Shown here: piece by piece, positions 1-64,000 of the stretch
How the letters are laid out: every line of letters starts with the position of its first letter
Numbering within the stretch: the first letter of the stretch is position 1
From: Sphagnum magellanicum
Taxonomy: Eukaryota; Streptophyta; Sphagnopsida; Sphagnales; Sphagnaceae
NCBI GenBank assembly: GCA_021904315.1
Contig: CM038912.1
Span: 3,249,061-3,313,060 of the forward strand
Reading direction: 5' to 3'
DNA: 64,000 bases
Program-made: the position numbers and the translations under genes
Notes under the pieces: model-generated
Told to the model about the DNA's origin: nothing
The model's database searches: none
What the model saw: only the letters and a program-made list of their open reading frames with translations

Positions 1-69
1 ATGTGTGAAAGATGCTTGTCAATACCTGTGACTGACAAATTGGGTCATGCATTTCCTTTTGATTTGCAG

Positions 70-1854
70 TGGATCACACCAGTTCATGATTTGAACCAGC
101 AGTGCACTTCAAGTAAGCCTGACTTGGTCATAATTTTCTTTCATGGCATAGGCCTTGGGAAAAATTATGAATGGAAGGAAACATGGACATCCATAACCAG
201 TGATGGCGAGCGTGTATGTTGGCCACAAGAGTGGTTGCCAGCAGACTTGGCCAGTAAAAATGGTGTTCGGATTCTTTCTCTATCATATGATTCTGCTCTT
301 CTTGGTGCAAATGAGGATGTGACAGAGATTGGAAAAAACCTCATCCAGAGCTTGGTGTGCAAAAGGTATGCCAATCTTATCCTGAATATCTTGTGTACAA
401 ATACTTATTAGTAGTCTTGCTCCTAAAACCCATGCAAGCATAACCACTGTCATATGACACATGTAAACTGCCCTTGAAATCTGTCTTTATTTGCATTGTC
501 AATCTTGTAAGATGAAGTTGGGCATGGATGCCATTATAGTTATGTCAAAGACATTGTAGCAAAGTCCATAATTATATGTTCAAGTAAAGATTTAGGCTGT
601 TTTACCTGAGGATGGTGTCCCCAAATTTGAAGAATTAAAAAAACCTGATATTGGCACCTTTGACCCTTTAAAGGCCATCCTTTAATTGGTTAACTCTGAA
701 TAGTAATTGCATTCTATCACATGTCAGTAAGTAACAAATCATTGATAATGTCCAGAATCTAACGATACTTATGCAATTGTTGTAGATTCATTTGATGTTT
801 GAAAATGACACTGTCTAATTTCATTCCGGATTTTATTGATAACTTGGTCTGTATCATGTGATCTTGGGTATACAAATTGAGTGGGAGTTTTAGAATTGCA
901 CATTTATCAAGAAGGTATCTTAAACTGATGGCAGTAATGGGTTATGTGCAGTGAATATGAACCCCTTTGGGAGGCCCCAATTGCATTAGTTGGTTACAGC
1001 TTCGGAGGTCTTGTTGTCAAAAGCTTGGTGGTTGAGGTTGAAAAGCGTGCTAAGCAAGCTCGTGTTGAGAATAATCTGGAGAGAGCAGCAAAACAAAGTT
1101 GCCAAAAGTTTTTGGGGAATCTAAAGGGGACCATATTTTATAGCGTACCGCATGCTGGTGGTAGAGAAGATTTCAAAGAGTACTTTATTTGGGAATGCAA
1201 AAAATTCAATGCATCCAAGAAGAAGCAAATTACTAAGTCAGGCCTTTTGAGAAGTATGGATTGTTTCAATCAACAAATGGCATACCTTACAGAAGATTTT
1301 GACATTGCTGTAGAACCAAGCCTCATCATATATGCATTTGGTGAAGGATTGCCTGTTCCAGAAGTGGTAAGCTTTTCATTCAAAACCTTAGCTATGTATC
1401 AAGGTGCATTTCATTCCAGATGTGCAAATTCACAGTAACTCATTGCATGTAGAAACTGGGCATCCAAGTTCTGGAAACGTACTAGTTTTCAAGTCCTTTG
1501 GGGAGATGGAGGTTGGTTAGATGGCAGTGAAAAAGTTTTAAAGTTTGAAAAGAGGCCTAATAGTCCCAAAGGGGTGAAGAGACACTCAATCATTCTTCCA
1601 GGTTGTAGGCAAGCTTAACATCAATTAATATTGTTTAGCTAATGTTCAAAATATTTTTGTGAATACAGGGATCTGTTTTAGTGCCATATGCCTCAGCTCA
1701 ACAATTGGCACGCAGAAACCATTACAAGGTTGAGGATGCTGACCATTTGACGATCTGCAAGCCATCTTCCAAGAATGCCATAAACTACAGCCTACTGAAA
1801 GATGTTCTTCTGACTATCATGAAGGGAGTTCAAACACAACCCACCCTCAGATGA
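70..1854 (+). CDS. SERAC1-like alpha/beta hydrolase, copy 1 (5' partial)
   Basis: Three exons are visible: 70-365, 952-1366 and 1669-1854 (stop TGA 1852-1854), with junction phases 0, 2 and 0 and GT-AG borders. They encode about 298 residues; earlier exons must lie left of the window. The first exon carries the oxyanion-side strand (IIFFHGIG) and the block CWPQEWLPADL typical of plant SERAC1-like proteins. The second carries the nucleophile elbow GYSFGG followed by LVVKSLVVEV, and the third carries DHLTICKP, whose His fits the catalytic base. SERAC1-family proteins are lipase-like serine hydrolases, the animal one acting in phospholipid remodelling; the plant substrate is not known to me. No stop or frameshift interrupts the exons, so this copy looks functional. 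A degenerate paralogue lies 3.3 kb downstream in the same orientation. The exon borders are inferred by reading and by their agreement with copy 2. Confidence 0.75.
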
Positions 1855-4059
1855 AACATAGTTGGTGAGAATTCAAGATCCTCCCAAAAAATCATGCAGT
1901 TTGGACACCACTCCTGACTTGGATCTATGTCAGCAAGTAAAATGTGAATGCAGGGTGATCAAGATTGAAATAAGCACAATTTACATGCAAAACCATGCAA
2001 ACACCAATGTTATAGTATTATTGAGTGTTATTCTATTTTAACTTCTATCTCAATTTGTATATTACCTTGTTTGATGTCTGAAGCTTCACAAGTTCAAATG
2101 TAGTTCTCTTATGAAAATAACTATTTTTTGAATTTTGATGGTTTTCAACAAATGACCAATAACTGATATGAACAATGAACTGTCAAACACAGAGATATTG
2201 CACTTTGTTCTGGATATATCTCTCATATTAAAATTGGATTCAGATCAACCTCAATGGGAGTGCATGAGCTGATGTTGGATTTCTAGTGTTTGCAAACCAA
2301 AGACTGATGTATCATTATACTCTTTTGAATGTAATTTGCTGTATTGCTAATTCATGGATGCCATTTGCAGTCAGCCCACAATAAGGGACCCACATGCCAA
2401 GCAGGCAATGTTGCTATTTAACATCATGACTTGAGCACTTGCAGTCACCAAGGCAGAAAAACCTTGAGGAAACAATGACATACAACACTAGTGGATTCAA
2501 TAGCTAAAGAAATGATTAAGATATCCTGCATATATAAATGCTCCACAATATGAGACTCACGATACTTTATAGTCAGCAATCATCAAATCAGCAACAATTT
2601 GCAGCCATTTTTCCTCCTTTCCTCACAAGTGTAGGCACTTCCTACCACAACTGCAGCCTCCTATGTACTCTTTGAGCATACAAGGCTTTCAGATGACGCT
2701 CCCCACTTCCTCTCTCCCCAGGACTTCTAGTGCAGACCTTCCTCGAGAACTGTGTGGAGATAGGTGTTTAGCAGATGATGGTGCTAATAATGAATTTTAC
2801 CATTCCAGACTACGTCATTGTGTACCTATGTCTGCAAATGTCTAGCCGAATGACAAGACTCCAAGGCGCAGGTGTACGGTTTGTTAGCCAGTCGGACTCC
2901 GGTGGTCTCCAAATCCTTGCAGAATTGATTAGCAGGAAAACAAAACCTCTTCAAGATAGCGATTCTTGCAGAATCCTCTCCAGGAACGAAACTTGGAAAC
3001 GGAAGATGTTAGCCATCTCGTGCCCAGATCTTCAGCTCGCGGTCACACATGGCCGGGATGTCCGAGTTTCATCTAATCTAAATTATCGTGGTTCATTTCC
3101 CTAGTAATCTAAATGTACAATCTCTTATTCCCCGTAATTTTCCCGGGATCCCAACGTGGCCCTGGGACTGTACGATGATCTACATGAGCTCTTCCGATCC
3201 ATTGGCTATACCGCGTCAAAAGTCGTCGCGGTTCGCGTGTGCCGCACAAAAAATCGGGAAGTTATTCCGCGCTTACATAGTTCAACAGCGATGGCAACGC
3301 AAGAGATCTGAAGATGTTCTAACCTTATTGCCTTAATTGTATGAGTTTCAGATACAGCTTCTTCACATATTCTCAGGTAACAACTCCACTCCATTACCCA
3401 GAAAGGATGGAAGTGGGGTACATATGCTTGTTCAACACTGAATGATCAGCTTCTCTTCATTAATTCTCGATCTCTTCCTGTACACAACTTGCTCATTTCC
3501 AATGTCAAGCATAACTTCTGGTGTCTTTACCTATATGTCCCAAAGTTTGAAGTTCTGGAAAATTGGACTGTTATGTTTTCCGGCGATGTGCAGCGGGGTG
3601 AAGGTTTTGTGCGAGTAGATGAAGCCTAAGTTCACACTGTTTTAAGGGCATGTTGTTGCAGACAATACAAACTCTGACGAAGACAATTTCTGCTGCGGCA
3701 GTTAGATCATCTCTCTACTCATCACTCACATCGTGACGTCTTCAATTCGCTGTTTGCTCATCGCTGCACACCATGGGCCAATTCAATGCCAAATCTCACG
3801 AGACCCAAAACTCATAACGAGCATCCTTTGTTACATAACCTCAAAACCCTAATTCTACTAGTGTAGGGACTGCTAGTTTGCGGGACTAGAGAGTTTATTC
3901 GCTCTGCCCTTCAGGATACAGATATTCTGATGCACCTAGAAATGGATCAAAGTTTGGTATCGCTACATTCTAGGGTCATGTGCAGTCACCATGGAGACCC
4001 GCATAACTGAAGGATCTACGTTCTTGGGCTTCTCCATGCTAACCTGCACCACGTGTTTC
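1855..4059. other. Spacer between the two hydrolase copies
   Basis: No intact gene was recognised. The part from about 2850 to 3340 is richer in CpG than its surroundings and has short open stretches, for example one reading ALGLYDDLHELFRSIGY near 3160-3215 that ends at a TGA near 3310. It could hold a 5' exon or promoter of the downstream hydrolase copy, or a gene fragment; I recognise no family. A 24-nt segment at 2738-2761 matches the serine/arginine-rich exon at 12134-12157 with one mismatch. Confidence 0.4.
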
Positions 4060-4960
4060 CAATTTAGTATGTTGAACATTTATCATCCGTAGGTTTACAG
4101 GTGTGATGTTGAACTCCGAGTTCATTTTCTGAGAAGTTTGTGGAACATTTCCTGTTTAAATGTTGCTGGTTTGAACTTCGATCCTTTTGGTGTGGTCCCA
4201 CAGTTTGAGGAATGTTCACCAGGTGTTACTGTGAACTGAATTGAACTGCGGGTTCATCTTTTGTTGAAGATTTTCCTAATTTAACTGTTGCTGGTTTGAA
4301 CTTGCCATAAGGGTTAATAGTAGAGCCATTCCACGTTGAGCTGCACTTGTATAATTAAGCAGTGTATTCACTTCTATGCCTATCGGGTTCTAGTTTACAA
4401 GAATTTGTGTTACCAACACTCCATAGGATGCTAGCCAATTCTGAAACTTTGGGTTGAACACTAGTCTAGTAATTGTCTACCAGGTGTTTTTTGAGAACTT
4501 TGTTGAACACTTTCTATTTTAGCTGTTGCTGATTTGAACTTGCCATGAGGGATAGAACCATTACATGATAATGTGGACTTGTATGTACCTCTATGCCTAT
4601 CAGGTTCTAGTTTGCAAGATTTGTGTTACCAACACGTTGTAGTTTGCTTGCCAAATCTGAAAAATTGGATTGATCACTAGACTAAATGTTCACCAGATGT
4701 TACTGTGAACCATGAGTTCATTTTTCCAGAACTTTGTCAAACATTTCCTCTTTTAACTGTTGGTCATTTGAACTTGCTGTAAGGGGTAGAGCCATTACAC
4801 AATGGGCTGCTTGTATAATTAAGCAGCATGTTCACATCTATGTCTATCAGGTTCTCATTTGCACAATTTGTGTTAAACACCAATACTCCATAGGATGCTA
4901 GCCAAATCTGAAACATTGGGTTGATCACTAGACTAATTGTGCATGTTTTGAAGCTATCTA
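4060..4960. repeat. Diverged tandem repeat, period about 235 bp
   Basis: A block of about 235 bp recurs three to four times. Its marker TTTGAACTTGCC, followed by AGAGCCATT or a variant, starts near 4299, 4533 and 4768, and the companion phrases 'taggatgctagcca' and 'tctatgcctatc' recur at the same spacing. A related stretch (GTTTGAACTTGCCATAAGGG) reappears near 23576, so the unit belongs to a dispersed family. It immediately precedes the first surviving exon of hydrolase copy 2. Confidence 0.7.
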
Positions 4961-5631
4961 AAAAGTCCCTGATTGTGGAATGGTATTTGGGGTCTATTCT
5001 TACATGAGACTAGCAATGAATACTCAAGCCAATAGAATCTATGAAGTGTTACACAAGTCACTGCATAGTAAAATATTGATAGCATAAGATATATGGTCTC
5101 TTCCTTTGAAACCCTCAAGTTTTGAGTGTTTCACCCATTCATGTGTTGAAGATGCTAATTAATGTGATGATCAATAATATCAAATGTTTGTTTTCCACTT
5201 TGCAGTCAATTCAGCCAGTGCATGAACTCTTCAAGTCCACTTCGATGAAGCCTGGAATGGTTGTCATTTTTTCCCATGGCATTGGCTTTGGGAAACACAA
5301 TGAATGGAAAGACACATGGACATCACGAACTGCCAGTGGACAGCTTGTATGTTGGCCACAAGAGTGGTTGCCTGCAGACTTGGCAAGTGAAAATATTAAT
5401 AATGTTTGGATTCTTTCTCTATCATATGATTCAACTCTTCTTCTTGGTGCCAACTCCAATGTGATGGAAATTGGAAAAAACCTGATCCAAAGTTTGGTGT
5501 CAAATAGGTATTGCAATCTCATCTCAAATATCTCCTATGTAGAAACATTTACTCTTGTTCTTTATTTCAGATCAAGACCACCAGTCACCTTTTTATGTCT
5601 TTTCCTGAATCAAGTTTTGTGCCATGCTGAT

Positions 5632-5639
5632 CTATGCAC
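5632..5639. repeat. Left target-site duplication of hAT element
   Basis: CTATGCAC directly abuts the left terminus of the element and is repeated exactly at 9362-9369. An 8-bp duplication is the length made by hAT transposases. Confidence 0.9.
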
Positions 5640-5651
5640 CAGTGCTGTCCA
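5640..5651. repeat. Left terminal inverted repeat of hAT element
   Basis: CAGTGCTGTCCA pairs with the inverted right end at 9350-9361 at 11 of 12 positions. Confidence 0.88.
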
Positions 5652-5849
5652 CACATCCTACAGGATCCGGCCGCAGCCTGGCTGTTTTATTCCAGCTAAA
5701 TTCTCAGCCGCAGCCGTAGCCGCCCGATTTACCTAGCGATATCGAGCCGCAATCGCAGCCGCCCACCACCACAACATTTCAGCTGTAGCCTTCTCCCTGC
5801 ATCATTGTTTTCATCATATCCGTTCATGTGTTTATAAAAAAATGTCAGC

Positions 5850-8110
5850 CTACTGTGAACGGTCCAGGTCCTGATTGGAGTGGAGGTAGAGGAGGGCGTT
5901 CAGTGTGTCGGGCTTCAACGCGTTGTGCTTGTTGGTCCGCGTATTGCCGATGGACGAGAATGTACATTCTGGCATCGAACTCGAAGCCAAAATGTAGAGT
6001 ATGGCACAAGCGACGCGAGCTAGAATGGGAAAATTGGCGGACTTGATTTTCCACCATGGCAATAGGCCGACGTCATGCTTGACTTCGCCATTTGGTCGAG
6101 CTTTTTTACGTGTATCCTCCTGAAGCAAAACTTTCTTGTCGCTTTTGTCAGCCTTGAGCAAGCGATACGAGGCCAACTCATGCTCGATAAGGGCCTCGAG
6201 CTGGGCTGCCTCGCCTTGCTCATGGTCGTTGTTGCTCTCCAAAGAATCGTCGTCTCTGTCATCTCGACTAGGGCCGACGTGGACAAAGACAGTGCGCGAC
6301 TTCTTGGCGTGGATCTTCTTTGCCGGTAGTGGACGCTTGTCACCAGACTTGGACACCGCCATCTGCTTGGGTGGGCCAACCTTACGCATAATGTCCTTGA
6401 GGTAGAGCAGGCCATGGTTGATCAGCTATTGAGTGAAGCCGCAATCGAGCAGGTGGTTCTTTTGCAACAGATCCAAGTAGGTGGCGGCAGTGTGGAGCGG
6501 CTTAAGGAAGTATTTCTCCTTGAGCTGACTAAATAGGAGTGCCTTGATGGGGCCAATCTCGTCACTGTTAGCTGCAATGGTCACTTTCTCGTCGTTTGCA
6601 CCATCGACGATGATGGGTTCAACTTGCGGTTGGAGGTGGGCCATTAGTTTGGCAAACCACATGCCGATGAGATGAATGGTGGGCATGAGGAACGGCTCCA
6701 AGGACTTGCTAGCCAGCTTGAAGTAGTGCAGTAGTCGAATAAGTTCAATGAGCAATGGCTTCAAGATGCACTCGGCGCACTCTTCCTGTTTCCTCTTTTT
6801 CAGCAGCTCGATGGATGTAGTAGTTCGACGACCACAAACTGCAACATGATGAGGAGACCATTAAAGCGCGTTACCACGTCCTACTTCATCTTGTTATTCA
6901 ACTTCTTGTTTAGGAATGTCTTCTTCATGTACGTGACTAGCGCCTTTGCATCATCGATCGTGTCAAAGACCAACTCGGACTCTTCGTAGAAGAGGTAGGT
7001 CGCTAGCTGCTTAACACCGCCCACCACGCGGGTTTGCTTCCGCAGCACATAATTGATACATGTCGACAGGTGATGGCAATAACATAGGTCCAGCTCGAAC
7101 TACGACAACATTCCTTCTGCTCCGTTATTGTTCGACGCCACATTCGACTTGACCACCACCTACTAATCCGCCGCCTGAACCGTCACCTCCTCCTCCTTCC
7201 AGGATATGAACAGGCGGACATTGTTAACAAAGTCGCGATGAATCGCTAGCGCGGTGTGGCTCGTGCCTTCGCTGAACTCATCACAAGACACGACACGAAC
7301 GTGCATGACCCAATTATCGTCGATCATGTGCAGGGTGTTAGCACTATATGCCATCTATGTGGCGTTGTCCGTCCAAATGTTAGTGGAGAATGCAACGCGC
7401 CCATTGTCAATGAAATGCTTGCGCAAAATGACTTGTAGCTTCAAGACACCTTTGTCAAATCGGACCATCGTATTACGCTTGACGATCTGTCGAGACTGCA
7501 GCAAGTCTTGGATGAGCAGTGGCGTCTTGCTGGCAAAGCCAATGTCCAGGGCGGTCTAGATGACGTTCTCGAAGCCTGCGCCCTCCACCGACGAGAACGA
7601 GCGAATGTCCCACGAACACATGTTGACGAAGGCATTGGTCATGTTGTACTTGGCGGAGTCGGTTGGCATGTCGCGCTTACTCACCCAAACGGCTAAATTG
7701 TTCAAAGAAAAAACTACAATAGTCGCACGTGAGTGGGTGTGGCCATTCATTGACGACATGCCATCTCGCAAGTTATATACGTAGATACTGAGGCAAGTGA
7801 GCTTGATGCAGGCGCACATGTACACCGTCTTGGTCCGCCCCTTGCCATCCACCTCCACATCGAGGCACACCCACTTGCCATTGGCCTTCATGACCACCTA
7901 GCCCATGCGATCCCATAGCTTGTTGGTTGATGGTCAATTTTTCGACGTAAAGGGTATCATTGCATACTACGGGTTCTTGCTAGTCAAATCAACGGATATC
8001 TTCTTCTTAGTGTCATCAAGCGACTCGAAGCACTGCATGATGTGTTGTGCCAATCAAGACACAAAATTTGAGAATGTTGATCTCAAAGTCAAAAACTTGC
8101 ACTAGGAAGT
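5850..8110 (-). pseudogene. hAT transposase, degenerate
   Basis: Pieces of one transposase appear on the - strand in shifting frames. The C-terminal dimerisation domain lies in 5850-6389: LLPWWKIKSANFPILARVA, then a variant of the SER-type motif (ECTFSSIGNTRT) and a LKPDTLNALLYL tail. Upstream, 6426-6764 has the KPLHTAATYLD block that precedes that domain. The segment 7163-7354 has HMIDDNWVMHVRVVSCDEF, the catalytic-core strand seen in hAT proteins. The segment 7556-7897 resembles the N-terminal region after the BED zinc finger. At least three frame changes or stops separate the pieces, so no full-length protein can be made. The gene lies inside the element defined by the ends at 5640 and 9361. 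Confidence 0.8.
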
Positions 8111-8283
8111 AGTGAGCACCATATGCTACTCTGCAAAATGCGCTGCAAAGTAGCATTAACTTTGGAGTTTGAACTCTAGTACTAACTTGTAAGGTTGCCA
8201 AGGCGGAATATCTTGTTTTAATGACGCTAATTTGGCTTCTTTATAATAAATATGCATGACGCTTTGAAAATTGATACCAATCA

Positions 8284-8421
8284 GGACATACTCTTTGAAT
8301 AACCGCCGCAACTGTAGCCGCCCATTGAGGGACATACTCTTTGAATAACCATCGCAACTGTAGCCGCCCATTGAGGGACATACTCTTTGAATAACCGCCG
8401 CAGCTGTAGCCACCCATTGAG
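8284..8421. repeat. Three 46-bp tandem repeats in the hAT element
   Basis: Units beginning GGACATACTCTTTGAATAAC start at 8284, 8330 and 8376 and differ at only a few positions. Each contains a GCCGCAACTGTAGCCGCCC-type core resembling the subterminal motifs at both ends of the element, so they may be additional transposase-binding sites. Confidence 0.85.
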
Positions 8422-8819
8422 GTGCACAGTTGCCTACACCCGGCCGTTGCTAAAAATCCTGGCCGCAACTGCAGCTTGACGCGCTCCCAAGTCACGGGGT
8501 GAAACCCACTTGAGGGTTTCACAAAGTCAAGTTGCAGAAAGTTGAACTTGGTAGCACGCTCCCGGCTTCCAACTCTAGAAAGGGGTAGAGGGTCGAATTG
8601 GGAGCCCCGGGATTAGACTAGGAAGAGGGACTAGCTTAGCTTGTGTGATTCTGCATTCAAAAAACCAACCCCACGAGGTTAGTTTAGCATTTGAGACACC
8701 TTTTGGTGTTAGGACTTACCACGGGCACTTGGACACACAAGACTCACCACAGCCCGGACTCGAGGGAAGCCACCACCTTCCCCCATATAGTATTCTCTGC
8801 AGCTCGCCGCCGAGGCTAC

Positions 8820-9250
8820 ATCCAAATGGCACAAATTCCCGGGACTCCCAAGTTGGAGTCCCGAAATTGTCCCGAAATCGTCCCGGTTGGAGTCCCGGGA
8901 CTTTGGGAGGTCATATCTTCTCGTTCTGACCTCCGATCGCGACGAGGTCTGAAGCATAGTTGTAGCCCTCGTCGAGATCTTTCCAACGCCGTGTAGTACA
9001 CCCGAATCGGACATCGCAAACTGGTCGATTCTCGACTTTTAGTGGTCGGGAGTCAAACTGCCAGTTTGACTCCCGGCCCTTCTTTTGCCCATAACTTGGG
9101 CTGCAGATGTCCGAATTGCTAATGCGAGGGCATTTTCGATATCTACGTTTCAAGAGCTTTCTAATGACACCAAGAACACCCCAATGCGAGGTGTTTTGCC
9201 CCTTGCTGTCGAGCTCTGAACATTCGGGAGTCCTAGAGGACTCCCAACCT
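8820..9250. repeat. GC-rich segment with nested palindromes
   Basis: GGGAGTCC and GGACTCCC recur many times in both orientations between 8840 and 9246. A near-perfect 29-bp palindrome occupies 9047-9075 (14-bp arms CGGGAGTCAAACTG around one base), and a shorter one lies at 9227-9246. The phrases 'cccataacttgggctgcagatgtccg' (split here as a description, 9087-9112) and 'aagagctttctaatg' resemble untranslated stretches common in plant retrotransposons, so this may be a nested insertion or captured sequence inside the hAT element. Confidence 0.6.
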
Positions 9251-9361
9251 CCAACTTTTCCAAGTGTTGGGCTTCACCCCCACACTTGGCCAAAGTGGGG
9301 TTGCGACACAGCTGATTTGCGGTTGCGGCTGCGGCTATTGGCTAGTTGTTGGACTGCACTG

Positions 9362-9369
9362 CTATGCAC
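9362..9369. repeat. Right target-site duplication of hAT element
   Basis: CTATGCAC directly follows the right terminus and is identical to 5632-5639. Confidence 0.9.
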
Positions 9370-10909
9370 TACTGATGTTTGAATCTGTTCATTTCATGCT
9401 TCAACCTTGAAATATGAAATTGGGCATGGTTGATGTTGAAGTTAAAAGATATTAAACCAAAGTCCAATTTCAACAAGTTTATGTGGTGATGATTTTTTGT
9501 GAATAGAATGTTGGATGCTTGCTTTCAAGATCATAATACAATAGGGATTAATCCATGTAGTTACATACTATTTTCAAAAACTTTCACCATATGGCAATAC
9601 CAATTACAAGTCCTTTGTATAACAAGCTTTATAGGATTTCATTGGTAAACTTGTATGATTTAATTTGGAAAGAGATTGACTTGGACAATGTTCATAGTAA
9701 GGTGGTTGCAAGTGTTATGTAAAACTAGTCCCATGGGGTGCAAATGAAGTCATCATTAATTAATGGTAGTGATGATTTATGTGTAGAAATTATAAAAGCT
9801 ATTGGGAAGCCCCAATTGTATTGGTTGGTCATAGGTTTGGAGGTCTTGTACTCAAAAGCTTGGTGGTTGAGGTTGACAAATGTGCAAAACAAACTCACAA
9901 TGTGAGTGATATGGAGCTGTGAGTGCAAGAAAGGTGCAAATTGTTTTTGAGTGATCTGAAAGGGACAATTTTTTATGGTGTACCACATGCTGGTGGTGAA
10001 GAAGCATTCAAAAAATACTTGGTTTGGTGATGCAAACAAATCATTACTGCCAACATGAGTCAGATCAAGAAATCAGGCCTTTTGAAAAATGTGAAATCAT
10101 TTGACCGACAAATGGCGCAGCTTTCAGTAGATTTCAGATTGACAGTTACAGACAGCCTTAACATTTATGCATTTGGGGAAGGATTGCCTCTCGAACCAGG
10201 GGTAAGCATTTCATCTAGAAACCTTAGCTATTTTAACTCCTCTTCAACAAAACATTTTGGCTTCTAAACCTGTGTGCATGATTTCTATTTCAGCTTTGAA
10301 ATTTCCAAAAGTCCTTATCATGGGTTATAAGGATGTATGCAAGAAGGAATTGGGTGCAAGGTCTCCATATGTGCCATTCTTGGTCTCTACATCACTTGTC
10401 ATTTGCAATATTGCCTACAATTGTTTTTGTGGTTGTGTGGTTGTGATCAATTTTAAAATACTAACCAAACTTCACTTCATTACCGCAGTAAAAGGGGGTG
10501 GGGGATTGGGGTTGGGGTTTGCTTGGTTGGTGTGAAGAAACAACCAATACTTTGATTGCAGGCAAATTTGAAAACCATTCTTCTTCCATTGATTTTTTCA
10601 AATTGACCTTTGTCTATGCAGGAACCAGTTTTGGTACCATATGCTTCAGCTCAACAATTGTCATGGAACAATAATTACAAGGTTGAGAATGTGACTCATT
10701 TGACAATCTGCAAGCCAGCTTCAAAGCAAGCTGCAAACTACAGCCTATTGAAAAACTGTCTTGTTGAAATTGGGCAGGCAGTTCAAACACAAACCACCCC
10801 ATCCTTGCTTCAGGATAAGCATGTCGTGAGCCATGCAATATCCTGCGAACAACCTCCTTCTGAAGAAGCATCCACTTCCTACTCAATCCCTGAGTTCAAC
10901 TTAAGGTAG

Positions 10910-11793
10910 CACCTAAAATGTTAGTGCAGTGTATCACTTTCTCTGACTAGGCTTTCAAACTTCTAATTGGCAATACATTTAGTTTGTGGTATGTTGAGGT
11001 GGAGTGTATCAAAACTGACACACAAGAGTGACCGAGAGAATAGAGCACCCAGGGGAAGAACTGGAATTCTCTGTTTCTGCATGCAACAAGAGATAAGTTT
11101 TTTCGTTACAAATATTGGTTTACTTGTTGACAAGGTGTGGCAGGTATAGGAAAATGCCAACAATCTATGCTTAACAAAGTGCGGACCAATCTATCCTTGG
11201 ACATGGCATTTTGCCTTTCTTACTGTTGAAAGATATGGGTATGCTTGAATAGTTTCCAAAGAAGATTTGCTCCACCAATCTGTAGCAAGGACTACATTTG
11301 TCAGCTTGCATGGCTTTGGGGGCTAAGAAGAGAATGATGTTATGTAATATGACTTCTCACATCATCCTAACCGAGCAGAGACATTTAAGAATGCCATGCC
11401 AACACAACTGATTGATGTTGACAGCTGGAGTTCCCCAGTAAATGCAGTCCTTAATTTACCAGACAAGCAGTACCTTGATATCAGCAGGGTGGAAGTGTCA
11501 ATTCTGCAACAATGAATTGCAACTTGTTTCTTCCCATCATGTTTTCCCCATGAAGGCAGCCAACTGCATATCACAGTTGTCGCCTCCTAAAGCTTCTATT
11601 TGGTCATTTGCCTGAAAATAAAGAAAGCTGACAGTGCCAAATCCTAAGAAGTATGTACCCAACATTACAAGAACTACAATTTAAAAACCTGCAACACCTG
11701 TCCATACCTAAAAGGTCTGATCAACAACCTGTCTTTTTGGCAGTACAAGCTATGTCATAAGGACATTTCAAACTATTTACTGATGCCGATCAA
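10910..11793. other. Convergent intergenic spacer
   Basis: The spacer separates the stop codon of hydrolase copy 2 (+) from the stop codon of the - strand Arg/Ser-rich protein. It presumably holds both 3' untranslated regions. No repeat or further gene was recognised. Confidence 0.5.
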
Positions 11794-14700
11794 TCAAGGA
11801 GGTGGTCTGCGGCGTCTTGGAGCTACATCATCATCTCCCTCTCGACTGATGGTATACTTTGAGTTGCCTCCCATTTTTCCACCATCTCTACCACTTTGGT
11901 GGGTCTCTTTTGCCCTCAATCCCTCATCATCACGCTCTCCTCCATCTCTCCAAGCACTTGCACCTATTCTTCGATCTCTAGCATCTCTGTCATTTCCAGC
12001 CCTTAAGGTTTCTACATTGTGCTCCCCTCCTTTACCCAATAACTCTTCTCTTCTTGTCCCATGTGCACCTCTTTCTCGTTCTCCAGGTTCTTCACCTGTC
12101 AATCTTCTCAAGTCACTGGCTCTGTCTGCTGATCTTCCTCGAGAACTATGTGGAGATTGTTCTTGAGTAGACTGTGGTCCTGACAGTGCATTTTGCTTGT
12201 GCTGCCTACCTGTTGGCGATATATGGCAAATGCCTGCCAGTAATTGCCGATCACGGTCATCCATTAAGGCTGAACCATGCACCACATGTGGGGAAGTCCT
12301 GTGGGGAGGTGTGCGCATGTGAGGAACAGGTCTTTCCCGTTCCCAATCCAGTTCTCTGTCTTTCTCTCGTTCCCAAAGGTGATCTGTTTCTCTTTTATCA
12401 CTCACCCGCTTCAGACCAGCTGGTGGCGACCGCTGACTGCGAGGTGGGGGTGGTGGCAAGGGTAATCTAGGTGGAGGTAGCACTGACTGGCCCAAGGGAG
12501 AATCTGTCTTTTCTGAATGGCTTTCAGGCCAGGTGTTTGATTTACTCTCAAGAGGCCTGTGGTCACTGATGGGTGAATCGCTCTGCTTTTTTGGCTGGGG
12601 TGATACAGGAACAAAAGGGTCCCCAATGCTACTGGTTAGAGGCTTGGGTGACATGTGCACATGTGGAGACCTAGATCTAGACCTTGAGTGAGAATGTGGC
12701 CTCCGAACAGGAGAGATTCTACTGTGTCGACCAGATGGGGGAGATGGACTTCTAGCTCTCTGGCCCCACTTATCAGCATGCCTACTTCCTGGCCTATCTG
12801 AAGAACTTTCTGTCATTGGTTCTTCTACCTGAGAGGTGAAACGACCACCAAACCTGTTGAAGCCCCGACCTCGAGCTGAAGTGCCTCTTCCTGCCATATT
12901 TGCACTTATTCCCGGTCCAACACCCATGCCAATGCTTGAACCTATGCCCATACTCCTCCGGCCCCGTAAACCAATGCTGACTCCTCTCATGTTGTCCCGA
13001 AGACCCATGGCTCCTACTCCATGCATAGCCACATTGGGTCCCCCACCTTCCTTGCCTCCCATACTGAACAGAGTGCTTGCACGACCTCCACGACCAGCTG
13101 GGCCGAAGGGCCGTGTCACACCTCGAATGGGGGCTGCAGCTGGGCCCCCTGCCTTAATGATCGTGCCATCTGGAGCCACAACAAAACCACTGCTCTCTAC
13201 TTTTGCAGCAGCCACTGCTGCTGCATTTGTTGGCCCACGAGGACTGAAACCTGGTTCAGGAAAGTGACTTGGGGGAGAGAGATGTCCATTTGGACCCATT
13301 CTCCAAGGCGTGGGAGGCCCACTAGGACTATCAAACCAAGAGTCAGGTCTGCCTCGACCACTGGACAAGTCCACAGAACCTCGCCTTCCTCTACCATGTC
13401 CTATTTCACGGGATAAATGCCTTGGACCCAATTCAAAACCATCATCCACTCTGCAAGCACAGGCACAAATCTTCCTTCAGCTTTGTTCACAGCACACAGA
13501 TAAAATTTGAAAACAATGCAACATACCTAGATCCACAGTTGAAAGAAGTTGCCACCATTGACAGATCACAACACTTGAGGAAACTTGCCTGCGACTATGC
13601 AATTGATGATCCCGACTCCATGCTGAGTCTGACCTCGCCCTTTCTGCTGGTGGATCATTTCTCACCAATGATCCCCTTCCAGGCCCTGCACTGAACTGGC
13701 TAGTCATTATTCGGCTATTGTTGCTGCTCATACTTGCACCCCGCCCTGTGAGATTGGCCCACTGTGGTTCACCTCGTCCACCTCTCCCAGAACCTTCTTT
13801 TACTGCCTGTAAAGCATATTCTTTTTTCTCAAAACTGTCAGGTGGCTGATCCCAGCCTGATGATTTGACTCGGCCAAGAACTTCAGAACACCTACCAGAT
13901 ATCTCTGACTTTACCATCATCTTTTCTTCATGCATGATGGCATGCCAATCCTCTTTGTTGTCCATCATCTCATACCTCTCCATTGACCTCCCTCTATCCC
14001 AACCACTGCTGCAATTGTAGATTTCATGGTGCTCCTGCTAAATTTACAATGGCAAGCAAATTCAGTAAACCTTAATCAGGGTGGCTATCAAAGACCAGCA
14101 AACAGGCTTAAAACCTGAGTTGCGTCCAACGCTTGTTAAATAATAAATACAGAAGTCAATGTCAGCAAAGAATCAACCCCATAATGAAGTGCCCATTCCC
14201 AGTCCATACCTCTCCATTTGAAGCCAGGGTTTCATCTGCATATGATCTTGAGGGAATCTTCAGTTCTGATGTAGGAAAAAGTCTATTTGCATCTGCAGTT
14301 GACCCTTGTGTGCTACTGCCATTACAATCCATGCTGCTCCCACACACTACCTTGCTCAAGAGACCACCTTCAGGATTTAGCTTTGTGCTATATTTCTTTT
14401 CATCTCCTTGACTTCCAGGAACTGCAGCATGAGACCTTGCTGTTGGTCCCAATGAAGCCCTTGACAAATCTGCTGGACCCTCTACTGCCACATCAACAGC
14501 TTGCAACCTGCTCTCAGCATGCATACCACTCAAATGCCGACTCTCATCAGCCTCAGGTTCAAAATCATCCCTACAATCAGAGTCACCATAATCAACATGC
14601 TCTGCCTCGAGCTCCTCAACTGCTGAGGAAGAGGTTCTTCCATGGGGAGAGGATGGCAACCCTTCCCCATCTGAAAATCTTCTGCTCTCCATAACCACAT

Positions 14701-17515
14701 CATCTGAAGGCCCCACCTTCTCAAGATCAGGTGAGGGTTCTTTACTACAACCACCAGACTTAGCAAACTCCTTATCAGAATAAGTGGGAGAGGTACTTGT
14801 TTCCATGCAGACATCATTATCCACCTTCTGACAAACAGTTACTCTCCCTCCCTGATATTTAGCTGCTCCTGCAGAATTTGGGATATCTGTATTGTCAGCC
14901 AATGTACCTGCACCCATAACTGGTTCTTCATTTGCAAAGCTGCTGGCTTCCAAGCCCGAAGCCTTCCTCTCTTCCAGCTCCTCAGCTCTGTTCACCTCAG
15001 CGGATGTTTTTGTCAGTAAAACATTTTCTGGACTATTAAGAGTCACTCCATGAACCCCAGGCTGTCCAGTCACCTTTGTGACTGCCAACTGCTCTGCATG
15101 ATGTCCAATGACCTGAGTTTCCAGAACTTCTCCATCTCTTCCTGCACAAGCAGTTGTATCACTTGTGCCAGTACCATCCTGTGTTGTATCTGGAGCACAC
15201 CACTGCTCTGACCTCCCTTTTTCAAGAAGAGGGTCCAAGTCCTCACAGCCATCCAGGTGACCACTTTGATGGTCACCTTGCACTTCCTGATTGCCCTGCC
15301 TAGATTCTCCAACAGTTTCTGCTGTGACCCTGAACTTCAACTCCATATCACAAGTCATATCCTCCTCTGTCGGCCTTTCCCACTCTGCATAGTCCATATT
15401 CAAATCCCAGTGAAGACGATCATCTCGAGTTCGACTGCTTTGTCTAGAGGTTGATACAGTGCCAGTAATTGTGTTCTCAAGCTCACCCACTGTTGATTCA
15501 TTCTCAGGAAAATTGCCACACTCATCTCTAGCACCACCCACATCAGTATCCTTGTCAGTTGCAACTATACTAGTAGAGCCTTCCTCATCAGCTCGTAGGT
15601 CATTACGGAGGGGACCATTCCTATCATCCCGATGAGAACCCTCCACAGAAGGATCACTACAAGAAAAGTCACCACCTTTGGCAGCTTCCTGGACTGCCTG
15701 CCCTAATTTTAATCCCAAATCCTTAGTGTCAGACAGTCTTGATCTAGGTGATAGACCATCAGCATGCACCTCCCATCCACTGCTAGTCTTAGCTTGCCTT
15801 TCCCCACTACAGGCATCTGTGTCACCTTCCAAAGCTGTCAAAACTTCTGGCTGTTGTAAATCTACTGCTGAAACCACTTGACTGCTTTCATCTTGTGTGA
15901 ACTTGTTGGCAGTACACATGTACTGGTCATTAACATCTCTATTTCTCTTGCTGGACTCATATTTTTCTTTCAGCTTGCCAGCGCTGTCATCATCCATGTC
16001 ATCCAACATACTGCACTGAGTACCTTCAGTCACAACCTTAATGATGTCATGGCCTACATCTGTCATCTTTCCCTTTGAATCAACAATGTTTCCTGGGGCC
16101 ATTACTTTGCAGGCACCCATGACTTCATCATCATTGATGTGTCTGGAATGAGAATCTTGAACATTTTCCCTCTCATCTACTTTGAGATGGTGTCTTTCTG
16201 CTTCATATTCCCCAGATCTAACATCACTGGCAACAGCGTCCCCATTTGACGGACCCTTTGATTCCAGTTGTACCTCCTCAACTATTTCAGCATCTTTGAG
16301 ATCCTGAGCCACTTTTGGTTTAGCAGTGGCTTCAGATCTATCCTTGGCTGTCGACATCTCTAGGTGGGCTCTTGGAGATGCCATTTTGAGGGGTGGTGAG
16401 GGTGAACGGGCAACCTCCAACTGTATCCTGCGCTTCTTTATGGGAACAGTTGCTGCTGCATCACTAAAGCGCCTACCCAGAAGAGGCACTTCCAACTGCA
16501 AACAGGACAAGGAACCAGCTATGAGAAACCTCCAGTTTTAAAGAACAAACAATGAAACCCAAATGAAATAAACAAACTTGGGGGCATGCTGTGACATATC
16601 AGGAAAGGCAGAACTGCTTCAAGGGATACAATGCACAACTCAACTTATGCATTAACTCTGCCTGAGAGCGACAGCTCCTGATTTGTTCTCAGAAAGTTGG
16701 TATACAAACCTTGCTCTGATCTACAACTGGTGTCTCAGACTTGGGTCCACATTGTTGCACTGCCTGTCCATCCGTTTCATCTTTGCTACTTTTGGTGGGT
16801 CCCTGCTCCACAATTTCACATTTGGTTGATACAACACCATTGGTAAGGGCACTGCGCAATCTCTTTGTTCCACGAATGAACTGATCAGCTTTGGTCATCC
16901 GTCTTGAACTCCTAGAATTGTTGTTCAACAATGCCATGTCCTTTGACCCTAAGGTAGCCCCAGTCACACTTCCACTGGCACCACCACAAATATGGCAAAC
17001 GGCTAATTCTGAACCCTGCATAGGATGCCCCCTTTGTGATGCTTCGCTTATTGCAGCTGTCACACAGCTTGGATGAGCAGCAGATGGCCCATTGCACAAA
17101 CAAGGTTGACTCTGTCCATATGAACCCAAACAAGCTATACCTTCAGTGCCAAGATGAAATGTGTGATTCAGCTGGAATGATCCACAATCAGCAGCACAGA
17201 ACAACATCCAAATCAAGCTTGCACACTGCAACACATATATACAACTAGAATAGGCTCCTGTCTACATTCTGACAGTTCAGTCACAACCACCAGCATCAGA
17301 GGAGGTATAGGCCAGAATCATGGCATGCTTGGCAAAGACAATTAGCATGCAATCTTCCAGGTTTCCATCAAGCCAGGGCAAGTTGCAAGTACCAGGGCTT
17401 CAAGATCTTCGTTATCTTCACATCCACAAATGCAACAGACAGGCTCACTGCCTTCCTTCTCTTTGACTTTCTCATCAGTCCAAAGATTGTCTAGCTGCAC
17501 ACTCCAAAGATTTTC
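11794..17515 (-). CDS. Large Ser/Gly/Arg/Pro-rich nuclear-type protein (3' part of PHD locus or separate gene)
   Basis: Exons read on the - strand are 17515-17393 (tentative), 17225-16710, 16495-14210, 14034-13527 and 13448-11794 (stop TGA 11796-11794). Phases match throughout, including a phase-1 junction with a NAGNAG acceptor before the last exon. Together they encode roughly 1,700 residues. Visible blocks are: Cys-rich segments (CCICGCEDNED; CLCNGPS; CHICGG), a conserved-looking basic block RRFSDAAATVPIKKRRI, a WDLNMDYAEWERP block containing an EAR-like DLN, a long acidic/Ser region, and RGG-like and SR-like runs. The last exon also has FVVAPDGTIIKAGG, Gly/Met-rich repeats, RSRSRSPHVHMSP, and a mixed-charge Arg/Asp/Glu tail. 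Low complexity and basic runs suggest a nuclear, RNA- or chromatin-associated scaffold; I do not recognise the family. It may be one gene with the PHD exons upstream: all junctions there are phase 0. Alternatively it may start at its own ATG near 17587 or 17572. Confidence 0.6.
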
Positions 17516-17994
17516 CTGCCAGAGTGCAAAATACATGAGTCCATGATACACACAAGGTTGCCAATTTTCCATGGTCGAATTTAACATCTACCATAGCAGC
17601 TAAGGAGCTTCTTGCCATCATCCGATAATAGCCAGCCAGTGACTGCATCTGGAGGCCATTACCTTCTGGCTGTCGGTTTTCATCTTAACATGTCTCTATG
17701 CAAGGTTCTCTCCTTTGAACTCGAAGTCAAGCAGCTGGCACAACAGGGCACCTGTAACTGCAACCCTCACTACTGTATTGATGCTGTGACAGTTCCAGCT
17801 ACAATCAGCTTTGGCTCTCAGGAATCTGAGAAAGAGGCAAGGTGTCCATACAACCATGAATCCACCAATTTGATCCCACAAACCCTCTTTCCACAACTGT
17901 TTCTATTGGGCAAACCAAAGAGGAAAAACACCAGATGTCCTGGATCAAGCTCCTTCTTGTTCCCAAAAGAAGAACTGTGATAATGAAGCTGTAA

Positions 17995-19942
17995 TTATGC
18001 ATGTGTGGCTGCTTCTGGGGAGAAGTCTCCACTACTTCTAAGCAGACCTTGATCCCTGTCCATTTCAATATATGTGCCTGTCCCCAAATTGGTGTTTTCC
18101 TGCAGAAGCTTTCTGCACACTAGACTCCATTACTGCAGAGAGTGTTCCCTGCAATTGTCCTGTTAAACAAACCGCGCTCAGAGTCTCACCACAGCTGTGG
18201 TCGTAGATTCCTGGGACTAACCTGTTCCTCCAATCTGATGACAATAACTTCCTCCCTCTGCGCTCTGTGACATGCTGAGCAAACATAATCCGCTGGCATC
18301 TGCAACATAAGAAACCAAACTGAGACTTTAGGCTTCAACTCTTTTTCTTTCTTCTTTTCTTTTCTGCATCTTTCTATCAGCATCTCAACTTACCTTTACA
18401 GATCCTCTTTACCTGCTTTCTTTCCAAACCCAACCAAGGCATCTCCTTACAAAGAAGGAGCTCCTTGGTAGTTTCCAAGCTTCATTATCATCATCACTGG
18501 CTCAATGCCTTCCTGTAATCATCAGTGCAAAAGTTTCATGTGTGCCTGCCCCATCCTTTTGCTGATGAGCTTGTTCCAACAACACCCAAAAGGGAAACTA
18601 TAGAATTGTTTTTCTATCTTCCCAACACTCTTTGTCAAAATCTGAAGGCCATTCAACTCGCCATCCAAATATATTTTCCCATGGAAACAAGAGAGATTCT
18701 GTGGTCGGTGGAACCAGCAAATTAGCAGCCACCTCTTTGGCTCCTTTACAGGAGGAGCTTGCTCCTAGCAGCACAGGAAATGAGCAAGCGAGAAACCTTG
18801 TCTGATGGAATTGACAAGACCTCAAAGAACCAAAAGTCCAGATGTAAAAAGCCTGCAGAATTTCGAGAAACAGAACGCATATATTCCTGGACAAAGGAAT
18901 GGAAATCCGAATGGAAACAGGCAGGTGTTGCTCTCCCAGTTATTTTTTTTCAATGAAGGAGACGAAGGTAGAAGAAACATGAAGTGGGAATAATGACCTG
19001 CTTGCCACTGCGAAACCCATGGCATTCAGCATGTTCCAATGCTCCACAGCGCTCACAAGCTATCATCGAGCCGCGGCTACGATTCTTGCCACACAGACAG
19101 TCCACCTTTTTCCCTTGCTTCATCTCAACAACTGAGCAGGGATGCTTCAACCCTCGTTCCCTTCCTCGTTTCCGACCAAGTGTTGCACTTGCCTGTTGCT
19201 GCTGCTGCTGCTCCCGCAGAAGAGCTTCAATACCCCCATGTTTCCGCCAGCTCTCAAAGGCCATGCTCCTCAGAAACATTACTGCACGATCAACCGCTTG
19301 ATCCTCTGCTCCTGTCCTCAACCCTTCCTCATCCACAGACGATCCTTGTTGCTCATGGAATGACATAGCTCGCAACCGACCGTTCTCCAAGCGGCACAGC
19401 GCCACTGCATACCTGGGACCACTGAGCTGCTTCTGCCTCACACATACATAGGATCTGATGTTGATTTGGATGCTCCCCTGGGAATCAGTCTTACCAGGAA
19501 ATGCTCCCAGCGACATGATTGTAGTTGCTCCTCCTCCTCCTTCCGTCCGACCAATCGTGGATCCAACTGTCGTTGATCCATCACTTCGTGCCACCACCTC
19601 CTCGAGTCCACCACCGGGCGGCTCGTTGAACAGAAACGTTCGAAACGCCGACAAACTATCCGTCGCCATTACAAACCGCAGCGTCTTGCTCTGCGCTTCT
19701 AGATCATCCCATCCCTTGCACTCGAACTTCCTGCTCCGTGTTACCTCCTCCCGTTGCTGCTGTTGTTTGCCATCCAACGGCCGACACTCCACCACAAACG
19801 CATACTTGCCACTACTTTCCGTCAATTTCTTCACCGATATCATCTCCACCGCCATAGGCAGCAGGACAGGAGAGCTTCCTGCCTTTCCGCCACTAGTCCG
19901 GAAACCCCTACAAGAGCTCCAGTGCTCCTCCTCCTCCTTCAA
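17995..19942 (-). CDS. PHD-finger protein (5' part of locus)
   Basis: Exon 1 runs 19942-18998 and exon 2 18299-18222, joined in phase 0. Two in-frame ATGs are possible: 19942 (KEEEEHWSS...) and 19855 (MAVEMISVKKL), the second fitting a compact domain start. Exon 1 encodes a globular-looking N-terminal domain, a polyQ stretch near residue 255, a basic run and the first half of a PHD finger. The zinc ligands, numbered from the ATG at 19942, are C282, C284, C296, C299, H304, C307 and, from exon 2, C322 and C325, a complete C4HC3 set split by the intron. PHD fingers usually read histone H3 tails, so a chromatin role is likely. A candidate third exon, 18099-17995, would end the protein at about 375 residues with a TAA. 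Otherwise exon 2 may splice to 17515 and into the large downstream coding region. I do not recognise the N-terminal domain. Confidence 0.65.
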
Positions 19943-21300
19943 CTAGTCTGCCTGCCAACAACCAACCATCAAACCCGTCCCAACTTCTTCTTCTTCTTCT
20001 TCTAAGCAAAACATGCTAGCATCACTCCACCACCCATCATCGCTTTCTTTCTTTTCTTTTTTTTTTCCTCTCTCTTTTCTCAACACACTACCGCATCATC
20101 ATCTGCTGCTTTGTTCTTCTTGCTACCATGGAATAGGATCACAAACACATCACCAAAAACACCCCCTGCCATCATCTTGCATTTCCGATACCTTTAGATT
20201 CCCGCAAAGCCTTGTTTCCTTCCTGCTCTTTCCTGTCTGTACGTACCAACCTTAAGCTTCCAATCCGCGAAATTCTTTCCCTGTCGTACCTATCCAAATC
20301 TGCTGCTCCTCGTCGTGCTTCTCCTGCTCCTCCTGCTACTAATTGAAAACAAGGGCCTGCAGTGTCTCGCCGTTCTTCTGTCCTGTTCTCCTAAGATACG
20401 CAACGAGAAGAGCTGGAAAAAAAAATAATTCTGAAAGCACAGGCGATGGGTAGGTTTTTCTGCCGTTTTCTTATAGATGCAGAAGCGCGTCACTTGCTAA
20501 GTAGTACAAATCGCGGCGGCCATGGATGCGCGTTGTTGCCATGCAAGAGAGCAGAAACCGGAAGTGCTGATGCGCGCGACTTCTTCGCTTCTGCAAAAAA
20601 GAGTGTGAGCGCCTGTTGAACAACAGGCAGGCAGGCAGGCAGGAAGGAGCTGCTACAAACCCTAGCGTTTTTTTTAATTCCCCTACCCGCTGCCCGCAAC
20701 GTACTACCGATTGTCTCATTCATCTTTTTCTTCGTCTTAGTCGTAGTTTTTCTGTCGCTTCCATCTTTTCGTCTATTTCTTCTTTTGTCTTACTCATTGA
20801 CTTTTATCACATGCCAGGATCAGAACAGATCTTTACGAATCCCACTTTCAACGAATTCCTTCCTTTAAACATTAAAGAAATCTAGATCATATCGGTACCG
20901 ATGGTTTTTGGTTACTTTAGTAGAAAAGAATTAATCACCTGCCCCTAGTTTTCTCTGCCCGTCCTCTGCCCATTTCTAACTTCTAGGAAAGCCATTATTA
21001 TCCGGGCAGTCAAATTTCTGACGTGTCGCAGCATGAAACACTGATTTCTCTCTACCCGTCTTAGAATATCTCATGTCTGCCCATGATAGTTTCTGCCTAG
21101 ACCAGTCTATCTACTACCGTACATACATACATACATACACGTATATACATAAGTACGTGTATACATGTACGTATAGCGTAGATAATATGTATTATATACC
21201 CTGGGGTCAAGGCTTTTTACCTTGCATCCTTGACCGATCTTCTTACCCTTTTTTTTGGTTCACTCTTTTTGCTAAGTAACTTTTGGGCTCGTAAAAATCC
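19943..21300. promoter_or_regulatory. Upstream region of PHD locus
   Basis: The region is 5' to the - strand PHD gene. It is pyrimidine-rich on the + strand (GAA-rich on the sense strand, e.g. CTT repeats 19988-20004), as seen in many plant leaders. A short GGCA repeat lies at 20625-20645 and a CATA repeat at 21119-21140. No defined promoter element was located; assignment is by position. Confidence 0.35.
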
Positions 21301-22163
21301 CAAACAAATCACCATGTTGAACGAAGCGATGTGGAATTGACTTGATGTGATTGGATGTGCGGATCAAGTAGCGAGTTGGATGTGAGACTTTGTTGAATTT
21401 GCGGACCAATCAAGAAACCTTTAACTCCTTTAATGATATCAACTTGCAAAAAAAGCCCGAGGCAAAAAAAATAAAATTGGATTTCATAAACTCAGCCTTT
21501 CTTCCCAATTAAAAAGAATTAGGTACAAATAAACAGTACAAATTAACTTATTATTAAACATGGATAATGAATATCAATATATTAACAAAAGGTATTTGGT
21601 GAATTATTTTTTTAAAGAAGCAAAATTTGTCGAATTTTTGGGACCAAATGAAAATTACATTGTTCCGTAGTCATTTGGACCAAAGGAGGGAAAAAAAAAA
21701 AAAACTACACTTTTGAATAATCTCTCCCTAATAGATATAGCTGATAAAACCAATTTGGCAAATCCTTGATTTTTTTTACAGGGTTTTTCTTCTAATTTGG
21801 CAACTTGGAATCTGATCTGCAGCTCCCATTTAAAATCTATGATCTTGCAAATGAATTAGTTGGATGTTTCTACAAAAAAAAAATTGCTATGCAAATCAAT
21901 TTCATAATGAATTATGTCTTTGGATTATTTTGAACGAACTAAAAATACTCAAAACTTCTTGCATAAATTCCTTTAGACAAAACCAAAAATAAAATAAAAA
22001 TAAATCTATGTTAGATCATGTTTGAATGGTTGAAGATTTATTTATTATTATTATTCTTTTAAATTTTTTTGGTTATTATTGCATTCTAATAGATAACCCA
22101 ATTCTAAGGACTTTTTAGATACTAAATGAGAAAAAAAAAGAAAGAGAAAATATTTCTTCCTAG
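21301..22163. other. AT-rich spacer
   Basis: The stretch has A- and T-rich runs and no open reading frame of note. No gene or defined repeat was recognised. Confidence 0.5.
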
Positions 22164-22376
22164 TGGTGGATTCACACTTGATGTTAAGTCAGTGTTAAAT
22201 GAAAATCTAGGTGGCATCCTAGGTGGCACCCAATGTTAAATGAGCCATAGCTCATTGTTAAGTGAATGTTAGCTTAATATAAAATTTTCATGGCAACTAA
22301 GTTTAAGTCCTAAATGGCTAGCATGGTGGTAGGGGACTCAACCTTAGAGTCCCTAACACCAAGTGTGAATGCACCT
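22164..22376. mobile_element. MITE copy A (213 bp, PIF/Harbinger-like)
   Basis: The ends form a terminal inverted repeat: TGGTGGATTCACACTTGATG at the left, AGGTGCATTCACACTTGGTG read inward from the right. It is flanked by TAG on the left and TAA on the right, close to the 3-bp TWA duplication of PIF/Harbinger elements. The interior is rich in TTAA-containing motifs and non-coding. It aligns over its whole length with the inverted copy at 22539-22752. Confidence 0.7.
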
Positions 22377-22538
22377 TAATTCAGGTTTGATCCATATTAG
22401 TGAGAATTTATTTATCCTAGTTTAATTATGTTCTTAGTTCGCATTGTTGATTTTCTCATTAGCCATTTAATCAAGGAAACCAAGCAAAGCATTTGCCTGG
22501 CTTTTTAGTAAGATTATTTTCTTACTTCTAGACACTAA

Positions 22539-22752
22539 AGGTGCATTCACACTTGGTGTTATGTACGCTAGTGTTGGGTTCCATAACACCATGCTAGTCA
22601 TTTAGGACTTACACCTACTTACCATGAACATCTTCCGGTAAGTTAGCATTCACTTAACATTAAGCTATCACTCATTTAACATTGGGTGCCACTTAGGATG
22701 CCACCTAGACTTTCATTTGACACTGACTTAAACATCAAGTGTGAATGCACCA
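22539..22752. mobile_element. MITE copy B (214 bp), inverted relative to copy A
   Basis: Terminal inverted repeats AGGTGCATTCACACTTGGTG and TGGTGCATTCACACTTGATG (right end read inward) are flanked by TAA on both sides (22536-22538 and 22753-22755). Its reverse complement matches copy A over the full length with scattered substitutions, so the two copies form a large inverted repeat around a spacer of 162 bp. Confidence 0.75.
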
Positions 22753-22919
22753 TAATTGTTTGATTTGTGTGCTAAGTGATTTTTACAAACCAATCTCTGC
22801 ACCCCAACCCCCCCCCCCCCCAAAATGTTATCATATTTCAGTCTAGTCTGAGGAGTTAGTGTGAATTGTAAGTCATTATTTTGGAACTTCCTAGCACATT
22901 TCCTATTTTAATCCGGTTT

Positions 22920-23580
22920 TTTTTGTCAATTTTGTGATGGAGCCACACTGGCTATCATCCACAAAATGAATTAGCCAAATTTGGCTAAGGAATATGGCAA
23001 AATTTGGTTACAAATCAGAGCTGGACCCTTATTGTCTAAATATGAAGATTCAAGAAATTTTTCGCTTTATAGGGCTTTTCCTCAATTTTGTAATGTACAC
23101 ACTGGCAATCATCCACAAGAGGAATTAGCCAAATTTGGCTATGAGTCACAGCTGGAACTCTAAATATGGAGATTTCACAATTTTTTTTCTTCCATATGAT
23201 TTTTTCTCAGTTTTGTGATGTAGCAATTACTGGCAACCATCTACAAGTGGAATTAGCCAAATTTGGCTACAACTTAGATCTGGAATCCTTTTCCTCCATA
23301 GGATGTTTTTTTCCCTCAATTTTGTGATGAAGCCACACTGCCAAACATCCAAAAGATGAATTAGCCAGAATTGGCTACAGGAATTAGCCAAAATTTTCTA
23401 CAAGTCAGAGCTGGAACCTGTTGTCTAAATGTGAAGATTTCAAAATATTTTTCCTCTGACATATGGCAATTTTGGCCCATTTTTTCCAAGAAAAACTTTC
23501 TATGGGGGGCACTGGGTTGTTTTATTATTGAGACAAGAGTTGAAATGCACCCCCCAAAAAAAACCACTGTTGCTGGTTTG
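22920..23580. repeat. Diverged tandem repeat with 'AATTAGCCAAATTTGGCTA' core
   Basis: Four blocks of roughly 110-155 bp each contain a 'TTTTGTGATGNAGC' phrase and 'CACACTGG...ATC', then the self-complementary core AGCCAAATTTGGCTA, 'CAGAGCTGGAACC', and 'GTCTAAATATGAAGATTT' or variants. Relatives occur near 48105-48260 and 50205-50300, so the family is dispersed. No coding capacity is seen. Confidence 0.65.
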
Positions 23581-25264
23581 AACTTGCCATAAGGGGCAGA
23601 GCCTCTTGTTTGGATCTGGAGGTCTAGAGGTCCATTTGCTTTAGTTTACCAAGTCAGACCATGCAAAAAGCATTACCTGGACCAACTCCAAAGTCACTTC
23701 CCAACAACAAACTTGGTCTTTGAACCTCAAGAGACAACAGATGACTGCTGAGGGCGCTGATTCCATGATCAGCTCACATGCATGATCTCTCTCTCATTCG
23801 TGTGCAACGGGATGTGTTCAAACATTAGTCCAAGTGCTACTTCCACTTGGGGAAAAACCTACATTCACACAATTTTCAGCAAGCAAGTCACTATGGTATA
23901 AATCATCAAGGGATGATTGAAGAAGTCTCTAGTATGACCAGAGCATATGTGTGCACCACCCCCCTCCAATGTTTTGCAACAAAGAAGCCCAACAAACACA
24001 GCACACATCTTGTAAACTCCAAATGTTGACTCTGTCTGAAAGTAGAGGAAGTCATGTCACCAGAGTGGACTTGCTGCATGCCACAAACAGCAGAGCCAAG
24101 CCTAGACACAACTTCATAAAAAAGGAGAGAAAGTATCAGAATGTCAGGCTGCTGCTTCTGTAGTGTTGCCATGAGATGTTACACAGGAAGTGATGAGATC
24201 AATACATCAACACTGTCAACTTGTCCCCAATGCACAAACAGTTTCAATCAGTATACATACACTGACTGCCGACTTGGGATGTAAAGTACCTGCCAGGAAT
24301 CAAAGGAATATCACACACTTTGTACCAACCAGAAACCAAACCCAAATGAGTATTCTGCCTTTTGCCAACCAATTTGACTTTGGCAAGCAGTGTATCTATT
24401 GTCGAGGTCAAACTAGGTTACACCCTGCATCGCCCATATGCAAACACATGTTTTCAGCTCCAAGATTGAACTACAGTGCTCCCACTTTCCTGCCACAAAA
24501 ATGCCAGCCAAGGTGGTGTTAACCCCTGGATGCATGACTGTCATCAACAACACAAACCATGGCCATTAAAACCAGCTGTGAAGTAAAAGCTCATTACCTG
24601 AAAACAAATGGTGGCACTGAGAATTGTTTGCTTGTTCAAAATGCAAAATCAAACAAAAAGTGCATGTAAGATCATTAATCTGATCCCAATATCTTCCTCT
24701 GCAGCTTGCAACAGAGCACCTGCAGCCAAAATATTGCAATCAAACAAACTTTGTATGGTTCGCTCCTGGAGAGCAGCATGGGTAAACCAAATCCCTGTCC
24801 AATGCTTCCCAAGTAATAGGCAGGCAGAATCAACTGTAGGATTCAGAGTCCATTTCCAACACCAAAATGACCAGCAATCTCTGTCAAAATATTCTCCAAT
24901 TAAGCTTGCAAATATACAAAGTAATTTCATTGTTTACAATGCAAAGCTATCTCAAGTGGCAAGCCAAAAAAAAAGGCCCAAAAAAGCAAGCCTGTCTCTC
25001 CAATCTTATCTTCTAACTACACAAAATCCAATCACTGTGAAAATGGCAGCCACCCATTCAAGGATGATTAGCCAAAATCGTGATCTCCAACACTACTGAG
25101 TCAAAACCTCATTCAATTAACTAGCCTGTTGTGGGCCTGATGTGCTGATCAAGGGTTATCCTTCCTGACCCAAACCTATGATGCGATGTAAATCTTGTGA
25201 TTCCAGCTTGTGATCACAAAATTGGCATCAAAAAGAACTATTTACAATGTGGGAGTGCAACTAC
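23581..25264. other. Spacer downstream of the TPS gene
   Basis: The segment next to 25264 should contain the 3' untranslated region of the - strand TPS gene. Open stretches present here (for example 24608-25099 on the + strand) have no recognisable domain. No further gene was recognised. Confidence 0.45.
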
Positions 25265-27950
25265 CTATATGTGAAGCGACGCTAAATCTGGGAATTGCGA
25301 GAATGAAATGGCAGTTGAAGGATCAGATGCTGATGCCAAGCCTTGCAGCATTTTGGTTACTTCCACAGTGTCATCCAAATAGTACTTGGCCTTGCTTGGC
25401 TTTTGGCCCACTGTACAAGCAAACACCTCAGCACTAGGGGCATCATTCATCAGCACCTCAATGCTCTCAAACATATCTTCATCGGACCGATCATCTCCCA
25501 CACACAGGACAAAGTCTGGCAATGACCCATGCTCTCTCTCCATCATGAGAAGTAGCTTCTCCACAACCACCCCTTTGCTAACTCCCTGCCACATTATGAA
25601 GAGACATCAGAAATTCCTCAATTGCAAAAGAACTGCACAAGTCCGTTAGGAATGTTCTCATCAACCAGAAAGAGAATCCCTGGTAATAGAAAATCTTTTC
25701 AAGTCAAAAATTCAAACAACTGTAGCACAACACCGTGGGGCTCAGACTGTATCCATGGGCAGAGACTGTACCTGAGGTGTTACTTCAACAATCTGCGCAC
25801 CACTCTTCACAGTAACAGGCTCATTGGCCAGAACACTCTCCAGGTGATCTTGCATTTCTTTGGCCTGCCAGGACCCAAAATCAGGATCAGCATACTGGTG
25901 GTGCCATACCAAGGCACTCTCCTTGTACTCGATGTAGGAACCATCTGTGCTCTCTGTATAGAGCAGCATCACTGGTTCTGCCACCTGTTTCCATTCAAAG
26001 CTCATGACTGGCATGTCCCGCTCCAAGGCATTGTGACGGTCCCACTCTGGTGCATTCTGCCACCTGCATGTGGCCCAGTCCGAATCCCTTTGCCACCTGC
26101 AGAAACGCATAGCTCAAACTAGAGATATCAGGTCATTTACATTTGCCCATTGGTCTCACACTGGGTTCTACAAATCGAGCTGCAAGATTATTAAGAAAAC
26201 ATTTCTGCAAAGTGAAGATGGAGAGCTGTGTCCATACCTGTAGAAGAAGCCATGTTCAGCTGCAAGTCCTAGCTTTTCACATGGGAGGAACCACTCAGCT
26301 AGTTTGCTGCGGGGCCGCCCACTTATGATAAAAACCACATTCTTATCATCACTACAGAGTGTGTTCAGGAGAGAAAGAACTTCAGAGCTGGGACTCTCCT
26401 TGTGTGATGCAGGCATCATAGTGCCATCGTAATCTAACAGGATAGCTCGGCTGTTGCTCTTCTTGTATGCCCCTACAATAAGTTCAGTTCGAAGTTTCTT
26501 AAAGCTAGGGTCCAAGGCAACCACACGGAAGCCCAGTCCAAAGCCAATACCATAGCAACGGCGCCGGGTATGGTCCCGGCAAGTTCGCTCCAAATCGAGC
26601 ATGAAGCTCTTTGACCAGTAGGCAACGTCATGGGTGCTTACATACTTGTAATGCTTCTCATGTCGCAGATGCTGCTCTGGCTCCTTCAGGGTGATGGCAT
26701 TATTCATGGCATCTGCCACCATCTCAATGTTCCAGGGATTCACTCTTATTGCCCCACTCAAAGATGGAGAACAACCAATGAACTCTGACACTATCAACAT
26801 GCTCTTTTTGACAGCAGTGGCATCTAGTTGACAACCACCCTCCCTACACACAATGTACTCATAAGGAATGAGATTCATGCCATCACGGACTGCTGTCACC
26901 ACACAGCACTCAGCTATGGTGTAGAAGGCAATCCTCTCATACAGAGGCACATGCCTCTCTAGCAGCACCACTGGCTGGTATGTCGCATTTCCCATCTCTC
27001 TATTGATTCTGTCAGCTATGGAATGTGCCTCAGCTTGCGCCTCCTCAATATCTCTGCCTCTTCCTCTGGCAGGATTTGCAATTTGCACCAAAACCACCTT
27101 GCCTTTCCATTGTGGATGCTGCTTCAGCATCTCTTCTAGAGCCAGGAACTTGAGACCAATGCCCTTGAAAATGTCCATGTCATCAACACCAAGAAACACT
27201 GTCTTCCCCTTGAACTGTTCCTTGAGCTCACCAATTCGCCACTTGGTGTCAGCCAGACCCAAACCTGCATTGAACTGACCCATGTGTATACCCACAGGCA
27301 TGATCTTGATGCCGACAGTGCGGCCATAGTACTCCAACCCAATGTTACCCCTCTTGGACTCATACTCCAAACCCAACATCCGACTACAACATGACAAGAA
27401 ATGTCGTGCATAATCAAAGGTGTGGAAACCAATGAGATCTGCATTCAACAGTGCCCGCAGGATCTCATCCCGCACTGGCAGCGTGCGATAGATCTCAGAT
27501 GATGGAAAGGGACTGTGGAGAAAGTAGCCAAGCTTCACCTTATTGAATCGCTTGCGCAGGAAAGTGGGTAGCACCATGAGATGGTAGTCATGCACCCACA
27601 CATAGTCATCATCCGGGCTGATCACCTCCATTACCTTGTCGGCAAATACCTGCCATCCATGCCCCAATGCAGCAAAACACATTATATGCTATTGAGTTTA
27701 GCAAAGACTTGCAAACCACCCAAGATGCCGAACAAGTTCTGTTTGCTTGCCGATGCAGCAAAACCCATTGTCAGCTTTGAGTTTAGCAAAACTTGGACAA
27801 GTTCTGTTTTGCTTCCCAATGCAGCAAAACTCATTGTAAGCTTCTGAGTTTACCAAGACTTGCAAACCACCCAAGATGCCAAAAAAGTTCTGTTTGCTTC
27901 TTCACAAATGCTGCAGCACTTTGCACCAGGACAAAAACACACACATCCAC

Positions 27951-27989
<39 letters not shown>

Positions 27990-28684
27990 ATGGCAATGGC
28001 AGCAGCATTGTTGTGGTACCTTACCTTGTTCACTGAGACATATGCCTGCCAGTAGGATCTGTTGAAGCGACCACCATGGGCAGCACTGAGCGGCAAGAGG
28101 TAATGAAACAAAGGCCACAGCATTTGCTTACAGAAGCCATGGTAGAATCTGTTCCTGAGATCCGTGGGCAAGAAAGCAGGAACACAGTTGAAATTCTCCA
28201 GCAAAGTAGCAGCGACTTCGTCCTGGTCGCTGCCGTCGACTTCCACCTTCAAGCACCCGATGTAGATCACCTCCATCTCCTCAGGAAGCCCATCTTTCAG
28301 CTGCCACAGAAGCGAATCCCGATCCCACTCAAAACTCCAGCTCCTTCCGTCAGGACCTGGCGCTGCATTCAACGGCAACATATGTGCAACGATGAGCATC
28401 CGATTCCCTTCCGACAGCACTGACGCTTCCGTGCTCACACTCTCATCCCCTCGTGACCTGCTTCCGTCATCGTCCCTGCTCTCACTGCAGATCCCCGTTA
28501 CCGTCGCAGCTCTCGGCAACCCTCCACCTGCCGCAACCCCGCCGCCTCCTCGTCCCCCCATTCTCCGCATGCCTCCTCCTCCTGTGCTAGGCAAACTCCC
28601 CACCGCCGCCGCCGCATTTGTGTCGTCGCCCAGACTCGAACCCTCGACGAGCTCCAACAAGTTACTATACGACCTCGACGCCAT
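25265..28684 (-). CDS. TPS: Class II trehalose-6-phosphate synthase/phosphatase-like protein
   Basis: Four exons on the - strand, 28684-28025, 27649-26238, 26096-25772 and 25585-25265, join with phases 0, 2 and 0 into 905 residues. The start MASRSYSNLLELVEG is the conserved N-terminus of plant class II TPS proteins. An in-frame upstream ATG exists at 28795 but would add a low-complexity extension. A GT20 synthase-like domain covers about residues 60-560 (VWVHDYHLMVLPTFLR, GFHTFDYARHF). A HAD phosphatase-like domain follows, with LLDYDGTMMP near 626-630 and GDDRSDED near 829-836. Class II TPS proteins resemble the bifunctional synthase-phosphatase, but most plant members lack proven catalysis and act in sugar/SnRK1-linked regulation. 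No frame damage was found. The residues kept in the phosphatase motifs do not by themselves prove activity. Confidence 0.93.
27957..27987. repeat. (CT)n microsatellite in TPS intron 1
   Basis: An uninterrupted CT run of about 15 units lies in the first intron of the TPS gene, close to the exon 1 donor at 28024. Confidence 0.9.
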
Positions 28685-29480
28685 CGCCACAACCCTACCA
28701 AAAACCAAAAAAAATCCCCACACACACACACACACTTCTCTCTCTCTCTCTCTCTCTTCCAGAAACCACAGAACCAAAGCGACGTTCGCGCTCACATCGT
28801 GTCTTCAAAGCTGCTGCTCCTCTCACAAGAAGAAGCGACGACAAAACCAACAACAAGGGACCCAACAACAGATTTTTTATTTCTTTCCTACACCATCAAA
28901 TCTCAAATCCAGGCTTCAAACCAAATGCGTCATCATCATCATCCGCAGCAGCAGCAGCAGATTCATGAGCGACACCGCCATCACAGTTGGATACCAACAA
29001 CAACAACAACAACAAGATGGAGTATTCCGGAGAAGAAGAAGAAGAAGCCAACAAATTCAGATACCCTTCACGACAACAGCAGGAAGCAACCCGGAAATCT
29101 GTGGTTGCCATGAAAATGAGCAAAAATCTGCCACTGACAAAAGAGACGGATGGAAGAGATAGTAGATAGAGAGATAGATCCGCAGGGCAGCGGAAAAGAA
29201 GGGGAAAAAAATAGACAAGAGTCTTGGACTGCTGTGTCTCTTTCTTTCTTTCTTTCCTGTCACAAGATTGGATTGATCGCTCGCGTGACCACGACGACCA
29301 CGATGACGACGACGACCCCAGTAAGAAAAAGCAAAGTGAAAAAATACTGCGCACAGTCGCCGGGGGAAAGTTGGGGGCGGGGAGAGAGCGACGAACACGA
29401 CGAAGGCGACGACAGAGAAAGAAGAAGAAAACAAAAGCGAAAAGAGAACAGAAAGAAACACACGCTCCTCGCAAGCGCAG
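28685..29480 (-). promoter_or_regulatory. TPS 5' untranslated/leader region rich in simple repeats
   Basis: Upstream of the TPS start codon lie CA then CT runs (28719-28758), a CAG run near 28943-28957, CAA repeats 28997-29013, GAA repeats near 29031-29046 and CTTT repeats near 29241-29256. Several upstream ATGs with short frames exist on the - strand. Long leaders with upstream frames are known for plant TPS genes, but the transcription start here is unknown. Confidence 0.4.
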
Positions 29481-29511
29481 AACGCTAAAGAGCTAGAGAG
29501 AGAAAGAAATC

Positions 29512-30545
29512 GCTGAACAGGACCCGCGTTGGGCGGTTCTTGGAATCCGGGACACATACCCCCGGTTATGACTACGCCACTTACCCACTGGTCCTCAAAA
29601 CGTCAAAGAACCCATTTTTGGTGGAGTTAACCACGGTTCTCAAAAACCTATGAAGAAAGTCAAAGCCAGTTGGAGAGAACGTTCAGTTCTTCACCCATTC
29701 TTCCGTGAAAAATCGTCGGTTCTTTCTTTTTTAGGTTTTTGAAATAAGTGGAATTGGTGGTTCTTTAATGTTTTTTTTTTTTTTTTCCCAAAGAACAGGA
29801 AGCAATGTGGCTCTTTGGGTCTGAAATATTTAAAGGACCTGAACCAGTGGTTCTTTAAGAACTCAAAGAACCACCCAACGCTGAACTGGACCTGTGTTGT
29901 TGGGCTGACGGTTCTTCTTTAAACCGAGAAACCGAGAACTGCTGCCAGTTCCGGTTCTTTGAAAAAGTGAGCGCATCAGAGAGCCACCAGTTCCAGTTCT
30001 TTGAAAAATAAAAGAACCTCCGGTTCTTTTTCATTGAAAAACATCAGAGTCAAAGAACCGCAAGTCCAGGTTTTTGATTCAAACGTCTTTTGAAAGAATC
30101 AGAAAAGAACCGGCAGTTTCCAGCCAGTTGGTTGATTTTTTTTCAGCTTTGAGAACTTGACCAAGGCTAGTGGGTCTTTGATTTGTTCGGGAGAAATGCT
30201 ATTATGAATCCTGAGAACCGCCATGATAACCATCAGGGGTCTGTTCTTGTTTCTAATAATCACACAATACTGAACAGGACCTGTGTTGGTCGGGTACTCG
30301 ATTTTGTTCATAACAGCGGTTCTGGTTTCGTTCTCCACTTCCCAATCATAGAACCACCTTGCTTGTCATATCCAAAACATGGAAACACGGAGTCCAAGAA
30401 CCATTGGTTCGGGCCATTTCAAAAGTATCATATATGTAGCCACTACGGAAGGACCTGCAAAGAAAGAATCAATGTCTTTTTGAGTGGATATCCGGTTTTT
30501 TTTTTTTTCAACTTTTTGAGAACCGAGGTTATGGGTCAGAACTTG
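29512..30545. repeat. Region of dense GGTTCTTT/AAAGAACC motifs
   Basis: About one kilobase is built from the motif GGTTCTTT and its complement AAAGAACC, in mixed orientation and repeated dozens of times. One local palindrome is GGTTCTTT...AAAGAACC near 29849-29872. A longer phrase, CTGAACAGGACC(T)GTGTTGG, recurs near 29513, 29881 and 30270. It looks like a nested or rearranged foldback/MITE-like element; no coding capacity was recognised. Confidence 0.6.
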
Positions 30546-30559
30546 ATAGGGCCATTTTT

Positions 30560-31742
30560 TTTTTAAAAAACCTTTTAGAAGGGCCGCGACAACAAGGAGG
30601 CAGGCCGCCGGCAGAGCCTCCTTGATACCCGTAGTGCCGTTTCTAATACCCGCCCAACCGCAGAACAGGACGAAGTCATTGATTCTGGGATGCCGAGGGG
30701 GAGTGGGGGAAAAAAAAAAAAAAAGAAACTGGATAAGAAAGGGAAAAGAAATAGAGGATAAGGGAAAAAGATACACAAAAGAAGGGATACTAAAGGAAGA
30801 ATCGGGAAGTACACAGATGGATAAGATCGGCTGACGTGGACAGGTCCAGACTGTCCTTTTGTGGGCGGGGCCCAATAGAAAAGCCGCCGCACACTGGTTT
30901 GGCGTGTGGCGACCATTTTTTATTGATAATTCTGAATATTTAAATATAGGTACCTAGATAGGCTTATTATTATAGGTCAATTAGGGGGGGATTATTTAGG
31001 GTACAATATTAAGGGTTTTTTTTTTACAGGCTGGGACTTGGCACGTGGCGTGCAGACAGTGGATAATATTAGTGCTGGGGAGTTCGTACTTCGTACCGGG
31101 TAGGTGTGAAAACGTGGGGCCTACTTACACGTATCGAAAAGGGGTCTTTTTAGGTACCTATAGTAACCAGTAGGGTTTGCCCCCTGGGGTGCCTCTAGTT
31201 GTCTTTTTTGGGTTTTTTTTTTAATTTTTAAATTGTGAATTCTGGCGAAACATTGTGTGGTTCATGCCTGGTTAGTATCCTATTCCGAGTTGTGAATTCA
31301 TTCTGGACGTGGAATGTTGTCTAGGTTGCCGGAACTGACTAGCTTCTTTCACACTTGCTGGGCTGGGGTGGGCTGCCCAGTTTGTTATTTATAGTTTGCT
31401 GGAATGAGTTTTTTTTTTTTTTTTCCTTTTCTTTTTGTGGGTTATCTTACCATCTAGGTCATGCCACGTTATGTTGGGAAGACGAGTGGCTGTTAAAGAA
31501 TTTTATGTATTTTTTCAGGGATTTTTTTCTTTTTTATAATGACTCAGTTCATGATAATGTTTTCAATGTATGATTTTTTTTTTTAATTTTCAATTTTGCA
31601 AGATGTGTGGTTTATATTTGTTGGCTTGTTGTGCACTGGATCAAGATATTTTCTAGTTAAGGTTTTTTTAATTAAAAAAAAGGGGGGGTTTGTAATTTGA
31701 AATTTGAGGCCTAGGTTTTGATGGTCCACATTTTTAAAAGCA

Positions 31743-31782
<40 letters not shown>

Positions 31783-33330
31783 AATTGTAACCCTTTATTT
31801 TATGTCATTTGGACCCACATATGTAAGTTGGAACTTTGGAAATTGGGTGGTTTCAGTGTTTTTTTGTGATAGATAAGTGTGAGCACATGAAAGATATTTT
31901 GTGATTTTTTTTTGGTGGTGTTTCTTTGGTTTGATTTTTTTTTAATTAATATAAATACTTGGAACAAGTCCATGAACCACCAAAGTCCATTTTAGCTCTT
32001 ATTATTTATTATGTGGGCAAGAAGAACCCAAATTGAATGTCTACATTCACCCTTGTCTTCTTATGCACTCCACAAGGGGGCGTTGCCTTCACCAAAACAT
32101 CATCCTCCAAAAACGTACTAACAATTTCTTGCCACTCTTTTCTAGATGCCTTTGATTGGCTTCCCATTATGCACCAACATTACACACACCTTCCCTTTGT
32201 CCCATACAGTTCGTTACCCATGGTTCCAATTCCATCCATTAATACATGAATTCTATACAAAATTCTTCTCAAGTTTTAATGTGTTTTCTATATTCACACT
32301 TGGACATATTGTATATTTCAAATTCTTTAGTGCATTGAGGTTGGGATAGTGCCAAGGATGGTCACTACATTTGTGGGGGATGATTTTGGGTTTACTACAC
32401 AATGCACCTCCCGAGTCAACACCACCTTGTCAAGTGGGGAATTCATGATTTCAAACCAATTTTGGTTCTATTCGTACACCCACTAGTAGCTTGCAAAAAA
32501 AGTGTTCTTATGGGTTATTAGCCAATTGATGGGTTTGGGGGCTCCACTTTGGAAGGTATGCACTCTTTATTTTTGTGGTGCAGGCTTTAGGGGGGCCTTA
32601 ACTATTATCCTACGGGTGACATCTATTTTGTCATACCACATGTGAAAAATGAGCAGTTGTAATTGTAGAATTTTTATAAAAGAATCAAATTCCATATATA
32701 ACTTTTTTCTTTTCTACTAGGATTTTATATGTATTATTTCCACTCTCTAGCAAGTTGGACAATTGCTAGATTTTAAGGTGGTTCTAACTCTTTGAACTAG
32801 TGTGTAAGGCGGTTATTAGTTTAAACGAATATCACCTCATGTGGCTCCATTGTCTAAGCTAACTCTTCTTACTAGAACCTTTGGTTGGTGGGGTAAACTC
32901 ATTTCTTAATATGGATAACATTGAGGTCTTAGATAAAGTGCATCTTGTGGTGATATACCATAACCAATTCCTTAGTGTATTTGGAGAGTACCCTGTCTTC
33001 TTAAATGTCCTTCCTAGAAAAGAGGAAGGATGTTACGCCTGCTCCTTAAGAGGGAGGGAAATCATGACTACTTATAGGTGTAAGATCCCGCCTACTCTTA
33101 AGGAGTAGGTGTAAAAACCCTCGTCCACTTCAATATAAGTATCTATGAATGTTTAGGTTCATGATAACTTTCGCCTTGAGCTTACAATGTTACGGACTGA
33201 GGGTCATCACCATTCCCAAAATGTGAAGGTGGACTCCAGCTATTATTTCAAGATGGCCCCACCCAGGGCTAACCCTTTCATGTTCCTTGACCATGCCATG
33301 GTCGCACCATATGTTCCTTGTTCCAGGCTA
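30560..33330. other. AT-rich spacer with homopolymer runs
   Basis: No gene was recognised. The open stretches on the - strand at 30366-30916 are low complexity. An (AT)n microsatellite lies at 31747-31777. Confidence 0.5.
31747..31777. repeat. (AT)n microsatellite
   Basis: A run of TA/AT dinucleotides of about 30 bp. Confidence 0.9.
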
Positions 33331-33388
33331 TTTTGAAAGTTCTCTACCAAACGTATGGGTATATAACTGGTAGAGAACCTTCAAAATA
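33329..33388. repeat. Inverted repeat/hairpin, 21-bp arms
   Basis: The arm TTTTGAAAGTTCTCTACCA (33331-33349) and the complement of 33368-33386 differ at one base, which still allows a G-U pair, and two more bases pair outside. The loop is 18 nt. Confidence 0.8.
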
Positions 33389-33753
33389 ATTGTGTCAGAT
33401 TGTGGTATCCACCCAACACTGTATTGGAACTTCTCTTCCCAAACCTCAAACCCGTCCCTCTCCCCCCACCACACACAATTTTTTGGTTAAAATTTTTCAT
33501 ACCATCTTTATCATATAAGTTCAATTTAGGCCAACATACAGAGGATGGATTTGTTGTCACTACAACCATTTCAAAGTATTTATCCTAATACTACATTCTC
33601 TTGAATGTCAGGCCCAGTACATGGCATGTTTTAATATGGATAATGGCAGTTGTCGGATTTATGTACTAATGTGGCAAGCCTATTAGGGTGTGTGTGCAGC
33701 CTTCCTTGATGATATGGGTTCTACAAGGGCTCTCCTCATCCAGGATGCAACTT

Positions 33754-33899
33754 CCCCACCATAGTAGTTGATTCACACTAGTGAATGAATATTCTATACA
33801 TGAGATAGTTCTCCACATTTTCCTAACCCCACCATAGTTGTTGATTCACACTAATGAATGAATCTTCTATACATAAGATAATTCTCCTCATTTTTGTGC
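33754..33899. repeat. Two 73-bp tandem copies
   Basis: The phrases CCCCACCATAGTAGTTGATT (33754) and CCCCACCATAGTTGTTGATT (33827) start two adjacent copies of a 73-bp unit with a few substitutions. Confidence 0.85.
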
Positions 33900-34436
33900 C
33901 AGGTTAAAAGCCCGCAAGGTGATGGGCATTCCCCCAAATAAGGGAGCATGTATGAGTTGGTCGCCAAGTCCATCCCCCATGTTGGGAGTGTCCCCACCAT
34001 GGTGTATTTTGGGAATGTCATCACACATTGGTTTTTATCCATCCATCCATCCCATCTTTGAGGCTAAGGTATAGGAGGGCGGCTTAAGACACCTACACGT
34101 GAAGAGTGGAAAGGATCTCCCACTCTTTAGGAGTAGGAGGTGTAAGAACTAAGAACCCTCGTCTTTTCTAGAAAGGAAATGCATGAATGTAAGGTGGCCT
34201 CCAAATAAACTATGAAATTTCTCTAACTAAAAATGTACGTAGTTTACTTTTAACCATAGTTTACTTTTAAAAGATAAGAGAATCAGTTAGTGGAACCAGG
34301 AGACCACCACTGATTCAACCTATGAAAAAGCCTGACAAATGTACCCTAAATAAGACTCCATATCCAGTTAAGTACCTACCTGATAACATCTTGTGACATT
34401 TGCTAGATATATAATCAGCATGATCTTGCTAGCTAA

Positions 34437-34797
34437 CTTATGACCCTGATCTTACCCACACATAATACTTCAGCTTTTGTTCAGAGATGTTGAACTTATG
34501 ACCCTGATCTTAGCCAAGCATAATCCTTCAGCTTTTGTCTAGGGATGTTGAACATAAACCCTGATCTTAGCCAAGCATAATACTTCAGCTTTTGTCCAGG
34601 GATGTTGAACTTATGACCCTGATCTTAGCCAAGCATAGGCTAATCCTTCAGCTTTTGTCCAGGGATGTTGAACTTATGACCCTGATCTTAGCCAAGCATA
34701 GGCTAATCCTTCAGCTTTTGTCCAGGGATAATGAACTTATGACCCTGATCTTAGCCAAAAATAGGCTAATCCTTCAGCTTTTGTCTAGGGATGTTTG
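34437..34797. repeat. Minisatellite, six units of 57-63 bp
   Basis: Units begin TTATGACCCTGATCTTAGCC (or a variant) near 34437, 34496, 34556, 34610, 34673 and 34736. The last three carry a short internal insertion (AGGCT) absent from the first three, so the array expanded in two phases. An open frame through it is a by-product of the repeat length. Confidence 0.9.
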
Positions 34798-36035
34798 AGG
34801 GGGGGAGGTGGGGGTGAAGGAGGGGGGGGCTTTGAATCATTGGTTTTTAGAGTTGAGTGTGGGCAGCTAGATGATGAAATCAATATTAACTGATTGATGA
34901 TAACTGAATTCATCCATCAAACTCCACTTGAAGCATTCATGCTTTAGGAGACTGAAGATGTGATGGTTTTCAGACATGGGTTTTAAGGATGATTTGATTT
35001 TCTGAAACTTGTGACGATCAGTCTCTCTTGGTTCATTTGCATGGTTCATTTGCATGGTTCATGAGGAATGCTGAGTTGAACCCCGTTTTAAAAAGTCTGT
35101 CTTTTAGTCTATTAGCAATCATCCATGATGGATGCAGTTTTTTTTGGAGCTCTTGGTGTATTAGCATCATCCGTGATGGATGTTGTGTTGGATGCGGTTT
35201 TTTTTTTTTTACTTGCACCTCTGTATTATGATGATGACTGTCATCCCTCACACAGACTGCTGCAGTAATGAGTCATGTACTTGAGGACAAAGCTGTAGAA
35301 GCTATTATACAAGGAAAGAAGAACCTTTTTTTTCAGTTTGTTGGGGGACTTGCCCGTGCTCATCCCTCTGATGAATTTTCATCTCAACATCCATCCAAAC
35401 CAAAAGCCACCACGGCCTCGAATCCTTTTCTAATTGTTTACCTCAGTGACCAAAAAAAAGGTTGTCTTCAAAATCAATTTTTCTTCTTTCATATTAATTC
35501 ACCTAGGATTTAATTATATGTTCCTTGTTGAAACGGAGGGTTCATGCACGAAAGCTTAAATTGCATGCAAATCAATTCCAAACTTTCCAAACATGTACAC
35601 CAAGTAAAATCAAAGTAAACATAATGAGTAGCCGACCAAAACAAGGAGTGAATTCTTAATTTATTTTTCAAAGCATCTTCACAAAAGGCTACTGAACTAA
35701 GAAATTAGTTTTCGTGTGATTCACATTAATTAGTTGGGGGTGCCATCCATGTTCAGAATGTCCTTTTTGCATTGAGCCTCTTTCATCTGCCAAAGTTTTG
35801 AAACTTTTGAGACTCCCCAGAAATGAAGTATTCTTCACTCCAACCATAGAAAACACATGAGTCCAAATATTCGCCTACCCTGGTGGTAGCTAAGGGGGTA
35901 TGGCTTTGTGAGCTCTTGAGCCAGCAGATTGGGAGTTCCAATGCCCTTCTTGTCACCCTATGTGTGGATAGTCCAGCTACCCTGGTGTTTAGGATTTTGA
36001 GTAATCAATACAAAAATATTCACCTATCTATATTA
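34798..36035. other. AT-rich spacer
   Basis: No gene was recognised between the minisatellite and the foldback-related segment. A G-rich run follows the minisatellite at 34799-34828. Confidence 0.45.
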
Positions 36036-36490
36036 GGTAGTTTCAATAGGACAACAGTGGGCAAAGCATAAGGGACAAAGTGAGTTGCTATTGGGAACTT
36101 GAGGAACATGTTGAGAAGCTATTGAGAACTTGATGGGAACACATTGGGAGCAACAAAAATCCAACAACAACCCCCAACCCCCCCCCCCCTCCCCAAAAAG
36201 AAAAAAAAATTATCTATGGGGTGTGCATGTTCCACCTCCTCATTGGTTGAGTACAATTTCTATTCTCATCTTCGTTCATCACGTATTTTGGCCTCAGATA
36301 ATGGCAGGGCATGAATTGTGAGGACATAATATAATGAACCTCCCCCCCCCTCCCCCCCCCACCGACCCAAAATGAAAAAAAGTTATGCCTCTTGGGTGTA
36401 TGCGGAGCCATCTCATTGGCTGCATGAAATTTCACTCCTAAAACTGTTTGTCACCGTTTTTGGCCTGAACTAGCACCCCTTTCTACGAGC
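36036..36490. mobile_element. Foldback/MITE-like element, copy 1
   Basis: The left part carries TTGCTATTGGGAACTTGAGG. The right part reads GCCATCTCATTGGCTGCATG, then AAACTGTTTGTCACCGTTTT, then GGCCTGAACTAGCACCCC. The same blocks occur at 39735-40445. Poly-C runs fill its middle. Ends and target duplication were not resolved. Confidence 0.5.
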
Positions 36491-39400
36491 ATGGGTTACC
36501 TATTGTCAGGAACCATTTGATGGATGAGCACCATGGATGTGTTCCTATTGTTGGGAACCATTCAACGGATGAGCACAAATGGATGATGGGCTGGCCGCCT
36601 GGTGTGCCACCCAGTGCTTGAATGGAACTAGAGAAAACGTGTAGAGTGGACAATCTTATGAAAGTATTGGGAATTCATCCTTGCCAGTAAGGCTGGAGTT
36701 AAAGACTACTTATAACTATAATGGATAATCTTACGTGCCCGCCCGATCATTATTATTATTATTGCAACTGCAAGTTTTTCCCCCCCCCAACCCAACAGCC
36801 CGCAACTGGCTGGCTCTGCAAAGTTTGCTGCTATTGCTGCTGTAGCTGTTGTTGGTTGGGGGGGGGGGAGGCGGGAGGGCGAAGGGTGGCGTAAGTAAAA
36901 CGCACATTTGCTTTGTTGCAACAACAGCCAGAACTTGTTGTTTCAGCTACGAACGAACGATCAGGTGAGTGATGAAGAAGAAGAGGAAGAGGAGGATTAT
37001 TGTTTGACAGCTGGTTAGTTCATGTAGGTATATGAAATCATGATTCATCCCCAACCTGAACAAAGAAGAAGCTTCGTTAGACAACTTGCTTTATATTATG
37101 ACAAAAATGAACAGACAATAGGTATACAGACAACCCAGACAAAATGCACAACGCCCACCCCACCCCACCGCCCCCCTCCCCAGCACTAGGCTCCTGCAAC
37201 ACCGAAAGAAGAAACATGCATGCGACTCTCAACACACACATGAGCCTCATGTTCCATAATTATCTCCAGCCCCTCCCCCTCCCCCCTTTCGCAATTATCC
37301 GTAGCAACCAGCTGCCTGTGTGATTATTATTATTATATATACTACCCATTGCAAAACTCTGTCAACATGGTAAGTTACCCTACCCTCTGGCTACATCTCA
37401 ACTACATTGCTAACCGGCTAAAATAATGGCACCGTCAGTCTGAAATGTTTTTTCATCCAGGTAGGGTATTTACAAAGAGTAGCCCAAAAAATTACCAGCT
37501 ATTGGGTGAGGTTGTTGGCCAGTTATTGAATTTTTTTTCATTAACCACTGGGTAGGTTATTTTTATAGAAAAAGATTTGGGCGTCAGTTAGGTTATCAAT
37601 ATTAATATTTCTTTAAAATGAATGTCAATTATCTTACAAATATTTTTTGATAATAATCAGTGCATAAGAGTAGGATGTCAAATATTCAATTGATAACCAT
37701 CAATTAACTTGTCAATTATACACTAGTTCCAGGGTATTTAATATTTTTTTATATAATTAAATTTGTTCTCTATCATTAAAATGTTTACTGTTTTGAAATT
37801 GATAACCTACCTAGATGCTTACTAGGTCATCCAAGTAGGTTATAAGATTTTGGAATGTCAATACCAAATGGTTAGGTTATTAATCAATTATCAAAAATTC
37901 AATAACTGACTAGTTGATAACTAGGTTGATAATCAAGTTAAAACTCAATAATTGGCCAACACTAGTACTTACCCTATTATATAACCACCGTTATATCATG
38001 GTAAATTTTTTACGGATCCAACGTTGTTCATCACCCTCAGCTAATGTAATGTTGAGTTAGGGGGAAAGAACTTCAAACCGGGGGTATTGGGTTCCCGTTT
38101 ATCCAAAACTGAGGATGAAATCAAAAGTCGGGATAAACATTGCACATAAGAAAAAAAGGGGGGACCAAATTTGGTTTGGTTGCCTAAATTGATCCTCATA
38201 GGAGTTTCACCCCCAGTTTTTTATTTGTCACAGTCTGCACCTTCACTACTGCTACTGTGAGTATTGTTTAGTAAACCAAGTGTCTTGTCAGAATAAAATC
38301 CTCCCAATCTTCTGAACTAGTACCCAGTTTCAATCCCAGTTTCATTAAACTCTACACCCCAATTGGGGATAAAACAGGGATTACAGGGTGAAACTAGGAT
38401 CCAAATACAGAGTGACTTTGAGGACAACTTTAATGGTTTGCAAATTCTCCATGTCTGCTATTTTTATGTACTTTTGCAACACAGCCCTCATTGTTGGCTT
38501 AAGCAAAGTATTGTAGTACTCATTCTGATTCTTTATCTGGCTGGATTCAAACAAAGTTGGAAGAAAACTCATGACTCTTGCCTAGTGCTACCTTCTTTTG
38601 CTCTTCTTGTCTGTCTGTGTTCTCCATTTTCTGCCAAGCATCTATATCTCATCAGCAGAGAATTCTGGCTTGTGTCTAAGTTGTTGGACATGGAATCTAT
38701 AGCCTGCTGGTTTCATTTGGAAAAAAAAACTTTGTTGTAAAATTCTGCTATGGTATCACAGACAAAACAAACAAACAAACCCAATTCTTGGAATGCAGAG
38801 AGATCTGGCATAGTTCAAGGTACAAACACAGTAATACCTTGGCAACTTTGACACTGATTAATATTATTTGTAGCAAATGTTGAAATTTTCAAAAAAGTGT
38901 GTTTTTTTCTTTTTAACAAAGAGAAGAATTTGTGAAAGAAAATATATATATATATTTACAATATTCTTTTTCCAACCGAAATCTTCAAATTTGATTAATT
39001 ATTCGACAAACATGTGTCGAAACTGCGCATGTACTTCAATATTTCCTTTGTGTATGTGCCAAATGAAAAGGGGAGAAAGGACCTTGCAGCCATTTTGGTT
39101 GTTTGATTTTTTGCTTTTGAAACTCTCTTGTTTCAAGCAAATCAAGTGAGGATTCCTCTGAAAGATCCAGATAAGAGTTGCAGTGAATTGAATAATAACA
39201 ACCCTTCCACCAAGGAAGAGAGATTAAATAAAAAGTTGAACTTCACCATGTTTGATGAGTTTTTTTCAATTTTTTTCTGCTTCGGGCAACTCCAAGTCCA
39301 CCACTGAACATGAACATGAGTTGGGTTTGTAATTTGTACGACTTTCTGGCTTGTACAACTGAGATGCTGTGCTATTTTTTCTGCTTTGGGCAGCTCCGAG

Positions 39401-39734
39401 TCCACCACTGAACATGAGCTGGGCTTTGTAATCTGTACTACTTTCTGGCTTGTAGCAGTGAGATGTTGTGCTATTATTGTAAAGACGGCATCTCTAAAAG
39501 GCTGTCAAATTGAAAAGTTTTCTTGCCCAAGAACTTGGGATACTACTTTCAACAACACCCAGAAAGACTACAGACTTGCAATCAACAAAACAACGGCAGC
39601 TGGGGTGACTTCTGAAGTCATCCTGCAACTCGGGTATGTACTATGTACATGTACAGCTTTTTTTTTGCCCTTTTGTTCATGCAACAACTAACTACAAATG
39701 GAACTCAGAGTTGCCTAACATAGACCCACAGAGT
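36491..39734. other. Spacer without recognised genes
   Basis: The stretch contains an imperfect inverted repeat at 36783-36868 (poly-C/CCAACCCAACAGC against GCTGTTGTTGGTTGGGG), several C-rich tracts near 37150-37300, and AT-rich sequence. The open frame at 38363-38740 has no recognisable domain. Confidence 0.45.
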
Positions 39735-40447
39735 TTGTGCCCACGCCAAAAATGGTGACAAACAGTTTTGGAAATAAAAAGCTTCATGCAGCCAATGAGA
39801 AGGCTCAGCATGTAAGGTCCATTATTTTTTTCTTTTATGTACAGGGAAGGATTTTTTTTTGTTTTTTCCTTGTTCCCAATATGTTAAAAATATGTTCCCA
39901 GAAGGTCCCCAAGTTCCCAAGTTGTTTCCCCACCCCCCCCCCCACCCCCAAGACAAGACGTTCCCAATAGCACCTCAGATTTATCCCATTTAGTTTTGCT
40001 CAAAGTTCAACTCTCATGTATATGAACTGAAAAGGTGAGCTATAGGGGAGTAGATTTTATTCTATTTTGTGATGGGGTCCAAAGAGGTGCTTCTATTGGG
40101 GAGTGACCAATGTTCCAAAAAATTAGATGATGGGCCAATCAATATGGCTCCTCAAAAACAATAAAAAAAAGTTGTGAGCCTGGCCATGAACTAATTAATA
40201 TGAATCACACTATTTTCCAATCACTTGCGAAAGTGAGCATGCGTTCTGATCCCACCCCTTCTACTAGAGTAGCTACTTTGCTTGGTGACATTTTCCACAA
40301 AGGAAAAAAAAACCCTGGGCCCTCTTGGGTGCATACTTGAGCCATCTCATTGGCTATGTGAAATGTTTATTCCTAAACCTGATCATCACCATTTTTGACC
40401 TGGGTTACGTGACCCCTTTCTAAGAGTGTGGGTATACTTATTGCTCC
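39735..40447. mobile_element. Foldback/MITE-like element, copy 2 (about 710 bp)
   Basis: The left end (GCCAAAAATGGTGACAAACA, then GCAGCCAATGAGAAGGCTC) is the approximate complement of the right end (GAGCCATCTCATTGGCTATG, then CATCACCATTTTTGACCTGG). The two form diverged terminal inverted repeats of roughly 90 bp. The middle shares GGGAACTTG-type blocks with the element at 36036-36490, in the opposite orientation. Confidence 0.6.
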
Positions 40448-40517
40448 CAAAATTCAGCACCTTACTATTTTGCAAGGGGATGATTTTGTTTCCCCCCCTT
40501 TAAAAATGCAGAAAAGA

Positions 40518-40822
40518 ATTGGAAATGGGTGGAAGAAGGAAAGCCCTTTGGAATTTTCATTTGAATTAAATTGGGGAAAATGGTGGGTGGAAGAAGGAAA
40601 GCCCTTTGGAATTTTCATTTAAATTAAATTGGGGAAAATGGTGGGTGGAAGAAGGAAAGCCCTTTGGAATTTTCATTTGAATTAAATTGGGGAAAATGGT
40701 GGGTGGAAGACGGAAAGCCCTTTGGAATTTTCATTTGAATTAAATTGGGGAAAATGATGGGTGGAAGAAGGAAAGCCCTTTGGAATTTTCATTTGAACTA
40801 AATTGGGGAAAATGGTGGGCGG
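40518..40822. repeat. 58-bp tandem repeat, about five copies
   Basis: Units starting ATTGGGGAAAATGGTGGGTG lie at 40570, 40628, 40686, 40744 and 40802 (the last partial), with a truncated unit at 40518. Copies are nearly identical, so the array is recent. Confidence 0.92.
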
Positions 40823-43485
40823 AAGGGCAGGGAGGAGGGAAAGAGAAGTTTTTTTGCAACCTGTCCTGACAATTGGATGATCAGCTTTTACATTAATAGT
40901 TGCATGTGAAGTAAGCTCTTCTTGGCCAGATTTGTAAGTATGTGGGTGGGCGCTTGATTGACATGCAAAAGGGATTTTTGTGTCGCCTTTTATGGTGTCT
41001 TCTTGATCTTTGTTTGAGAATGGAGTGAGTGTTTGAAGTTTGAACTCCGTGACTAAGTGTATCATTTCCATAAGAATCATGACGAGGAAAGCAAGCTGTG
41101 TCTGTCTTACAGCTTTGAAAAACTTGTCAATTACTTAATGATTCATTCAAGAACCCATTCAAGCTATTACCAACCCATTCTCAATTGGAAAAAGATTTGG
41201 ACATAAAAGTTTGGTTGAAAGTTGAGACAAGATTTGGATAGATCTTGTTTTTGGATTCACAAGCATGAATTTTACTTTGCCATTCCAAGTGGTTAGAAGC
41301 TTTATATTATCATTCTCATTGTTTTGTATTTTTAAGTATGCACAAACTCAATTAGGTAGTAACTCCAAGTTATTTGTTGCATGTGTTGTTTTCCATGCTC
41401 ATTCACAATAGTTTCAAAATAAACCTTGATTAAAAGTCTTGCCCAATTATTCTAAACTTATAACATCACTATTACTGAAATTTTTGGAAAATAATGTTAT
41501 TCATAATGATGAATTAATTAACATGCGGCCGATGCGATGGATATTTTGGAGGTCAGAATTTAGTTGCCCTTAAACTAAGGTGGGTATAACACTAGATCCA
41601 ACCCAAAGGGCCTTTACCTCTTTGTTGATGGGTATCCAGCAAATATCACTATTCCATGTACTTAGTTTCTGGATATGCTCCCAACTACCAAATTCAAGTT
41701 GAGTCAAACATTTTTATGTTCGCAAATTTCAAGATATAAAATATGTAAAGTGGTTTTCCGGTTTTCATTTGCCAAATTTTGAAAATTATGAAATTAAAAA
41801 CACCAGATTTCTATGTGATGTTCTAGTAGATAGCCAAAATAATGAAAGAAGGATGTTCAAACTTTTTTTTACCAAAGTCCATTTTGACTACATCACAAAA
41901 GTGGGTGTAAAAAACACTAGTTGAATCACACCCAAAGTTGGAGGATTATATGGAAAAGTTAAGTTTTAGAAATTGGCATATTTGAAGCATATTTATCATT
42001 TTCAAAACCAACAATTGAAAACCAACAAGGACAAAGAAGGTTTGCCCACAATTCTTCTATGGACTTTTAGTGCAATCTCCATTTGGGAGATAGATTTCAT
42101 GCTTGAAATAGCTTGGGGATATTCTCCGATTTAATATAGATTCATAGCTAATGTTAAGTTGATGTTAAGAGAGGCAATTCTTTTTTTGCATTCAGATGAA
42201 GACTATTAGCTAACATGAAATCTTAGATGACACATGATGTTAAGTGGGTGTTAAGTGAACGTGAACTTGACATTAATTCTTTTGAAAACATAGATCTTGA
42301 AATAAACAAACAATGTTTGGTAACAGCCCATAAAGGGGGTTATTAAGTCAATGTTACGTTAATAATGTGTTTTTCCATGGTTTTGCTAGGTGTGAATGAG
42401 TAAAAAAATTAATTAATTAATTTGTAAGTCAATGTTAATTAACATGGGTCATTTTTTTTTTAATGATGTTATTTAAATGTTAGCTTACTTAGCACCATAG
42501 AACTTAGCACTAGGCTTGATTGTAGCTTAAGATTGTTTCATTACAAAATTTAAAATACAAATCACAATACAAGGTGTGATGTTTGTTAGGCCTCCCATAA
42601 TTTCAAGCCCTAGTGTTACACTCATATTTGAAAGTTCATAGTTTTCTTTAAATGATTTAGTTACTTTGATTTATAGGTTTCCTTTTTTTTAACATAAGTT
42701 TACTATAATGATTAATATTAATATGGATTTTTTCTTCCACTTCATGTTTTTAATATTCTTTTTCAATCATAGTTATGTCTAAATAGGAAAGTTGTTACTT
42801 GTTTATAACACCTTAAGCCTTATTAAATCATAACATTAACTTCACACCATTCCTCATATTGATAATACAAACATATTATTCCTAAATAAGTTTTTTCTAA
42901 TTCTTCAATTTTATGTGCACTATAAACTTTTTAAGATACTTCATTTTAGAACATGCATGTAAAATAAAATAAATTTTGATATTCATGTGTCATGTATAAT
43001 ATGTTTATCAAGTCATGTGATTGAAATTTATTTATTTATTTATTTTATCATGAGAAACAAAGTCCACGATCATATTTATAATATGTAACAAAAACATATT
43101 TACAAATTTAAGTGTCTAAAGATACATTGTAACTATTTATAATTGCAAAACAAATTATGCATTACATTGCACATGTACATTACCACATATATTTGAATCC
43201 AAACCATAAAAAATTCAATACAATTATTCGATAACTTTTGATGTCATCAATTGCAAAATATAATGATTATAATGTCCATTTTTGTCCAACGCATTGTACT
43301 TTTACCCTTTTTTCTTCTATTCACATGCAAATTTTTAAATCAATTACACATCCTCCTCCAATTCCCCCATTGAGCTCCCCAACTATATTTTGTTAATTGC
43401 CAAATTCTTGAAGGTGGAATATCATGAGTGATGGCATGTAGATGAAATGGCATGCATTTTAATATGAACAAGTGTGTTCAAATTC

Positions 43486-43526
<41 letters not shown>

Positions 43527-44078
43527 GACAACCATCATTGGAGCTAGTTTAGGGGGGAGCAATTTTAGGTTATCATAAATTGTCTTTTGGAATGACAAAT
43601 CCAAGAGATCATTGTGCATTGAAACCATTTCAATTTTTTCTTTCCATATCATCATCACATGCAAAAAAAATGTTTTTTTCCTCCAACACAAAATTGCCAC
43701 ACAATATAAATATTTAACAACAAAAACAAACATAAAATTGTCTTGTAAAATGAATATCATGCAACACAAAACACAAATTAATATCTTTTATGATGCTCAA
43801 AACAACAAATAAACTCAAAATTTTGTTTGCAAAATCATAAAAACAATGCAAAACACAAAATTGTCTTACAACATTAATATCAAATAACACAAAAACATAG
43901 ATTGTGGAATGTAACATGGATATCAAACAACACACAATTTACACAACAAATTATAATGAATTTTTTGATTGTATAATCTCATAAAATTATTGTCAAAATG
44001 TGATGAATGAACATATATACACAATTTTGTCATGACATATTTGATGAGATAACTTCACAAATTGTCAAAACATGATGG

Positions 44079-44113
<35 letters not shown>

Positions 44114-47100
44114 TTTCATGACAAATTTGATCCCATAATTTCACAAATTGTTAAAACACTATGAGTAAACACAAGCACAAAACTTGTCATGACATGATTA
44201 TAAACATGTGCAAAATTGTCACAACACAAAATCATGATGTACAAACATTGTAAATATAAAATTGTCATGACATTATCAAAGAACAAGAAAAAAATTGTCA
44301 TTGAAATAATAAAAAAGTATTCATAACATCATGATGGGTAAACACAAATTGTGATGTTCAACATGATTTTTAACATCATAAATTCCCACATTTTTTTTTC
44401 GATATTAACCAACTTCATGATTTTAAAATTGTAAGTTTGACACCCACCATACAAATACCCACCTCACAAATTGTAAAGAGGAAAATTGATAATTAATTGA
44501 AATTTGAAATCTATATTAATGGAAGTGAAAATGATTTCATGAAAAATTTATATGATCATGGAATTTTGTTTTGATATCATAGGATTCAAGGAGCAAATGA
44601 AAATATATTAATATGATCTTATGTCAATTTGTCGCTAGTAATGTGGAACAACACAAAACCCAAGTTGTTATATAGTTGAATGTGGAATAGAATGCTTGAA
44701 CCCCAAAAAAAGGTAATTTGATTTTGAATGGTTAACCAAACATGGGTTTCATGCTTCTTTACATTACCAATGATGATTGATTGATGTAAGGTTATAACAT
44801 TATATTATAATTTTCATTTGTTTCTTGAATCTTAATATGCCAAAAGATCATATAAAATTTGAATTTTCAATGAAATCATTTCCACTTCTATTAATTTGAA
44901 ACATGAAATTCAATCTTCACCTATTGAAAATATTTATCAAAAAAAATTTAATCAATTATACCAAGAAATTCATGTGAAATCATATTAATTTCAAATATTT
45001 AAAGTGGATTAATTTTATTCAATGTGACCTCTTGTTGCTTGGGAAAACAAAAACATTCAATTTTCACATGTGACAATTGAAATGTGAAAATATGAAATAT
45101 ATATATGAAAAGGTTTCCGTATGTTTGCAATCAATTCCACATATATTAAGGCATCCAAAAGGATGACTTCTTGAACCTAAAGCTTGTCTACCTAATGCAC
45201 TATTGTCACTTGAATAAAAGCCTACATATTAAAATCTCCACATATGGAGGCAAAATATATGCCATTAAAAAAAGTTCTATTACCTCAAAGTGTACCAAAT
45301 ATCTTTAATTTTAGGTATTTTTCATTATAAGTAAGTAAAATAATAATTTATGTCTATAAATAAAATGCCATTTTTAGCATTTAAAGTTTTTTTCTTACAT
45401 AACTAAAAGCAATTTTCTTGAAATAGCATTGTCCAATGATTCCAATAAGTAAAGTAATGAAAGCAAAAAAAAGACGTATAAGATGTTTGGGATATTTAAA
45501 AAGAGATATTTTCATATGCAAAATGCTTGCATGGAAGTTAATTTTTTATGAAAGAAATCTAACTTGATTAGTTGGACATCTTAATAATGTCAACCTTAGA
45601 TCTTACATAGTAAGGTAAACAAAGAAATATTAGTGTTAGTCATGTGGAAACCTTGTGAAAAATTTATGAAGTGATTGGAGAGGATGTCACATACTCACAA
45701 TTTTTATTTTCTAAAATTATGATTCAAATTAGCGAAAAATAAAAGTAAAACATAGTTCTCATCATTCAACATCCTATTAGAAAACTTTTCATACAATTTT
45801 TTCAATTTCCTTGGTAGCTTGGTAGAAAAAGAATTTGACCCCACATGTATCATAGTGTTTTCCAAAACTATGAATGATTCAAAATGCCACCATAGTGTTT
45901 TCCAAAACATGCTTCACAAACCAATGTATGATTAAAAATGTCACCTTTAGTTTGCAACCAATGTTAAGACAAGACAAGAAAAACAAGTTGTGCATGATGC
46001 CAAGGCAACATGGTTCAACCACATTCCTAAGATGAGTTAGGAATATGTGTGAGAGTCTAAAGGACAAACCCTCGACATTCCTAACTTCATTCTCCCATTG
46101 GAAGTTAGGATTATCACAAATTTTTAATTTTTGAGGTAGGATATGGGGAGCAAACCTTGTTGGAATTAACTACTCCTTAAATCATTGGAGAGATTTTGAA
46201 AAAGATTACAACAAGATGGGCTGGTGTGCCCAAAATAAAGTCATTTCCTAAGTTGTCAAAACCTTTGATAGATTGGGATAAAAACGTCCAAAATGTTTCC
46301 GAATATCAAATGTCTCATTCATCTAAAGTGCAATTAAAAAGAACAAGTATTATTCAAATTGGGAGCTTGATACACATTTGGAAAGATCTTTTCAAGGGCC
46401 ATAAGAAACTAGGGTTGCATGTTTGATTAAGTTTTTTTTGTTTTTAGAATTATGGTCATTTGAAGTTTCAAAACAAAGTTGTCTCAAAATTGGGAATGTG
46501 TCTTGGATTCAAGAATATGCCACTTTGACGGAGGTCCCACAATGTCCTAACAAAACAAATAAATTTACTAGAAATTTTTTGGCATAAGGTTAAAAAATCA
46601 AAGAGTGTATAAAATGAAACCATTTTTGAAGGGTCAAAAAAAGGAAAAATCACTAGATTCCTATATTTAAATATAAAAAATAACATATAAAAAGAAAATT
46701 AAAAAATTATGCTTCATATCTAGTTTATAGTCAGCTTTGGTTAAATTTCATATGGATGATCACCACTTTTTTTACATCTTATGATGGACCACTGGCACTT
46801 TAGTTACAAAACAAAATTTCAAAAGGGACAATGGTACAAAATATACCATAAGGAAGAAGGTGGTCTCTCCTTCAGTTTGAGCCACAACGAGTGAATGCAA
46901 ATCCATAGTTATCCCATGTCCCAACTCTAACTCCAATTGCATTAGCTTTTCTTTTTGGTTTGGCTAATTGATGTTGATCAAGAGATGAAGGTGAAGTACC
47001 ACATCCTAATCTCATCCCAAAGCTCCCATGCAACCCTCTTGTCACAACATGCGGAGTTAGGAATAAACCCAAAATCAAAGTGTCTTTTGTGAGGCATTGT

Positions 47101-48508
47101 GTTTAGAACTATCTTCACTACCATTTGGCAAGGTTTTGGGGGCAAGTCACAACAATCTTCATAGAACAATGCATTATTAAAAACCTCTTCACATGGTAAC
47201 ATCCAAACCAACATTTTCCTCAAACACATAAGTTGGTGCTTTCATTAATCAATATTACAAGCAAAGTAAAATTCACTTAAAATCAGCCTCTTTTTTATTG
47301 GAAAAATCTTGCCAAAAAGAGATTTATAAATTTATAAAATGAAATGATTTCGGAAGGTTTCAATCATCAAAAGTGAGGGGGGGAAAAAATCCAGATTTTT
47401 TTAATTTGGTTCTTAACGTGTAGCCATAAAAATACAAGGTGGATTAAAGATTTTATTTTTATATTTGGTTTATAGCTAGATGTGGCTAAATCTTTGCGAG
47501 GATGATTGCCAGTGTTTCTACATCTTCCTATGGATCATTGCCACTTAGGCCATAAAAAAATATTATTAAATAAAAAATTGCTTGAAATAGGTCTTATATG
47601 ACTTTTAATTATAATTATTGGTCATTAAAAAAAAAAATGTATGTCCTTTTTTGTTATGTCCATTTTTATCTTTGTCATGCATTGCCATTAAAAACATTAC
47701 ATGCTTATGGCAAATCATTTTATGTGTGCTTCTTTTAGGCTAGAAGAACTACATCCTAACCAACCTTTTTTTTTCTGCGGCATATTCCTTTTGGAGGCGG
47801 AATCATCAAATTTCAGGACAAAAAAATTTGGAATTTTTTTTACACCAAATTTCTACTTAGATTTTAGAGGGGGCTCATTTTTTGTACTAGCATTTTGAAT
47901 TTTCAGACAGACAATATAAAGATGTCACCATTTAATGCAAAATCCCTCCTGGGATGTGTAAATATGATACAACATTAGAAATTTGAAAAAATAAAAACAA
48001 GCACTTGTATGTTATGTTATGTTCAAGCTCCTTTGGTGCCACAAACCATCCCACAAACAAATCTCTATATTCAAATACCTACTTGGAAGGAGGGTTTTTT
48101 TGGTTCAATTTTGTTATGTAGCCCCACACTGGCTATCATCAATAAGTGAGATTAGCCAAATTTGGCTATAGGTCAAAGAGGAAAGTAAAATTTTAAAAAG
48201 AATCGTGCTATATTATGGCAACTGTTGGAACCTATTGTCTAAACATGGCAATTTCAACACAAAACAAATCCTTGCAATCTTGCAACTTTGGTGCATTTTT
48301 TTTACAAAAATCCTAAGTGTGGTCGCACTGGATAATTTTTTATCACAAAGTGGTGAAAATGTGCCAAAAGAGCAAACATTGCAAGTTGGAAGTTAATAAC
48401 TTGCAAAACATGAAGAAGGCCTTTGAGGTTCAAAGCTTAGGTGGCCAATGTTTACATCCAGGCATGATACCTTGAGGGAAGCAAATGAACTAACAAGGTT
48501 GGGAACTA
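40823..48508. other. Long AT-rich gene-poor spacer
   Basis: No gene was recognised. It holds a (TA)n tract at 43492-43523 and a (CA)n tract at 44085-44111. A region at about 43690-44350 has loosely repeated ACAAAATTGTC and AACACAAA motifs that looks like a decayed satellite. The block near 42110-42400 has several TTAATGTTAAGT-type motifs related in style to the MITEs at 22 kb. Open frames at 46196-46426 and 46872-47229 show no recognisable domain. Confidence 0.5.
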
Positions 48509-50180
48509 CACGGTGTATAAGTAGTGAAAACTCATAGAATTCTCAAAGTGATGGAAATGATAAATTGCTTCCCTCATTGCTGTGATTGCTCTACCAACTA
48601 TAATTCCTTGCAAATCACTTTGTGAAACTGTGTGGCAAAATGCAACAAATCTGCAGATTCTTGATGATGCACAGTGGGGCACCAGGAAAATGTGTTGTGA
48701 TGAGAGACCCAATGCATTGGCTATTGTTGTGGTTCTTGCTATGATGACACAAATGAATCAAATTTTCTTCATGAAATCATCTACTTACAACATTATGCAT
48801 GTCAAATCTTAGTATCCTGCACATACCCAACACCTGTCATTTGCCCCTGGCAACAATCTCTTTCAGTATGGCCCAGTTTCAACATTTTGAGGATGATGAT
48901 GGTTTGATCATCTACTACAAAAGGTTTGGAACTGATCCTTGTTCAATTTAACAAATGTGCAACCTAGCTGTTTCTCCACACGCTTTTTTCTTTCTCTGCT
49001 GTTGCATATTTTCACTGAAATCCTAGTATTGCACTTGCCAGCAGTGGCATAGATTTTTGCAGCAAATATATAACCAGCTGAATTTCCAGGATCCATCTTG
49101 ATAACTTGTTTTCCCCCAGCACACTCTCCCATTTCCACATCACCATGAATTCTGCAAGCACCACCAGGCAAGCCCATCATCATCCACACAATAGCACTCT
49201 TGCTTCACATGAGACGGTATTGACGGAAATCCTCTGGCTAGTGCAGCTGAGGAGAAGATCAACCATGCAAGAAAGAAGCATCTAGTGCTGCTCCACTCTT
49301 GCAGAAATGGTGTAAACACAAAGACAGGAATCAAAGTAACTCAGGACTTCTTCCACTAAGCCCACATGGCTGGCTACAAGCTGACAAGAAATCCAATGTC
49401 CATCTATCTATCTTGACACCTTTCACATGCCCCCCCCGCCCCCAACAGATTGACATTGCATGACTCAGGTGGCATCTTGTCAAACACTCTCAAAACATCC
49501 TTCTCCATGCTCCCACAACTGGCAATTACATATCAACAAGACTACTGCCCACAAAGATGTCAGATGCTTAACCACCTTGAGTGATCTGCTCATGAGGACA
49601 CTTGGACTGTTGGCATGCTAGTAGTACACTGGCACAGACATCTTTAGTGATGGGGTCTAGCCGCACACCTACATTCCACTTGCATTTGTCAAAACAGTTC
49701 CAATTCCTTCTGTTGTTGGCCAAATTTTTCACATGTCCCAACATCATAGTAGTCCAAGAGATAACATTGAGTAATCGCCATTTTAAAGAACACTCCCCAA
49801 GCATTATGCATTCCTGCACATTCGGGATACATGTCAAGAAGGCTACAGTTGCCCACAAATCCATCAGACTTGTGACCACTTTGAATCATCTGTTCAGGGA
49901 TGACATGCCTGACACCTTGATACGTATGTTGGCACACAAAGCATTCAGGAAGTCCAAGAAAGTGACAGTATCTGGCCGCTGCACATGACCTTCTTCCAGC
50001 TGCAATTCTTGAGATAGTTCCAGTGCCTTCTCTTGCCAATTTACTTGTGCAAATACCACGGCATTCCAACAAAATAGATCATATTTGTGGTGTTGTGTGC
50101 TCATCTCATTGAACACTCTCCAGACATCAAGCTATATGATACCACATTTGAGAACATACATGTCAACAATGAAGGCTGCT
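48509..50180 (-). pseudogene. PPR-DYW organelle RNA-editing factor, decayed
   Basis: The whole C-terminal half of a plant PLS-type PPR protein can be followed on the - strand through several frames. PPR repeats come first, at 50180-49390 (FIVDMYVLKCGII, YDLFCWNAVV, RPDTVTFLDFLNAL, KSDGFVGN, LLDMYPECAGMHNAW, NVISWTTMM, FDKMPPESCNVN). The E domain follows at about 49240-48905 (ACRIHGDVEMGE, KMDPGNSAGYIFAAKIYATA, EKQLGCTFVKLN), and the DYW domain at about 48780-48509 (IANALGL, FCHTVSQSDLQGIIVGRAIT, FHHFENS). The final DYW tripeptide is lost and stops and frameshifts are frequent, so it is not functional. DYW proteins specify C-to-U editing sites in chloroplast or mitochondrial transcripts. Its presence implies an ancestor with organelle RNA editing. 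Confidence 0.85.
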
Positions 50181-53100
50181 TCTTACATATGTGTGCTATA
50201 TTTTGGCAACCTGCTGGAACCTAGTGTCTAAAATATGACAATTTCAGAATTTTTTTTGCCTTGAAATCTGATAACTTTAGTGTTTTTTTTCACAAAAATC
50301 CTTTGTATGAATCCTTTGTATCTTTGATAATTTGCCAAATTATCACCACTTGGCAAAAACAAAATTTGTCGCCAAGTGGTGATAATTTGCCAAAAAACCA
50401 TAATTGGACTGTCGTTTGTTGATTTTTTTTTAAGGGTTTAGGGTTTAAGGGTTTAGTAACCAATAGTAGTTCACAATAGTGTGTAAAAATAATTGTATTA
50501 GAATTCTAGCCAATTCAGAAAATATTTTACGAAATTTAACTTGTTGATCATGGATGTTGATGCTCTTTAAAAGCATGTTTATTTTCATCCATAATGAATA
50601 TTTTGGAATTTGCTCAAGAAAGGTCCTTGTATCATGGTGGGCCTTTCCGAAAGGTTTAATCAATGGTTCCATGACATCACCCTCAAATTGGTATAAATCA
50701 TAAGTACGTGTAACCCAAATTTATTAAATTTTAACTCAATTCACATCGGTTTGAAGTTTGATTCTGCAACCAAGCATGGTCACCCCTTATGTTAATAATT
50801 CATGTTCATATTTTTCCATGTTATGAATAAATGAATTTTGGTAGGTATGCAATTGTAGTAGTGTAGTTTCATCTTTTTGTTCATATTTTTAATGTTTCTA
50901 CACAATTGGGTTTACAATATAGGCTTTGGTGTTGTTGTATGTACAAGTTATTTAATTCAACATGGAATCTCATGAGCAATTTGAAGTTGAAGAATACTTT
51001 TTGTAATACCTTTTATTGGGATTAGTGATAAGGAGTGAGCTGCATGTCACAACCATATAAAACCTACTGTATATGGTGGTCCTACATATGTTGAAAATAA
51101 AAAGAGAGAAAAATTTCCTATGGTATTTGGATATTATGTGTGTGAATATTCGTTATATAAAAGAGGAGAGATATTGTGCCTACACATTAAGAGGGCTCAT
51201 GCCTACCTACGACCCTCCCCCTCCTAGACCTCGCGATCTTTGTATTAACAAATGGAAATTCATTGCAAAGGAAAGAAAGCCACACACCCACAACAGGCAG
51301 CCAAGCTCACAACGGGAGCATGACATAGGATGGACTTGATTGAGGATACACTTGCCTCACCAAGGAATATGAAATCATGGGTTGTGATTTTTGACACCTT
51401 TTAAGGCAAAAGAATGGGAAATCTCATGAATGCACAATTTTGTTACCTAGTGTGTTTGTCAATTTTGATTTGAAAGCATTCAACTTTTTGTTTCTTTTTG
51501 GAAGGATTTTGAGATAGATTAGCAACACAAAAAGCAAAAGCATGTTAAAAAATAAAGTTTTGCAAAAGCACAGTTACTGTTATATTGTCTTTGGAGTCAA
51601 AAACCAAAACTTTCTATTTTGGAACACAGTATTTTTGAACCCGAAAACACCAATCGAAATTTCTTAGAGTATTTGTAGGATGTCTTATTCAATGGATTTT
51701 TTCCTCCGTAACAGGTGAGGCATTGTGAAAAACAAAATGCTCACTCACGTGGGCATTTCATTTTCCAAAATGTCCTATCTTTTTTTATTATTATTTTTCC
51801 TTGTGACGATTGGCTAGGTATCAAAAAATTATGTTAGTGGGTTCCCTATGTTGATTATTGAGGTACATTCTTATTTCGCTTATTTCAGGAATGCCCCACC
51901 CCAAACACATTACCTATCTTACACATTTCTATTATTTTCAACAAACTATGAGCTACCTATGATGTGGTCTCCTAATAGTATTTTTATTCTTCAACCTTTT
52001 ATATTTTAAAATTTCTTTTCATGTCTATTCTCTTGTAAATGAAGAAATTACATAACACAAAAAAATAATCTTGAACATGAAACTAGGTGTAGTATTAAAC
52101 CCCTCCCATTCAATAACTATTTGATTTAGCAAGAATTTGTTTAACCAATACAAGCTTTTTTTTGCCTTGAAGACTTCAACCCAATTTTCCAAATACACAT
52201 TAATTCAATGCCTTAAATTTAAAATCAATAAAGAATTCAATTATCATCATAACAGATTTCAGCCAAGTTTTTTTCAAAGAATTATCACCAATTCTTTACT
52301 AATCATAGGGGTTGCTATTTCTAAACTTCAAAAAGAACTAAATTTTTGTAATAATTTGTTCAATTATGATTTTCTTCAGTTAGGGATTTGCAAAGGAGCC
52401 ATCCAAAGCCAACATTTGTCATCATTGCATGGAACCTATTTTCAATATCAATGTGCTAAATTATTCCACCCTAGGTTTAGGGTTTGCCTCTTTAATTGAT
52501 CTTCACTGTCGCTTTAGCTAGATCCTGACCTTGACTATGAGGAGGTTGTTGATGTTTTCACTAGTCTCCATTGCACCCTTTGTTGCCTTTATCTATGTAC
52601 TTCAAAAAGCTATCACCAAAAACTTTTGCTTTCATGAAGGGGAGCTCCAACTTGCAAGTTTCCCTCCTCCAAAGTCCCAAGGTTGTGGCATAATGGGGTA
52701 ATGGGACTTGGTGTTTAATTTATGAACATTAGGCATTTTTCTATTGAACATTAATTATCATTTGAAGCTTGCAACTTGCAACTTGCTTATGAATCATGAT
52801 GTTCATTGCTTGTAAGACTTGTGTTGGTGCACAATTCATAATACAAGTTGGAGCCCAAATCATTTGTGAGATTTGGTTTTGGAATTAGAAATCAGGAGTG
52901 ATCTACACGATTAACAAAGATTTATAATGCTTCTCATTCAACTTTTGATTTGGTCATTCAATTCTAAAGTTTGGACTTAACCATTATCATGGCACTTGAA
53001 TAGTTCAACTTAACGGTGTGTTGTGCATTAAATAAACATGTTGCACAACATTTCCTCCTTGTCATTTTTTTTATTGTATACTTGTAGCACTATTATTAAT

Positions 53101-53246
53101 ATGGGTTGTGTTTCACTAAGGTTTTTTACTAAAAATGTGTAAAAATGAAAAGCATCCAAAGTTTATCTTTGGGAACAATTTGTGGTATTGGAAGTCACAA
53201 TATTGTTTAATAGAAAGTTCAAATTCAAAAACATCATGGAGTCCTA
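50181..53246. other. AT-rich spacer
   Basis: No gene was recognised. Near 50205-50300 there is a fragment of the GTCTAAA-type repeat family seen at 22.9-23.6 kb. The segment 51165-51215 (TGCCTACACATTAAGAGGG) resembles motifs at about 33035 and 34090. Confidence 0.45.
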
Positions 53247-53823
53247 ATGTTTAAGGACCCTAATTATTTCATACAAGTAATTGATGACAAGGAAAATCCA
53301 AATTTCTTGGGCAACTTGAATGAAGCAAGGAGCCCAAATCTATGGTGGTTGGATGCAAGGAAAAGGGTGAATACAAAAGGTTGTGGCAATGCAACATTGA
53401 AATTGAAAACTACCCAATTGCCTTTCAAGGGTGGAATGAATAAGCAACCTGTTGGTTTGTTGAAATTTGTTGCGCACACTTCAACTATTGGGGCCTTAAA
53501 TGGTGGAATCCCCCTTGAGGACCAAGATACACATCGTACCTTTGGTAAGCCTTCCAATCAAGAAGAAATGGAATGTAACAATGCCTACTGTAAAAATGCA
53601 TATGCTAATCACATTAGATAACAACGATGTTTCCAAAAGATCATTAGATATGGGTTCGAAATGTTTTTTTAAACCAAAACCATGGAAATATAATGAAAGG
53701 TTCAAAGAGTTTCTACAAAAGAATCATGACCTTTTAAGTGGTGGTATAAAAAATTCAAGTGAATTAGAATTCACACGCACACACATATACAAAGGCCCAA
53801 AATTGTACTCACAATTTTTATAA
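53247..53823 (+). pseudogene. Unrecognised coding relic, one probable frameshift
   Basis: A 124-codon open stretch (53247-53621) overlaps a second frame that stays open to 53823, as expected if one protein were split by a frameshift near 53560-53600. The amino-acid composition is balanced (for example NLNEARSPNLWWLDARKR; KCFFKPKPWKYNERFKEF) and unlike the surrounding low-complexity DNA. I recognise no domain. A transposon-derived origin is possible but not shown, and chance is not excluded. Confidence 0.22.
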
Positions 53824-56800
53824 AAAAATCATGCATGAATGTCTCTATTTGCAACTATTGAATTTAGATAGATTGCATATTGTGTTGATTGATGATGTAG
53901 AATTTTTAATTTGAATAATCCACCTATAATCCACTATTTATACATAACCATGATATCAATTCTTAACAAAACATAACTTGGAAATGGTGTTGGAAGAATC
54001 ATTAGAGTACGAACTTTGTTATTTATCTTTCATCCCATGAAGTATCGTTGTAGAATAATTGTTGAAGGTAGAACAAAAATTGGGCAAGCTTCTCAAACCC
54101 ATCAAATGCAAATTTATTTGTGAAATGGGCACACAAATGGTGAAAATGACTTTGGTTTACAAGCCAATGTGCTTGTGATGATGTTGGAAGACTGCCACAA
54201 CATCAAAATGATTGATTAAGCATGTGTGCCTATGGCTCCTTGTGATACATGGATAAAGTGGTGTCACTAATTGAAAAGAAATGAGATTATTAATGGAGAT
54301 GATGTGGTTCATTGAGGTAGATTGAATTATTTTTGTCATTTTTTTATGAGTGACAAAAGGTTGGGCTACAAGAATTTTAAAGGAAGGTTGTATTGGAAGA
54401 ATGGAACTTTGGATTCTAGAAAAGTTTAACTTTAAAAGACCATAGATGGCCTTGCTTGGATTTCAAACTATTATCTATTTTGTCAAATTGATATATAGGA
54501 TGTAATACATGGTAACTTCTTTTGGATATGGGCATTTTTATTATTAGCCTTTTATATGTTCAAACACACACACACACACACACATATGCAACATATATCA
54601 ATGATTTTACATTAACTTTATATCCTAGTAATGTTTATTTTATTTTGTTATTATTATCAATTGCATGTCTCATTTTCAATTGAGGTGGTTTGCCCAAAGT
54701 TGACCCCTTTGATTGTAGATGAACACACATATGTATTGTAATATTGCAAACCTACGTTTAGTTAAATCATTGTAGGAGTTTTTTTTAATGCGTAGTTATT
54801 TAGGTTCCATTTAAAACTTAAATGAATAATCACAAGCAATCTTTCATGTGGAAAATTGAAAAATCTTTAAAATTTTATAGTTTTTCATTAAGGCATTTTA
54901 TTTTTTATAAATATTTATATGCATTTGATTTTTAAAATTATGATTGATTATAGTTCATTGGAGCCACATTGCTTTGGCCATTTGACTATTGGGGATATTG
55001 AAAAGGTTGCATCTACAACAATTCATATTTAGAGGTAGAAAAAGTATGTACATGTAAAATTGCATGTTTAGGAACAAAACATTCAATGTTTCTTTGAAAA
55101 CTATGCCTAGACTATTTTACTTGTTCAATGAAAATTTTCAATATTCTATCCCAAATGGTCCCCCTTCGTCAATAATATGTCCAAAATGACTACATTTTGT
55201 AATAACCATTTGTAGTGTAAATTGGGCCTTATTTCATTCAAAATTACATGAAATTTGATCCTAATAAATCATGCCATATCTTTCGCTAGGGCAATCATTA
55301 TTTTGTTTCATATGTGCACATTTTCTATCGTTACATTTAAGCATTCATATTATGTATATATTTTTTGTCCTTGCATCTTTAAGAACCTTAATGATTTTTT
55401 AATTTTTGCATTGGGTTCTTACATTGTGATTTTCTTATTGTGCATTTTCCTTGTCGATTACAATCTTGTGCATCATGTTTGTCACCTATGTTTGGGTCCA
55501 TAAGCTTTCAACCATGCCACCATTAGCTTTCCCCAAGGATTTCAAGCACTTTTTTTTTTGGATCATGTCCCTTTTAATTTGTTTTAATATGCGATGCTAA
55601 TAGAAGGCAAAACCTTCAAATCAATGTTGATTATGTTAATCTTGATCCTACCCATGTAAAAGTTGACCTATAAACGAATAAAGAACATAAAAAATATTAT
55701 GAAATGAATTATTGCTTGCATCAAACATGGGCCGCAAAATTATCTTGGGTAAAGTATATGGTAAGTGTTGTTGGGAAGGTACATTAAGTGAAGTGCCATT
55801 TATAATTACACATGATTATGTAGTTGATTCTAACTTTGACATTTTTATCATTTAGTTGTAGATGTGACCATATTTGTAAATATCATTCCATGACTTTTAT
55901 TATTATGGTCATGTTGTATGCATGATTACATGTGTGATTAAACATGATGGAGATCTGACTATAGACATGACACGTGGACTTTACCTAGCCTTTATTTTCC
56001 ATAAAATGTTGTAGTTCTTTCTATTTTTTTGTATTACATTTTTCATAGTTTCATTTTAAACGGCTTTTTGGAGTTTCAAAAAAGGTAATCAGAGTTACAA
56101 CAAAAGGTAACTTCTGGAAGGTAACATACATTTGGAAGAAGGTACCATGAAAAAATTGTTGCATTATAGTTTAAGAGTATTTTCTCTAAGATTGGAAGGC
56201 ACTACTTTCCAATCACCTAAACTCCATAAAGGTTATTTTTTATAATTTTTATGCCTAAATGTAAAATGGCCTTCAGATGATTTTTTTAATTAATGATTTT
56301 TATTTATTTATTTATATTTTATTTTGCTATTTATAAATAAACCTTTTATCATACCCTGGTAATTACTTCTAGAACGATGATAGTACTAGGGATGGAAGGT
56401 TCATTAACTTTTAAACACCTAATTACCCTCCTTACTTATCTTATTAAGGAGATTATATTCGTCCACTATATAATATTTTATCTTATCACCACCAGTCTTA
56501 CCCCCTAGTGATATATAGAAAAATACAACATAATAGTTAGGAAAACAAAGTGATAACACCAAAAATTAGAATGTATGGTAATGACATGATGGTAATTTTG
56601 CCTTGTAGCATAATTACTGCCATAGGGCAATAAAACGCACCCTACTTCCTAGAGGGTTCTCAACCAAATACTTTAGTATTATTATACCCCCCAAGCTAGA
56701 CCTTCCCTACCATTTACACCTACTTCCTATTCCCCTATGCCTAACATCTTAACAAAGTTGAAGAACATAAACTTATTATACCAAAAAGTTCCAAAAGATA

Positions 56801-57709
56801 TGCACCACTTTCATTACCATAGTGAAAAAACAAATTGCCATGTTTTCCCAATTTTCTCCATCAACACATGGGAGTAAAATCAATTTTTTTTTTAAAATGG
56901 ATTAAGGAGGGGAAGAAGAGGAAAACAAGGGGAGGAAGAAGAAGATAAGGATCTAAAGAAGAAAAAAGGTGGGCAAACTAGACTATTTGCCACCTTGGGA
57001 AATTGAAAATAGTCCATCAAAGAGCACATATAATCAAAAAGAAGAAAAAAGGATGAAAGAAAGAAGAAAAATAGAAACATGGAAAGTCATAGAAAGAAAA
57101 AAGAAAAAGAAGAGAGCCCAAACTGTCTTGTTCCCCTCCCCCAAAGGTCACTTGATCTCTAACTGGCAATGCTTCAAAGGTCACCCAACACTAATATAAT
57201 TGGGGTAATTACTTCCTAAAATTACTCCTACCTTTTAAATAGATGATTTACCAACCCCCACCTTCTAAAAGGTGTTGATTGTTGTCATTCTACCTACCAA
57301 CCTAAATCATAGCTAACTAGTTGGTGTAATGTCCCAAGGGAAATGGTAATAAAAATGAATATTAATAAATTTTTTTACCAAGTTGCCCCTTTAATTAGAC
57401 TAACACCTAGGATAAGGCAAAATTAACTCTAGGTTAACAATACCTTCCTTGGTAACCAAGTCCATAGTTATACATGGGTATAAATAAAAGTAGGACCCCA
57501 TCACCTTCAATTTATTCAACATTAGTTTGAAGTACAATTTTACATCATAACCTTGTTATTTTTTTGTGTCTACCCTTTCTTGCTTCATTGTAATACAAAT
57601 TTGTTTGTACTTTGGTTTTGTATACTTCATGTTTTTGGTTTTAGCCTTTATGTTTTTATTTTGATTTATTTGTTTTATGTTTTGGATTTAGACTTGCAAG
57701 TTTTGGGCA
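53824..57709. other. AT-rich spacer upstream of the kinase
   Basis: No gene was recognised. A (CA)n tract lies at 54563-54583. The final 200 bp should contain the promoter and leader of the kinase gene, but no element was pinned down. Confidence 0.45.
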
Positions 57710-59590
57710 ATGGAGCAAGTGATTAATCGAGTTGAAGAAGCCCTTGGCATCATCGAGAAAGTGAAGGAAGTAGCAAATGGCATATGGATAAACAACCACC
57801 AATGCAGAAGACTTGCCAATCATTTTGAAACTATGGGCAGTTCACTTTGCTATTGGAGAGAGGTGTGCAGGAGTACTCTTACGAATGATGAAGAAATTTT
57901 TCCTTTTCCTACTGAAGCATTCAATGACCTCCTTGTTGTCTTGAAGGGGGGGGAGGCCTTGGTGTTGCAATACAATGAGCAACATTGGTTGACAAGGTTG
58001 TTGACAAGAGCTGAAAATCATGAAGGTTTTAAAGACATCCACAAAAAATTGGATAAATGTAAGCTCTTTTTATTGTCTGGTGAGTTTGACCATTCAACAG
58101 ACAATAATGTAAACTTTGGAAGAATGAATGTAGAGCAAGAAAATGACGTACTTATCTCAGACACACATCAAGATCATGCAGAAATGTTGGGGACATTGGA
58201 GAGTTTATACAATTCCCCTCCTCGGGACCACACCCGAAAAGATTTGCAAAATGTTCGAAATGTTCTCTATGAGACTTTTCAGGGACATGAAGACAATGAG
58301 TGTGAGGACTTGGATCAACTCCCAAGCCACTTCAAAGTGAACCACTCAGATTATTCAGTTGAAAGAATGATAGGACGAGGGGCTTTTGGGGTGGTTACAA
58401 AATCAAAGTGGCTGGGATGTGATGTGGTTGTTAAACGATTAGGGAAGGACTTTGATTCCTTGACAACAATGTACAAAGAGGTGGGGTTTCTAAATAGACT
58501 TTGACACTCACAAATAGTGCAGGTGGTAGGAGTTTCACTTCCTACTGATAGTTCTAGAGGTTGGTGGAGTGGCGACATTATCATGGAGTTGATGGATGGA
58601 GATTTGCGCACTTTGATTGATAGGCATATGGAGGAAAAGAAGGGGCAAGGTGTGCCATTCAGTCAGAGAGAGGCCATTAACATCATCATCCAAATTGCAA
58701 GAGCAATTCAACACTTACACATGAAGGGATGCATGCATAAGGACATAAAGTCTTCTAACATACTATTTAATGACCATGGCAATTATGTTGATGTCAAAAT
58801 CACTGATTTTGGACTTTCAGATCAAGTGGCAAGGGAAGATGTGTATGTTAGCAAAAATATTTATACTACACATGTAGGGACAACCTACTGGAAGGCACTT
58901 GAGACATGGGCTCTTGACCATCGTTTAAGTCATGGTTATTCAGCAAAGGTAGATATATTTGGCTTTGGAATGGCATGCTATGAAATTTTGACTGGGAACC
59001 TCCCATTTCAAGATGTTCCTTGTTCGAAGTTACAATCTAATACCATGGTTGGCCATAGGCCAATGTTGCCATTCAATATTGGTGGAAAGTTGAGTGATCT
59101 CATCCAAGATTGTTGGAATTCTACTCCAACACACAAACCTACAGCTACAAAAATTTGTGCAAGATTGGATGAAATCAAATGCTTGGATACTCATGATGGT
59201 GGATTCATGCACTTTGCAATAGCTAAGAAATTATTGAACCTGACAAGGCCTACAATTTACCACATGAAACGTTTTTTTCACCTCTTTGGCCGACATGGTT
59301 TTGAAGACATTGAGACATCAGAAGTTGAGGTTGTACCTCGATTGGATGGAGCAGAATCAAGTAGGAGCACACCTAACATACAAGGGTTACCTAGGTACCT
59401 TTGCATGGATCCTTCAACATTCCAAGCTCTTTGGAGGATACATGGAGATGAAAATGATTCTGTGCAATCATTGGGATTGAGGTTGGAGGTTGCAAGTACG
59501 TTATCAAAACACCTTCTTTTTACAACAATCATTTCTTCATTTAATGTAGCAACAACATTGATAAACCTCTTTATAAATTCTAACTCCTAG
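57710..59590 (+). pseudogene. MLKL-like protein kinase with one in-frame stop
   Basis: A single-exon frame of 626 codons is open throughout except for TGA at 58502-58504 (codon 265). Residues 1-130 form a helical domain (WINNHQCRRLANHFETM) like the N-terminal bundle of plant MLKL-like kinases. The kinase domain starts near 215, with the glycine loop GRGAFG (222-227), ATP-binding Lys in VVVK (242), catalytic loop HKDIKSSN (343-350, Lys replacing Arg of HRD), DFG (366-368), and ALE where APE is usual. The stop falls in LNRL-stop-HSQIVQVVG, where the family commonly has Arg before His, so a CGA-to-TGA transition is the simplest origin. MLKL-like proteins act in immune or cell-death signalling in plants. 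The reading frame on both sides is undamaged, so the stop is recent, polymorphic or a sequence error. Confidence 0.8.
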
Positions 59591-62500
59591 TCCTATGCAA
59601 AATACCTTCATAACAAGTATTATAATGATGTATAAATTGTTAGTTTTCAAATTTATTAATAATATTTTCCGTATAGTCTTGATTGGTTCTTTACATGCAA
59701 ATACTAACCAGAACTTGTTATGCAAACCTTAATTCCTTTAAATTTCTTACATTCAACCTTTACATGTTTTGCCACACACAATTCAATGTTTTCAAAAACA
59801 TCAAAACTTGTAAAAAAAAGTGATACACAGCCAAAACAAGGAGGAAAAGAAATGGTTGCCCCATTTCCTTCCAAAACCCCATTGGAACAATAAGAATTCA
59901 AACTTCAAAACAAACTATTTTATATCCTATCTAAACCAATTGTCAAACTATGTACATGTCTAGTATTAACATGCATACCTATTTAGTCCCATTTTGCCTA
60001 CTTATCTAGTCTTTATATTACCTACATGTTCCCCTAACATTCCCCCCTTGTATTTTGGATTTTGTCTTCAAAGTCCTTGTTATGTGAATAAATAAATAAA
60101 AATCTATAGAAGGTTAAACATTTATTCATGCTAAAAAAACTTGTGCAACATCCTCTAATAAATTAACTTCAACCTCATGTTCATCATCCACTATCATTAT
60201 AGGTTTTGGTTGCAAATAAAAAATGTGTACTTTTGTTTCATATGGAACAACGACCAGTGGTGGTTGAAATGGAAAAAATATTAGTTTAGCCATTTGTTCT
60301 TATTCCAGCTCATGTGTAGATTGTTTTGATTCTTATAAGGTTTGTGATGGAATAATGAACTTTGTGGACTGAAATGGCATCTTTTGACCTTCCAAATCCT
60401 CCTCCTATTGAACTAATTTTATGTCAAGGAAAACACACCACCTTTGAATTATGCTAACATATGTACAATAGCAAGTATTGGTGGCTCCTATTCTATGTGC
60501 TCACCTAAAGGTGAATTTGATCCAGTACCACTAGGACTTACATAATTATAAGGGTTACCTAGTGGTGATTTTAGACTCAATATTAGTGGAATGTATTGGA
60601 AGTCGAGAAAGGGAGTCTCATATGCCAAAATCTAATGCAAATAGAATTACGCATCAACTCATACTTGTTGTTTAGCACTTGCTACAAATCCTCTTTAAAC
60701 ATATTTTATACCTCTTCCCACCATTCTACTAACTCACCTATCTCAAGACCCAATGTTTCACACTGTAAGTTAAACAAAACATTTTATACCTTGAAGTCTG
60801 CATATTTTCGCAACTTGTAGTATGCATAATACAATTTTTTGAGTCTTCAACTTGGTGACAATACCTATCAACTTGTTAATCTCCTTTTGAAAATTTAAGA
60901 ACCGCACACTTGTTGGCTGCTTTGGCTTTTGCAATTTGTAATTCTTTTGCATGTGTTTATAAGTTATGTATGTTATAGTCCCCCACCTTGTTGCTACGTT
61001 GCCAACCTTCCTGTTGAATAGCCAAGTCATCCCAATGTTGTTTCATTTGCCAATACTCCTTGTTCATGTTCTCATATTTTTATTATAAGTGAATTTTCTC
61101 ATGTTTAACTTGTGTAAGATCCTACATGTGTTATTCAATATTGGTCCATTTTTTTTAAGTTATAACATATCTTGATGCATATAAATCATGTGTTTATCCC
61201 TATTTTCTATTTTAGTTTTAAGATTTGTGTTTTTGTTTGTTTTAAAGATTTTTAAACCTCCATCCTCTGTTATAGCATTTGTTAGTTGACCAAGTTCAAC
61301 CCTGACATCTCCAACAATATAAAAAATATATTTTTGTTATATTTTACCACTTGTTAGAACATACCCACACATCAATGGGAGGAGGGGAATATGTGAATAC
61401 TCCCCTCCTCCCATTGATACATCACTTGGGGTATGGAAATCAATTGTAACACCTTGTGGACTTATATTAAAAGACATATCGAATGAACAATATGCAAATT
61501 TGTCTACTATGGAAGTGCATGTAGTTGGACCTAGTTTGTTTTCAACGCCTAGATGCACCATTTGTGGTTCAACCTAGTGTATTCATTAAATCAATTTCGG
61601 CTTGAGTGCGGTCTGTCTCCCAATTGGTCTTGGTTGTTATGGCACCTACTATTGGTGTACAATTTTTTGTTATTGGAAATAATCAAAATTTTGATCCATT
61701 GTAGGTGTTAAGGAACTTTTGTGAATTTTGACTTTGAGCCATTTGTGAAATTGGAATTTAATTTTGCTATTAATTATATGTATAATCAAATATTATTTAT
61801 GGCTTTTGTTGTCCTCACATTCTTTTTCATTGTTGAAAAGGGAACCTTCATCTTTTTCTTTATTTGATTACACCACCTATTGGGATTAAATGCAAATGTG
61901 TCTCTACTCCATCAATCTTGCCTCTTTAAATGATTGACTATCCACTCAAAGTGGTTGACGAATATTACACAAGTGCTGTCGAATCTATTTTGTTATATGT
62001 TTGCCTATCTACACCATTGGATGTTGATGGGCATACATGTTATGTTCCTTCTTCCTCCGAAAACTAGTCTTGCATGAAGACTTCAATTAATGGAACAAAG
62101 TTACAAAAGCTTTTATTTTCCACCACTTTATTGGTTCCCTTGAACATTGTTGTATGAATTACAAACCAACACTACAACTCTTTCTTCATGGGTTGAACAT
62201 AATGTTAGCCTAATTAATTATATTATAATCATTCACAATTGTGAATGTTATGGCATTTCAATTGTTAAAGTAGCTTACACATTCACCCTAGTAAATAATC
62301 TATAACAACACTATAAATTGGATTGTGTAAAGATGCATCATCTTGGAAACACTCCATTATTCCTTCCCAACATGTGCACGAGGTCCACTCGTTATATTTG
62401 CCAGTGCTTGTTCTGCACGTTCCTTTGTGCAAATGGCCAATTTCATGTCATGTATATATTATAAAAATGCCTAATTTAAAAAACAATTCCAAGTGAAAAT

Positions 62501-62849
62501 GTTTCACTTGTAAAATAAACACTTTAGTAAAAGACTAAAAAAAACATGATGATTGAATTTAAAAAGAAATCAAAATATTACATAATATGAAATCACTATG
62601 ATGATAAGTCTCCATGTGTCTTCATCTATACATTTATATCCTCCATATTTATGAATCCATTCAAATCAGGTAAGTCATTTGTGATATCAAGATTAGATAC
62701 ACAATGACACAAACAATTTAAAATGTCCATGTCAAGATAGAAATCTAAAACCTTTATTTCTTCATTGGTGTTTTCAACAAGATTTTTTGAATTTGCAAAC
62801 AAAGATCTTTCAAAATTAATTCACACATCTTCATTTTGAATTACTAGTC
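59591..62849. other. AT-rich spacer downstream of the kinase
   Basis: No intact gene was recognised. On the - strand at about 60750-61070 a stretch with several stops reads like a coiled coil (YWQMKQHWDDLAIQQEGW; KELQIAKAKAANKC), perhaps a relic of a transposon protein; the family is unknown. Confidence 0.4.
61371..61418. repeat. Perfect 18-bp inverted repeat
   Basis: ATCAATGGGAGGAGGGGA (61371-61388) is the exact complement of 61401-61418, with a 12-nt loop. The arms are GC-rich in AT-rich surroundings. Confidence 0.92.
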
Positions 62850-63560
62850 CCATGCTTTAAAAATTCCACATTGCCCCCAATTAGATGTAATCATTTCCTT
62901 GTGAATACAAAGTTTGTCCCATGCCATAAACAACTTAGCTACATTTTCACGTACTATCTCCATATAGTTGTCAACTTTCATTGTTGAGGTTGGTATACCA
63001 ATAACCACCATTTGTTGAATCTATTTTGCAAACCAATGTTTAAACAAATCTACAAATGCACACACTTCAAAAGCCTTTGTAAAACAACATCTATAAGTTG
63101 GAACTTAGTAATACAGTTGGCTAGTACATACAAGAACAAGACTCAAGGATGTTCTTCTTTCATTCAATCTCTAATTTCCACACTCGTATGCACACTCTAA
63201 CAATCAATGAACCATATCATTTGTTGTGAGTTTGAAAGATTTAACTTTTGTACTTCATTATCAAGATATGGGACAAGAATGAAATTCATAAACTCTTGCA
63301 TAGATTCAAGGCTTGATCAATGATTCTTGGTAATGGAAAAATGAAAGCCATGACTCAAACCTATTCGACGTCCACAAATCTTGGGTAAAACTCTCTTAGT
63401 TGTCCCTTGATAAATAAATTGAAGTGGAAGAAATGCACCATCTGCAGATGAAGAAACACATGTAATGATGGACCTCTTGTCATCACCACCAAATGCATCA
63501 ACATCCTTCGACCTTATTTTTCTCCCAAGTCCTTTCTCTAGCCATTGGCACTAAGTGTAT
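62850..63560 (-). pseudogene. Pogo-like (DDE_1) transposase relic
   Basis: Reading the - strand gives a nearly continuous DDE_1-type catalytic core: DKRSIITCVSSSADGAFLPL, then FIYQGTTKRVLP, then MQEFMNFILVPYL, then IDC-stop-SVHTSVE, then LANCITKFQLIDVVLQRLLK. After one frame change it continues VDLFKHWFAK-stop-IQQM and ends near KLFMAWDKLC. These follow the order of pogo/Tigger-type transposases (aspartate strand, D-x-W-S-V-H block, and the 'cT..lQp.Dv' block). Four of the five in-frame stops fall where Trp is expected. The element's terminal repeats were not found; weaker similarity may extend upstream to the window edge. Confidence 0.7.
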
Positions 63561-64000
63561 TCATGTTTGATTAATGTTAACAACAAGGCTAAGAGGAAGG
63601 TTGTAAACCCTAACCAAGTAAACAATCTGTGAGACCATCATATGGCCTTGTTTCTCCTAATCATTTGGAAGTTTACCTAAATGGTTGTTATAGGTTTGTG
63701 AAACCACCAATTAAAATGAAACCACATAAATGTTCTTGTCTGATTCATTGGCATCTTGAGCTTATCTAGCACTTGAGGTGTTATTTTTGTAAAAAAACCA
63801 ATGATGATTGGTTAAACAATTCTTGCATGGAGTGAAACACTTGCTTCCCACATTTTCAAAAATAACTCAATCAATTCATTTGTTTCTTCAGGAATACATG
63901 CCAATGGTGTCATGTGTTGAACTTAAGGAACAAACGTTTGTTGCCTTGCCACACATGCTTGAACATAAGCTTGAACCTCTCCATTGTTGGTGAACCATTC
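63561..64000. other. Probable upstream part of the transposase relic
   Basis: On the - strand, short frames (for example PQVLDKLKMPMNQTRTFMWF near 63730-63790) may be the helix-turn-helix to core linker of the same transposase, but stops are frequent and the family match is weak. Confidence 0.3.

Follow-up and report, generated by a model that had tools for sequence, protein, structure and literature searches.

Intron 1 of the second of two tandem serine-esterase-like (hydrolase) genes of Sphagnum magellanicum, in the 64,000-nt stretch of DNA analyzed here (the window), carries a hAT transposon with a solo LTR nested in it; after a star-like burst, the copies of this transposon have decayed independently, through recurrent C-to-T changes that follow an order of sequence contexts. 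The whole explanation, made up of a hAT insertion, a later LTR, a star burst and C-to-T decay of the methylation type, is in our judgment very probably correct. Cut-and-paste transposition would have placed a hAT of ∼2.9 kb in the first intron of one of the two genes, producing an 8-bp duplication; this hAT would be one of a set of near-equidistant copies such as a single burst leaves behind. A Ty3/chromovirus-type LTR retrotransposon would later have landed in the right subterminal repeats of the hAT, and recombination between its LTRs would have left one LTR. C-to-T decay, most likely at methylated cytosines, would have destroyed the transposase independently in each sister.

The hAT element and the nested LTR

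The following features were delineated (positions are those of the window).

5632..5639, left 8-bp target-site duplication CTATGCAC
5640..9361, minus strand (that of the transposase), hAT element, 3722 bp as found, defined by its ends, the duplication and sister copies
5640..5651, plus strand, left terminal inverted repeat CAGTGCTGTCCA
5669..5764, plus strand, left subterminal GCCGC-type repeats
5850..8053, minus strand, transposase remnant, final stop at 5852, frameshift near 6820
7969, 7936, 7900, 7558, 7357, 7165, 7162, 7102, 6883 and 6428, minus strand (first base), in-frame stops of the transposase
8284..8476, plus strand, right subterminal region: three tandem 46-bp copies (8284-8422) with GCCGC-type motifs, then 54 bp to the LTR; also found in sisters
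8472..8476, left 5-bp duplication CAGCT of the LTR, uninterrupted in sisters
8477..9308, minus strand, nested solo LTR, 832 bp, TGTCGCAACCCC...GCGCGTCA on the minus strand, defined by the LTR ends of a full-length element (L017), genome matches and absence from sister hATs
9309..9313, right 5-bp duplication CAGCT of the LTR
9309..9349, minus strand, remaining right subterminal region, separated from 8284-8476 by the LTR; sisters uninterrupted
9350..9361, minus strand, right terminal inverted repeat CAGTGCAGTCCA, read inward
9362..9369, right 8-bp target-site duplication CTATGCAC

An earlier note on this DNA had described a perfect 8-bp duplication, 12-bp inverted repeats with one mismatch and common GCCGC subterminal motifs. 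We saw the same: the duplication is exact, the inverted ends are identical at 11 of 12 positions (chance estimates 2.7e-5 for the identity of the duplication and 4.4e-6 for the inverted ends), and GCCGC-type motifs occur at both ends, with three in the left 150 bp, five in the right 240 bp and one in the 2495-bp middle. End enrichment is weaker in two longer sisters, L015 and L016, whose middles hold 11 and 6 motifs. The transposase remnant matches Dimer_Tnp_hAT (PF05699) in Pfam with E 2.4e-13 (50.1 bits against a cut-off of 21.4), and its best solved relatives are Hermes transposases in PDB (E 6.7e-10 for the C-terminal part; E 6.8e-6 for the N-terminal part compared with Hermes with X at the stops). 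Given the 8-bp duplication, the inverted ends, the dimerization domain and the Hermes matches, the element is a member of the hAT superfamily. A BED zinc finger had no Pfam match at E<=1 in the window copy or L015, which we do not take as excluding a hAT, the other features holding; the Hermes DNA-binding domain (PF10683) scored 20.6 in L015 against a cut-off of 20.5 and 17.4, below it, in the window copy. The catalytic residues of Hermes we take to be D180, D248 and E572 (D180 was counted in the printed alignment). The equivalent of D180 is Asn in the window copy, L010 and L013, and Asp in L011, L012, L015 and L016; the C-terminal catalytic E aligns with Hermes; D248 falls outside the alignments, its candidate Asp being Asn in the window copy and Asp in six sisters. 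Among bacterial genomes one protein relative was matched (34% over 47 residues), and Rfam gave no match at E<=0.5 in 5000-10000.

Ac/Ds of maize is the plant type of hAT. With Ac/Ds and with Hermes of the house fly, as passages of PMC3260210 and PMC10368747 portray the superfamily, the window element has in common the 8-bp duplication, short inverted ends, subterminal repeats, the C-terminal dimerization domain and small internally deleted derivatives. It differs in its subterminal motif, which is of GCCGC type as against AAACGG in Ac and AAGT in Hermes, and in having no BED finger by Pfam and a transposase broken in the window copy as well as in the seven full-length sisters checked.

The claim of a complete, precisely bounded hAT stands as to identity and borders; the element is, however, not one piece, as the 832-bp solo LTR is nested in it. 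This segment has TG..CA ends and a 5-bp duplication and is without an inner domain (Pfam on five frames within it gave none above the cut-off). Taken alone, such ends are not significant: 34 TG..CA pairs with a 5-bp duplication were observed in the element against 34.4 expected, and 85.5% of 200 shuffles had a pair with equally matched ends; sister evidence was therefore used. Frequent chance pairs would suit a single hAT of 3722 bp, or a hAT with 832 bp of captured host sequence, having TG..CA by chance. We regard this reading as barely credible, since the segment is missing from all nine sister right ends (L010-L016, L038, L039), at least 40 genome matches cover its full length (the window's own included; 40 of 5705 candidates scored), and in L017 it forms the LTRs of a complete element. 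The genome search behind these matches used the 832-bp segment and gave 5705 first-look candidates; among the 79 matches listed, 40 cover positions 1-832, the window's own counted. L017 has two LTRs with the ends of the window LTR, 97.6% alike and 89% like the window LTR, an LTR adjoining a PBS-like TGGTATCAGAGC, and, between the LTRs, frames for protease, RT, RNase H, integrase and chromodomain, a domain order from which we take it to be of the Ty3/chromovirus class. Of 11 sister LTRs fetched, six were solo with 5-bp duplications.

Thus, with the sisters lacking the segment, the paired LTRs of L017 and the CAGCT duplication, the segment 8477-9308 belongs, as a solo LTR, to an abundant family of Ty3/chromovirus type. 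It was inserted later than the hAT, which, as the sister right ends indicate, was ∼2.9 kb at its insertion; the length found, less the LTR and one copy of the 5-bp duplication, is 2885 bp. The insert splits the right subterminal repeats and leaves the three 46-bp copies ∼900 bp away from the right tip; its reduction to a solo LTR we infer to have come about by recombination between two LTRs. As in other Ty3/chromovirus solo LTRs, the TG..CA ends and 5-bp duplication are present, with LTR ends as in the full-length L017 element, and nothing notable differs apart from the position inside a hAT. Both the window element and the nested LTR are of ordinary kinds.

The host gene pair and the order of events

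The two introns compared are as follows.

366..951, plus strand, intron 1 of the first hydrolase copy, GT..AG, 586 bp, without the element
5508..9786, plus strand, intron 1 of the second hydrolase copy, GT..AG, 4279 bp, with the element

The intronic, non-coding site given in the earlier note holds, and the intron lengths in it (586 bp, and 549 bp after removal of the element and one duplication) are exact. A match between the introns, also claimed there, holds for length, with homology being partial: 474-568 aligns with 9379-9466 (∼95 bp, score 57, with none of 500 shuffles as high) on the right side of the insertion, and to its left no convincing match to the paralogue was seen (shuffles scored as high in 17 of 500 and 89 of 500 cases). 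As the alignment starts 10 bp right of the insertion and the first copy is empty there, the claimed insertion after the tandem duplication is supported from one side; the duplication would have come first and the hAT insertion second. The host paralogue dates the insertion poorly: with aligned exon stretches of the hydrolase copies 74-79% identical (21-26% diverged) and only ∼95 bp of intron alignable, the upper limit on the insertion date is loose. The host copy is itself damaged, having two in-frame TGA codons and GHRFGG for GYSFGG in exon 2. Host genes also include, by their domains, a trehalose-phosphate synthase and an MLKL-like kinase, as would suit a land plant.

Sister copies and the decay of the transposase

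The genome searched comprised 439 Mb in 31 contigs. A left-end query (169 bp, duplication included) gave nine matches at eight places and a right subterminal query eight matches, the window counted in both; sister copies counted are those with a searched end region. Siblings with the same ends, the search for which the earlier note had named as a refutation test, do exist. Two-ended sisters include L010 (2978 bp), L011 (2809 bp), L012 (2798 bp) and L013 (2830 bp); L014, a 313-bp deletion form without a transposase frame yet with a perfect duplication; and the longer copies of a subfamily B, L015 (4133 bp), L016 (4162 bp) and L039 (3789 bp). All eight two-ended sisters (L010-L016, L039) have perfect 8-bp duplications, all different, a border shift of up to 3 bases being permitted; the inverted ends of six sisters measured have 1-3 mismatches. 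L038 has the right end, the left end being absent from the stretch fetched. Since L010 carries the same two ends as the window copy, the single mismatch in the inverted repeats of the latter is probably ancestral. The autonomous partner with the same ends that had been proposed was not encountered among the seven full-length sisters checked, in which no open frame spans the transposase. A limited open-access search of the literature on hATs in mosses and bryophytes, Physcomitrium and Sphagnum, subterminal repeats and solo LTRs found no description of this hAT family.

The transposase of the window copy is dead, as had been claimed, because its frame is broken by ten stops (nine TAG, one TGA and no TAA) and by a private 1-bp deletion near 6820 (present in none of six sisters). 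CAG or CAA is the codon of most sisters at six of the ten stops; at 7357 the six sisters are split three to three between CAG and TAG; one TAG stop is TGG in all six; at another stop position the sisters have CGG, CGA, TGG or AGG; and the TAG at 6428, where five of six sisters have GAG and one AAG, is not a simple C>T.

Among five close copies, 76 of the 80 private substitutions of the window copy (95%) were C>T on either strand. Pooled over the five the count was 424 of 498 (85%), with a load of 67-101 private C>T per copy; in L012, 29 of 96 private changes were other than C>T. All 193 two-against-three splits were C/T or G/A; none of the ten pairings was favored (chi-square p 0.77), and the fraction of incompatible split pairs was 0.602 against 0.600 for random splits. 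Such even and mutually conflicting splits make the group a star: one burst was followed by repeated independent C-to-T hits at hot cytosines in each copy. Raw divergence of the window copy from each close sister was 11-12%, with transversions numbering just 21-33.

We observed the same kind of change in other sets. Within subfamily B, 251 of 372 private changes (67%) were C>T, in a comparison of three copies where a shared C>T may pass for T>C; in a 512-bp stretch of L038, outside the set in which the pattern was found, 11 of 15 were C>T, and in the solo LTR compared with 11 close sisters, 15 of 18. Between the window LTR and the two, more distant, LTRs of L017 the changes were of mixed type, with C>T or G>A making up 26 of 73, and the host exon copies were without C>T excess (transitions:transversions 24:33 and 52:48). 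With subfamily B as outgroup, each copy showed 53-67 apparent changes of the type T>C/A>G, as expected if the outgroup itself had decayed, and this polarization was therefore unused for rates. The earlier contrast of preserved ends with a dead interior is correct as a description; it need not mean selection on the ends, because the decay is largely cytosine-specific and alike in sisters.

With nine of the ten stops TAG, none TAA, and CAG or CAA in most sisters at six of them, one could suppose that TAG is read as glutamine and that the transposase is partly alive. The chance of this is practically negligible: CAG and TAG are mixed among sisters in conflicting patterns, the stops include a TGA, a TAG where all six sisters have TGG and a TAG where they have GAG/AAG, the frameshift is private, the D180-equivalent Asp is Asn, and C>T is equal on both strands, which recoding would not lead one to expect. 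An element already dead when it inserted, moved by the transposase of another copy, is a less remote alternative, and an improbable one still. Three of the window copy's four close sisters also have the stop at 7357, and L014, with no transposase frame of its own, has a perfect duplication; however, the C/T splits lack tree structure, so that recurrent mutation of hot CAG sites explains the shared stop better, and the frameshift together with the stops at 7936, 7165, 7102 and 6428 is private among the close copies. Which transposase moved the window copy we can but infer.

Sequence contexts and the methylation reading

Private C>T rates in the five close copies were 130/805 at CG, 60/310 at CAG and CTG, 32/147 at CCG, 82/741 at CTH (CTC 33/233, CTA 18/143, CTT 31/365), 27/452 at CAA and 8/869 at CAC and CAT (4/394 and 4/475); CCA (7/440), CCC (3/166) and CCT (4/325) were spared as well, and 71/540 private C>T were at sites of unclear context. 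Rates at CWG and CG did not differ (p 0.21), whereas CTH stood apart from CAC/CAT/CCH (p 1e-26, sites being not fully independent). The order was repeated in subfamily B, summed over three copies (CG 87/955, CHG 68/830, CTH/CAA 47/1316, CAY/CCH 15/1498). L038 departs from the pattern (CAY/CCH 5/42, CG 0/10); the solo LTR compared with its 11 sisters gave CG 5/74, CHG 2/43, CHH 5/256 and unclear 3/49.

Composition agrees in part with context-specific decay. Frequencies of CAG/CTG relative to expectation were 0.69 in the hAT and 0.49 in the LTR, 0.89 and 1.03 in genic DNA at 1-5.6 kb and 9.4-22 kb, and 0.37 and 0.24 at 42-57 kb and 60-64 kb. CpG was 0.92 in the hAT against 0.07 in the two introns, with other 2-kb bins of the window reaching 0.86. 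NCA:NCG in transposase codons was 31:42 against 27:97 for control NNA:NNG (p 0.003), indicating that CG decay is present too.

Judged from these contexts, the decay looks like a footprint of plant cytosine methylation. Divergence of repeat copies dominated by C-to-T is likewise known from deamination of methylated cytosines in plants and from RIP in fungi, and RIP is CpA-directed. An active repeat-directed mutation like RIP, in place of slow loss of methylated cytosines, would suit the purity of the window copy's private changes, the 193 uniform splits and the similar load in the five copies. We consider it very unlikely: in the hAT family the contexts are CG, CHG and CTH/CAA, on both strands and unclustered; the symmetric plant contexts CG and CHG are most affected, with CAY/CCH spared; C>T makes up only 85% of pooled private changes and 67% in subfamily B; and in none of the five copies did runs of C>T by strand depart from chance (p 0.53-0.78), a result that argues against any processive or RIP-like mechanism.

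Slow loss of methylated cytosines, the reading we prefer, can be compared with known methylation systems. In passages of PMC5221884, CCG is methylated less than CAG/CTG in four flowering plants, CAG/CTG methylation requires CMT3-type enzymes in Physcomitrella and Arabidopsis, and CHH preferences are CAA/CTA in A. thaliana and CAA/CAT in tomato. An excerpt of PMC6453930 has MET, CMT and DNMT3b methylating CG, CHG and CHH in P. patens, and one of PMC11540031 describes DNMT3s as widespread in plants and lost from flowering plants. The same portions of these three sources give no CTH preference for these systems. CCG decay here is not below that of CAG/CTG, a mismatch between the methylation reading and CCG methylation in flowering plants; this rate, together with the spectra of subfamily B and L017, weakens the methylation step a little and leaves the hAT and its nested LTR untouched. 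A limited open-access search on CHG decay, RIP in mosses or plants and CHH contexts of DNMT3 found no such footprint described.

One could speculate further that repeats of this plant diverge mainly by C-to-T, with CG equal to CHG and CTH/CAA above CAC/CAT/CCH; that sister transposons preserve a long-term record of methylation contexts, among them a CHH preference (CTC, CTA, CTT, CAA) unlike those of A. thaliana and tomato and perhaps of DNMT3 type; that dating by raw divergence is strongly inflated; and, in the boldest form, that an active process increases the rate. We think this extension doubtful. The element itself is ordinary, and the clean, star-like, context-ordered C>T decay is its most interesting part. 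Five sisters with exact borders and without tree signal show each cytosine context decaying on its own; ages of repeats in this genome can come out too high when taken from raw divergence, and such transposon families could record methylation contexts.

Second hydrolase copy and its upstream flank

Judging by window 9787-10203, the second copy of the hydrolase gene appears to be a pseudogene; two in-frame TGA codons are present there, and GYSFGG is replaced by GHRFGG. Diverged direct repeats (window 4211-4940), with spacings of ~220-480 bp, immediately precede this copy.

Related elements elsewhere in the genome

The hAT family has produced a MITE-like form, exemplified by an internally deleted derivative of 313 bp with a perfect 8-bp duplication (locus L014, 1999-2311). 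At another locus with a sister copy, L010, several tandem copies of a stretch matching window 6453-6499 were seen (2851-2987). At L017, the full-length retrotransposon sharing its LTR ends with the solo LTR inside the window hAT is itself nested in an older, related LTR of opposite orientation (parts at 519-968 and 7912-8154).

CAG/CTG depletion in intergenic DNA

CAG/CTG was strongly depleted in window 42000-57600 (0.37 of expectation; 0.00 in one 2-kb bin, at 44001) and in window 60000-64000 (0.24), while genic window 9.4-22 kb had 1.03 of expectation. The intergenic DNA of both depleted intervals bears the same footprint as the hAT.
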